Below are positions 1 to 35,838 of a stretch of 35,838 bases of DNA, piece by piece (within the stretch, counting starts at the first letter, position 1; every line of letters starts with the position of its first letter). A program made the translations under genes and the position numbers. The notes below the pieces were generated by a model, which saw only the letters and a list, made by a program, of their open reading frames with translations, had not been told where the DNA came from and made no database searches. The DNA is from Rhodocyclaceae bacterium (GTDB lineage: Bacteria; Pseudomonadota; Gammaproteobacteria; Burkholderiales; Rhodocyclaceae), in assembly GCA_020445785.1 (NCBI GenBank), contig JAGRFZ010000086.1, forward strand, positions 1 to 35,838. Reading direction: 5' to 3'.

Positions 1-1
1 G

Positions 2-1156
2 ATCCAGGACATGGACACCCTGCACGCCCAAAGCGATCTTTCGTCACGCTTCGAAGCCGCCGGTCTCCAGCACGCGGTACTCGCCGGCGTCGATGTCGCA
101 AAGGAGGAGAAAACCGTGTACTTCGCCCGCAACGCCGCCCAGGGCGGCGTCGACCTGGACAAGCCCAATACCACGATCGGCACCCCCGACGACGGCGCGA
201 GCGTGGACGAGTCGAGCCGGGTGTTGGGCGTGCGCAGCGCCTTCGAGGCGACCGCCTTTGGCCTCTATGCCCAGGATCTGATCCAGGTCGCGGAACACTG
301 GAAGCTGCTTGCCGGCCTGCGCTACGACGGCATGCACGGCGAATACACCGACTACGATTATGCTGGCGATCGTATCCGTGGCGGAGGCACGGTCACCGCG
401 GACGCCGTCACCGACTACCAGCAAAACATCTACAAGTTCAGCCATCGCTTCGGCGCCCTCTACCAGCCAGCGCCACGGCTCAGCATCCACTTTTCCTACG
501 GCACGTCGTTCAACACGTCCGGCGACACCTACTCCTACAGCGCCGAGACGGTGAACACGCCGCCGGAGGAAAGCCGCAACATCGAGGTCGGTGCCCGCAT
601 CGACAGTGCCGACCGTCGCTTCACCCACCGCTTTGCGGTATTTCGCACGACCAAGTTCCACGAGCGCAATACCGATCCCTTGCTCGACGTGGCCGTGCTT
701 TCGGGCAAGCGGCACGCGGCCGGCTTCGAATGGGATTTCAGCGGCTATCTGACCCCCCGCTGGGAAATCTATGGCTCGTACATGTGGATGCCGATCGCCA
801 AGATCGACAAGGCCGCTCCGGGCGGCCGTGGCGAGCAGGAGGGAGAGCGGCCCGCCCTGACGCCGAAGCATTCGGGCACGGTATGGAGCACCTACCTGCT
901 GACCGACGATCTGCGCGCGGGCGGCGGCGTCAACTTTCGCAGCCGCCAGCAGCCCAACCGGAATCCCGGCTGGTATGCCCCCGGCTACGCCACCGTGGAT
1001 CTGATGGCCGAATACACCGTCACGCCCGAACGCTTCGTCATCAAGGGCCACGTCACCAACCTGTTCGACAAGCTGTATGCGGACCAGCTCTACCCCGGCC
1101 ACTACATTCCGGGCCCGGGCCGCACGGTCCTGCTGACCGCATCGCTGAAGTTCTGA
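2..1156 (+). CDS. TonB-dependent siderophore receptor, C-terminal part (5' end outside window)
   Basis: This is the C-terminal part of an outer-membrane TonB-dependent receptor that would import ferric siderophores using energy from TonB-ExbBD. The frame is open from the first bases of the window, so the Met at position 11 is probably internal and the plug domain lies upstream. Visible barrel hallmarks are alternating strands such as FGLYAQDLIQV and LLAGLRYD, the late motif ATVDLMAEYTVT, the penultimate-strand motif VTNLFDKLYADQLYPGHYIPGPGR, split here as NLFDKLYADQ and PGPGRTVLL, and a terminal Phe typical of barrels inserted by BamA. The PiuC-type hydroxylase gene that follows 54 bases downstream is the usual partner of PiuA/Fiu catecholate receptors, which supports that subfamily; exact ligand unknown. 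Fur control is likely from family knowledge but its promoter is not in view. Confidence 0.93.
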   Translation: MQDMDTLHAQSDLSSRFEAAGLQHAVLAGVDVAKEEKTVYFARNAAQGGVDLDKPNTTIGTPDDGASVDESSRVLGVRSAFEATAFGLYAQDLIQVAEHWKLLAGLRYDGMHGEYTDYDYAGDRIRGGGTVTADAVTDYQQNIYKFSHRFGALYQPAPRLSIHFSYGTSFNTSGDTYSYSAETVNTPPEESRNIEVGARIDSADRRFTHRFAVFRTTKFHERNTDPLLDVAVLSGKRHAAGFEWDFSGYLTPRWEIYGSYMWMPIAKIDKAAPGGRGEQEGERPALTPKHSGTVWSTYLLTDDLRAGGGVNFRSRQQPNRNPGWYAPGYATVDLMAEYTVTPERFVIKGHVTNLFDKLYADQLYPGHYIPGPGRTVLLTASLKF

Positions 1157-1162
1157 TGCGCC

Positions 1163-1184
1163 GCCCGCCGCGATCGCGGCGGGC
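1163..1184. repeat. 22-bp perfect palindrome (10-bp arms) between receptor and hydroxylase genes
   Basis: The arms GCCCGCCGCG and CGCGGCGGGC are separated by AT. It could form a strong mRNA hairpin that protects or attenuates the receptor message relative to the downstream genes. No T-run follows, so it is not a classical intrinsic terminator. Confidence 0.6.
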
Positions 1185-1210
1185 GCCACCTCACCTCGGA
1201 CATCGATGCC

Positions 1211-1894
1211 ATGCTGCTCCAGATCCCAGACCTGCTGACCACCGCCCAAGTCCGCCGCGCGCGCGAGTTGCTTTCCGACGCGCCTTGGCATGCCGGCAGC
1301 ACCACCGCCGGCAGCCAGGCCGCGTCGGCCAAGCACAACCAACAGTTGCCGCGCCACTGCGAGGCCGCCCGTTTCGTCTCGCGCAGCGTGGTCGAGGCAG
1401 TCGAGCGCAGCCCACTGCTGCTCACCGCTACGCTGCCGCGGCGCCTCGTTGCCCCCCAGGTCAATCGCTATGGCGGCGATTGGCCGAGCTACGGCGAGCA
1501 CGTGGACAATGCCGTGCGCACCGACCCGGAGACCGGCGACCGGGTCCGCACCGACATCTCGTGCACGGTCTTCCTGTCCGATCCCGACGAATACGACGGC
1601 GGCGAATTGCTGGTGCGCGACAGCTTCGGCGCACACGGCGTCAAGTTGCCGGCAGGCCATGCGGTGATCTACCCCGGCACCAGCGTCCATCAGGTCACGC
1701 CGGTGACACGGGGATGGCGCCTGGCCTGCTTCTTCTGGATCGAGAGCCTGGTGCGCAGCGCCGAGCAACGCCGCCTGCTGTTCGATTTCGACGTCGCGCT
1801 GATGCACTTGCGCGAGGCGCACGGCGACGATGACCATACCGTCGCCCTGTCCGGCGCCTACCACAACCTGCTGCGTATGTGGGCGGGGCACTGA
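1211..1894 (+). CDS. piuC: PKHD-type Fe(II)/2-oxoglutarate-dependent hydroxylase, PiuC/YbiX family
   Basis: A 227-residue cytoplasmic oxygenase of the PiuC/YbiX family. The iron ligands are visible as H97 and D99 (in GEHVDNAV) and a distal H160 (in TSVHQVTP), with an Arg about ten residues later (RGWR) placed to bind 2-oxoglutarate. The N-terminus [13 protein letters not shown] and the region [17 protein letters not shown] are typical of prolyl-4-hydroxylase-like folds. Length matches the family (about 225 residues). It follows the receptor gene on the same strand, the common arrangement for iron-regulated piu loci. The substrate is not established for the family; a role in processing siderophore or receptor-related molecules is inferred from context. 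The ATG at 1211 is the only good start, since the nearby ATG at 1206 is out of frame. Confidence 0.93.
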
Positions 1895-1895
1895 G

Positions 1896-3002
1896 GTGGT
1901 GGCGCACGCGCTGCCCGTCAGCCTGTCCGGCTACGCCCGCGCCGCAGCCGACCGACTCGACGTCGAAGCCCTGGCCTATTTCGACGGCGGCGCCGGCGAC
2001 GAGATCTCGCGTGCCGCCAACGGCCGCGCCTGGCAGGTGCCGACGCTGGTGCCGAGAATCCTGCGCCGACTCGCCGACGGATCCACCCGTTGCCCACTGC
2101 TGGGCCGGACGTTGGCCCATCCGATTCTGCTGGCGCCGGTCGCCTACCAGCGCCTGGCCCACCCCGACGGCGAACTCGCGGCGGCCTGCGCGGCCTCCGC
2201 CCAGGGCGCCGGACTGGTGTTGAGCACCCAGGCGAGCGTGCCGCTCGAGGCGGTCTCGGCGGCGATCGCCGACGACCCCGATCGCGGCCCACTCTGGTTC
2301 CAGCTCTATCTGCAGCACGACGAACGCTTCAATCGCGCGCTGGTGCGGCGCGTCGAAGCGGCCGGCTACGAAGCCATCGTGGTAACCGTGGATGCGCCCT
2401 GCAGCGGCGTGCGGGATCGAGAACGGGCGGCGGGCTTCGAGCTTCCGCATGGCGTTTCGGCGGTCAACCTGGCGGACCTGCCGCCACGGCGGGCAGCGCC
2501 CCCGGGCCTGTGCAACGGCTTGGTGCAGAACGCCCCGACCTGGGAAGACATCGCGCGGCTCGTTCGCGCGACCCGCCTGCCGCTGCTGCTCAAGGGCGTG
2601 CTTCACCCCGACGACGCGCGCCAGGCCCACGCCATCGGCGTCGCGGGAATCATCGTCTCCAACCACGGCGGGCGAGTCCTCGACACCGCCATCCCCACCG
2701 CCCATGCACTGCCGGCAGTGGCCGACGCGGTCGGCGGCAAGATGGCCGTGCTGGTCGACGGCGGCATCCGCCGCGGCACCGATATCGTCAAGGCGCTGGC
2801 GCTCGGCGCCGACGCCGTCCTGATCGGCCGGCCCTTGGTCCACGGACTGGCGGTCGCCGGTGCCCACGGGGTCGCCCACGTCATTCGCTTGCTGCGTGAC
2901 GAACTGGAGATCGCGATGGCCCTGTGCGGCTGCGCCACGATCGCCGACATCGACGCCTCGCTGCTCGGTCCGGCGCAGCCGTCCCATTCACAGCCGCCCT
3001 AG
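1896..3002 (+). CDS. FMN-dependent alpha-hydroxy-acid oxidase/dehydrogenase (lactate oxidase-like)
   Basis: A 368-residue TIM-barrel flavoenzyme of the glycolate oxidase/L-lactate dehydrogenase family, which oxidises a 2-hydroxy acid to the 2-oxo acid with FMN. Diagnostic motifs are PILLAPVAYQRLAHPDGE near the N-terminus, VVTVDAP, the catalytic SNHGGRVLDT (active-site His near residue 256), and the FMN-phosphate loop VDGGIRRGTDIVKALALGADAVLIGRP, read here as VDGGIRRGTD and ALGADAVLIGRP. The start is taken as GTG 1896, one base after the upstream stop; an upstream in-frame ATG at 1830 would overlap piuC by 65 bases and adds an unrelated Pro/Cys-rich stretch. It is cotranscribed with piuC. Its 3' end overlaps azlD on the other strand by 15 bases. 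Substrate undetermined; lactate or another small 2-hydroxy acid is plausible. Confidence 0.88.
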   Translation: MVAHALPVSLSGYARAAADRLDVEALAYFDGGAGDEISRAANGRAWQVPTLVPRILRRLADGSTRCPLLGRTLAHPILLAPVAYQRLAHPDGELAAACAASAQGAGLVLSTQASVPLEAVSAAIADDPDRGPLWFQLYLQHDERFNRALVRRVEAAGYEAIVVTVDAPCSGVRDRERAAGFELPHGVSAVNLADLPPRRAAPPGLCNGLVQNAPTWEDIARLVRATRLPLLLKGVLHPDDARQAHAIGVAGIIVSNHGGRVLDTAIPTAHALPAVADAVGGKMAVLVDGGIRRGTDIVKALALGADAVLIGRPLVHGLAVAGAHGVAHVIRLLRDELEIAMALCGCATIADIDASLLGPAQPSHSQPP

Positions 3003-3317
3003 CCAGACGACGCCCATGCCGACGATGAACGGCAACCACGGATTGCGCCAGCGCAGGGCTACGCCGAATGCCGCCAGACCGGCCACCAGCTTGGGGTTGA
3101 ACGGGTCGAGCCGGCCATCGAGCAGCAACATGTCGGGAAATACCAGGGCGGCCAATGCCGCCGCCGGCGCGTAGCGCAAGGCCCGTTGCAGGGACTCGGG
3201 CAGCCGTGCCCTGCGGCCGGCGACGATGAAGCTGCCGCGGGGTAGGTGGGTAGCCACCGCAATCAGCACGAAGGCCAGCCACAGCCAGCCACCGGACAGG
3301 AGCGGGCCTTCGCTCAC
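2988..3317 (-). CDS. azlD: AzlD family protein, small subunit of branched-chain amino-acid exporter
   Basis: A 109-residue integral membrane protein of the AzlD family, with about four hydrophobic segments (WLWLAFVLIAVATHLPR, the AALAALVFP stretch, LVAGLAAFGVALRW, LPFIVGMGVVWLGRL). AzlC and AzlD act together to export branched-chain amino acids and analogues. The GTG start at 3317 overlaps the azlC stop in a GTGA arrangement, a translational-coupling signature. A longer in-frame reading upstream is a shadow of azlC. The gene converges on the FMN oxidase gene and overlaps its last 15 bases. Confidence 0.85.
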   Translation of the reverse strand: MSEGPLLSGGWLWLAFVLIAVATHLPRGSFIVAGRRARLPESLQRALRYAPAAALAALVFPDMLLLDGRLDPFNPKLVAGLAAFGVALRWRNPWLPFIVGMGVVWLGRL

Positions 3318-4018
3318 CGCGCGGGACCGCGCGATTGCCAGCGCTCGGCGGCGAATCCGGCGGCGATGCCGAGCATGATGCCGCCGATCATGCCGAGCTT
3401 GAGCGGCATGTCTGCGAGCAACACCGTGGCGACACCGCCGACCAGCGCCGCCACCATCATCGGGCGCGCCCGGGCGATCGGCGCCAGCAGTGTGATCAGC
3501 GCGATCGTGGCCATGAATTCGAGCGACCAGTCCTGCGGCAATGCACCCGCGCCGAGTACGCCGCACAGCACGAAGACTTGCCACAGCACCCATGCGTAGG
3601 CCGAGGGTGCCAGAAAGAAGCCCATTCGCCAGTCGCGATCCTCGCTGGCCAACATGCGCTCGGCGCCGATCGCGAACACGCCGTCGACCAGCAGGTAGCC
3701 GCTGAGCATGCGCTGCAGCAGCGGCACCCGCTCGAAGGCCGGCGCCAGCGCGGCCGAGAAGATCAGGAAGCGCAGGTTGAGCACCAGCGCGGTCACCGCG
3801 ATCAGCCACAGGGGCGCGCCTGCGCCGATCAACGGCAGCGTTCCCAGTTGCGCCGTGCCGGCGAACACGATCAGGTTCATGCCGACCGCCTCGACCACCG
3901 AAAGCCCGGTCGAACGCATCGCCACCCCGGTCACCAGCGCCCAGGGAATCAGCCCTACCGACAACGGCAGGAAGGCGCGGAAGCCCTCTCGGGCGCCCAT
4001 GCGAAAGGACTCGGTCAC
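3314..4018 (-). CDS. azlC: AzlC family branched-chain amino-acid exporter, large subunit
   Basis: A 234-residue polytopic membrane protein. The family signatures are the N-terminal GAREGFRAFLPLSVGLIPWALVTGVA, seen as REGFRAFLPLSVGLIPWA, then NLIVFAGTAQLGTLPLIGAGAPL and the conserved NLRFLIFSAALAP. Several transmembrane helices are evident along the length. Exports leucine, isoleucine, valine or toxic analogues in characterised relatives. It lies 7 bases downstream of the unrecognised 313-residue gene on the same strand, so the three minus-strand genes may share a transcript. Confidence 0.92.
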   Translation of the reverse strand: MTESFRMGAREGFRAFLPLSVGLIPWALVTGVAMRSTGLSVVEAVGMNLIVFAGTAQLGTLPLIGAGAPLWLIAVTALVLNLRFLIFSAALAPAFERVPLLQRMLSGYLLVDGVFAIGAERMLASEDRDWRMGFFLAPSAYAWVLWQVFVLCGVLGAGALPQDWSLEFMATIALITLLAPIARARPMMVAALVGGVATVLLADMPLKLGMIGGIMLGIAAGFAAERWQSRGPAR

Positions 4019-4025
4019 CGCAGCC

Positions 4026-4967
4026 CTACTGGTCCGGACGGGCGGTGGTCAGCGGGAAGGGGTCGACCCAGACGCCGCCATCCTCGGCCCGACGAATGCG
4101 CAGACCAAGGGAAGCGAACACCGCGCAGACGTCGCCCTGCAGCGCCAGGTAGATCGATTCGGTGGTCCGGGAGGGGCTCGCGAAGAGCATGCCCAATCGA
4201 TGCATCAAGGTCCCCCAGAGCGGGCCGAGCGGGCTCGACTCGAGCAACGACTGGTACTCCGGCCCGATCTCGTCGAGCGGGCGCTCGAGACCGGCGAGAT
4301 AGCCCTGGCAGTGCGCGGCGGTCTGTGCCAAGTGGGCAATCCGACCGCAACTGCGGGCAAACAGGCCGTCGATGTCGCCGCTGCCCAGGTGAAGGACGAT
4401 TTCCTCGTTCATCGCCGGTGGCAGCGCCTCGAGCAAATCGGCGAGATGGGTGAGCATCAGGTCCGAGCCTTGGGGGAGCGACCAGACCGCACGGCGCGTC
4501 GAGAAGTACTCGGCCCACATCGACTCGGCGATCGGCAGAAGCTGACGGTCGAACTCGCAATCGAGCAGCATCTCTAGGGAGTCGGACTGACCCAGCCGAC
4601 AACGAGCGTCGTGGATCCGGCACAGTTCGCGATGGAACAGGTGGACGAAGCCGGCCACCTGTTCGGCGTCCCCGGCCAGCGCAGCGGCCATGTGGCCGGC
4701 ATCGATCAGCAAGCGGACCGAGTCCGGGCGATGGAGGGCACGAACCACTCCGGCCGAGACCTGTTCGCCGGTCTCGGCGCGCAAGGCTTCGGCAAAGTCA
4801 TCGGCCAGGATGACGGTCTCCAGTTCGTCGAGGACAAGATCGCGATCGCGCTCGACGATGCGGGACAACAAGGTGTCGAGGACCTGCGCCAGCATGCTGC
4901 CCGCCTCACCGATCTGCTCCCCGCGGCACTCGACCTTGATTTCCATCGTCACGTTCTGCCCTGCCAT
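4026..4967 (-). CDS. Unrecognised 313-residue soluble protein
   Basis: I do not recognise this family. It is a 313-residue, mostly helical, acidic protein with no signal peptide or membrane span. Cys and His are scattered (for example HRELCRIHDARCRLG and CGRIAHLAQTAAHCQGYL), not arranged in an obvious metal motif. The C-terminal part TTESIYLALQGDVCAVFASLGLRIRR resembles a small alpha/beta dimerisation unit, but this is weak. The start is uncertain: ATG 4967 sits inside an inverted repeat and lacks a clear ribosome site; ATG 4946 (seven residues later, MEIKVEC) is an alternative. It is just upstream of azlCD, and codon use looks like the neighbours, so it is very likely a real gene. Confidence 0.7.
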   Translation of the reverse strand: MAGQNVTMEIKVECRGEQIGEAGSMLAQVLDTLLSRIVERDRDLVLDELETVILADDFAEALRAETGEQVSAGVVRALHRPDSVRLLIDAGHMAAALAGDAEQVAGFVHLFHRELCRIHDARCRLGQSDSLEMLLDCEFDRQLLPIAESMWAEYFSTRRAVWSLPQGSDLMLTHLADLLEALPPAMNEEIVLHLGSGDIDGLFARSCGRIAHLAQTAAHCQGYLAGLERPLDEIGPEYQSLLESSPLGPLWGTLMHRLGMLFASPSRTTESIYLALQGDVCAVFASLGLRIRRAEDGGVWVDPFPLTTARPDQ

Positions 4968-4990
4968 CGAAGAAGACGATCTTCGATTGT
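4967..4990 (-). promoter_or_regulatory. Inverted repeat plus TACAAT-like -10 at the start of the 313-residue gene
   Basis: Arms TCGAAGA (4967-4973) and TCTTCGA (4980-4986) flank six bases, and on the minus strand TACAAT (4985-4990) overlaps the outer arm. This could be a -10 element with an operator, or a leader hairpin. No convincing -35 is seen. If TACAAT is the -10, the leader to ATG 4967 is only about 12 bases, favouring the ATG at 4946. Confidence 0.35.
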
Positions 4991-5071
4991 AGTCGGCTTC
5001 GCTCGCTGCGGCCCGCCTGGTGCGGGCGCCGAGCCTGTCGGGTCGCGAGGACGCGCGAACGATTGAAACAA

Positions 5072-5111
5072 GCCATCGTCATGATGGCGGCGACCGAAGC
5101 AGGCACTTCGG
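5072..5111. repeat. Two adjacent short inverted repeats upstream of the 106-residue gene
   Basis: The first is GCCATC-GTCAT-GATGGC (5072-5088). The second is CCGAAG (5094-5099) with CTTCGG (5106-5111). Together they occupy the 50 bases before the ribosome-binding site of the small gene and could be leader hairpins or an operator. Confidence 0.4.
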
Positions 5112-5133
5112 CCATCGAACAGGAGATCTGCCC

Positions 5134-5454
5134 ATGAATTCCGCCAACCACCCGAACCGTCCGGCCACTTGGCTGGACCTCGTGCGCGCAGCCCACGACG
5201 GCGGCGCTGGTGTCCGCATCCACCCCGTCCGCCCGAGCACGGGTGGGCCGCGGCTGGCCATATCGCTGGCCTCGCGAATGCTCCACTCCAACGACGGTCG
5301 GATCACCGTGTTCGCGGACGGAGACGCGGCGGCCCGATTCCTCACGCTCGCCGGCATCACACGCTGGGAACCGGGAGAGATGCTGCCGGCCGCACGGATT
5401 GCCGCGGGTCGCGCGCAGTGTCTGGGGTTGCGCAGCGGACGCCTCGACGGTTGA
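5134..5454 (+). CDS. Small hypothetical protein, 106 residues
   Basis: Not recognised. The ATG at 5134 is preceded by AGGAGA (5121-5126), a good ribosome-binding site; an in-frame extension to 5020 covers a region of inverted repeats and is less likely. The product is soluble with an N-terminal amphipathic stretch (TWLDLVRAAHDGG), a central SLASRMLHSNDGRITVFADGDAAARFL region that may form a beta-alpha unit, and a single Cys near the C-terminus. It stands divergent from the 313-residue gene and convergent with the helix-hairpin-helix gene. Moderately likely to be real because of the ribosome site. Confidence 0.5.
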   Translation: MNSANHPNRPATWLDLVRAAHDGGAGVRIHPVRPSTGGPRLAISLASRMLHSNDGRITVFADGDAAARFLTLAGITRWEPGEMLPAARIAAGRAQCLGLRSGRLDG

Positions 5455-5536
5455 GTCCGACCGCTGCGGCGGTTCGCAGGCGGGGGCAGCGTCGCCCCGG
5501 CTGCGACCGAACATGGCCGCAGCATCCGGGCGGAAG

Positions 5537-5568
5537 GCGAGCGCGGCGGGCGTTTCCCGCCGCGTCGC
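5537..5568. terminator. Hairpin between convergent genes
   Basis: Arms CGCGGCGGG (5542-5550) and CCCGCCGCG (5556-5564) enclose CGTTT; GCGA/TCGC extends the stem around one bulged base. It lies between two converging genes and probably ends or stabilises both transcripts, though no T-run is present. Confidence 0.5.
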
Positions 5569-5585
5569 CCGCGCCCGGCAGGCCC

Positions 5586-6746
5586 TTACAGGACGAGCTG
5601 GGAGCGGAGCTTGTCGAGCAACTTCGGACCCAGCCCCTTGATGCGAGTGACGTCCTCCAGCTTGGCATAGGGGCGACCGGCGACCACGGCGTCCGCCAGC
5701 TTCTTCGAGACGCCCTTGAGGGCGGCCAGTTCCACCGCCTTGGCCTTGTTGATCGAGATCGGCGCGACCTCGGGGGCCACCTTCGTGCTCTTGGCCGGCG
5801 CCGTCTTGCCGTTGGTTGACGGCTTCTTCTCGGCCACGGGCTTCGCTTCGGAAACGGGCTTCGCTTTGGCCACCGGCTTCGCTTCGGCCACCGGCTTCGC
5901 TTCGGCCGCCGGCTTCGCAGCGGCAGTCGGCTTGCTTTCAGCCACCGGCTTCTTCGGCTCGACTTCGGCCGCCGCTGCCGGCGCCGCGACCGGCGTATCG
6001 ATCGCTGCTGCCGCGCTGCTGGCCACCACGTAGGTCTGGGCGAAGCGCGAGAAGTCCCGCGTGACGAAGCCGCTCGGCGTCCATTCACGCAGCATCAGCG
6101 TCATGTGCCACTCGCCCGGCGGCAACTGCGCGGCCGGCAGCGAGAAATTGAGGTCGACGAAGGCGTCCTGGCCGGCCAGCGACCCGATCTGAATGCCGGC
6201 GACCGGTACTCCCTGGAAGTCGCCACCGCGATAGGCCACCGGCAAGGCCCACAACTCGAGCGACATCGTGCCGCTGAGGTTGCTCGGGTCCCGCGGGTTC
6301 TCGATCCTGCCGACGCCGAGTTCGACCTCGTCGCCCTCGAAGCGATAACCGACGACGCCGCCGAGTCGCGGCAGGTGGAAATGCTGGGGATGGGAGAACG
6401 CGGAGAAGTCGTGCTGCTCCTCTCCTTCCGGTCCGAAGCAGGCCAGGCGCAGGCCGACCCGGTGGGCGTGGTCGCCGGCCGGCAGGCTGGCAAGGGCGGA
6501 GCCGCCGACCGGGACCACCGCCCCTTGGGCTGCAGACACCGCCCCAAGCGGCACTTCGGCGATGCACACCGCCGGTCCGTTGTCGTCGGTCCAGAACTGC
6601 AGCTTCCAGTCGGCGACCGCGGCGCGCGCCGGGTCACAAATCTGCAGGTCTGCTTCGAAGTGGGCGACATCGCCTTCGATCCGGTAATTCATCGGGCCGG
6701 CAAAGCGCATCGCGGCGGCCTCGGGCGCAACAATCTGACTCATCAT
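5586..6746 (-). CDS. Helix-hairpin-helix protein with Lys/Ala/Pro repeat linker
   Basis: A 386-residue protein in three parts. Residues 1 to about 260 look like one or two beta-sandwich units rich in aromatic strands (YRIEGDVAHFEADLQI, WKLQFWTDDNG, WHMTLMLREWTPSGF). Residues of about 265-330 form a low-complexity linker of repeated PVAEAK-type hexads. The C-terminal part (from INKAKAVELAALKGVSKK to IKGLGPKLLDKLRSQL) is a helix-hairpin-helix pair of the ComEA type, with the GVSKKLA and GLGPKLL hairpins, which usually binds DNA non-specifically. No signal peptide is seen. The start may be either of the tandem ATGs (6746 or 6743). The role is unknown; a DNA- or nucleoid-associated function is inferred only from the C-terminal domain. 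Confidence 0.82.
   Translation of the reverse strand: MMSQIVAPEAAAMRFAGPMNYRIEGDVAHFEADLQICDPARAAVADWKLQFWTDDNGPAVCIAEVPLGAVSAAQGAVVPVGGSALASLPAGDHAHRVGLRLACFGPEGEEQHDFSAFSHPQHFHLPRLGGVVGYRFEGDEVELGVGRIENPRDPSNLSGTMSLELWALPVAYRGGDFQGVPVAGIQIGSLAGQDAFVDLNFSLPAAQLPPGEWHMTLMLREWTPSGFVTRDFSRFAQTYVVASSAAAAIDTPVAAPAAAAEVEPKKPVAESKPTAAAKPAAEAKPVAEAKPVAKAKPVSEAKPVAEKKPSTNGKTAPAKSTKVAPEVAPISINKAKAVELAALKGVSKKLADAVVAGRPYAKLEDVTRIKGLGPKLLDKLRSQLVL
5818..5950 (-). repeat. Degenerate 18-bp tandem repeats coding for PVAEAK-like hexads
   Basis: The linker DNA of the helix-hairpin-helix gene consists of about six imperfect 18-base units coding for variants of K-P-V-A-E-A. All changes keep frame, so unit loss or gain would only change linker length. 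Confidence 0.6.
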
Positions 6747-6774
6747 TCTGCTCGGGTGATTTCGACGGACCCGG

Positions 6775-6805
6775 ATTATAGTCAGAGCATGAAAAGTTTG
6801 TGCAA
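6775..6805 (-). promoter_or_regulatory. Sigma70-type promoter of the helix-hairpin-helix gene
   Basis: On the minus strand TTGCAC (6800-6805) is followed after 19 bases by a perfect TATAAT (6775-6780), which is 28 bases before ATG 6746. The spacer is slightly longer than ideal. The segment is conspicuously richer in A+T than its surroundings. Confidence 0.55.
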
Positions 6806-6806
6806 T

Positions 6807-6866
6807 CGCCGAAGATTTGTTGTTTTAGCGACAATTTCGGCGACTTTTTATGCACCAATCAGGTGC
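6807..6866. repeat. Two inverted repeats in the AT-richer gap
   Basis: CGCCGAA (6807-6813) pairs with TTCGGCG (6836-6842) over a long loop, and GCACC-AATCA-GGTGC (6852-6866) sits directly after the RND gene stop. A T-run (6845-6849) follows the first repeat on the plus strand, where no gene is read, so a terminator role is doubtful. Upstream control elements for the helix-hairpin-helix promoter are possible. Confidence 0.35.
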
Positions 6867-6868
6867 AG

Positions 6869-9800
6869 TCAGCGGCCATGGAAACGCCCCAGGGCGAAAC
6901 GATAGACGAGCGGGATCACGAACAGGGTCAGCACCGTGGAAAACCCCAGCCCCCAGACGATGCTAGCCGCCACCGGCCCCCACATCAGCGACTTGCCACC
7001 GAGGCCGACCGCCAGCGAAAACAGCCCGCCGATGGTCGTCGCCGAGGTGATCAGAATCGGCACCACACGCCGCCGGGCGGCATACAGGATGGCGTGGAGG
7101 ACGCTCATGCCCCCACGCAGGCGCTCGTTGGCGGCGTCGATCAGGACGATGGCCGCGTTGACCGAAATGCCGGTCAGCGCGACCACCCCGTAGAGCGTAT
7201 AGAGCGACATCGGATTGCCCGACACCAGCAGTCCCAACACGACACCGGTGAAGGCCAGCGGCACGGTGACGAGAATGATCAGCGGCTGGAAATAGCTGCG
7301 AAACTGGGTCGCGAGAATCAGGTAGATCAGACCCACCCCGAGCCCGAACAGCTTGGCCATCGAATCCAGGCTCTCCTGGATGTCGTCGAGCTCGCCCGAG
7401 AAATCGAGGGACGCGGCCGGATGGGCGAGCTGCAACTCGGCCCAGGCCGCCTTGAGCGCATCGTTGGCGCTGACCGTGTCGGTCCGGGCGGGATCGATGT
7501 CGGCTTCGACGGTGATCGCCCGCTTCAACGCGTAGTGGCGGATGTATCCCTTGGCCAGCCGGGACTGGGCATCGACCACCGCCGACAGGGGCACGCTGCC
7601 GCCCCCCGCGACCGGCACCTGTCGCTGCAGGATCGCCGCAACATCCACCAGGGCACCGGGCTGCGCACGCACCACGACCTCGACCTTCTCGCCGCCGTCG
7701 CGCGTGCTGGCCACGACTTCGCCCTCGCCGTAGAGACGGAGTACCCGCGCCACCCGGCCGGCGTCGGCACCGGCCAGCGCCAGGCGTTCCCGGTTCAGGC
7801 GCAAGCGCAACTCCCGTCGTCCCGGCGTATCGTCGTCGCTGATGTTGCGTACGCCGTCGACGCGCCGCAGGGCGCCGATCAAATCGTCGGCGGCGGCCCG
7901 CAGGGCTTCGTAGTCGTCCGCCTTGACCTTGACGCTGATCGCGCGCGAGGTCGGCGGACCGCCCTTCAATTCCAGAAACGAAACCTGGGCACCATCGCCC
8001 GCCACGGCCCGAACGCCGTCCAGCGCGTCGATGATCGCCGCCGTGTCACGCATGCCCGCGCGGCTCGGTTCGAGCGAGACCAGTACCTGAGCGTAGTGAT
8101 CGCCGTAGAGCGGTTCGGTCTCGGCGAACTTGATGCCGGCATAGGCAGTGACCGAGCGCACTTCGCCGGCGTCGAGCTCGCGCCGAACCGCGGCCGCGAC
8201 CCGATCGGCCGCGGCCAGCGAACGCTCGAGCACGACGCCCGCCGGCATATCGACGTTGACGTAGAACAGGCGGAACGAATCGAAGGCAAAGAATTGCATC
8301 TTGACCAGGCCGCCCCCCAGCGCGCCGGCGGCGCCGGCGACCAGCACAAGCGCCGCCAGCAGGGCACTGCGCGGCCAGCGCATCACCCGCAGCAGGATGC
8401 GCCCGTAGGTCAGGCGCAGGCGATGGGTCATGCGCCACCGCCGTCGACTGCCGGCACCACCGCCGGCACTGCCCCGGGCGCGGATCGCCAGTACGTGCAC
8501 CGGCAGCATCCAGAACGCTTCGAACAGGCTCACCGCGAGCGCCACCGTCACCACGAACGGCACGACGAACATGAACTTGCCGAGGATGCCGGGCAGCAGC
8601 ATCAGCGGCAGGAACGCCGCCATTGTCGTCAGCACCGAACTGGTCACCGGCAGCCACACTTCGCGCACGCCATCGAGCACCGCCTGCACGGCCTCTGCGC
8701 CCCGGCTGAGGCGATAGTGGATTGCCTCCACCACCACCACCGCGTCGTCCACCAGCATGCCGAGCGCGATCACCACGCCGAGCAGGACCGTGAGATTGAG
8801 CGTCGACCCGCTGGCCGCGACGACCAGAAAAGTGCCGGCGAGCGAAAACGGGACGCCGACGCCGACCAGCAACGCCAGGCGCGGCCCGAGAAACAACCAG
8901 CAGGCCAGCAGCACCGCCAACAGGCCCAGCAGGGCATTCGACTCCATCACCGAGATTGCACTGCGCGTCATGTGGGTCTGATCGTCCAGCATCGTCAGCC
9001 GCAGCCCCTGACGGGCGAGCAGGGGCTGCTGGCCTTCGGCAAACTGTTTCAGGCGATCCACCAGCTCCAGGGTATTGATCCGCGGCTGTTTGGTGATCGA
9101 CAGCATCACGCTGGGCTGGGCGTTGTAGCTGACCAACTGGCTCGAGCGCTCGTGGCCACGGCTGACCCGCGCGACCTCCCCCAGCGCGACCCGACCCGCG
9201 CCGGTCGGAATCGGCGCGCGGGCCAGTTGCTGGGGGTCCGGCGTCTTGCCCTCGAGACGGACCAGCCATTCCTCGTCGCGAACCCGCACCCGACCCGCCA
9301 GCGTATTGCGAAACCACGCCGAGACCGCATCGGAAACCCGGTCCGGCGACAGGCCACGGGCGGCCAGCGCAGCAGGATCGAATTCGACATGGAGCTCGGC
9401 GTCGTCGAGCCCGGCTGCGATGACCTGGTCGACCCCGGGCAGTCGCTCCAGGTCTTTCTTCATCCGAAATGCCGCGGCGCGCAGGTTCTCGCCCCCGGCC
9501 TCCCCGTGCAGCGCCAGGATCGCCGACGGGAACCCGTTCGAGGTGGTGATCTCGAGCACCCGCGGATCGTCGGCTTCCTCGGGCAGCTCGTCGGCAGCCT
9601 CGTTCTGCACCTCGCGGCGCAGATCGTTGATGCGCTTGTCGAAGGCCGAATCCGACAATTCGTTGAAGCGCACCAGGATCGACGAAACCGATTCGCGACT
9701 GCTCGAGGAGACGAACTTGATGTCCTTGACCCGGGCAATGGCATCCTCCAGCGGCGAGGTCACTTCGCGCTCGACATCTTCGGCGGACGCTCCGGGCAGC

Positions 9801-9949
9801 ACCGTGAGGATATTCACCCAATTGAAATTGATCTCCGGATCCTGGGCACGCGGCATCGTCACGTAGCTGACGAAACCGCCGAGCAACACCAGCGCGAAGG
9901 CGATGTTGGCCAGCGGATGGTTCTCCAGCAGGCGGCGGTAGAAACCCAC
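6869..9949 (-). CDS. RND family efflux transporter, inner-membrane pump subunit
   Basis: A 1026-residue AcrB/MexB-fold proton-driven exporter, of the usual family length. The N-terminus FYRRLLENHPLANIAFALVLL is a first membrane helix, followed by the porter-domain hallmark DPEINFNWVNILTVLPGASAEDVEREV, seen as NILTVLPGASAEDVE. TM4 carries the proton-relay acidic pair in GMLVDDAVVVVEAI. A second large periplasmic loop begins near residue 530 and the C-terminal helices contain LYTLYGVVALTGISVNAAIVLID. The sequence resembles HAE1-like pumps of non-enteric proteobacteria, not the metal-exporting HME type. Start is GTG 9949; the MGFYRRLLENHP beginning matches relatives. The adaptor gene lies 69 bases upstream; no outer-membrane channel gene is in the window. 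Confidence 0.95.
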   Translation of the reverse strand: MGFYRRLLENHPLANIAFALVLLGGFVSYVTMPRAQDPEINFNWVNILTVLPGASAEDVEREVTSPLEDAIARVKDIKFVSSSSRESVSSILVRFNELSDSAFDKRINDLRREVQNEAADELPEEADDPRVLEITTSNGFPSAILALHGEAGGENLRAAAFRMKKDLERLPGVDQVIAAGLDDAELHVEFDPAALAARGLSPDRVSDAVSAWFRNTLAGRVRVRDEEWLVRLEGKTPDPQQLARAPIPTGAGRVALGEVARVSRGHERSSQLVSYNAQPSVMLSITKQPRINTLELVDRLKQFAEGQQPLLARQGLRLTMLDDQTHMTRSAISVMESNALLGLLAVLLACWLFLGPRLALLVGVGVPFSLAGTFLVVAASGSTLNLTVLLGVVIALGMLVDDAVVVVEAIHYRLSRGAEAVQAVLDGVREVWLPVTSSVLTTMAAFLPLMLLPGILGKFMFVVPFVVTVALAVSLFEAFWMLPVHVLAIRARGSAGGGAGSRRRWRMTHRLRLTYGRILLRVMRWPRSALLAALVLVAGAAGALGGGLVKMQFFAFDSFRLFYVNVDMPAGVVLERSLAAADRVAAAVRRELDAGEVRSVTAYAGIKFAETEPLYGDHYAQVLVSLEPSRAGMRDTAAIIDALDGVRAVAGDGAQVSFLELKGGPPTSRAISVKVKADDYEALRAAADDLIGALRRVDGVRNISDDDTPGRRELRLRLNRERLALAGADAGRVARVLRLYGEGEVVASTRDGGEKVEVVVRAQPGALVDVAAILQRQVPVAGGGSVPLSAVVDAQSRLAKGYIRHYALKRAITVEADIDPARTDTVSANDALKAAWAELQLAHPAASLDFSGELDDIQESLDSMAKLFGLGVGLIYLILATQFRSYFQPLIILVTVPLAFTGVVLGLLVSGNPMSLYTLYGVVALTGISVNAAIVLIDAANERLRGGMSVLHAILYAARRRVVPILITSATTIGGLFSLAVGLGGKSLMWGPVAASIVWGLGFSTVLTLFVIPLVYRFALGRFHGR

Positions 9950-10018
9950 GGCGCTAGGTTCCCGCGGCGACAGGAGGCCGCACCGCTTTCGAGCACAGCA
10001 GGCCGGGCAGCGCGGCGC

Positions 10019-11020
10019 TCATTGCCCCGGTGCCCCGCCGAGGCCGAGCCGCCCCTGGTCGACGACCTCCGTTGCCAACGGCCAGTCCACCGCCGCGGGG
10101 CGCCCGAACTCGGCGCCGGCGATCGGGGTGAATACCGGCTCGCCGGCGTCCACGACGAAGGCACCGAGGCGACCGTCGCGCGCCTGCAGATAGTCCGGCG
10201 GCAGGTGCGGCACCGGAGAACGCCATTGCAACTCTCCCGCCAGGCCCGGAGCCAGGTCCTCGTCGCCGCCGAGCACCACCTCCCGAGTCTGGCCGGCCGT
10301 ATCGACGACACCGGAAACGCGCAGGATGCGAACCGCTCGCTCCTGCCCGCCCGCAGCCAGCAGCAGGCCTTCCGCCGCGCGCAGTTCGGCGAGTTGGGCA
10401 ATCGGCACCGCAGCACGGATTTCGACGTCGTCCGAGGAGGCATAGACCAGCAGTGGCGTCCCCGGCGCGGCCAGTTCGCCGACACTCGCCAGGCGTTCGC
10501 GGACGACGCCGTCGAAAGGCGCGCGGATCGTCGTCCGGGCCAGATCGAGGCGGGCGGCGGCCAGCGCCTGCACGGCCGCCTCGCGCTCGGCCGACAGCAC
10601 TTCGAGCTCGGTGCGCTGAACCTTGAGGGCGTCGTCGCTGACGAAGTTCTCGCCGGCCAGACGCTCCGAGCGCGCTAGTTGCGACTCGGCCAGCAGGATG
10701 CGCTTGTCCACCAGTGTCAGCGCCGCCTGCGCGCGACGCGCCTGGATGCGATGGCTTCGCTCGTCGAGGCGTGCCAGCACTTCGCCCTTGCGCATGGCCA
10801 GACCGACGCGCGCCGGCAGCGCCTCGATGCGCCCGGCCACTTCGGCGGAAATGCGCGCTTCGTCGCGGGCATGCACCGTCGCCGGCACGCTGTAGCCGGG
10901 ATAGGTTGCCAATTCGGCCAGTGGCCGGCTGTCCCAGCCGGCAGCGTGGGCGATTCCGATCGCCGCCACCAGGCTTCCGAGCAGAGCCCCGAAGGTTCGC
11001 AGTCGTCCGCTTGCCACCAT
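10019..11020 (-). CDS. RND efflux periplasmic adaptor (HlyD/AcrA-like membrane fusion protein)
   Basis: About 333 residues from ATG 11020. The N-terminal hydrophobic stretch (GALLGSLVAAIGIAHA) is a signal sequence or anchor with an AHA-A cleavage-like site. Adaptor landmarks follow in order: beta-barrel/lipoyl half VPATVHARDEARISAEVAGRI, a helical hairpin rich in Ala/Arg/Glu (about residues 80-150), and the returning lipoyl strand LARTTIRAPFDGVVRERLASVGE, seen as TTIRAPFDGVVRERL. It bridges the RND pump to an outer-membrane channel. ATG 11020 is preceded by GGGGGC a few bases away; ATG 11032 and the far upstream 11104 are less likely. The gene is upstream of the pump gene on the same strand, making an adaptor-pump operon. 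Confidence 0.9.
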   Translation of the reverse strand: MVASGRLRTFGALLGSLVAAIGIAHAAGWDSRPLAELATYPGYSVPATVHARDEARISAEVAGRIEALPARVGLAMRKGEVLARLDERSHRIQARRAQAALTLVDKRILLAESQLARSERLAGENFVSDDALKVQRTELEVLSAEREAAVQALAAARLDLARTTIRAPFDGVVRERLASVGELAAPGTPLLVYASSDDVEIRAAVPIAQLAELRAAEGLLLAAGGQERAVRILRVSGVVDTAGQTREVVLGGDEDLAPGLAGELQWRSPVPHLPPDYLQARDGRLGAFVVDAGEPVFTPIAGAEFGRPAAVDWPLATEVVDQGRLGLGGAPGQ

Positions 11021-11195
11021 CCACGCCCCCATGCATGCACGAGCATTGCCGGCCCCCGACCGCCTGACGCGACGGGCCGGTTGCCGCCACGCCCGGCCGC
11101 CCATTTTGGATCAATCCCGAGCCGCTTTGATAGCGCCTGCCAGATTCTGTAACCACTGGACGGTGCCGCGTGCGCAGGCACAACCGTACCGCCGA

Positions 11196-11222
11196 TAAAG
11201 TTTCCGTAGCCGGCGCCGATCC
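11196..11222 (+). promoter_or_regulatory. Sigma28 (FliA) promoter of the chemotaxis receptor
   Basis: TAAAGTTT (11196-11203), an 11-base spacer, then GCCGATCC (11215-11222). The known FliA consensus is TAAAGTTT-N11-GCCGATAA, so the -35 is perfect, the spacer exact and the -10 matches 6 of 8. It lies 54 bases before the receptor start and places this gene in the flagellar regulon. Confidence 0.85.
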
Positions 11223-11276
11223 TCTGACTGACGAATTCTCGCGTCATTGCCGAGGCCCGTACATCTCGAGGACATC

Positions 11277-12893
11277 ATGAAACGGCTTGCCGACACGCCC
11301 ATCTGGATGCGCTTGACCGCCGCGATCTGGCTACTGCTGTCGATCGTCTGGGGTTCGTTCATTTTCTGGGAAACTCGGGCGAGCCGCGAGATCGCGATCG
11401 ACCAATCCGCATTGTTCGCCGCCAGCCTCAGCGAAACCACGGTCGCCGGCCTGACCGGCATGATGATCAACGGCACCATCGGGCGCCGCGAAGTCTTTCT
11501 GGACCAGATCGCGCGCCTCGATGCGGTGCGGGAACTGCGCGTCTTGCGCGCCGACGCGGTTTCCGAATCCTATGGACGCCCCGCCGACGAACCTCGGCCG
11601 GACGAGGCCGAACGCCGAGCGCTCGAAAGCGGGACGCCGTCGCGCAGCCTGGTGGACGTGGGCGGAACGGAGCAATTGCGGATGATCTTTCCGATCCTCG
11701 CGCGCGAAGACTATCTCGGCAAGAATTGCCTGGGCTGTCACCAGGTACCGGCCGGCACGCCGCTGGGCGCGGTCAGCATGCGCGTCTCCCTCGACCGGGT
11801 CGACTCTGCAGTGGCGAAGTTCCGCGACACCGGAATTCTCTTCGCGATCTTCGCGTCGCTGGGCGTGCTGCCGATCGTGTTCCTGTTCGTGCGTCGTTTC
11901 GTCAGTGCTCCGCTGGCCGGCATGGCGGACGGCTTGACCGAGCTGGCTCGCGGTGAAGGCGATCTCACGCGGCGCCTCGAGATCCGCGGCGAGGACGAGA
12001 TCGGCCGCGTCGCCGGCCTGTTCAACCGCATGCTCGCATCGATTGCGCGGCTCGTGGAGGAGGTCGGCTCGTCGGCAAACGCCGTCGCCGGCGCCTCGCG
12101 GGACCTGAGCGGCGACGCCATCGAGCTTGCCCGCGGCTCGACCGAACAACACGCGCATTCGGCCGATGCCAAGGACGCAGTGGACGGTCTCGTCGGCAGC
12201 GCCGACAAGGTGGCCGAGGATGCCGGCAGCGTCAGCGAGCTGTCGCGGGAGAGCGAATTGCGCGCCGCGGAGGGGCGAACCCGTGTCGGCGGCCTGATCG
12301 CGGATGTCGGCGAAGTGGCCACGGCCGTCAGTGAAATCGGCGAGGCGGTGCGCAGCTTCGTCGATGCCGCCGGCAGGATCTCGGCGATGACGCAGGAGGT
12401 ACGGGAGATCGCCGATCAGACCAATCTGCTGGCACTCAACGCGGCGATCGAGGCCGCCCGCGCCGGCGAGCACGGCCGTGGCTTTGCGGTAGTCGCCGAC
12501 GAGGTGCGCAGGCTGGCCGAGAAGTCCGCCCACTCCGCTACCGCGATCGACGATATCACTCGCACGATCAGCGACAAGGCGGTCATCGTCGATCGTTCCC
12601 TCCAATCGGGCGAGCGTCATCTGGCGCAGAGCCGGGCCGCGGCCGGCGAAGTCGCCTCGGTGTTGGCCGGCGCCGTCGACACCGTGGTCGCCGTGCGCGG
12701 CGGCCTCGAGCGGATCGCCACCGAAGCCGAGCAGCAGCGTCGGGGCGGGCACGCGGTGCGCGACAGCATCGCCGCGATCGAGCAGATGGCGAGCCGCAAC
12801 CAGCGCGCCGTGATGCGCGCTGCCGAGGGCGCGACACAACTCGACGAACTGGCCCGAAGGCTGCAGCAGCGGGTATCTCGCTTTCGCGTCTAG
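11277..12893 (+). CDS. Methyl-accepting chemotaxis protein with CxxCH sensor domain
   Basis: A 538-residue transmembrane chemoreceptor. TM1 is about residues 11-31 ([19 protein letters not shown]), the periplasmic sensor runs to about 185, TM2 about 186-207, then HAMP (from [19 protein letters not shown]) and the methyl-accepting coiled coil. The signalling tip is clear: [20 protein letters not shown] then [20 protein letters not shown]. The sensor domain contains C151-L-G-C154-H155, the covalent haem-c attachment motif, followed by a VSMRVSLD strand, as in haem-containing PAS-like sensors of Geobacter chemoreceptors. It would signal to CheW/CheA in response to redox state or a haem ligand; that is inferred. 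Start ATG 11277 has CGAGGA five bases upstream. No C-terminal CheR-binding pentapeptide is present. Confidence 0.93.
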
Positions 12894-12915
12894 CGCCGGA
12901 CGATCGAAAACCGCT

Positions 12916-14244
12916 TCAGTCGTGGCCACCCGTGCGAATGGCCAGCGGGATGCGGATCGTCACGCGCAGCCCGCCCTGCGGGCGGTTGACCGCCGACACG
13001 CGACCGCCATGGGCGGCCACCGCCCGATGGGCGATGGCGAGGCCCAGGCCGAAGCCTTCGGCGCTGGCACCGGCGCTGCGGAAGAACGGTTCGAAGATGC
13101 TCTCCAGCTCGCCTTCCGGCACCCCCGGGCCCCGATCCGCCACGGTCAGCTCGAATTCGCCGCCCGCCACCCGGGCGGCGACCTCGACCCGCCCTCCCGG
13201 CGGCGAGAACTTCACGGCGTTGCGCAAGACGTTCTCGAACGCCCGCTGGAGGCGCGCGCCGTCGGCGGTCAGCGGCGCCAGACCCTCACCCTGGAAATCC
13301 AGCGAGCGACCCGAGACATCCGCCTCGAAGGCCGCGTCCTGCGCCACGCCGGCAGCCAGATCGAACAGGTCGAGCGCTTCCAGCCGGGCATCGCTGGCGC
13401 CGGAATCGAGCCGCGCGAGCGTCAGCAACTCGCCGACCAGCCGGTCGAGCCGGCCTGCCTCGCGCTCGACCCGCTCCATCAATTCGACGCCACGCGCTGG
13501 ATTCTGGCGCGCCAACCCGATGGCCGCCTGCAGCCGTGCGAGCGGCGATCGCAGTTCGTGGGAGACGTCGTGCAACAGTCGCCGCTGGGCCGTCACCAGC
13601 GCCTGTAGTCGATTGGCCATGTGGTCGAAGTCCTGCCCGAGATCGATGAACTCGTCGCGCCAGGTTCCCATCCGCGCGGCGACCCGGGTATCGAGCCGGC
13701 CGTCGGCCATCGAGCCAAAAGCGCTGCGCAGCTTCTGCACCGGGCGGGCCAGATACCAGGCCATGACGCCGCTGAAAGCCAGGCTCGCGAACAGCCCGGA
13801 GAGTAGCGGCAGCCAGGGCTCGGGCCCGCCGCGGCCACCGCGCCGCCGCGCGTCGCGCGGCGGAGAGATGGTCACGACGTCGTATTCGGCGCCTTCCACG
13901 GTCGTCACCGCGACGCTGTCGCGCGTCATTCCATGCGCGCGGGCTTCTCCGACATCGGGGACGGTTCGGCCACGTAGTTCGTGGCCGCCCCGATCGAGCA
14001 CGAATACCCTCGTGCGCGGCCCACGGGCATCCCATTCATCCAGCATTGCACCGGCCGCGCCGGGTCCGCCGTGCCGCAGCACGCTGGCGAAGGACTGAAG
14101 CACGAAGCCGCCACGTCGTCCGCCGCCGTCCGTGTCGTCCAGGTCGACCTGCTTGTAGATCCACACCGCCACGCCGACACCGACGGCGGCCAGCACCAGG
14201 CTCAACCAGAAGGCGACGAACAATTTCCAGAACAGGCGGCCCAC
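12916..14244 (-). CDS. cpxA: CpxA-like envelope-stress sensor histidine kinase
   Basis: A 442-residue inner-membrane kinase. TM1 (about residues 7-29), a short periplasmic domain with Gly/Arg-rich stretches, TM2 (about 143-165), HAMP (from ARPVQKLRSAFGSMADGRLD), HisKA with phospho-acceptor H229 in HDVSHELRSPLARL, and a HATPase with N-box NVLRNAVKFSPPGG, G1 DRGPGVPEGELESIFEPFF and G2 GFGLGLAIAHR. The GTG start at 14244 lies just inside the regulator's 3' end, overlapping it; the longer frame to 14523 is antisense-like filler within the regulator. The assignment to the Cpx type rests on H-box sequence, the adjacent CpxR-like regulator and the divergent Spy-like gene. RstB is the main alternative. 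Confidence 0.87.
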   Translation of the reverse strand: MGRLFWKLFVAFWLSLVLAAVGVGVAVWIYKQVDLDDTDGGGRRGGFVLQSFASVLRHGGPGAAGAMLDEWDARGPRTRVFVLDRGGHELRGRTVPDVGEARAHGMTRDSVAVTTVEGAEYDVVTISPPRDARRRGGRGGPEPWLPLLSGLFASLAFSGVMAWYLARPVQKLRSAFGSMADGRLDTRVAARMGTWRDEFIDLGQDFDHMANRLQALVTAQRRLLHDVSHELRSPLARLQAAIGLARQNPARGVELMERVEREAGRLDRLVGELLTLARLDSGASDARLEALDLFDLAAGVAQDAAFEADVSGRSLDFQGEGLAPLTADGARLQRAFENVLRNAVKFSPPGGRVEVAARVAGGEFELTVADRGPGVPEGELESIFEPFFRSAGASAEGFGLGLAIAHRAVAAHGGRVSAVNRPQGGLRVTIRIPLAIRTGGHD

Positions 14245-14249
14245 GACCG

Positions 14250-14936
14250 TCAGACCTTGACCAACTGGTAGCCCTGACCACGCACCGTCTGGATCCACGA
14301 CTGACCGTCCTGGCGTGGACCGAGCTTGTGGCGAATGCTCGAGACATGCACGTCGATGCTGCGGTCGAAGCGTGTCAATGGGCGGCCCAGGCCCTGTTCC
14401 GAGAGTTCGTCCTTGCCGACCACGTGGCCGGCCTTGCGCGCCAGCAACTCGAGCAGATTGAATTCGGTACTGGTCAGTTCCAACGGTTGCCCCTGCCAGC
14501 CCGCTTCCCGGCGTTCCGGCCACATGGTCAGGGGTCCGGCCTGGACAGGACCACCGTCGGCAACCGCCTCGGCTTCACCGCTGCGCCGCAGAATCGCCCG
14601 TATCCTCGCCACCAGTTCGCGTGGGGTGCAAGGCTTGGGCACGTAGTCGTCGGCGCCCATCTCGAGGCCGACGATGCGGTCCACATCGTCACCTCGGGCG
14701 GTCAGCATGATGACCGGGATGCGGCTACCCTGGCGAATCCGCCGCAAAGTCTCGACACCGTTCATGCGCGGCATCATCACGTCCAGCACCGCGATCGCGA
14801 AGTCGCCAGCGAGGGCGGCCGCGGCGCCGGCTTCGCCATCGTGCTCGGCGTGGGTCTCGAACCCTTCCTGCTGCAGATATTCCGCCAGCATCGAAACCAA
14901 CTCGACATCGTCGTCCACGAGCAGCACCTTGCTCAT
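14250..14936 (-). CDS. cpxR: CpxR-like OmpR-family response regulator
   Basis: A 228-residue two-domain regulator. The receiver has acidic pocket D8-D10 in LLVDDDVEL, phospho-acceptor D52 in AVLDVMMPRMNG, T79 and K101 in VPKPCTPRELVARI. The C-terminal winged helix contains LTSTEFNLLELLARKAGHVV, seen as TEFNLLELLARKAG, and the recognition region RSIDVHVSSIRHKLG ending in TVRGQGYQLV. It should be phosphorylated by the downstream kinase and bind direct GTAAA repeats, if its specificity matches CpxR; such sites are present in the upstream divergent region. CpxR and RstA are close paralogues, so the name is by context. Confidence 0.9.
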   Translation of the reverse strand: MSKVLLVDDDVELVSMLAEYLQQEGFETHAEHDGEAGAAAALAGDFAIAVLDVMMPRMNGVETLRRIRQGSRIPVIMLTARGDDVDRIVGLEMGADDYVPKPCTPRELVARIRAILRRSGEAEAVADGGPVQAGPLTMWPERREAGWQGQPLELTSTEFNLLELLARKAGHVVGKDELSEQGLGRPLTRFDRSIDVHVSSIRHKLGPRQDGQSWIQTVRGQGYQLVKV

Positions 14937-15077
14937 CGCTCACCCTCCTCGCAGTCCGGCGCTTCGCGACGGTGGCCGACCAGGAAATGGGCCGGCAAGT
15001 CGGTCGCCGCCCATCATGCGCACCGTCGCTCGCCATCATACGGTCCGCGGTCGCGCACACATCAGGTTTTTCCACTC

Positions 15078-15113
15078 TTAACCCGCCTTTACACACCATT
15101 GACCGGACTTAAC
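15078..15113 (-). promoter_or_regulatory. CpxR-box-like site, with a phased third half-site
   Basis: Read on the minus strand, GTAAA (15088-15092) and GTTAA (15078-15082) are separated by five bases, one change from the GTAAA-N5-GTAAA CpxR consensus. A further GTTAA (15109-15113) lies about two helical turns from the central half-site. It is about 142 bases upstream of the cpxR-like start, suggesting autoregulation. Confidence 0.55.
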
Positions 15114-15211
15114 AGCCGCCCGGCGACAATCGAGTCGACGACGGTCTCTGCTGGCACCCGCGGAGAGGCCAAGCCCGGCATCGAACCGGCGCGGCACGGA
15201 CGAAGCGGCGC

Positions 15212-15226
15212 TTTACCTCGATTTAC
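15212..15226 (-). promoter_or_regulatory. Perfect CpxR box upstream of the Spy-like gene
   Basis: TTTAC-CTCGA-TTTAC on the plus strand is GTAAA-N5-GTAAA on the minus strand, an exact match to the CpxR consensus. It lies 91 bases before the Spy-like start codon, a suitable distance for activation of that operon. Confidence 0.7.
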
Positions 15227-15317
15227 CCGTCGCTAACGGCGCTTCACGGTGGCCGGCGGCACACTGCAGTCATCCGGCTACACCCGGAAACAGCAGTGCA
15301 ACCGATAGGAGAACATC

Positions 15318-15854
15318 ATGAATGCACGTAACAAGATCATTGCCGGCATCGTCGCGGTCAGCGGACTCGCCCTCGCCGTCCCCTTCGTCGCCCATGCCGA
15401 TTCCATGGGCGGCGGCTGCGAAGGCGGCCGCCATGGAGGCCACCACCGCATGTTCGGCGAACACGGCGGCAAGCATGGCGGCGGCGCCATGGCCGGCGGC
15501 GAACGGATGCTGCGCAAACTGGATCTGAACGAGGAGCAACGCGACCGCGTCTTCGAACTTCGCCACGCCCAGGCGCCCCAGATGCGGGCCAAATGGAAGG
15601 AGGCCAAGCAGGCACGCCAGGCCTTGCGCGAACTGGCGTGGTCGGGCGAATACGACGCCAGCAAGGCCGCCGAACTGGCACGCCAGGGCGCGGACGCCAT
15701 GGCGGAGATCGCCGGTATGCGGGCGAAGCTGCAGGCCGACATCTTCCAGTTGCTGAACGAGGAGCAACGCACCCGGCTGGGTGAATTGCGGACCCAGAGG
15801 GATCGCGAAGGGGATCGGCCGATGCGCTGGCGCCATGAGCAGCGACACGGCTGA
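15318..15854 (+). CDS. Spy/CpxP-family periplasmic protein (LTxxQ-like)
   Basis: A 178-residue exported protein. Residues 1-27 form a signal peptide (IIAGIVAVSGLALAVPFVAHA, cleaved after AHA). A Gly/His-rich segment (about residues 30-58, with RHGGHHRMFGEHGGKHGG) follows and may bind Zn, Cu or Ni. The remainder is the helical Spy/CpxP fold with two copies of the family motif in degenerate form: LDLNEEQRDRVFELR and LLNEEQRTRLGELR. Such proteins are ATP-independent chaperones, or brakes on the Cpx kinase. It has a good ribosome site, a CpxR box upstream, and is followed 41 bases later by a lipoprotein gene likely in the same operon. Confidence 0.88.
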   Translation: MNARNKIIAGIVAVSGLALAVPFVAHADSMGGGCEGGRHGGHHRMFGEHGGKHGGGAMAGGERMLRKLDLNEEQRDRVFELRHAQAPQMRAKWKEAKQARQALRELAWSGEYDASKAAELARQGADAMAEIAGMRAKLQADIFQLLNEEQRTRLGELRTQRDREGDRPMRWRHEQRHG

Positions 15855-15860
15855 CGGCAG

Positions 15861-15875
15861 ATGCCCCGAGGGCAT
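15861..15875 (+). repeat. Small hairpin between spy-like and lipoprotein genes
   Basis: ATGCCC-CGA-GGGCAT. With no T-run it is more likely an mRNA stability element than a terminator; an AGGAGG ribosome site for the next gene follows at 15883. Confidence 0.4.
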
Positions 15876-15895
15876 TCAACAGAGGAGGGCACACC

Positions 15896-16471
15896 ATGAA
15901 CACTCAGCCATCGGCAAGATCCGCGTCCATCCGGGTGTCGGTGTTGCTGGCGGCCGGCCTGCTGGCTGCCTGCGCGAGCCCACCCCTGGTCCGTGAGTAC
16001 CCCAGCCGGGTACCGCCGGCGGCGAGCCCCCCTGCGCCGCCGGCGATTTACCCGGCCCGTGGGCAGGATGCCCGCCAACTCGCGCGCGACCGTTTCGAAT
16101 GCTATGGCTGGGCAGTCCAGCAGAGCGGATTCGATCCTGCCCGCGCACTGGTGCGGCTGCCGCGGCCGGCGCTGCGGGTCGACGCCGACCCGCCCGCCGG
16201 GGTCGGCACCGCCGCCGGCGTGCTGACCGGCGCCGCCATTGGCGCGGCGGTCTCCAGTCCGCACCACAGCGGCGAAGCGGCGGTGGTCGGCGCCGTGCTC
16301 GGTGGCATCGTCGGCGCCGCCTCCGACTCGGCACGCGAAGCCGAAGCGCGCCGGATCGAATCCGAACTCAACCGCAGAGCGGCCCGGGAAGGCGCCCTCG
16401 ACGCCCGTGGCCAGGCCTACCAGCGGGCCTTCTCGGCCTGCCTCGAAGGGCGCGGCTACACCGTCAAGTGA
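15896..16471 (+). CDS. Glycine-zipper lipoprotein
   Basis: A 191-residue outer-envelope lipoprotein: the signal peptide ends in the lipobox LLAAC (Cys about residue 26). A Pro-rich linker follows, then a conserved block DRFECYGWAVQQSGFDP, then a glycine-zipper hydrophobic hairpin (GVGTAAGVLTGAAIGAAVSS and GAVLGGIVGAASD) like those of SlyB/YMGG-type proteins, and the tail ACLEGRGYTVK. The DRFEC block and the tail recur in the next gene. AGGAGG lies eight bases before the ATG. Probably cotranscribed with the Spy-like gene and therefore envelope-stress responsive; the molecular function is unknown. Confidence 0.82.
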   Translation: MNTQPSARSASIRVSVLLAAGLLAACASPPLVREYPSRVPPAASPPAPPAIYPARGQDARQLARDRFECYGWAVQQSGFDPARALVRLPRPALRVDADPPAGVGTAAGVLTGAAIGAAVSSPHHSGEAAVVGAVLGGIVGAASDSAREAEARRIESELNRRAAREGALDARGQAYQRAFSACLEGRGYTVK

Positions 16472-16481
16472 GGAGGTCGCC

Positions 16482-17423
16482 ATGAAACCCATCCGTATCG
16501 CCATCTACGGGCTGATCGCAGCCTTGGCCATCGGTGCCCTGACCTCGGCCCAGGCCGACGAGCGTCGTGGTGAGATCCGTTTCAGCGGCAAGGGGCAGAA
16601 CACCAGCCAGAAACCGTTCCGCAGTCGCGACGGCGGCTGGCAGGCGCCCGGCAAGGGCAAGCCGGCATCCGCGTCGAGTTCGCACAAGGGCAACAAGCCG
16701 TACGTCCGCAGCGGGCCACGGCGCGAGGACGTGTGGGCGCCGTCCGGCCGCGACGATCGTCGGCGCGTGGGAGATCGCGGGCGCGACCAGCGACGCGACT
16801 GGCGCGACCAGCGACGCGACTGGCGCGACCAGCGACGCGACTGGCGCGACCGCCGCAACGAGCGGCGAGACCATCGCCGCGACTGGCGCGACCACCGCCA
16901 CCGCTCGCCGCGCATCGGCGTCGTGGTACCCGCCCTGCCATGGGGCTATCGCGAGATCCACCACCACCGCCACAACTATTTCTTCTCCAGCGGCCTGTGG
17001 TACCGCCCCTGGGGCACCAGTTATGTCCGTATCGCGGCACCGATCGGTGCAGTGGTGGCGACGCTGCCCTTCGGCTACACCACGATCAGCATCGGTAGCG
17101 CCCTCTACTACCGTTACGACGACGCCTGGTACCGCCCCCACGAGCGCGGCTACGTGGTGGTCGAGCCGCCGGAACGATACGATCGCAGCGACCGTCTGCA
17201 GCGTTCGGACGACACCTTGTTCGCGTATCCGAACGAAGGTCAGGACGAGGCGACCCAGGCCGAAGACCGGTTCGAATGCCACAGCTGGGCGGCCGACCAG
17301 ACCGGCTACGACCCTTCGCTGATCCCCGCTGCCGGGGCGAGCGCCGAGAGCCTCGAGCGGCGCCCGGACTACCTGCGTGCCATGACCGCCTGCCTCGAGG
17401 GGCGCGGCTACACGGTACGATAG
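16482..17423 (+). CDS. DUF6515-like exported protein with Arg/Asp-rich repeats
   Basis: A 313-residue secreted protein: signal peptide at residues 1-25 (IAIYGLIAALAIGALTSAQA), a Lys/Arg/Gly-rich region, then a tandem RDQRRDW repeat (about residues 100-123), a His/Tyr-rich core with GYREIHHHRHNYFFSSGLWYR, seen as HHHRHNYFFSSGLWYRP, and tandem beta units ending in Y-R-P (LWYRPWGTSYVR and AWYRPHERGYVVV), and the C-terminal blocks DRFECHSWAADQTGYDPS and ACLEGRGYTVR shared with the preceding lipoprotein. AGGAGG precedes ATG 16482, ten bases after the lipoprotein stop. The core with repeated W/Y-R-P-x-G is why I liken it to the DUF6515 family; that name is moderately sure. Function unknown. Confidence 0.78.
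   Translation: MKPIRIAIYGLIAALAIGALTSAQADERRGEIRFSGKGQNTSQKPFRSRDGGWQAPGKGKPASASSSHKGNKPYVRSGPRREDVWAPSGRDDRRRVGDRGRDQRRDWRDQRRDWRDQRRDWRDRRNERRDHRRDWRDHRHRSPRIGVVVPALPWGYREIHHHRHNYFFSSGLWYRPWGTSYVRIAAPIGAVVATLPFGYTTISIGSALYYRYDDAWYRPHERGYVVVEPPERYDRSDRLQRSDDTLFAYPNEGQDEATQAEDRFECHSWAADQTGYDPSLIPAAGASAESLERRPDYLRAMTACLEGRGYTVR
16783..16850 (+). repeat. 21-bp tandem repeat, about three copies
   Basis: The unit codes for R-D-Q-R-R-D-W and is repeated almost perfectly three times inside the DUF6515-like gene, with two diverged copies after it. The period is a multiple of three, so copy-number change would keep frame. Confidence 0.75.
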
Positions 17424-17450
17424 GGGCTCTCGGCGGCAGGGGAAGTTCGC

Positions 17451-18281
17451 GTGGCGAAGACCCGAATCAATTTCGTCGGCTGCGGGCGCGTCGCCCGCAG
17501 CCTGGGCAGGCTGTGGTATCGAGCCGACGTGCTCGAGATCGGCGATCTCTACTCCCGCAGCAACGCCAGCGCGCACGCCGCAGCCGCATTCATCGGCGCA
17601 GGGCGCGCCACGGAGCGCTTGTCGGAGATGGCCCCAGCGGACCTATGGATGATCGCGACACCGGATTCGGCCATCGCCGAGGCGGCGTCGGCGGTGGCCG
17701 AGGCCGTCCCGCTGCGTGACGGCGACGGCGTCTTCCATTGCAGCGGCGCCTGCAGCAGTGCACTGCTCGCCCCGGCCCGGGCCAAGGGCGCTTCGACCGC
17801 CAGCGCACACCCGGTGCTGAGTTTCGCCGTGCCGGAAAGCGCCTGTCGAGACTTCGCCGGCAGCCACGTCGGCATCGAGGGCGACGCACCGGCCACCCCC
17901 CTGCTCGATCGGATCTTCCGTGCGATCGGCGCACGTTGCTTCGCCATCGACGCCGATCACAAGATGCTCTATCACGCCGGCTCGGTATTCGCATCCAACT
18001 TCACCGTGGTCCTGCTCGACGTGGCGCTGCAGTGCTATCGCGCCGCGGGAATCGATCGGCAGACCGCCGGCGCGCTGATGCGCCCCCTGGTCGAGGCGGC
18101 GATCGGCAACGCGCTCGCGGTCGGCCCGGCGACGGCCCTGTCCGGTCCGGCCGCACGTGGCGACGTCGCATTGGTGGCAGAGCAGGGCCAGGCGGTACGC
18201 GCGTGGGCCGAAGACCCGGGCATCGCCTACGAGATCCTGTCGCGGCTGGCGATCGACCTCGCCGGGCGCAGGCCGAACTAG
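17451..18281 (+). CDS. Rossmann-fold protein of the DUF2520 type
   Basis: A 276-residue soluble protein. The N-terminus RINFVGCGRVARSLGRLW is a dinucleotide-binding GxGxxG-like fold and DLWMIATPDSAIAEAA is the fourth-strand motif of 3-hydroxyisobutyrate dehydrogenase relatives. The C-terminal helical domain carries DHKMLYHAGSVFASNFTVVLL, seen as HKMLYHAGSVFASNF, and ALSGPAARGD, both typical of DUF2520 proteins. It probably is an NAD(P)-dependent oxidoreductase; substrate unknown. Start is GTG 17451 with AGGGGAAG upstream. It lies between the envelope-stress operon and the diguanylate cyclase gene. Confidence 0.83.
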   Translation: MAKTRINFVGCGRVARSLGRLWYRADVLEIGDLYSRSNASAHAAAAFIGAGRATERLSEMAPADLWMIATPDSAIAEAASAVAEAVPLRDGDGVFHCSGACSSALLAPARAKGASTASAHPVLSFAVPESACRDFAGSHVGIEGDAPATPLLDRIFRAIGARCFAIDADHKMLYHAGSVFASNFTVVLLDVALQCYRAAGIDRQTAGALMRPLVEAAIGNALAVGPATALSGPAARGDVALVAEQGQAVRAWAEDPGIAYEILSRLAIDLAGRRPN

Positions 18282-18309
18282 GCCCGCGAGGGCAATCGTC
18301 AAGATTTGC

Positions 18310-18342
18310 AAAACGGCGCCGTTGAAGGCGTTGAGCCGTTTT
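18310..18342 (+). terminator. Inverted repeat before the diguanylate cyclase gene, terminator-like
   Basis: AAAACGGC (18310-18317) and GCCGTTTT (18335-18342) form an 8-bp stem; the left arm overlaps a 12-base palindrome AACGGCGCCGTT (18312-18323), so two alternative folds are possible. It ends in TTTTC, weakly terminator-like, 30 bases before the next start. Confidence 0.4.
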
Positions 18343-18372
18343 CAGTCGCTTCCGACACTGCGAATCCAATTC

Positions 18373-21285
18373 ATGAGCATCCCGCGCATCTTGTCGCCCG
18401 GCCGCTATCGGGCCTATGTGCTCGGCGCGTGGCTGGTGCTCGGCCTCGGCTGCGGCTCGCTGGTCGCCCTCGAACTCCGACGCGCCGAACAGGCTTCGCT
18501 GGCGGTGGCGCGCGAGCGGGGCGCTACGCTGTTCGGTCTGATCGAATCGATGCACGACTGGAACGCGCGCCACGGCGGCATCTTCGTGCCCCTCAGCGGG
18601 ACCGAGCAGGATGGCGACCGAGCGGCGTCGGAAACGACGCTGATCACCAGCACGGGCCGGCGCCTGGGCATTGTCGACCCGACCACGATGACCGCCGAGA
18701 TCGCCGAATTGACGCTCGCCAGCTCGGGGGCGAGGATAGAACTCACCGACTTCGGGGCGCACGGCATCGAGTCCGACGGCGAAACAAGCCAGCGTGGGCG
18801 GGCGGCGTCGCAGGCATTCGCCGGCAGCGACGTCGAGGATCGGATTGCGCTCGTCGAAGAGCGGGGCGTTCCGGCCTTCCGCTACGTCGCGCCGCTGCGC
18901 GTGCGCGAACCCTGCCTCAACTGCCACGCCAACCAGGGCTACCAGATCGGGCAGATCCGCGGCATCCTCACGCTGACCATGCCGGGCGCCGAAGCCCACG
19001 CAAGCCGTGCCGCCACCGCACGGGCGACGGTCGCCGGCGGACTGGCCGGCTTTCTGCTCTTGGGCAGCCTCTCCCACTTCCTGCTCCAGCGCCAGCGCGT
19101 GATGCTGCAGCGTCTGGCCGCGCTGGCCCAATCGCAGTCCGAGGAAATCGAGGTGCGCACCAAGGAACTCGCACGCCAACGCGAGCGCTATCAGATCATT
19201 GCCGAGCTTTCGTCGGACTGGTTCTGGGAACAGGACGCCGACTACCGCTTCATCGCGTTCTCGGGGGAGCACTACGGCAAGGGCGGGCTGCCCAGCAGCC
19301 GGATGCTCGGCAAGGCGCGTTGGGAATTGGATCTGCTCGGCGTCAGCGCCGAGGAAGTCGCCCACCACCGATCCATCGTCGAGGCCCACCGCGAGTTCGA
19401 CGGCTTCGAGTACCAGATCGTCAATTGCAACCGGGAACTGCGCTGGTACTCGATATCCGGACGCCCGCAGTTCGACGCGCAAGGCAACTTCGTCGGCTAC
19501 ATCGGCACCGGCGTCGACGTCACCACCCGCAAACGTCGGGAGCAGATGCTGCAGACGCTCACCGGAAACACCGCGACCGTGTTCGGCGCTGCCTTCTTCG
19601 AAACCCTGGCGGAGAGCCTGCGCAAGTTGCTCGATGCCCGCTACTGCCTGATCAGCCGCGTACCGAAAAACTCGTCACTGGCACGGGTCGTCACGCTCAG
19701 CGACGCCGCCGGCGAAGTGGTGCTGGGCGAGTACCCGATCGAGGATTCCCCTTGCGGTTGGGTGCTCGAGGGCGACATCTGCATCTTCCCCGACAGCGCC
19801 GATCACGCGTTTCCCAAATCCACGTTGCTGCGGGAGCTGGGCGCCACCAGCTATGTCGGCGTACCGATCGGCGCGGCCGGCGCCCGCCCGCTCGGGGTGC
19901 TCGCGGTGATGGATCCCGGGCCACTGAGACTCGAACGCGACCTCTCCGAACTGGTGCGCATCTTCGCGTCGAGGGCCATGCTCGAGTTCGAGCGCATGGA
20001 CGTCGAAAGCGCGCTGCGCGAAAGCGCCCGCCTGCTGAACCTCGCCGAGAAGATGGCCCATGTGGGCAGTTGGGAGCTCGATCTCGGCGACCGCTCGCTA
20101 TTGTGGTCCCAGGAGACCTATCGCATCTTCGACGTCGACCGCGGCAGCTTCGATTGCAGCTTCGAGAACTTCCTGGCCTGCGTGCATGCAGACGATCGCG
20201 CGCTGGTGCGGGAAACGTTCACGGCCAGCATCGCGAAGGGCACCGGATTCGAGATCGAACATCGCATCCTGCGCCCGGACCGCAGCATACGAACGCTGCT
20301 TCAGCGCGGCGAAGTTCGCCACAGCGACAGCGGCCTGCCGGCCAGCGTGCAGGGCATGACGCAGGACATCACCGAACGGCTCGAGGCCGAAGAGAAGCTG
20401 AAGCTGGCGGCCAGCGTCTTCTCGGCCGCCCACGACGGCGTCCTGATCACCGACCCCCGGGGCGTCATCATCGACGCCAACCCTTCGATCTGCATCGCCA
20501 GCGGCTACGACTACCATGAATTGGTGGGCAGCAATCCGCGCGTCTTCCAGTCGGGCCGCCAGGACGACGCCTTCTATCGCGATCTGTGGCAGTCGCTGAA
20601 GGGCCGCGGCTACTGGGAGGGCGAGATCTGGAATCGGCGCAAGGACGGCAAACTCGTGCCGGAGCGGGTCAGCATATCCGCGGTCTGTGACGACCGTGGC
20701 CGCGTCACCCACTACATCGGCGTCTATACGGATATTTCTGCACTCAAGAAACAGCAGCGGGAGCTGGAACGACAGGCACACATCGACCCGCTGACCGGCC
20801 TGCCCAACCGCCGTCTGCTGATGGACCGAATCCGACTGACACTGGCCCAGGCGGCACGCGGCGGCGGTCGACCGGCGTTGGCCTTCGTCGACCTCGACGG
20901 CTTCAAGCCGGTCAATGACCGCTTCGGTCACGAGGCCGGCGACGACCTGCTGGTCGAAGTGGCGCGACGACTGCACCGCGCAGTGCGCAGCGGCGACACC
21001 GTCGCCCGACTGGGGGGCGACGAATTCGTACTGTTGTTCGTGGGCATGGAGTCGCCTCGAGAGATCGAAATCACCCTCGACCGGGTCCTGGAGCAGATCC
21101 GTCAACCGGTCATCATCGCCGGCCAGGAGATCACCCTCAGCGCGAGCATCGGCGTCGCGCTGTACCCGCGGGACGGCAGCGATCCCGAAGCCCTGCTGCA
21201 GCACGCCGATGCGGCCATGTACCGCGCCAAGCACGATGGCCGCAACCGCTACCGCCCGTTCCGCGAGCGGGAAGACGACGCCTGA
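18373..21285 (+). CDS. Membrane diguanylate cyclase with CxxCH sensor, PAS and GAF domains
   Basis: A 970-residue c-di-GMP synthase. TM1 is about residues 14-35, the periplasmic sensor carries C181-L-N-C184-H185 followed by LTLTMPGAEA (Tll0287/DUF3365-like, putative haem c), and TM2 is about 217-237. The cytoplasmic part has PAS (from about 275, SSDWFWEQDADYRFIAFSG), GAF-like (about 400-540), two further PAS domains (SWELDLGDRSLLWSQETYRIF, seen as WSQETYRIFDVD; and FSAAHDGVLITDPRGVIIDAN, seen as AHDGVLITDPRG), and GGDEF (from about 805). The active loop RLGGDEFVLLF is intact, the metal site DLDGFKPVND is present, and RSGD five residues before GGDEF is a canonical inhibitory I-site. No EAL domain. 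The ribosome site before ATG 18373 is weak. Confidence 0.93.
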   Translation: MSIPRILSPGRYRAYVLGAWLVLGLGCGSLVALELRRAEQASLAVARERGATLFGLIESMHDWNARHGGIFVPLSGTEQDGDRAASETTLITSTGRRLGIVDPTTMTAEIAELTLASSGARIELTDFGAHGIESDGETSQRGRAASQAFAGSDVEDRIALVEERGVPAFRYVAPLRVREPCLNCHANQGYQIGQIRGILTLTMPGAEAHASRAATARATVAGGLAGFLLLGSLSHFLLQRQRVMLQRLAALAQSQSEEIEVRTKELARQRERYQIIAELSSDWFWEQDADYRFIAFSGEHYGKGGLPSSRMLGKARWELDLLGVSAEEVAHHRSIVEAHREFDGFEYQIVNCNRELRWYSISGRPQFDAQGNFVGYIGTGVDVTTRKRREQMLQTLTGNTATVFGAAFFETLAESLRKLLDARYCLISRVPKNSSLARVVTLSDAAGEVVLGEYPIEDSPCGWVLEGDICIFPDSADHAFPKSTLLRELGATSYVGVPIGAAGARPLGVLAVMDPGPLRLERDLSELVRIFASRAMLEFERMDVESALRESARLLNLAEKMAHVGSWELDLGDRSLLWSQETYRIFDVDRGSFDCSFENFLACVHADDRALVRETFTASIAKGTGFEIEHRILRPDRSIRTLLQRGEVRHSDSGLPASVQGMTQDITERLEAEEKLKLAASVFSAAHDGVLITDPRGVIIDANPSICIASGYDYHELVGSNPRVFQSGRQDDAFYRDLWQSLKGRGYWEGEIWNRRKDGKLVPERVSISAVCDDRGRVTHYIGVYTDISALKKQQRELERQAHIDPLTGLPNRRLLMDRIRLTLAQAARGGGRPALAFVDLDGFKPVNDRFGHEAGDDLLVEVARRLHRAVRSGDTVARLGGDEFVLLFVGMESPREIEITLDRVLEQIRQPVIIAGQEITLSASIGVALYPRDGSDPEALLQHADAAMYRAKHDGRNRYRPFREREDDA

Positions 21286-21295
21286 GGCATGTCCT

Positions 21296-21348
21296 GCCGG
21301 CCGATGACGTACCGGCCGCGGGGAAAGCCGGCGCGCAGCGGGCGCCGG
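21296..21348. terminator. Hairpins between convergent diguanylate cyclase and HDOD genes
   Basis: GCCGG/CCGGC (21296-21300, 21312-21316) and CCGGCGC/GCGCCGG (21328-21334, 21342-21348) lie in the 71-base gap. Both genes converge here, so a shared termination region is likely, though T-runs are absent. Confidence 0.4.
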
Positions 21349-21356
21349 GGCGGGCG

Positions 21357-22256
21357 TTACGTACGCTGCGGCGACGCGCTCATCGCTGCGGCCAGACCGG
21401 AGATCTCGGCGACCTGGGAGCGCACCCGCGCCAGTATGCGTTCGAACTCCTCCGGATCGATCGAGTAGCGCGCGTCGAGCAATCCGGCCACTTCATCGGC
21501 GGGCGGCGCAAGCTTCGCGAACAGGGCGCCATGCTCGGACCCAGGCGCCGCCGCGATCTCCGGCATTGCCGCGATGTGTTCCGCGATCGAGAGCGCGACC
21601 GACAACGAAGGGGGAGACGGCGGCTGGCGGTGGTGGTGCCTGTGCAGGTCGCTCAATCCCTCGGGTAGCCCCCAGTAGGCGAGCAGGGCACCGGTCAGCT
21701 CGCCATGGCTGGCACCGAGCACGCTCTCCTCGAGCGGTTCGAGCGACGCGCCCGGATCCGCAGCGAGCGCCTCGAGCCGCGCGAGCACGCCGGGCTCGCG
21801 CAATTCGGCGAACATGTAGCCGATGTCGTGCAGCAGCCCGGCCAGATAGGCCTGGGCCGGATCGATGCCCAGCCGGCGAGCCAGATCGGCCGCGACCACT
21901 GCCGTGGTCAGCGCATGCAGCCACAATAGCTTGCGACGCACGGGTGACACGCCGACCTCGAGCGGCTGGCCCACCAGTGCCGCGGTGCACAGCTGGGCCG
22001 CCCGCCGCAGGCCGAGCCGACGAATGGCCAACGGCACGGTGCCGAAGCGCACCCGAGACAGGCCGAAGGCCGCGGAGTTGGCCGCACCGATGAGCTTCGC
22101 CGCGAGCTGGGGCTCGCCACTGACCACATGCAGCAGGCGCGACTCTGCGTCGTCGTCCTCGATGTGCAAGTCCAGCAATTCGATCGCATGCGGCGACAGC
22201 GACGGCAAGGCGTCGACCCCGACCAGAACCAGATTCATCGCCATTCGGCTCGCCAT
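21357..22256 (-). CDS. HDOD domain protein
   Basis: About 299 residues from ATG 22256. HDOD domains are catalytically altered HD relatives found in bacterial signalling. The body reads LPSLSPHAIELLDLHIEDDD, then LAAKLIGAANSAAFGL (family signature), VPLAIRRLGLRRAAQLC, and the HD remnant AYLAGLLHDIGYMFAEL with a HHHR cluster near residue 220 (DLHRHHHRQP). The domain fills nearly the whole protein with no fused receiver or EAL domain. Starts at ATG 22244 or 22238 are possible; a frame extension to 22541 is antisense to the esterase gene. Convergent to the diguanylate cyclase gene, which suggests but does not prove a related signalling role. Confidence 0.85.
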   Translation of the reverse strand: MASRMAMNLVLVGVDALPSLSPHAIELLDLHIEDDDAESRLLHVVSGEPQLAAKLIGAANSAAFGLSRVRFGTVPLAIRRLGLRRAAQLCTAALVGQPLEVGVSPVRRKLLWLHALTTAVVAADLARRLGIDPAQAYLAGLLHDIGYMFAELREPGVLARLEALAADPGASLEPLEESVLGASHGELTGALLAYWGLPEGLSDLHRHHHRQPPSPPSLSVALSIAEHIAAMPEIAAAPGSEHGALFAKLAPPADEVAGLLDARYSIDPEEFERILARVRSQVAEISGLAAAMSASPQRT

Positions 22257-22324
22257 CCCTGTCGCGGAGGAGTCGTTATCTACGGCCGATCTGGGCCGGC
22301 CTGAAGTGCCATGGCGGACACGCT

Positions 22325-22342
22325 CGGCCCTACAATGGGCCG
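22325..22342 (+). promoter_or_regulatory. TACAAT -10-like hexamer inside a perfect inverted repeat, before the esterase gene
   Basis: CGGCCC-TACAAT-GGGCCG, 22 bases before the esterase ATG. The hexamer could be a -10 within a small operator; no good -35 is seen. Alternatively it is a leader hairpin. Confidence 0.35.
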
Positions 22343-22363
22343 TCCCCTCCCCGGAGCCGCCCC

Positions 22364-23053
22364 ATGAGCACCAATCCGCCCGCCCTGCTTCCCTGCATCG
22401 AGATCGAAACCGGCGAGTCGCCTCGCCACGCCGTGATCTGGTTGCACGGACTGGGGGCCGACGGTCACGACTTCGAACCGATCGTCGACGAATTCGATAC
22501 CGACGCCCTGCCGGCGCTGCGCTTCGTGTTCCCCCACGCACCGATGCGGCCGGTGACGATCAATGGCGGTTTCGTGATGCGAGCCTGGTACGACATCGTC
22601 TCGGCAGATTTTTCCGAGCGCCGGGAAGACCCCGCCGGCGTACGGGAGTCGGCACGCCAGATCGAGGCGCTGATCACCCGCGAGAACGCCCGTGGCGTGG
22701 ACGATCGGCGGTTGATCCTCGCCGGCTTCTCCCAGGGCGGCGCGATCGCCTTGCACACCGGGCTTCGGCACCCTCGGACCCTGGCCGGCATCATGGCCCT
22801 ATCCACCTATGTGCCGCTGGCCGACACGCTGGCCGCCGAAGCCCACGAAGCCAACTGCCGCACGCCGATCTTCCAGGCCCACGGCCGCCAGGACGGTGTG
22901 ATTCCGCACGACTTCGGCAAACATTCCGCCGAGTTGCTCGACTCGATGGACCATGGCGTCGACTGGCACAGCTACCCGATGGACCACGGCCTGTGCCTCG
23001 AAGAAGTGCGCGACATCGAGCGCTGGATGTCGCGCTGCTTGTCCGAGGCCTAG
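22364..23053 (+). CDS. Phospholipase/carboxylesterase family serine hydrolase
   Basis: A 229-residue alpha/beta hydrolase of the LysoPLA/acyl-protein thioesterase-like family (EstB type). Oxyanion-hole strand VIWLHGLGADGHDF, nucleophile S123 in AGFSQGGAIAL, acid D177 in QAHGRQDGVIP and base H208 in YPMDHGLC form the complete triad. Length is standard for the family and there is no signal peptide, so it is cytoplasmic and acts on short-chain esters or acyl-thioesters. It is divergent from the HDOD gene. Confidence 0.95.
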   Translation: MSTNPPALLPCIEIETGESPRHAVIWLHGLGADGHDFEPIVDEFDTDALPALRFVFPHAPMRPVTINGGFVMRAWYDIVSADFSERREDPAGVRESARQIEALITRENARGVDDRRLILAGFSQGGAIALHTGLRHPRTLAGIMALSTYVPLADTLAAEAHEANCRTPIFQAHGRQDGVIPHDFGKHSAELLDSMDHGVDWHSYPMDHGLCLEEVRDIERWMSRCLSEA

Positions 23054-23347
23054 GCGCCGGTCGGACCCGCTCCTGCCACGGGCACCCGCTCGGCGCGCGG
23101 CCAGCGCCCGCGCCCGACAGCCCTCTGCAATCGACCACCCGTTCGAATTGCGAACGCGGTCCCGCCGGCCGCCAGCGGGGCCGCGGCCGGTGGTGCCGAC
23201 TCGGCGGTCACCACCGGGCGGGGGCGGCAATGAACTCTGGCAATCTCGCGAGAGGAGACGATGGCCGCGGAAGATGGCGTTGTGGTCCCGTCGCCACGGC
23301 GGCAGCGGAGTAAGCTGCAGCCGGGTGACATTCATTCGGGAGAGTCC
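23054..23347. other. Non-coding gap with two inverted repeats
   Basis: I see no convincing gene here. Two inverted repeats stand out: GTTCG-AATTG-CGAAC (23141-23155), and CCGGTGGTG (23187-23195) with CACCACCGG (23209-23217), the latter with perfect 9-base arms and a 13-base loop. The second may terminate the esterase message; no T-run follows. A minus-strand open frame across the gap is antisense to both flanking genes and has a His/Gln-rich shadow composition. Confidence 0.5.
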
Positions 23348-23641
23348 ATGTTCCGCTTCCATGTGGTCAAGCTGCTGAGCCTGCGCTGGTGGCTGGTCTT
23401 CCTGCTCGCCGGTGTGTTCTTCATGGCCTTCGGTGCGGTCTCCTACAACCTGTTCCGCCTGCTGCAAGCCAACATCTGGCTGTTCGCGGAGCATGGCCTG
23501 ATGGTGATCGCCGAAGGCGCCCTGGAGCAACTGCTGGAACTCACGCTGATGGGCTACGCCAGTCTGCTGCTGTGGCTCGGCTTCAAGGCGTGCGAGGGGT
23601 GGCTGGTGGCCACGCTGATGCAATACCGCAGCCGTGACTGA
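23348..23641 (+). CDS. Small membrane protein, 97 residues, unrecognised
   Basis: A 97-residue protein with a first membrane helix at about residues 13-35 (WWLVFLLAGVFFMAFGAVSY) and a second at about 63-85 (LLELTLMGYASLLLWLGF), and an acidic/aromatic loop between them. ATG 23348 has GGGAGA at a suitable distance; the in-frame ATG at 23261 has no support. It lies 146 bases upstream of the bufferin operon on the same strand. I do not recognise the family. Confidence 0.6.
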   Translation: MFRFHVVKLLSLRWWLVFLLAGVFFMAFGAVSYNLFRLLQANIWLFAEHGLMVIAEGALEQLLELTLMGYASLLLWLGFKACEGWLVATLMQYRSRD

Positions 23642-23655
23642 ATTCGCACATCCGA

Positions 23656-23684
23656 TGTAAGTCCGCACGGACCCGTTCGGTCTA
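23656..23684 (+). promoter_or_regulatory. Possible ECF-sigma-type promoter of the bufferin operon
   Basis: TGTAAGT (23656-23662) is followed 15 bases later by CGGTCTA (23678-23684). TGTAA with a GTC-containing -10 resembles promoters read by ECF sigma factors, and bufferin operons in Caulobacter are under the ECF factor SigF. The match is loose, and it lies about 100 bases before bufA. Confidence 0.35.
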
Positions 23685-23787
23685 GCAAGGCAAGCAACGC
23701 GATTTCGCCGGTAACGATGCGGCGGTATCGCGGGCAGCTTCCGGCCGCTCGGCCGGCCACCCTCGTCACCCGAATGGAGATTCGACC

Positions 23788-24051
23788 ATGAACAAACGCC
23801 AATTCCTCGTCGCCGCCGCCATTGCCGGCATCGCCGCCGCCGCCGCCAATCCTGCGCTGGCGGCCAAGGAAGGCAAAGAAAAGTGCTTCGGCATCGCCAA
23901 GGCCGGCGCCAACGACTGCGCCAGTTCGACCGGCGCTCATGCCTGCGCCGGCCAGGCCACGAAGGACAACGACCCCAACGAATGGAAGTACGTTGCCAAG
24001 GGCACCTGCACCGAAATGGGCGGTTCCCTCAAGGCCGGCGGCAAGGGCTGA
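23788..24051 (+). CDS. bufA1: Bufferin precursor peptide BufA1 (DUF2282)
   Basis: An 87-residue exported precursor of the bufferin family, ribosomally made peptides that are modified on cysteines and bind copper. Residues 1-25 are a signal peptide ([20 protein letters not shown], cleaved before AKEG). The mature part carries four cysteines: C33 ([10 protein letters not shown]), C44 (NDCASS), C53 (HACAGQ) and C74 (GTCTEMGG), in the pattern typical of DUF2282. A GGAGA ribosome site precedes the ATG. The maturation genes bufB, bufC and bufD follow. In studied relatives the core cysteines are converted to heterocycles by the BufB/BufC enzyme; the same is inferred here. Confidence 0.93.
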
Positions 24052-24060
24052 CTGCGCCCC

Positions 24061-24085
24061 GGCGCGGCGCGCCATGCGCCGCGCC
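24061..24085 (+). repeat. Strong hairpin between bufA1 and bufB
   Basis: GGCGCGGCGC-GCCAT-GCGCCGCGCC: perfect 10-base arms with a 5-base loop, nine bases after the bufA1 stop and before the bufB start at 24119. No T-run. It probably partly terminates or protects the bufA1 message so that peptide is made in excess over its enzymes. Confidence 0.6.
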
Positions 24086-24118
24086 ACCCATCGCCCCGAT
24101 TCCCTCTCGAGAAATCCC

Positions 24119-24967
24119 ATGCCCACCACGACCGCACTCGCCGGTTACGGCATCGGCCTGCGCGGCTGCCACTACCGCGATTTCCTCGCACACCGCCCAG
24201 CGGTGGACTGGATCGAAGTCCATAGCGAGAACTTCTTCGGCAACGGCGGCTGGGATCTGCACGTGCTCGACCGCCTGCGCCCCGACTACGCGCTCAGCCT
24301 GCACGGCGTCGGCCTCGGCATCGGTTCGGCATCTGCCGAGCATTTCGACGCCCACTTGGCGCGCATCGCCCGCCTCGTCGAACGCTTCGAGCCGGCATTG
24401 GTCTCGGAACACCTGAGCTGGGCGTCGATTCCGGGGCGTCATTTCAACGACCTGCTGCCGATGCCCCTCACCCTCGAGGCGCTCGACCTCGTCAGCGAAC
24501 GCGTCGAGCGCGCCCAGGCCCGGCTCGGCAGGCAGATCCTGCTCGAGAACGTCTCCTCGCACCTGCGTTTCGTCGCCGACATCCTGCCGGAAACCGAGTT
24601 TCTGGCGCGCCTTTGCCAGCGCACCGGCTGCGGTCTGCTGCTCGACGTGAACAACCTCTACGTCAATCAGTGCAACCATGCCGAGGACGCCTTCGAGGCC
24701 ATCGCCACACTGCAGACGGCGCCGGCCGAGATCCATCTCGCCGGCCACCTGGTAACCGAGGATTCGGTGGTGGACCACCATGGCGACCACGTCGCCGAAC
24801 CGGTGTGGAGGCTCTACCAGGAAGCCATTCGTCGCTTCGGTGAAGTGCCGACGCTGATCGAGTGGGACACCGACATCCCGGCGCTCGAGGTGTTGGTCGC
24901 CGAGGCCGCCCAGGCGCGCGACACGGCCGCGCGAGCGCTGGCAGGGCGCGCACGTCGCCATGGCTGA
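24119..24967 (+). CDS. bufB: Multinuclear iron oxidase BufB (DUF692/MNIO)
   Basis: A 282-residue TIM-barrel enzyme of the DUF692 (MNIO) family, related to MbnB and TglH, which use two or three iron ions to modify peptide cysteines. Likely iron ligands are the His, Glu, Asp and Asn residues in [65 protein letters not shown] and LIEWDTDIP. All the expected blocks are present and the length is standard, so it should be active. Start at ATG 24119. Its stop overlaps the bufC start by eight bases (ATGGCTGA), showing tight coupling with the partner. Confidence 0.93.
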
Positions 24968-25751
24968 CGATCTCGCCACGATCCAGCGGTGCATGGCCGA
25001 CGGCCTGCTCGACGCCGGCACCGAGCCGGTCGCCCTGTTCCGCGGCCCTGCAGCCGTCAGCGCGCGGCGCTTCGCGCTCTACCGCGGCAATCTCACGGCC
25101 AACTGGCAGCGCGCCCTGGCCGGCGCCTATCCGGTACTCGAAGCACTCGTCGGTGACGAGTTCTTTCGTGCCTTGGCGCGCCGCTACGCACACAGCCATC
25201 CCTGCCGGGAGGGCGACCTCAACCACTTCGGTGCGGCGCTCGCGGCATTCCTCGGCGATTTCGGCGGGCTCGACGACTACCCCTACATGGCCGACGTGGC
25301 ACGCCTCGAATGGGCGCTGCACCGCGCCCACTACGGCAGCGACGAGGCACCGTTGGCACCGGCCGCACTGGCGGCGATCGAGCCGGCGCTGCTGGGCGAA
25401 TCTCGCATTGCGCTGCATCCCACCGTCGCACTGATCGCCTCGAAGTGGGCGATCGGGCACATCTGGCGGGCCCACCAGCCCGCGGCCACCGAGCCATTGC
25501 CGTACGAGCTGCACGCTGCCTGCCGGATGATCGTCCATCGTCCCCGCTGGCGCGCCGAGTGCCGGGAGGCCGGCATCGGCGAATTCGCCGCCCTGCAGGC
25601 GCTGGCACGCGGCGAGCACCTCGGCGACGCGCTCGAACGCGCAGCCGACGCCGAATCCGATTTCGATCCCGGCGCGACCGTCGCGCGGTGGCTCGACGAA
25701 GGTCTGTGGCTGACTGCGACCCCCCCGACGACACAAGGAGAACTCCGATGA
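24960..25751 (+). CDS. bufC: BufC, DUF2063 partner of the DUF692 oxidase
   Basis: A 263-residue protein of the DUF2063 family. The N-terminal half is helical (from [14 protein letters not shown] to [34 protein letters not shown], seen as [20 protein letters not shown] and [19 protein letters not shown]), the conserved YRGNL and AYPV motifs marking the family; the C-terminal part is a mixed domain with a FVP-less WALHRAHYG centre. In relatives such proteins recognise the precursor and form a complex with the DUF692 enzyme. It overlaps bufB by eight bases and bufD by four (ATGA). Confidence 0.9.
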
Positions 25752-26209
25752 ATGCCGCACTGCGCCTGCACCGTCTGTCCACCGCCTTCGACCGACCGCT
25801 CAACGAGTGGGGGGGATCGCTGCTCTCCCTGGCGATCCGCCTCTACGTCGGCTGGGCCTTCTTCAAATCCGGCCTGACCAAGATCCGCGACTGGGACACC
25901 ACGCTGTTTCTGTTCGAAGACGAATACCAGGTACCGGTATTGCCGCCGGAACTGGCCGCATGGATGGGTACGGCCGGCGAACTGATCCTGCCGCTGCTAC
26001 TGTTCGTCGGCCTGTTTTCCCGCCCCGCCGCCCTCGGCCTGTTCGTCGTCAACGCCATGGCACTGATTTCCTATCCGGCCCTGTTCGAGTTCGAGTGCCC
26101 GGCTGCTGTGCAGGACCACTTCTATTGGGGCGCCATGCTGCTGGTGGTCACCGCGTTCGGCCCGGGGCGGCTGTCGCTCGACGCGCTGATTGCCTCGCGC
26201 GGGCGCTGA
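25748..26209 (+). CDS. bufD: DoxX-family membrane protein BufD
   Basis: A 153-residue DoxX-like protein with four transmembrane helices: SLAIRLYVGWAFFKSGLTK (first, DoxX signature), MGTAGELILPLLLFVGLFSRP, LGLFVVNAMALISYPALF, and FYWGAMLLVVTAFGPGRLSLD, seen as WGAMLLVVTAFGPG. It overlaps bufC in an ATGA and has AAGGAGAA upstream. DoxX-family genes usually close bufferin operons; the molecular role in the pathway is not settled. Confidence 0.88.
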   Translation: MNAALRLHRLSTAFDRPLNEWGGSLLSLAIRLYVGWAFFKSGLTKIRDWDTTLFLFEDEYQVPVLPPELAAWMGTAGELILPLLLFVGLFSRPAALGLFVVNAMALISYPALFEFECPAAVQDHFYWGAMLLVVTAFGPGRLSLDALIASRGR

Positions 26210-26214
26210 GCGTA

Positions 26215-26238
26215 CGGCCGCGGCCAGCCCCGCGGCCG
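26215..26238. terminator. Hairpin between bufD and the hsp20 cluster
   Basis: CGGCCGCGG-CCAGCC-CCGCGGCCG, nine-base arms, between two converging operons. Probably acts as a bidirectional end or 3'-stability hairpin; no T-run. Confidence 0.55.
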
Positions 26239-26243
26239 CCTGA

Positions 26244-26750
26244 TCACGCCACCGGCACCTGGATCGCCCGCGGCCGGCCCGGCTGCGCCTTGGGTAGTTC
26301 GATGCGCAGTACGCCGCTACGATAGCTCGCCTTCGACGCCTCGGCCTGAACCGCCGACGGCAGGGCCACCGCCCGGCGGAAGCTGCCGTAGGCACACTGC
26401 ATCACCCGCCAGCGCCCGTCGGTGCCTTCCCGTTCGAAGCGCTTTTCGCCCTGGACGACAAGGGTGTCGTCATCCACCCGGATGTCGAAGTCCTGCTTGC
26501 TCATGCCGGGCACCTCCAGGCGCACGACGATGCGCGTCTCGTCCTCGAACACCTCGCCGCCCAGCATCGACCAGCTGCGGCTCGGTGCAAAGAAGCTGTC
26601 ATCGACCTCGTGTTGTGCCGGCAGCCGGGTGTTCTCGTCGCTGGAAAACCGGGTCAGCGCGCTCGCCGCCGATTCGCGCAATCGCTGCCAGCCGTCCGCC
26701 AGCGAGTGGCGCAGGTGGTCGATGCCGGTTCTGATGTCGTCGATCTTCAT
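26244..26750 (-). CDS. Small heat-shock protein, Hsp20 family (third of three)
   Basis: A 168-residue alpha-crystallin protein. Residues 1-60 are a variable arm (IDDIRTGIDHLRHSLADGW). The crystallin domain runs from about 65 to 155, with VVRLEVPGMSKQDFDIRVDDDTLVVQGEK, seen as RLEVPGMSKQDFDIRVDDDT, and the signature ASYRSGVLRIELPK. The C-terminal I-x-V (RAIQVPV) would dock onto neighbouring dimers. Start ATG 26750 has AGGAG at 9 bases; the frame beyond is not coding. The last gene of a three-gene hsp20 operon read from the sigma32 promoter at 27627-27655. Confidence 0.9.
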   Translation of the reverse strand: MKIDDIRTGIDHLRHSLADGWQRLRESAASALTRFSSDENTRLPAQHEVDDSFFAPSRSWSMLGGEVFEDETRIVVRLEVPGMSKQDFDIRVDDDTLVVQGEKRFEREGTDGRWRVMQCAYGSFRRAVALPSAVQAEASKASYRSGVLRIELPKAQPGRPRAIQVPVA

Positions 26751-26781
26751 GGTTGCTGACTCCTTTCCGCACCCTCGCGCC

Positions 26782-27150
26782 TCAGGCCACGTCGATGCGG
26801 ATCCGTTTCGGCTGGGCCTGCTGGACCCGGGGGATGCGCAGGCGCAGGACGCCGTTCTCGAATTCCGCACCGACGCGCTCGGCATCGAGCTCCTTCGACA
26901 GCGTGAACACGCGGCGATAGTTCAAGGTCGGCTGCTCCTGGTGGGTCCATTGCATGCCCTCCGGCAGCGACAGCCGCGCTTCGCCTTCGATGCGCAACTG
27001 GTCGGCCTCGATGTGCAGCTTGAGACCATCCTTGGGCACTCCCGGCAGGTCCGCCAACAGGGTGATGCCACCCGCGTCCTCGATGACGTCGACGGCCGGC
27101 GAGAGAGTTTCTGCGCGGCTTGCTTCCGCCTGCTTGTTCCGTTCGTTCAT
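26782..27150 (-). CDS. Small heat-shock protein, Hsp20 family (second of three)
   Basis: A 122-residue alpha-crystallin protein, close to the minimal size. Domain start SPAVDVIEDAGGITLLADLPGVPKDGL, seen as VDVIEDAGGITLLADLPGV, and signature EFENGVLRLRIPR, with C-terminal I-x-I (KRIRIDV). ATG 27150 is chosen because GAGGG lies five bases upstream; GTG 27162, which overlaps the previous stop in a GTGA, would give four more residues. ATP-independent holdase that keeps unfolded proteins for the DnaK system. Confidence 0.88.
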   Translation of the reverse strand: MNERNKQAEASRAETLSPAVDVIEDAGGITLLADLPGVPKDGLKLHIEADQLRIEGEARLSLPEGMQWTHQEQPTLNYRRVFTLSKELDAERVGAEFENGVLRLRIPRVQQAQPKRIRIDVA

Positions 27151-27158
27151 GTTCGCCC

Positions 27159-27596
27159 TCACTGCACGTTGATTCGCCGCGGCCGGCTGGCAGCGCGGCG
27201 CGCGACACGGATATGCAGGACCCCGTCGCGGTAGCTCGCGGAGACCGAATCGGGATCGGCATCCTCCGGCAGATTGACCACGCGCCGGAACCGACCGGCA
27301 AAGCGCTCGCCGATATGCACCGCGGTGCGTGCATCCTCCGCCGGCAGCTCACCGGCGCGCTCTCCCGACAGCGTCAGTACGCCGCGATCGAGGGTCAGCT
27401 CGATCGCGGCCGGATCGAGGCCGGGCGCGAAGGCGAAGATCTCGACCGTTTCGGGCGTACCCCCGACGTCGAGCGCGGGAAATCGGCTGTGACCGCTGCC
27501 GCGGATGCTTGCCGACTGCTCCAGGGGATGGCTGTAGTCGCGCTGCAGGCGCTCCAGTTCGGCCATCAGATCTCTCGGAAATACGTTCCACACCAT
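27159..27596 (-). CDS. Small heat-shock protein, Hsp20 family (first of three)
   Basis: A 145-residue alpha-crystallin protein. The N-terminal arm MVWNVFPRDLMAELERLQRD leads to the domain beginning FPALDVGGTPETVEIFAFAPGLDPAA, seen as TVEIFAFAPGLDPAAIELTL, with signature SASYRDGVLHIRVARR and C-terminal RRINV. GGAGGG lies six bases upstream of ATG 27596. This is the first gene of the operon, directly below the sigma32 promoter. The three paralogues differ enough in arms to form distinct or mixed oligomers, as in IbpA/IbpB pairs. Confidence 0.9.
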   Translation of the reverse strand: MVWNVFPRDLMAELERLQRDYSHPLEQSASIRGSGHSRFPALDVGGTPETVEIFAFAPGLDPAAIELTLDRGVLTLSGERAGELPAEDARTAVHIGERFAGRFRRVVNLPEDADPDSVSASYRDGVLHIRVARRAASRPRRINVQ

Positions 27597-27626
27597 GGCA
27601 TGCCCTCCGGCTTGTTCCTGTCGCCG

Positions 27627-27655
27627 ATATGGGGTGGGTCGACGCCGCTTTCAAG
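27627..27655 (-). promoter_or_regulatory. Sigma32 heat-shock promoter of the hsp20 operon
   Basis: On the minus strand CTTGAAA (27649-27655) is followed after 14 bases by CCCCATAT (27627-27634), a near-perfect match to the sigma32 consensus. The hsp20 start codon is 30 bases downstream of the -10. Confidence 0.85.
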
Positions 27656-27657
27656 AC

Positions 27658-27686
27658 CTTGAGAGCCCGGCGGTATGGACCCATAT
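27658..27686 (+). promoter_or_regulatory. Sigma32 heat-shock promoter of the cbpA operon
   Basis: On the plus strand CTTGAGA (27658-27664) is followed after 14 bases by ACCCATAT (27679-27686). Only one change in each element from consensus. The cbpA start is 45 bases after the -10. The two divergent -35 elements are two bases apart. Confidence 0.8.
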
Positions 27687-27731
27687 TAGAAGAGAACGAT
27701 AGATCAACCACCTTGTCCGGGAGGCACTACC

Positions 27732-28685
27732 TTGGAATTCAGGGACTACTACCAGACGCTCGGGGTGGAACGGAACGCCACCGCTGACGAGATTCGCAAG
27801 GCCTTTCGCAAGCTTGCGCGCAAGTATCATCCCGACGTCTCGAAGGCGCCGGACGCCGACGAACGCATGAAGGAAGTGAACGAAGCCTATGCGGTGCTCG
27901 GCGACGCCGAAAAGCGCGCCGCCTACGACCAAGTAGGCCAAGGCTTTGCACCGGGCCAGGAGTTCTCGCCGCCGCCGGGCTGGGACGACGGATTCGAATG
28001 GTCCGGGCGCCAATTCCATGCGCGCGACGCTGGCGAATTCAGCGACTTCTTCGCCGAGTTGTTCGGCCGCATGGGGCGCGACGGGCCGGGTCGCCCCGGC
28101 CGGCACGAGTTCCACGGCCGTGGCGAGGACCACATCGCCCGGGTGCATCTGGATCTGGAAGACGCCTATCGCGGCGCCAATCGCCAGATCACGCTGCGCT
28201 CGCCGCGGATCGATGCGGAGGGTCGCGTGCAGTTCGACACCCGCACCCTCGATGTGCGCATCCCCAAGGGTGTGCGCGAAGGCCAGATCATCCGTCTCGC
28301 CGGCCAGGGTCATCCGGGCTTCGGCGACGGCCAGGCCGGCGACCTGCTGCTCGAGGTGCATTTCCGGCCGCACCCGAGATTCCGGGCCGAAGGGCGCGAT
28401 GTCCAAATGACGCTCCCGGTCGCACCGTGGGAGGCGGCGCTCGGCGCGGTGATCGAAGTCGACATGCCGAACGGAAAGCTGCGGGTGCGAATCCCGGCAG
28501 GCGCCCAGAGCGGCCGCCAACTGCGGGTGCGCGGCCACGGTCTGCCCGGCGCCCAGCCGGGCGACCTGCTGCTCGAGCTCCGGGTGGTGCTGCCATCGGC
28601 CGACGACCCCAGGGCACGAGCGCTGTACGAGCGGATGGCCGAGGAGCTCGACTTCGACCCGCGGGGGAGCGCCGGCCATGGTTGA
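27732..28685 (+). CDS. cbpA: Curved-DNA-binding protein/DnaJ-type co-chaperone CbpA
   Basis: A 317-residue type-II J-protein. The J-domain is residues 1-70 with H33-P34-D35 in RKYHPDVSK, needed to stimulate DnaK. A Gly/Phe-rich linker (about 72-125) precedes two peptide-binding beta domains ([21 protein letters not shown] and [13 protein letters not shown], the second seen as [21 protein letters not shown]). No zinc-finger domain, as usual for CbpA. The start codon is TTG 27732 with GGGAGG seven bases upstream. Followed by cbpM, overlapping by eight bases; heat-induced from the promoter above. Confidence 0.93.
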
Positions 28686-28989
28686 TCCCAAGCGACACGG
28701 TGACGGCAGCGAATCCGGCGAGACGTATTTCACGATCGAGCAATTGGCCGGTCTCTGTACCCGCGACCGCGAGTGGGTGAGAGCGCGTCTGGGCGAAGGG
28801 CTGCTGCCGACGGAACGCGGCAGGGGCGACGCAGCGCGATTCTCTGCCGCCGGCCTGCGCCACGCGCGCCGGATGGCCGCCCTCGAGCGGGATTTCGATG
28901 CCGTGCCGGAACTTGCCGCACTGGTGGCCGACCTGCTGGGCGAACTCGATCGCCTGCGCACCCGACTGCGAAGTCTCGGACTGGACTAG
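28678..28989 (+). CDS. cbpM: Chaperone modulator CbpM
   Basis: A 103-residue helical protein of the CbpM family, related to the helix-turn-helix part of MerR proteins. It starts inside the cbpA end (eight-base overlap) and carries the family motifs [11 protein letters not shown] and [21 protein letters not shown], seen as [19 protein letters not shown], ending in a leucine/arginine coil ([17 protein letters not shown]). Binds the CbpA J-domain and inhibits co-chaperone and DNA-binding activity in E. coli. Confidence 0.9.
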
Positions 28990-28992
28990 GGC

Positions 28993-29865
28993 ATGGACGA
29001 CGGCAGCGGCTGGCCACGACATCGCTGGAGCAATCGCTTGCAGACGGTGCTGCTGATCGTGACGATGCTGGCGATCAGCAGCACCGCGGGCTATCTCCTG
29101 CTCGGTGACCTGGGCCTGTGGCTGACCCTCGGCATGGCGGCAGCGGCGCTGGTGGCCGAACCGGCAGCCGGGGCCGAATGGACGCTGCGGCTGGTGCGGG
29201 CACGAGCACTGTCGCCGGCCGAAGCCCCCTACCTTTGGCAAAGCCTGGCGGATCTCGCGGAGCGCGCGGGACTGCCCGCCCCGCCGACCCCGTACTACGT
29301 TCCCAGCGCCACCATCAACGCATTCGCCGTGGGCCAGCGCGAGCGCTCGGCGATCGCGGTCACCCATGGCCTGCTGCGACATCTCGACCGTCGGGAATTG
29401 ACCGGCGTCCTCGCCCACGAGATTGCCCACATCGCCCACGACGACCTCCGGGTGATGAATCTCGCCGCCCACGTCGGGCGCATCACCATGGTGTTTTCGG
29501 CAGCCGGTCAGATTCTGTTGCTGCTGGCCCTGCCGAGCCTGTTCGGCCTCGGCTGGTGGCAGGTGAATTGGCCGGCACTGGCCCTGTTGCTGTTCTCGCC
29601 GCAAATCGCGCTGCTCGCCCAACTCGGGTTGTCGCGCGTGCGCGAGTTCGATGCCGACGCGACGGCGGCGTCGTTGACCGGCGACCCCGGCGGTCTGGCG
29701 CTGGCGCTGGCGCGGATCGAGCAGACCGCGCCGACCTGGTTCGCACGTCTGCTGCCCGGCATCCACGACCGGCAGCCGCGATGGCTGCGCAGCCATCCCG
29801 AGACCGATCGGCGAATCCGCCGTCTTCAGGCGCTCGCCGCGGCGCTGACCCGACCTTCCGCATGA
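28993..29865 (+). CDS. M48-family membrane metalloprotease (HtpX-like)
   Basis: A 290-residue zinc protease. Two membrane segments lie near the N-terminus (LQTVLLIVTMLAISSTAGYLLL and LWLTLGMAAAALVAEP). The active site is H142-E143-I-A-H146 in LAHEIAHIAHDD and the third ligand Glu lies near residue 213 in REFDADATAAS. Two further hydrophobic stretches follow the active site. The family member HtpX degrades misfolded membrane proteins and is heat induced; this gene follows cbpM by three bases and would share the sigma32 promoter, which fits. It is shorter at its N-terminus than E. coli HtpX and may be a distinct subgroup. Confidence 0.88.
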   Translation: MDDGSGWPRHRWSNRLQTVLLIVTMLAISSTAGYLLLGDLGLWLTLGMAAAALVAEPAAGAEWTLRLVRARALSPAEAPYLWQSLADLAERAGLPAPPTPYYVPSATINAFAVGQRERSAIAVTHGLLRHLDRRELTGVLAHEIAHIAHDDLRVMNLAAHVGRITMVFSAAGQILLLLALPSLFGLGWWQVNWPALALLLFSPQIALLAQLGLSRVREFDADATAASLTGDPGGLALALARIEQTAPTWFARLLPGIHDRQPRWLRSHPETDRRIRRLQALAAALTRPSA

Positions 29866-30286
29866 CCCCCACATCTGTGGAAATTTTCCCCACAAATCGG
29901 CATCTCCCCAGGACTGGGTGAATCTCCCCAGTGAATTACCCAGGGTTCGGGTGGCATGACCCGGAGATCGGGTGATTTAGCCCATCTTAAGAATTCATGC
30001 CATCCGGAATTTCCAGGCGACGAACGGCAATTCGTTGGATTGCCGCTTCCCCAGCCCGGACGCGAGATGGGCACCAGAAACAATGCTTTTGTAATGTTTC
30101 AAAATCTTTCGCCGGCACATCCTCGGGCCGGCGCTCCTGCATCGGATGGCACGCAGCATGCGAAATGAGCGCTGCAGGCTGGGGAAAAGTCGCTGACCAC
30201 GCTCCGGCCGATCGTCCCCGTCGGCATTCGCTTGCCAATCCGGGGGCGGGACACCCACCCAATAGATCCGATCACTGGAGACAACA
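29866..30286. other. Non-coding 421-base region with repeat array
   Basis: I see no gene. It contains an exact 10-base direct repeat ATCTCCCCAG (29902-29911 and 29922-29931, 20 bases apart), the pair CTGGGT/ACCCAG (29914-29919, 29938-29943), CGGGT-ggcatg-ACCCG (29948-29963) with a further CGGGT (29969-29973), TGTGG/CCACA (29876-29894), GAAACA/TGTTTC (30077-30100) and GCCGGC/GCCGGC (30111-30116, 30127-30132). It is lower in GC than its surroundings and precedes a secreted-protein gene. Confidence 0.6.
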
Positions 30287-31312
30287 ATGTCCATTCGCCT
30301 CGCAGCTATTGCCCTTGCCATCGCCGGCCTCAACCTCGCCCAACCCGCCCTCGCGCTCGAAGTGCCGATCGAACTCGAGGGAACCGTCGAGGAAATCGCG
30401 CCGACCGCCGACACCATGGTGGTGATGGGCATCCCTGTGACAGTTCCGCGCAGCACGCCGATCGTCACGCCGACAGGCGACATCAACGCCCTCGCCACCG
30501 AGCTCGGCACTGCCGTCGGCCGGCCCAACGTCAAGCCGTTGGTGCTGATGCGCCGCTTCCGGGTCGACGGCGTCGACGTGCTGCCGGCGCAACTGCCGGG
30601 TCGCAGCCAGATCGGCTTTCTCGGCGCCACGGCAACGATCGTCGGTTCGGCGGTGCTCGACGACGCCACCGGCGCGCTGGTGTCGATCACCGCCACTTCG
30701 GTCTTCGCCGAGCCGGCCGAAAACGTCATCCTGGGCGGCATCACCAGCGTCAGTTGCTCGACGCCCGATTGCAGCGGCCCATCCGACGTGCTGACCAACC
30801 TCGGCCGCCCTTTGCAGCGCCTCGACGATCCGCGCATCCCGGCATTGCCCGTTGCCGACGACTTCGGCTTCGCGATCGACCTCTCGTTGCTCAGCGGTCC
30901 GCTGCCTTCCGCCGTCGAGGGCTACTACGGGGAGGACCAGGTGATGCACTATCACACGCTGTCGATCGATGCCGGCACCAGCGGCATCTCGTTGCTGAAC
31001 CAGGGTGCCGAAGTGAGCATCCTTCGCGCCCAGTGCGACGAAGGCGACGGCGAACTCGATTTCGAGATTCGCGGCGCCACCCACGACCCCTCCTCCGGTC
31101 TGGTCGAATTCACCGACAGTGCCACCGGTGCTTTCCTCGGTGACGTCGATGTCGAAACCGTGATCGACGAGGTGAGCGGCCAACCGACCCGCTTCGGCAC
31201 CTTCCGCTTCCGCGACACGGTGGATGATCCGACCGACCAGGGCTGCCCGGCCAACGTCACCGCGACCTTCGTCGACGGCGGCAACGTCAGCGCGGAATCC
31301 CCCGTCAACTAA
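30287..31312 (+). CDS. Unrecognised secreted protein, DUF5666-like strands
   Basis: A 341-residue exported protein. Residues 1-24 form a signal peptide (IRLAAIALAIAGLNLAQPALA). The body is rich in short beta strands with repeated GTVEEIAPTADTMVVMGIPVTV and VVGSAV-like units, seen as TVEEIAPTADTMVVMGIPVT, resembling OB-fold DUF5666-type strands; this is only a resemblance. It contains four cysteines, two close together in SCSTPDCSG (residues about 164-170), which may form a disulphide. A GGAG lies about eight bases before ATG 30287. No membrane helix after the signal. Function unknown. Confidence 0.72.
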   Translation: MSIRLAAIALAIAGLNLAQPALALEVPIELEGTVEEIAPTADTMVVMGIPVTVPRSTPIVTPTGDINALATELGTAVGRPNVKPLVLMRRFRVDGVDVLPAQLPGRSQIGFLGATATIVGSAVLDDATGALVSITATSVFAEPAENVILGGITSVSCSTPDCSGPSDVLTNLGRPLQRLDDPRIPALPVADDFGFAIDLSLLSGPLPSAVEGYYGEDQVMHYHTLSIDAGTSGISLLNQGAEVSILRAQCDEGDGELDFEIRGATHDPSSGLVEFTDSATGAFLGDVDVETVIDEVSGQPTRFGTFRFRDTVDDPTDQGCPANVTATFVDGGNVSAESPVN

Positions 31313-31352
31313 GGCGAGCCGCCGCCGGCAGATTCGGCAGACGACACCACGA

Positions 31353-31376
31353 GGGGCCGCACGACCGTGCGGCCCC
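31353..31376 (+). terminator. Strong hairpin after the secreted-protein gene
   Basis: GGGGCCGCAC-GACC-GTGCGGCCCC, ten-base perfect stem and four-base loop, 40 bases after the stop. The downstream GCTTCGTTTCG is only mildly T-rich, but stem strength makes it the best terminator candidate in the window. Confidence 0.75.
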
Positions 31377-31473
31377 GCTTCGTTTCGTGTGGCGTCGATA
31401 CACGTCCGCTGTTCGAAGCCGGCGGCATCGGCAACAATACGGTCCGCATATTCCGTGACCAACGACCGGCACC

Positions 31474-33717
31474 ATGCCCAACAACCATCCACGGCCCCGC
31501 TGGCTGCCTCCGACCGTCGACGCCCGGCTGCTCGCCGGCTTCGCCTTGATCGCCCTGCTGCCGACCCTCCTGGCCGGCCTCGTCGGCATCCGCCTGGTGC
31601 GCACCACGATGGCCGACGAAGCCATCGACCACGCCGCCGGTCAACTGACCGTCGCCGCCGGCGCGCTCGCCCGCGAACTCGAACACCACGCGATGGCGCT
31701 GCGCGCCGCCGCGGATGGCAGCGGGCTGCAGGCGATGCTGTCCACAGCCCGGGCCGACGACCCTGCCACCGCGGACCGGGTCGCGGAAGAACTGGGCGAC
31801 TTGTTGCGCGGCCAGCCCCACTGGCAGCGACTCCGGCTGGTGGACCGCGATGGGCGGGTACTGCTGCAGGCGGACCGGGGCGCCCCCCACATCGGCGGCT
31901 TCGTCGCCACGGCTGTCGCCGCCGGTGAAATGGAGGGACTGCGTGCGGTGCACGACTCCGCCGCCGGCCAGGTGTATGTGTCGCCACTGCAGGACGACGC
32001 CGACGACGTAGCCCATCTGGCCCTCGGCGCGGCAGTGCGCGACGGCAGCGGCCGCAGCATCGCAGCCCTGCTGGTCGAAGTGCCACGAACGGCGCTGACC
32101 GACCGCCTGCCGCCCCTGTCTTCGCTGCAAGCGGCACGTTGGCATCTGCTCGACCGTTCCGGCCGCATATTGCGCTGGCAGTACGAAGCCGGCAGCAAGG
32201 TCGAGGCCCAGTTGCTGCCGGCGGTCCAGGTCGGCGACACCCTGCCTCGCGCCATCGCAGACCGTGTGATGCGCGGCGACAGTGGTCACCTCACCGACGG
32301 CAGGCGCACGGTGCTGTTTGCCGGCATCGCGCCGAAGCTCGCGATGGTGTCCAGCGCCTCGTCGCCGCTACGGTGGAGTCTGGCCGCGTCCGCGCCGAGC
32401 GACCGGCTCGGCGCGGACGCGGTGCCGACCCGGCTGTGGTTCGTCGCCCTGGCGCTGATGCTGCTACTGATGACGGCCGCTGGACTGGCATTCGCCCGTC
32501 GCCTGCTGCAACCGTGGCGAATCCTGCAGCAGCAGGCCGCGGAGATCGCCGACGGACACTTCGAACAACGCGTCGAATGCGGCCGTCGCAGCGCGCTGGC
32601 GCCCGTCGCCGACAGCATCAACCGCCTCGCCGAACGCCTGCAGGAGGCCCGCGAAAACAAGGAGGCCCTGGAGCGCCGCGCCTCACAGCAGCAGAGCGTC
32701 GCAGCGCGCCAGGGGCAGGAGCGCGCCATCGCCCTCGAGCGGGCGATGGCCGGCCTGCCCCTCGGTGTGATCCTGGCCGACCGCCAGGGTCGGGTACTAC
32801 TCGCCACCCCGCGCGCGGCCGAACTCCTCGGCGTCGCGCCGGACAGCCTGCGAGAGAGCTGGCTCCCTGCCCTGCTGCCGCCCCTCGAAACAGCGCTCGA
32901 TCGCGGCGAGGCCATGCAGTGTTCCCTGCACCGACCGCAAGGTACGCTCGAACTCGGCGTGCAGCCGGTGGCAACCGCCACCGACGGCCAGCCGAATCTC
33001 GTCGTCACCCTCGCCAAGCTCGCCAAAGCCGGTGACGACCGGCCGCCGGTGGCGGTTCCACCGGAACTCGTCCGCGAACTCGCGGCGGCCACCGCCGACA
33101 GCCTTTCGCGCCCCCTCGGCGGGATGAGCCTGATGGCGCAGACCCTGCTGCGCGACGCCACGCTGCCCCCGGGGCCGCGCAAGCACCTGGTGCGCCTGGC
33201 CGACGAACTCGAGAAGATCGCGCGCCGCCTGCAGCCACTGAGCGAACGGACGGCGGCCATCGCGCCGGAAAACCGCCCGCTCGACGCGGCGGCCGCCATC
33301 GACCGGGCGCTGGCCGAATGGACGGCCTACGCCAAGGTCCGGGATCTGCAGATCGATCGCTCGGGCCTCGCCGACGACATCCGCATCGCTGCCGATCCGC
33401 AGCACTTCGCACGGTTGCTCCACCACCTGATCGCCAACGCCTTCGATGCCATGCCCGACGGCGGCACCCTGACGCTCACCTCGCAGCCACGCGCCGACCG
33501 CCTCGAAATCGTCCTCGAAGACCGAGGCGAGGGCATCGCCGAGGCGGCGCTGCCGACCCTGTTCGATGCCTTCCAGGGCAGCCGTGGCGACCACGCCGGC
33601 CTCGGTCTCGCCAGCGTGCGCCGCATCCTGGCGGCCCAAGGCGCCGAAATCTCCGTCGCCAGCGCCGTCGGCCAAGGCACCCGGATACGCGTGTCCTGGC
33701 CGCTGGCCGACGACTGA
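31474..33717 (+). CDS. Large membrane sensor with HATPase domain, phospho-accepting His absent
   Basis: A 747-residue membrane protein. TM1 is about residues 19-41 (LLAGFALIALLPTLLAGLVGI), a long periplasmic double-PAS-like sensor runs to about 322, TM2 about 324-345 (LWFVALALMLLLMTAAGLAF), HAMP follows, then a coiled coil and a PAS (AMAGLPLGVILADRQGRVLLAT, seen as LPLGVILADRQGRVLLAT). The dimerisation helix reads ATADSLSRPLGGMSLMAQTLL; where H-E-L-R-x-P-L would be, the His position is D542 (D-S-L-S-R-P-L). The ATPase is intact: N-box LLHHLIANAFDAMPDGG, G1 EDRGEGIAEAALPTLFDAF, G2 HAGLGLASVRRIL. No response regulator gene is next to it. It may be an HK-like pseudokinase or use another His. Confidence 0.88.
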   Translation: MPNNHPRPRWLPPTVDARLLAGFALIALLPTLLAGLVGIRLVRTTMADEAIDHAAGQLTVAAGALARELEHHAMALRAAADGSGLQAMLSTARADDPATADRVAEELGDLLRGQPHWQRLRLVDRDGRVLLQADRGAPHIGGFVATAVAAGEMEGLRAVHDSAAGQVYVSPLQDDADDVAHLALGAAVRDGSGRSIAALLVEVPRTALTDRLPPLSSLQAARWHLLDRSGRILRWQYEAGSKVEAQLLPAVQVGDTLPRAIADRVMRGDSGHLTDGRRTVLFAGIAPKLAMVSSASSPLRWSLAASAPSDRLGADAVPTRLWFVALALMLLLMTAAGLAFARRLLQPWRILQQQAAEIADGHFEQRVECGRRSALAPVADSINRLAERLQEARENKEALERRASQQQSVAARQGQERAIALERAMAGLPLGVILADRQGRVLLATPRAAELLGVAPDSLRESWLPALLPPLETALDRGEAMQCSLHRPQGTLELGVQPVATATDGQPNLVVTLAKLAKAGDDRPPVAVPPELVRELAAATADSLSRPLGGMSLMAQTLLRDATLPPGPRKHLVRLADELEKIARRLQPLSERTAAIAPENRPLDAAAAIDRALAEWTAYAKVRDLQIDRSGLADDIRIAADPQHFARLLHHLIANAFDAMPDGGTLTLTSQPRADRLEIVLEDRGEGIAEAALPTLFDAFQGSRGDHAGLGLASVRRILAAQGAEISVASAVGQGTRIRVSWPLADD

Positions 33718-33750
33718 ACGGCGCCGAATGCCCAGCCCGACCGCAAGCCA

Positions 33751-33927
33751 ATGGATCCCCTCGAGCCGGTCCTGAGCGCGATCGGCGAAGCCACCGCCCA
33801 TGGGATCGGCCGCATCGTCCGCCGAAACTTCGCCCTCGACGCCAAGCAGAGCCAGCGGATCGGCGAGTACGTCGTAATCGGCGCGGTGGCGGGCGCCGCG
33901 GTGGCAGTGACGCTGCTCTTCTCGTGA
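33751..33927 (+). CDS. Small single-helix membrane protein, 58 residues
   Basis: ATG 33751 gives a 58-residue protein with a charged amphipathic N-terminal half (GRIVRRNFALDAKQSQRIGE) and a C-terminal hydrophobic helix (YVVIGAVAGAAVAVTLLFS). It lies 33 bases after the sensor gene on the same strand. Ribosome site is not strong. No family recognised. Plausible because the frame is clean and the helix well formed, but it is small. Confidence 0.45.
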   Translation: MDPLEPVLSAIGEATAHGIGRIVRRNFALDAKQSQRIGEYVVIGAVAGAAVAVTLLFS

Positions 33928-34060
33928 TTTACCCTCGTGCCGGCCTCGCCGCGCTCAGCGACCGGCGGCGGCGCCATGCTACCGTGGTCGCGGCATGGGA
34001 TCGCAGACCTTCCGCCGCCACCCCAGGCCACCCGCCCCCACCCGTCGGAGCCCAAGTCCC

Positions 34061-34768
34061 ATGATCGTCCTCCACCAGTTCGCGCCGGCCTTCGGGCTGC
34101 CCAATGCCAGCCCATTCTGCATGAAGGTGGAAACCTGGCTGCGCATCGCCGGGCTGCCGTTCACCCTCGATAACCGGGCGTCGCCGCTCAAGGCGCCGAA
34201 GGGCAAGCTGCCCTACATCGACGACGACGGCGAAACGGTCGCAGACTCCGGGATGATCATCGCCCACCTGGTGCGCAAGCACGGGGTCGATCCCGACGCC
34301 AAACTCGATGCCCACCAACGGGCGGTGGCCACCGCGTTCACGCGCCTGTTCGAAGAGCACCTGTATTGGGCGGCGATCTACACTCGCTGGATCGACGATG
34401 CCGGCTGGCTGCGCACCCGCGAGGCCTTTTTCGGTCGCCTGCCGCCGCCGCTGCGCCAGTTGGTCCCGGCCCTGGTGCGGCGGAACATGCGCCGCCAGTT
34501 GTGGGACCAGGGCATGGGACGGCACAGTCGCGACGAGATCATGGCGCTCGGCAGCGCAGACCTCGACGCGGTCGCCGACTTTCTCGGCGACAAGCCCTTC
34601 CTGATGGGCGGTGAGGCCAGCAGCGTCGATGCCACAGCCTACGCTTTTCTCGCCAACCTGCTGTGGGCACCACCCGATTCACCGCTGCGCGAACACGGCC
34701 GCCGACGGTCGAATCTGGAGGCCTATTGCCAGCGGATGCGGGACACCTGGTTCGACCCCCCCGCCTAG
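34061..34768 (+). CDS. Glutathione-S-transferase-fold protein, failed-axon-connections/Cdr type
   Basis: A 235-residue protein with thioredoxin-like N-terminus and helical C-terminus. LHQFAPAFGLPNASPFCMKVETWLRIAGLPF, seen as NASPFCMKVETWLRIAGLPF, with one Cys, and GKLPYIDDDGETVADSGMII are the N-terminal domain motifs (cis-Pro in KLPYI); the C-terminal domain carries LMGGEASSVDATAYAFLANLLW, seen as SSVDATAYAFLANLLW, and LEAYCQRMRDTWF. These are features of the FAXC/Cdr-1 subgroup of GSTs, present in many proteobacteria. Catalysis is uncertain; detoxification is inferred. Start ATG 34061. Confidence 0.88.
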   Translation: MIVLHQFAPAFGLPNASPFCMKVETWLRIAGLPFTLDNRASPLKAPKGKLPYIDDDGETVADSGMIIAHLVRKHGVDPDAKLDAHQRAVATAFTRLFEEHLYWAAIYTRWIDDAGWLRTREAFFGRLPPPLRQLVPALVRRNMRRQLWDQGMGRHSRDEIMALGSADLDAVADFLGDKPFLMGGEASSVDATAYAFLANLLWAPPDSPLREHGRRRSNLEAYCQRMRDTWFDPPA

Positions 34769-34769
34769 G

Positions 34770-34782
34770 CGTCCGGCGGACG
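34770..34782. terminator. Small hairpin at the end of the GST-like gene
   Basis: CGTCC-GGC-GGACG directly after the stop, in a 166-base gap between convergent genes that otherwise shows nothing I can call. Confidence 0.35.
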
Positions 34783-34934
34783 TGCGCAATCGCTGCGGGC
34801 GAGGGCGACAGCGCAGGGACAGACTCGGTCGGACTCGCGCACCGTGGCGCGGCACCACGCGATGATGGTCGCCGATGGTCCGTCTCGCCACCGGCAGCGC
34901 AGGTCGGCCGCGGGCCCGGCACGGTCCTGGCGCT

Positions 34935-35838
34935 TCAAGCCGCCTCCGAACGCGCCAGCTCGTCGAGCGCACGCTGCAGCGCTTCGCATTCCAAGTCGAA
35001 ACCGCGGCGCGCTTCGTCGAAGTAGGCATCCCAACCATCCCGGTCGAGGGCGCGACGGTAATCGGGTTCGATCTGTAGGGTCTGAATCGCCAGGATGAGG
35101 TCGGCGGCGCGCCGCCGCAGAGCCGACAGCACCGATTCCAGGGTCGCCCGGTCGCCGGCGTCTTCGCCGTCGGGCGGCGCCCCCGGCAACGAATCGATCT
35201 CGTGCAGCAGTTGTCGCAGCGCCGCGACGTCACGGCCGCGGAATGCCTTCTGGACGCGCACGAATCGATCCTGGGCGGCAGCCTTGTCGGCCTCGCCGAC
35301 GCGATCCGGATGGCAGCGCATCGCCGCACTGCGGTACAGGCGCTTGAGTTCATCGGCGGTCCTTGCATCCATCTCCGGCAACGGCGCGTCGTCACCGTCG
35401 ACCGTTTCGCGATAGGACTGCTCCTCGTCGGCTGCTCTGCGGGCAGCGGCGACGTCGTCCGCATCCCGGCTGATCTCGGCGCGACGTCGGGCCAGTTCGT
35501 GGCGCAGCCGCAAGCAGTCGGCCAGACACCGGCCGAGGGCGCGGAACTGGGCGAGCTGGAAGGCTTGCAGGCTGCGCTGCATCTCGGCTTCCCGCTCGGC
35601 GAGTTCGACGATGCGGGTTTCGACATCGGCGATCTTGCGCCGCAAGTCGTCACAGGCCGGATCAGCGACGATGGCCGGTGTGGGCACCGGCCCGGCCGCC
35701 GGCGTCGAAACGCCGGCTTCGGCTTCGGCTTCGGCTTCGGCTTCGGCTTCGGCTTCGGCTTCGGCTTCGGCTTCGGCTTCGGCCTCCGCTTCGGCTTCGG
35801 CTACGGCGTCCGCCGCGGCGTCGGCCACCGCGTCGGCG
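34935..35838 (-). CDS. J-domain protein with Glu-Ala repeat tract (N-terminus outside window or at GTG 35828)
   Basis: The frame is open to the edge of the window, so the N-terminus may be cut; GTG 35828 is the last visible candidate start, giving 297 residues. It begins with an Ala/Glu low-complexity tract, then a long coiled coil (from RRKIADVETRIVELAEREAEM to ELARRRAEISRDADDVAAAR). The J-domain is in the second half: DELKRLYRSAAMRCHPDRVGEADKAAAQDRFVRVQKAF, seen as LKRLYRSAAMRCHPDRVG, with the H-P-D motif. The C-terminal part is helical and acidic. A J-domain without the other DnaJ domains suggests a specialised partner of an Hsp70. Function unknown. Confidence 0.82.
   Translation of the reverse strand, partial: ADAVADAAADAVAEAEAEAEAEAEAEAEAEAEAEAEAEAEAGVSTPAAGPVPTPAIVADPACDDLRRKIADVETRIVELAEREAEMQRSLQAFQLAQFRALGRCLADCLRLRHELARRRAEISRDADDVAAARRAADEEQSYRETVDGDDAPLPEMDARTADELKRLYRSAAMRCHPDRVGEADKAAAQDRFVRVQKAFRGRDVAALRQLLHEIDSLPGAPPDGEDAGDRATLESVLSALRRRAADLILAIQTLQIEPDYRRALDRDGWDAYFDEARRGFDLECEALQRALDELARSEAA
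35715..35780 (-). repeat. Eleven perfect copies of a hexanucleotide (GAAGCC on minus strand)
   Basis: A 66-base perfect hexamer microsatellite with several diverged copies on the far side, coding for Glu-Ala dipeptides. The period keeps the frame, so slippage would lengthen or shorten the EA tract only. Confidence 0.9.

Follow-up and report, generated by a model that had tools for sequence, protein, structure and literature searches.

Does a compact four-gene cluster of a Rhodocyclaceae bacterium encode a complete bufferin pathway, and if so, from where might it be controlled? The window, meaning the whole stretch of 35,838 nucleotides that was analyzed, is contig 220 of a 231-contig draft genome of 4.58 Mb, estimated to be ~89% complete. 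The features discussed below are as follows:

23348-23641, + strand: orfU, 97 aa, a small membrane protein without a named family; possible accessory, located 5' of the motif
23656-23684, + strand: promoter-like motif TGTAAG-N18-GTCTA, lying 132 bases ahead of the start of bufA; putative ECF-sigma promoter
23788-24051, + strand: bufA, 87 aa, DUF2282 bufferin precursor (Pfam DUF2282, 87.6 bits)
24119-24967, + strand: bufB, 282 aa, MNIO (formerly DUF692) maturase (NCBIfam MNIO_BufB and Pfam)
24960-25751, + strand: bufC, 263 aa, DUF2063 partner protein (Pfam DUF2063)
25748-26209, + strand: bufD, 153 aa, DoxX-family membrane protein (Pfam DoxX)

Gene Order and Family Assignment

As the first-pass annotation had proposed, bufA, bufB, bufC and bufD follow one another in that order as complete open reading frames on the + strand. 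A gap of 67 bases separates bufA from bufB, and the overlaps described earlier, 8 bases between bufB and bufC and 4 bases between bufC and bufD, were confirmed. The calls of DUF2282, DUF692, DUF2063 and DoxX were likewise upheld by Pfam scores far above the respective cut-offs (in parentheses): 87.6 bits for DUF2282 (22.4), 314 for MbnB_TglH_ChrH (25), 85.9 for DUF2063 (27.2) and 63.9 for DoxX (23.6). A scan for the sigma-70 consensus returned no promoter-like sites, and a terminator scan returned a single terminator-like site, which lies inside bufC and is below the shuffled mean of 1.8.

The same gene order recurs widely. In the 80 named loci (L004-L083), which are the loci retrieved with BufB as the query, tblastn placed bufA-bufB-bufC in 77 and the full bufA-bufB-bufC-bufD series in 48, and this recurrence was counted in favor of a Buf1 bufferin operon. 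The founding member of this class, the Buf1 operon of Caulobacter vibrioides, has the same order of DUF2282 four-cysteine precursor, MNIO, DUF2063 and DoxX genes, and the gigPABT operon of the betaproteobacterium Cupriavidus metallidurans CH34 is of the same four-gene type (PMC10304878; tblastn). Judged by sequence, the operon is probably a complete Buf1 bufferin operon and a further example of a known system, with a probability of about 0.85.

Several related systems were considered and set aside. The oxazolin (Hvf) operon also combines a related MNIO, a DUF2063 partner and a DoxX-type protein, but the proteins scored below the corresponding cut-offs (HvfB, 208.4 against 360 bits; HvfC, 54.8 against 142; HvfX, 56 against 80), and BufA lacks EGKCG repeats. 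The methanobactin (mbn) operon has the MNIO fold family in common with the present one but differs in precursor and partner types, and BufB reached 54.5 bits against an MbnB cut-off of 325. BufB also fell below the NCBIfam cut-offs for the ApyH and chryseobactin (ChrH) types.

The region 26244-28685, on the 3' side of the operon, contains a + strand gene of the DnaJ type and three - strand genes of the Hsp20 type, of which two were assigned by Pfam and one by BLAST clustering; Hsp20-like and DnaJ-like neighbors recur in L004, L005 and L006. Elsewhere in the window, the region 6869-15854 contains an AcrB-family (RND) transporter gene, a sensor kinase/response regulator pair and a Metal_resist/LTXXQ gene, which suggests a metal or envelope stress cluster. 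In four other loci (L089, L105, L107 and L112), all of them short stretches, a DoxX relative came after a bufA relative, and neither bufB nor bufC was matched between the two.

The BufA Precursor

The N-terminus of BufA, inspected by eye, resembles a signal peptide. The 87-residue product contains the four cysteines that had been listed as the core of the peptide, as follows:

23884-23886, + strand: C33, predicted disulfide partner of C74
23917-23919, + strand: C44, predicted thiooxazole site
23944-23946, + strand: C53, predicted thiooxazole site
24007-24009, + strand: C74, predicted disulfide partner of C33

Their presence was borne out, with one refinement: the four are not equivalent among themselves, since in Buf1 modification affects the central two cysteines, and a disulfide joins the outer two (PMC12452194). 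All four were invariant across a set of 110 distinct BufA sequences that includes the one from the window; part of this invariance is expected, because the set was gathered by homology. The fold model of BufA had a mean pLDDT of 58.8, too poor for judging the C33-C74 disulfide, and a profile search of BufA against the PDB gave no match.

The BufB Maturase

BufB scored 338 bits against the NCBIfam bufferin-maturase model MNIO_BufB (NF050167) and thus passed its cut-off of 310. Its closest counterparts in named records belong to the Rhodocyclaceae metagenome genomes HKST-UBA162, -165 and -167, with 83, 87 and 72% identity, respectively, over the best segment. Ten residues (H62, H98, E143, D176, N179, H206, D219, H221, E248 and D250) were unchanged in all 98 distinct BufB sequences, and N178 was kept in 96 of the 98. 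In an alignment with 3BWW, these conserved positions fall on the iron site, the alignment becoming weak after residue 210 (16.7 bits). The first-pass annotation had held that loss of iron-ligand residues would speak against its reading. BufB keeps the residues aligned with the 3BWW iron site, and apart from N178 they are unchanged among its relatives, so this objection does not arise.

The roles that we give to the remaining active-site positions of BufB are presumed ones. Likewise, N179 (or N178), D219 and H221 of BufB presumably correspond to HvfB N175, D242 and H244. The latter three are the site-3 positions of HvfB (PMC13419390). By comparison with FonB, D250 of BufB would match the proposed catalytic base and R15 would match Arg15; this position is R or K in all 98 distinct BufB sequences. 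G16, on the other hand, is variable among the relatives, and T251 (82/98) sits at the position of FonB Phe250, in line with the report that DUF2282-type MNIOs have lost conservation at the FonB sites matching these two residues (PMC12668002).

The conservation also bears on whether the operon might be a decayed or silent copy, a reading for which the draft state of the assembly leaves some room. The four reading frames are open and the key residues intact, and the nearest relative has kept 97% identity in BufA and 83% in BufB, making such decay very improbable.

BufC and Natural BufB-BufC Fusions

The DUF2063 match in BufC covers residues 8-98 (85.9 bits), and the length of the protein, 263 aa, fits a partner with an RRE-type domain. 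Neither single-sequence nor profile searches of BufC against the PDB found a structural match for the RRE part. (Among the sequences of the BufC alignment are some pieces of BufB-BufC fusion proteins, truncated at an internal start.)

In the window, BufB and BufC are encoded by separate genes that overlap by the 8 bases mentioned above. In 44 of the 80 named loci, the two form one open reading frame of 531-817 codons with the BufB part first, as in L009, where the fused frame runs from position 5950. Such fusions fit an obligate enzyme-partner pair. They are the natural counterpart of an artificial HvfBC fusion, which was more active than the separate proteins when coexpressed (PMC13419390).

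A Promoter-Like Motif Upstream of bufA

The first-pass annotation had remarked that no sigma/anti-sigma gene sits beside the operon. This stands for the 24 genes, out of 35 called in the window, that went through a Pfam scan, as no sigma or anti-sigma family was detected among them; the other 11 comprise the Hsp20-like gene at 27159-27596 and ten genes that lie below 12.9 kb. The Caulobacter locus is different in that sigma and NrsF genes are adjacent, while none was found adjacent here among the same 24 genes, and in the second box of its promoter, which is CGAA there and GTCTA here. The features expected of a sigma-F/NrsF (ECF16) controlled locus were not found: the 24 scanned genes include no such gene, and the window has no site of the sigma-F form TGTAAC-N16/18-CGAA. 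A variant site is present instead.

This site, TGTAAGTCCGCACGGACCCGTTCGGTCTA, occupies 23656-23684, between orfU and bufA. In its general form, TGTAAG-N17/18-G[A/T]CTA, it was present in 46 of 110 distinct bufA upstream regions, whereas 100 shuffles averaged 0.05 and never exceeded 1; these figures are to be read knowing that the pattern was defined after inspecting the same data, that related sequences are not independent and that the shuffles preserved base composition only. Within the 80 named loci, the motif occurred 38 times in 38 loci, in every case on the bufA strand and no more than 300 bases upstream of bufA, and it was found nowhere else on either strand of these loci (922,243 bases).

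The layout of the motif resembles that of the Caulobacter sigma-F site, GTAACC-N16-CGAA (PMC3511200), and of the TGTAAC...CGAAT sequences listed for Sinorhizobium meliloti RpoE7 promoters (PMC6180224), with a different second box. With a conserved ECF-type motif in front of bufA, a missing neighboring sigma gene need not mean that there is no sigma factor. Nor is a sigma gene near bufA shown to be absent by the scan of upstream neighbors, as this covered 82 of 150 genes and listed 25 of 57 families; a tblastn search of the 80 named loci with one ECF sigma factor matched two, L018 and L078.

Where a sigma gene does adjoin bufA, the site may take either form. In L157, the sigma-F form precedes bufA, and genes for NrsF and for a divergently oriented ECF sigma factor lie beside it. 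The gigPABT operon of C. metallidurans CH34 differs from the present one in that it and the ECF sigma gene rpoQ point away from each other, with TGTAACC-N16-CGAA sites oriented in both directions; we located these sigma-F-form sites by eye from a listing of TGTAA sequences between gigP and the sigma gene, which was itself placed by tblastn, the record being unannotated there. According to the C. metallidurans study, no promoter had been identified 5' of gig, and control by RpoQ could only be an assumption (PMC10304878). In L018, the TGTAAG motif separates bufA from a divergently oriented ECF sigma gene, after which comes a DUF3379 gene (the two genes at 4366-5624). The pair is a candidate for the cognate sigma/anti-sigma of the TGTAAG motif, in which the DUF3379 product would presumably act as the anti-sigma factor. 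A precedent of a kind for control in trans is provided by Haemophilus influenzae, where the rpoE2 gene lies with msrAB and membership in the RpoE2 regulon was tested for a DoxX/DUF2063/COG3220 region (PMC7907618).

The conserved element might instead be a repressor or activator site. Of the 110 bufA upstream regions, 63 carry neither the TGTAAG nor the sigma-F form of the motif, which leaves room for such a reading. However, both the two-box layout and its spacing match the Caulobacter sigma-F and S. meliloti RpoE7 promoters (PMC3511200, PMC6180224), and in L018 the motif stands between bufA and an ECF sigma gene of opposite orientation. We consider a role other than that of a promoter rather unlikely.

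A Buf2-Type Operon in the Same Genome

A second MNIO operon is present in the genome of the window, on contig 113 (L162), at 8865-10800. Its MNIO is 45% identical to BufB and is accompanied by a DUF2063 partner, as in the window. The precursor, however, is not of the DUF2282 type but has six cysteines, and was called Buf2-type from its Cys-Lys motifs, by motif and not by a model; the operon would accordingly be of the Buf2 (6/12-Cys) kind. A near-copy of the bufA motif, TGTAAGCATTGCTGGGCTCGAGCGGTCTT, lies 89 bases before the start of this precursor.

To place this observation, 21 regions were compared, consisting of 20 MNIO places and contig 113, from which L163, L166, L170 and L174 were dropped because they had no Buf2-type precursor match. 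In the resulting 17 Buf2-type operons, the relaxed form of the motif was present in six (L162, L164, L165, L167, L171 and L172) and the exact form in three. In L162, L164, L165 and L167, all four of which belong to the genus of the window, the motif lies 87-89 bases before the precursor. The occurrence of a near-copy at a Buf2 operon suggests that both operons answer to one sigma factor whose gene lies away from them, and the simplest reading of the sequences is that one regulator may be common to the Buf1 and Buf2 operons of this genome. The cautions given above for the bufA motif, on its definition from the same data, on relatedness and on the shuffles, hold for these counts as well. A published survey found sigma/anti-sigma genes in Buf1 clusters and not in Buf2 clusters (PMC12452194).

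Two other arrangements were observed in this sample. L176, L177 and L179 have two tandem Buf2-type precursor genes before a single MNIO. In L174, an ECF sigma gene (278-847) lies 5' of an oxazolin-like precursor with GKCG-type repeats (1073-1438), beside an MNIO.

OrfU

The orfU gene lies 5' of the motif. No named family was found for its product; searches with OrfU relatives were weak (best E 0.0019). The model is a two-helix hairpin (pLDDT 82.6) that gave no Foldseek match at E <= 0.001, and a PDB match to one engineered protein covered only 16 positions and was taken as chance.

By genome content, orfU accompanies bufferin genes. In a family sample of 199 genomes, orfU was present in 18, all of which have DUF2282 (18/18, vs 64/199 overall), and in an order sample of 300 genomes it was present in 15, again all with DUF2282 (15/15, vs 96/300 overall). 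MNIO was present in all 34 orfU genomes tested (18/18 and 16/16), a count made among orfU genomes only; one genome, G842, has orfU and MNIO and no DUF2282. The control family EutB was also enriched in DUF2282 genomes (26/45; Fisher p ~5e-5), indicating that ancestry or genome type accounts for part of the co-occurrence of orfU and DUF2282.

The position of orfU is more varied. It adjoins bufA in G035, in G117 and in all five orfU-bearing genomes of the window's genus, lies within ~3 kb of bufA in G014 and G202 and at ~6 kb in G235, and adjoins another MNIO operon in G836. In nine of the 18 orfU genomes of the family sample, no DUF2282 gene lies within 3 kb of orfU. Out of 28 orfU regions retrieved, eight also contained bufferin genes, and in ten orfU adjoined leuD. 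No motif was found upstream of orfU, and no orfU was found on plasmids. OrfU is a possible bufferin accessory and a weaker lead than the motif and the fusions.

Taken together with the motif at both operon types, these data allow a tentative proposal, which we regard as possible rather than probable: in Rhodocyclaceae and related Betaproteobacteria, TGTAAG-N17/18-G[A/T]CTA would be a distinct class of ECF-sigma promoter that drives Buf1, and in the genus of the window also Buf2, from a distant sigma gene, making one two-system regulon, with OrfU as an unrecognized accessory.

Proposed Pathway and Implications

In characterized systems, an MNIO and its DUF2063 partner convert cysteines of a Sec-exported precursor to 5-thiooxazoles (PMC12452194, PMC12668002); the Buf1 product is a periplasmic copper binder and improves growth when copper is in excess (PMC12452194). 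In the pathway proposed here, an ECF sigma factor with a distant gene, released by envelope or metal stress, would start transcription at TGTAAG-N18-GTCTA. By analogy with the family, BufA would be presented by BufC before its export, and the iron enzyme BufB would oxidize C44 and C53 of this precursor to 5-thiooxazoles. BufA would then be exported by Sec, the C33-C74 disulfide would close, and the mature peptide would hold excess copper in the periplasm, with BufD as a putative inner-membrane accessory.

The modified peptide might also serve mainly against a stress other than copper, be it gold, cadmium or chromate, or hypochlorite or another oxidant. In Caulobacter, a response to chromium and cadmium is known for sigma-F genes of this type (PMC3511200), the gig genes are induced by both copper and gold (PMC10304878), and the DoxX/DUF2063/COG3220 region of H. 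influenzae was followed under hypochlorite in the wild type and an rpoE2 mutant (PMC7907618). Nevertheless, the characterized Buf1 peptide binds copper and helps growth in copper excess (PMC12452194), and Gig contributes to copper resistance (PMC10304878). A main stress other than copper is thus quite unlikely, and copper remains the preferred reading.

The operon itself is one more case of Buf1. The useful parts are two leads, the promoter motif and the natural BufB-BufC fusions, neither of which is mentioned in the literature searched, which included excerpts of PMC12452194, PMC12668002 and PMC13419390 and covered papers apart from their supplements. The two forms of the motif supply sites that can be tested and a starting point for tracing the remainder of each regulon.
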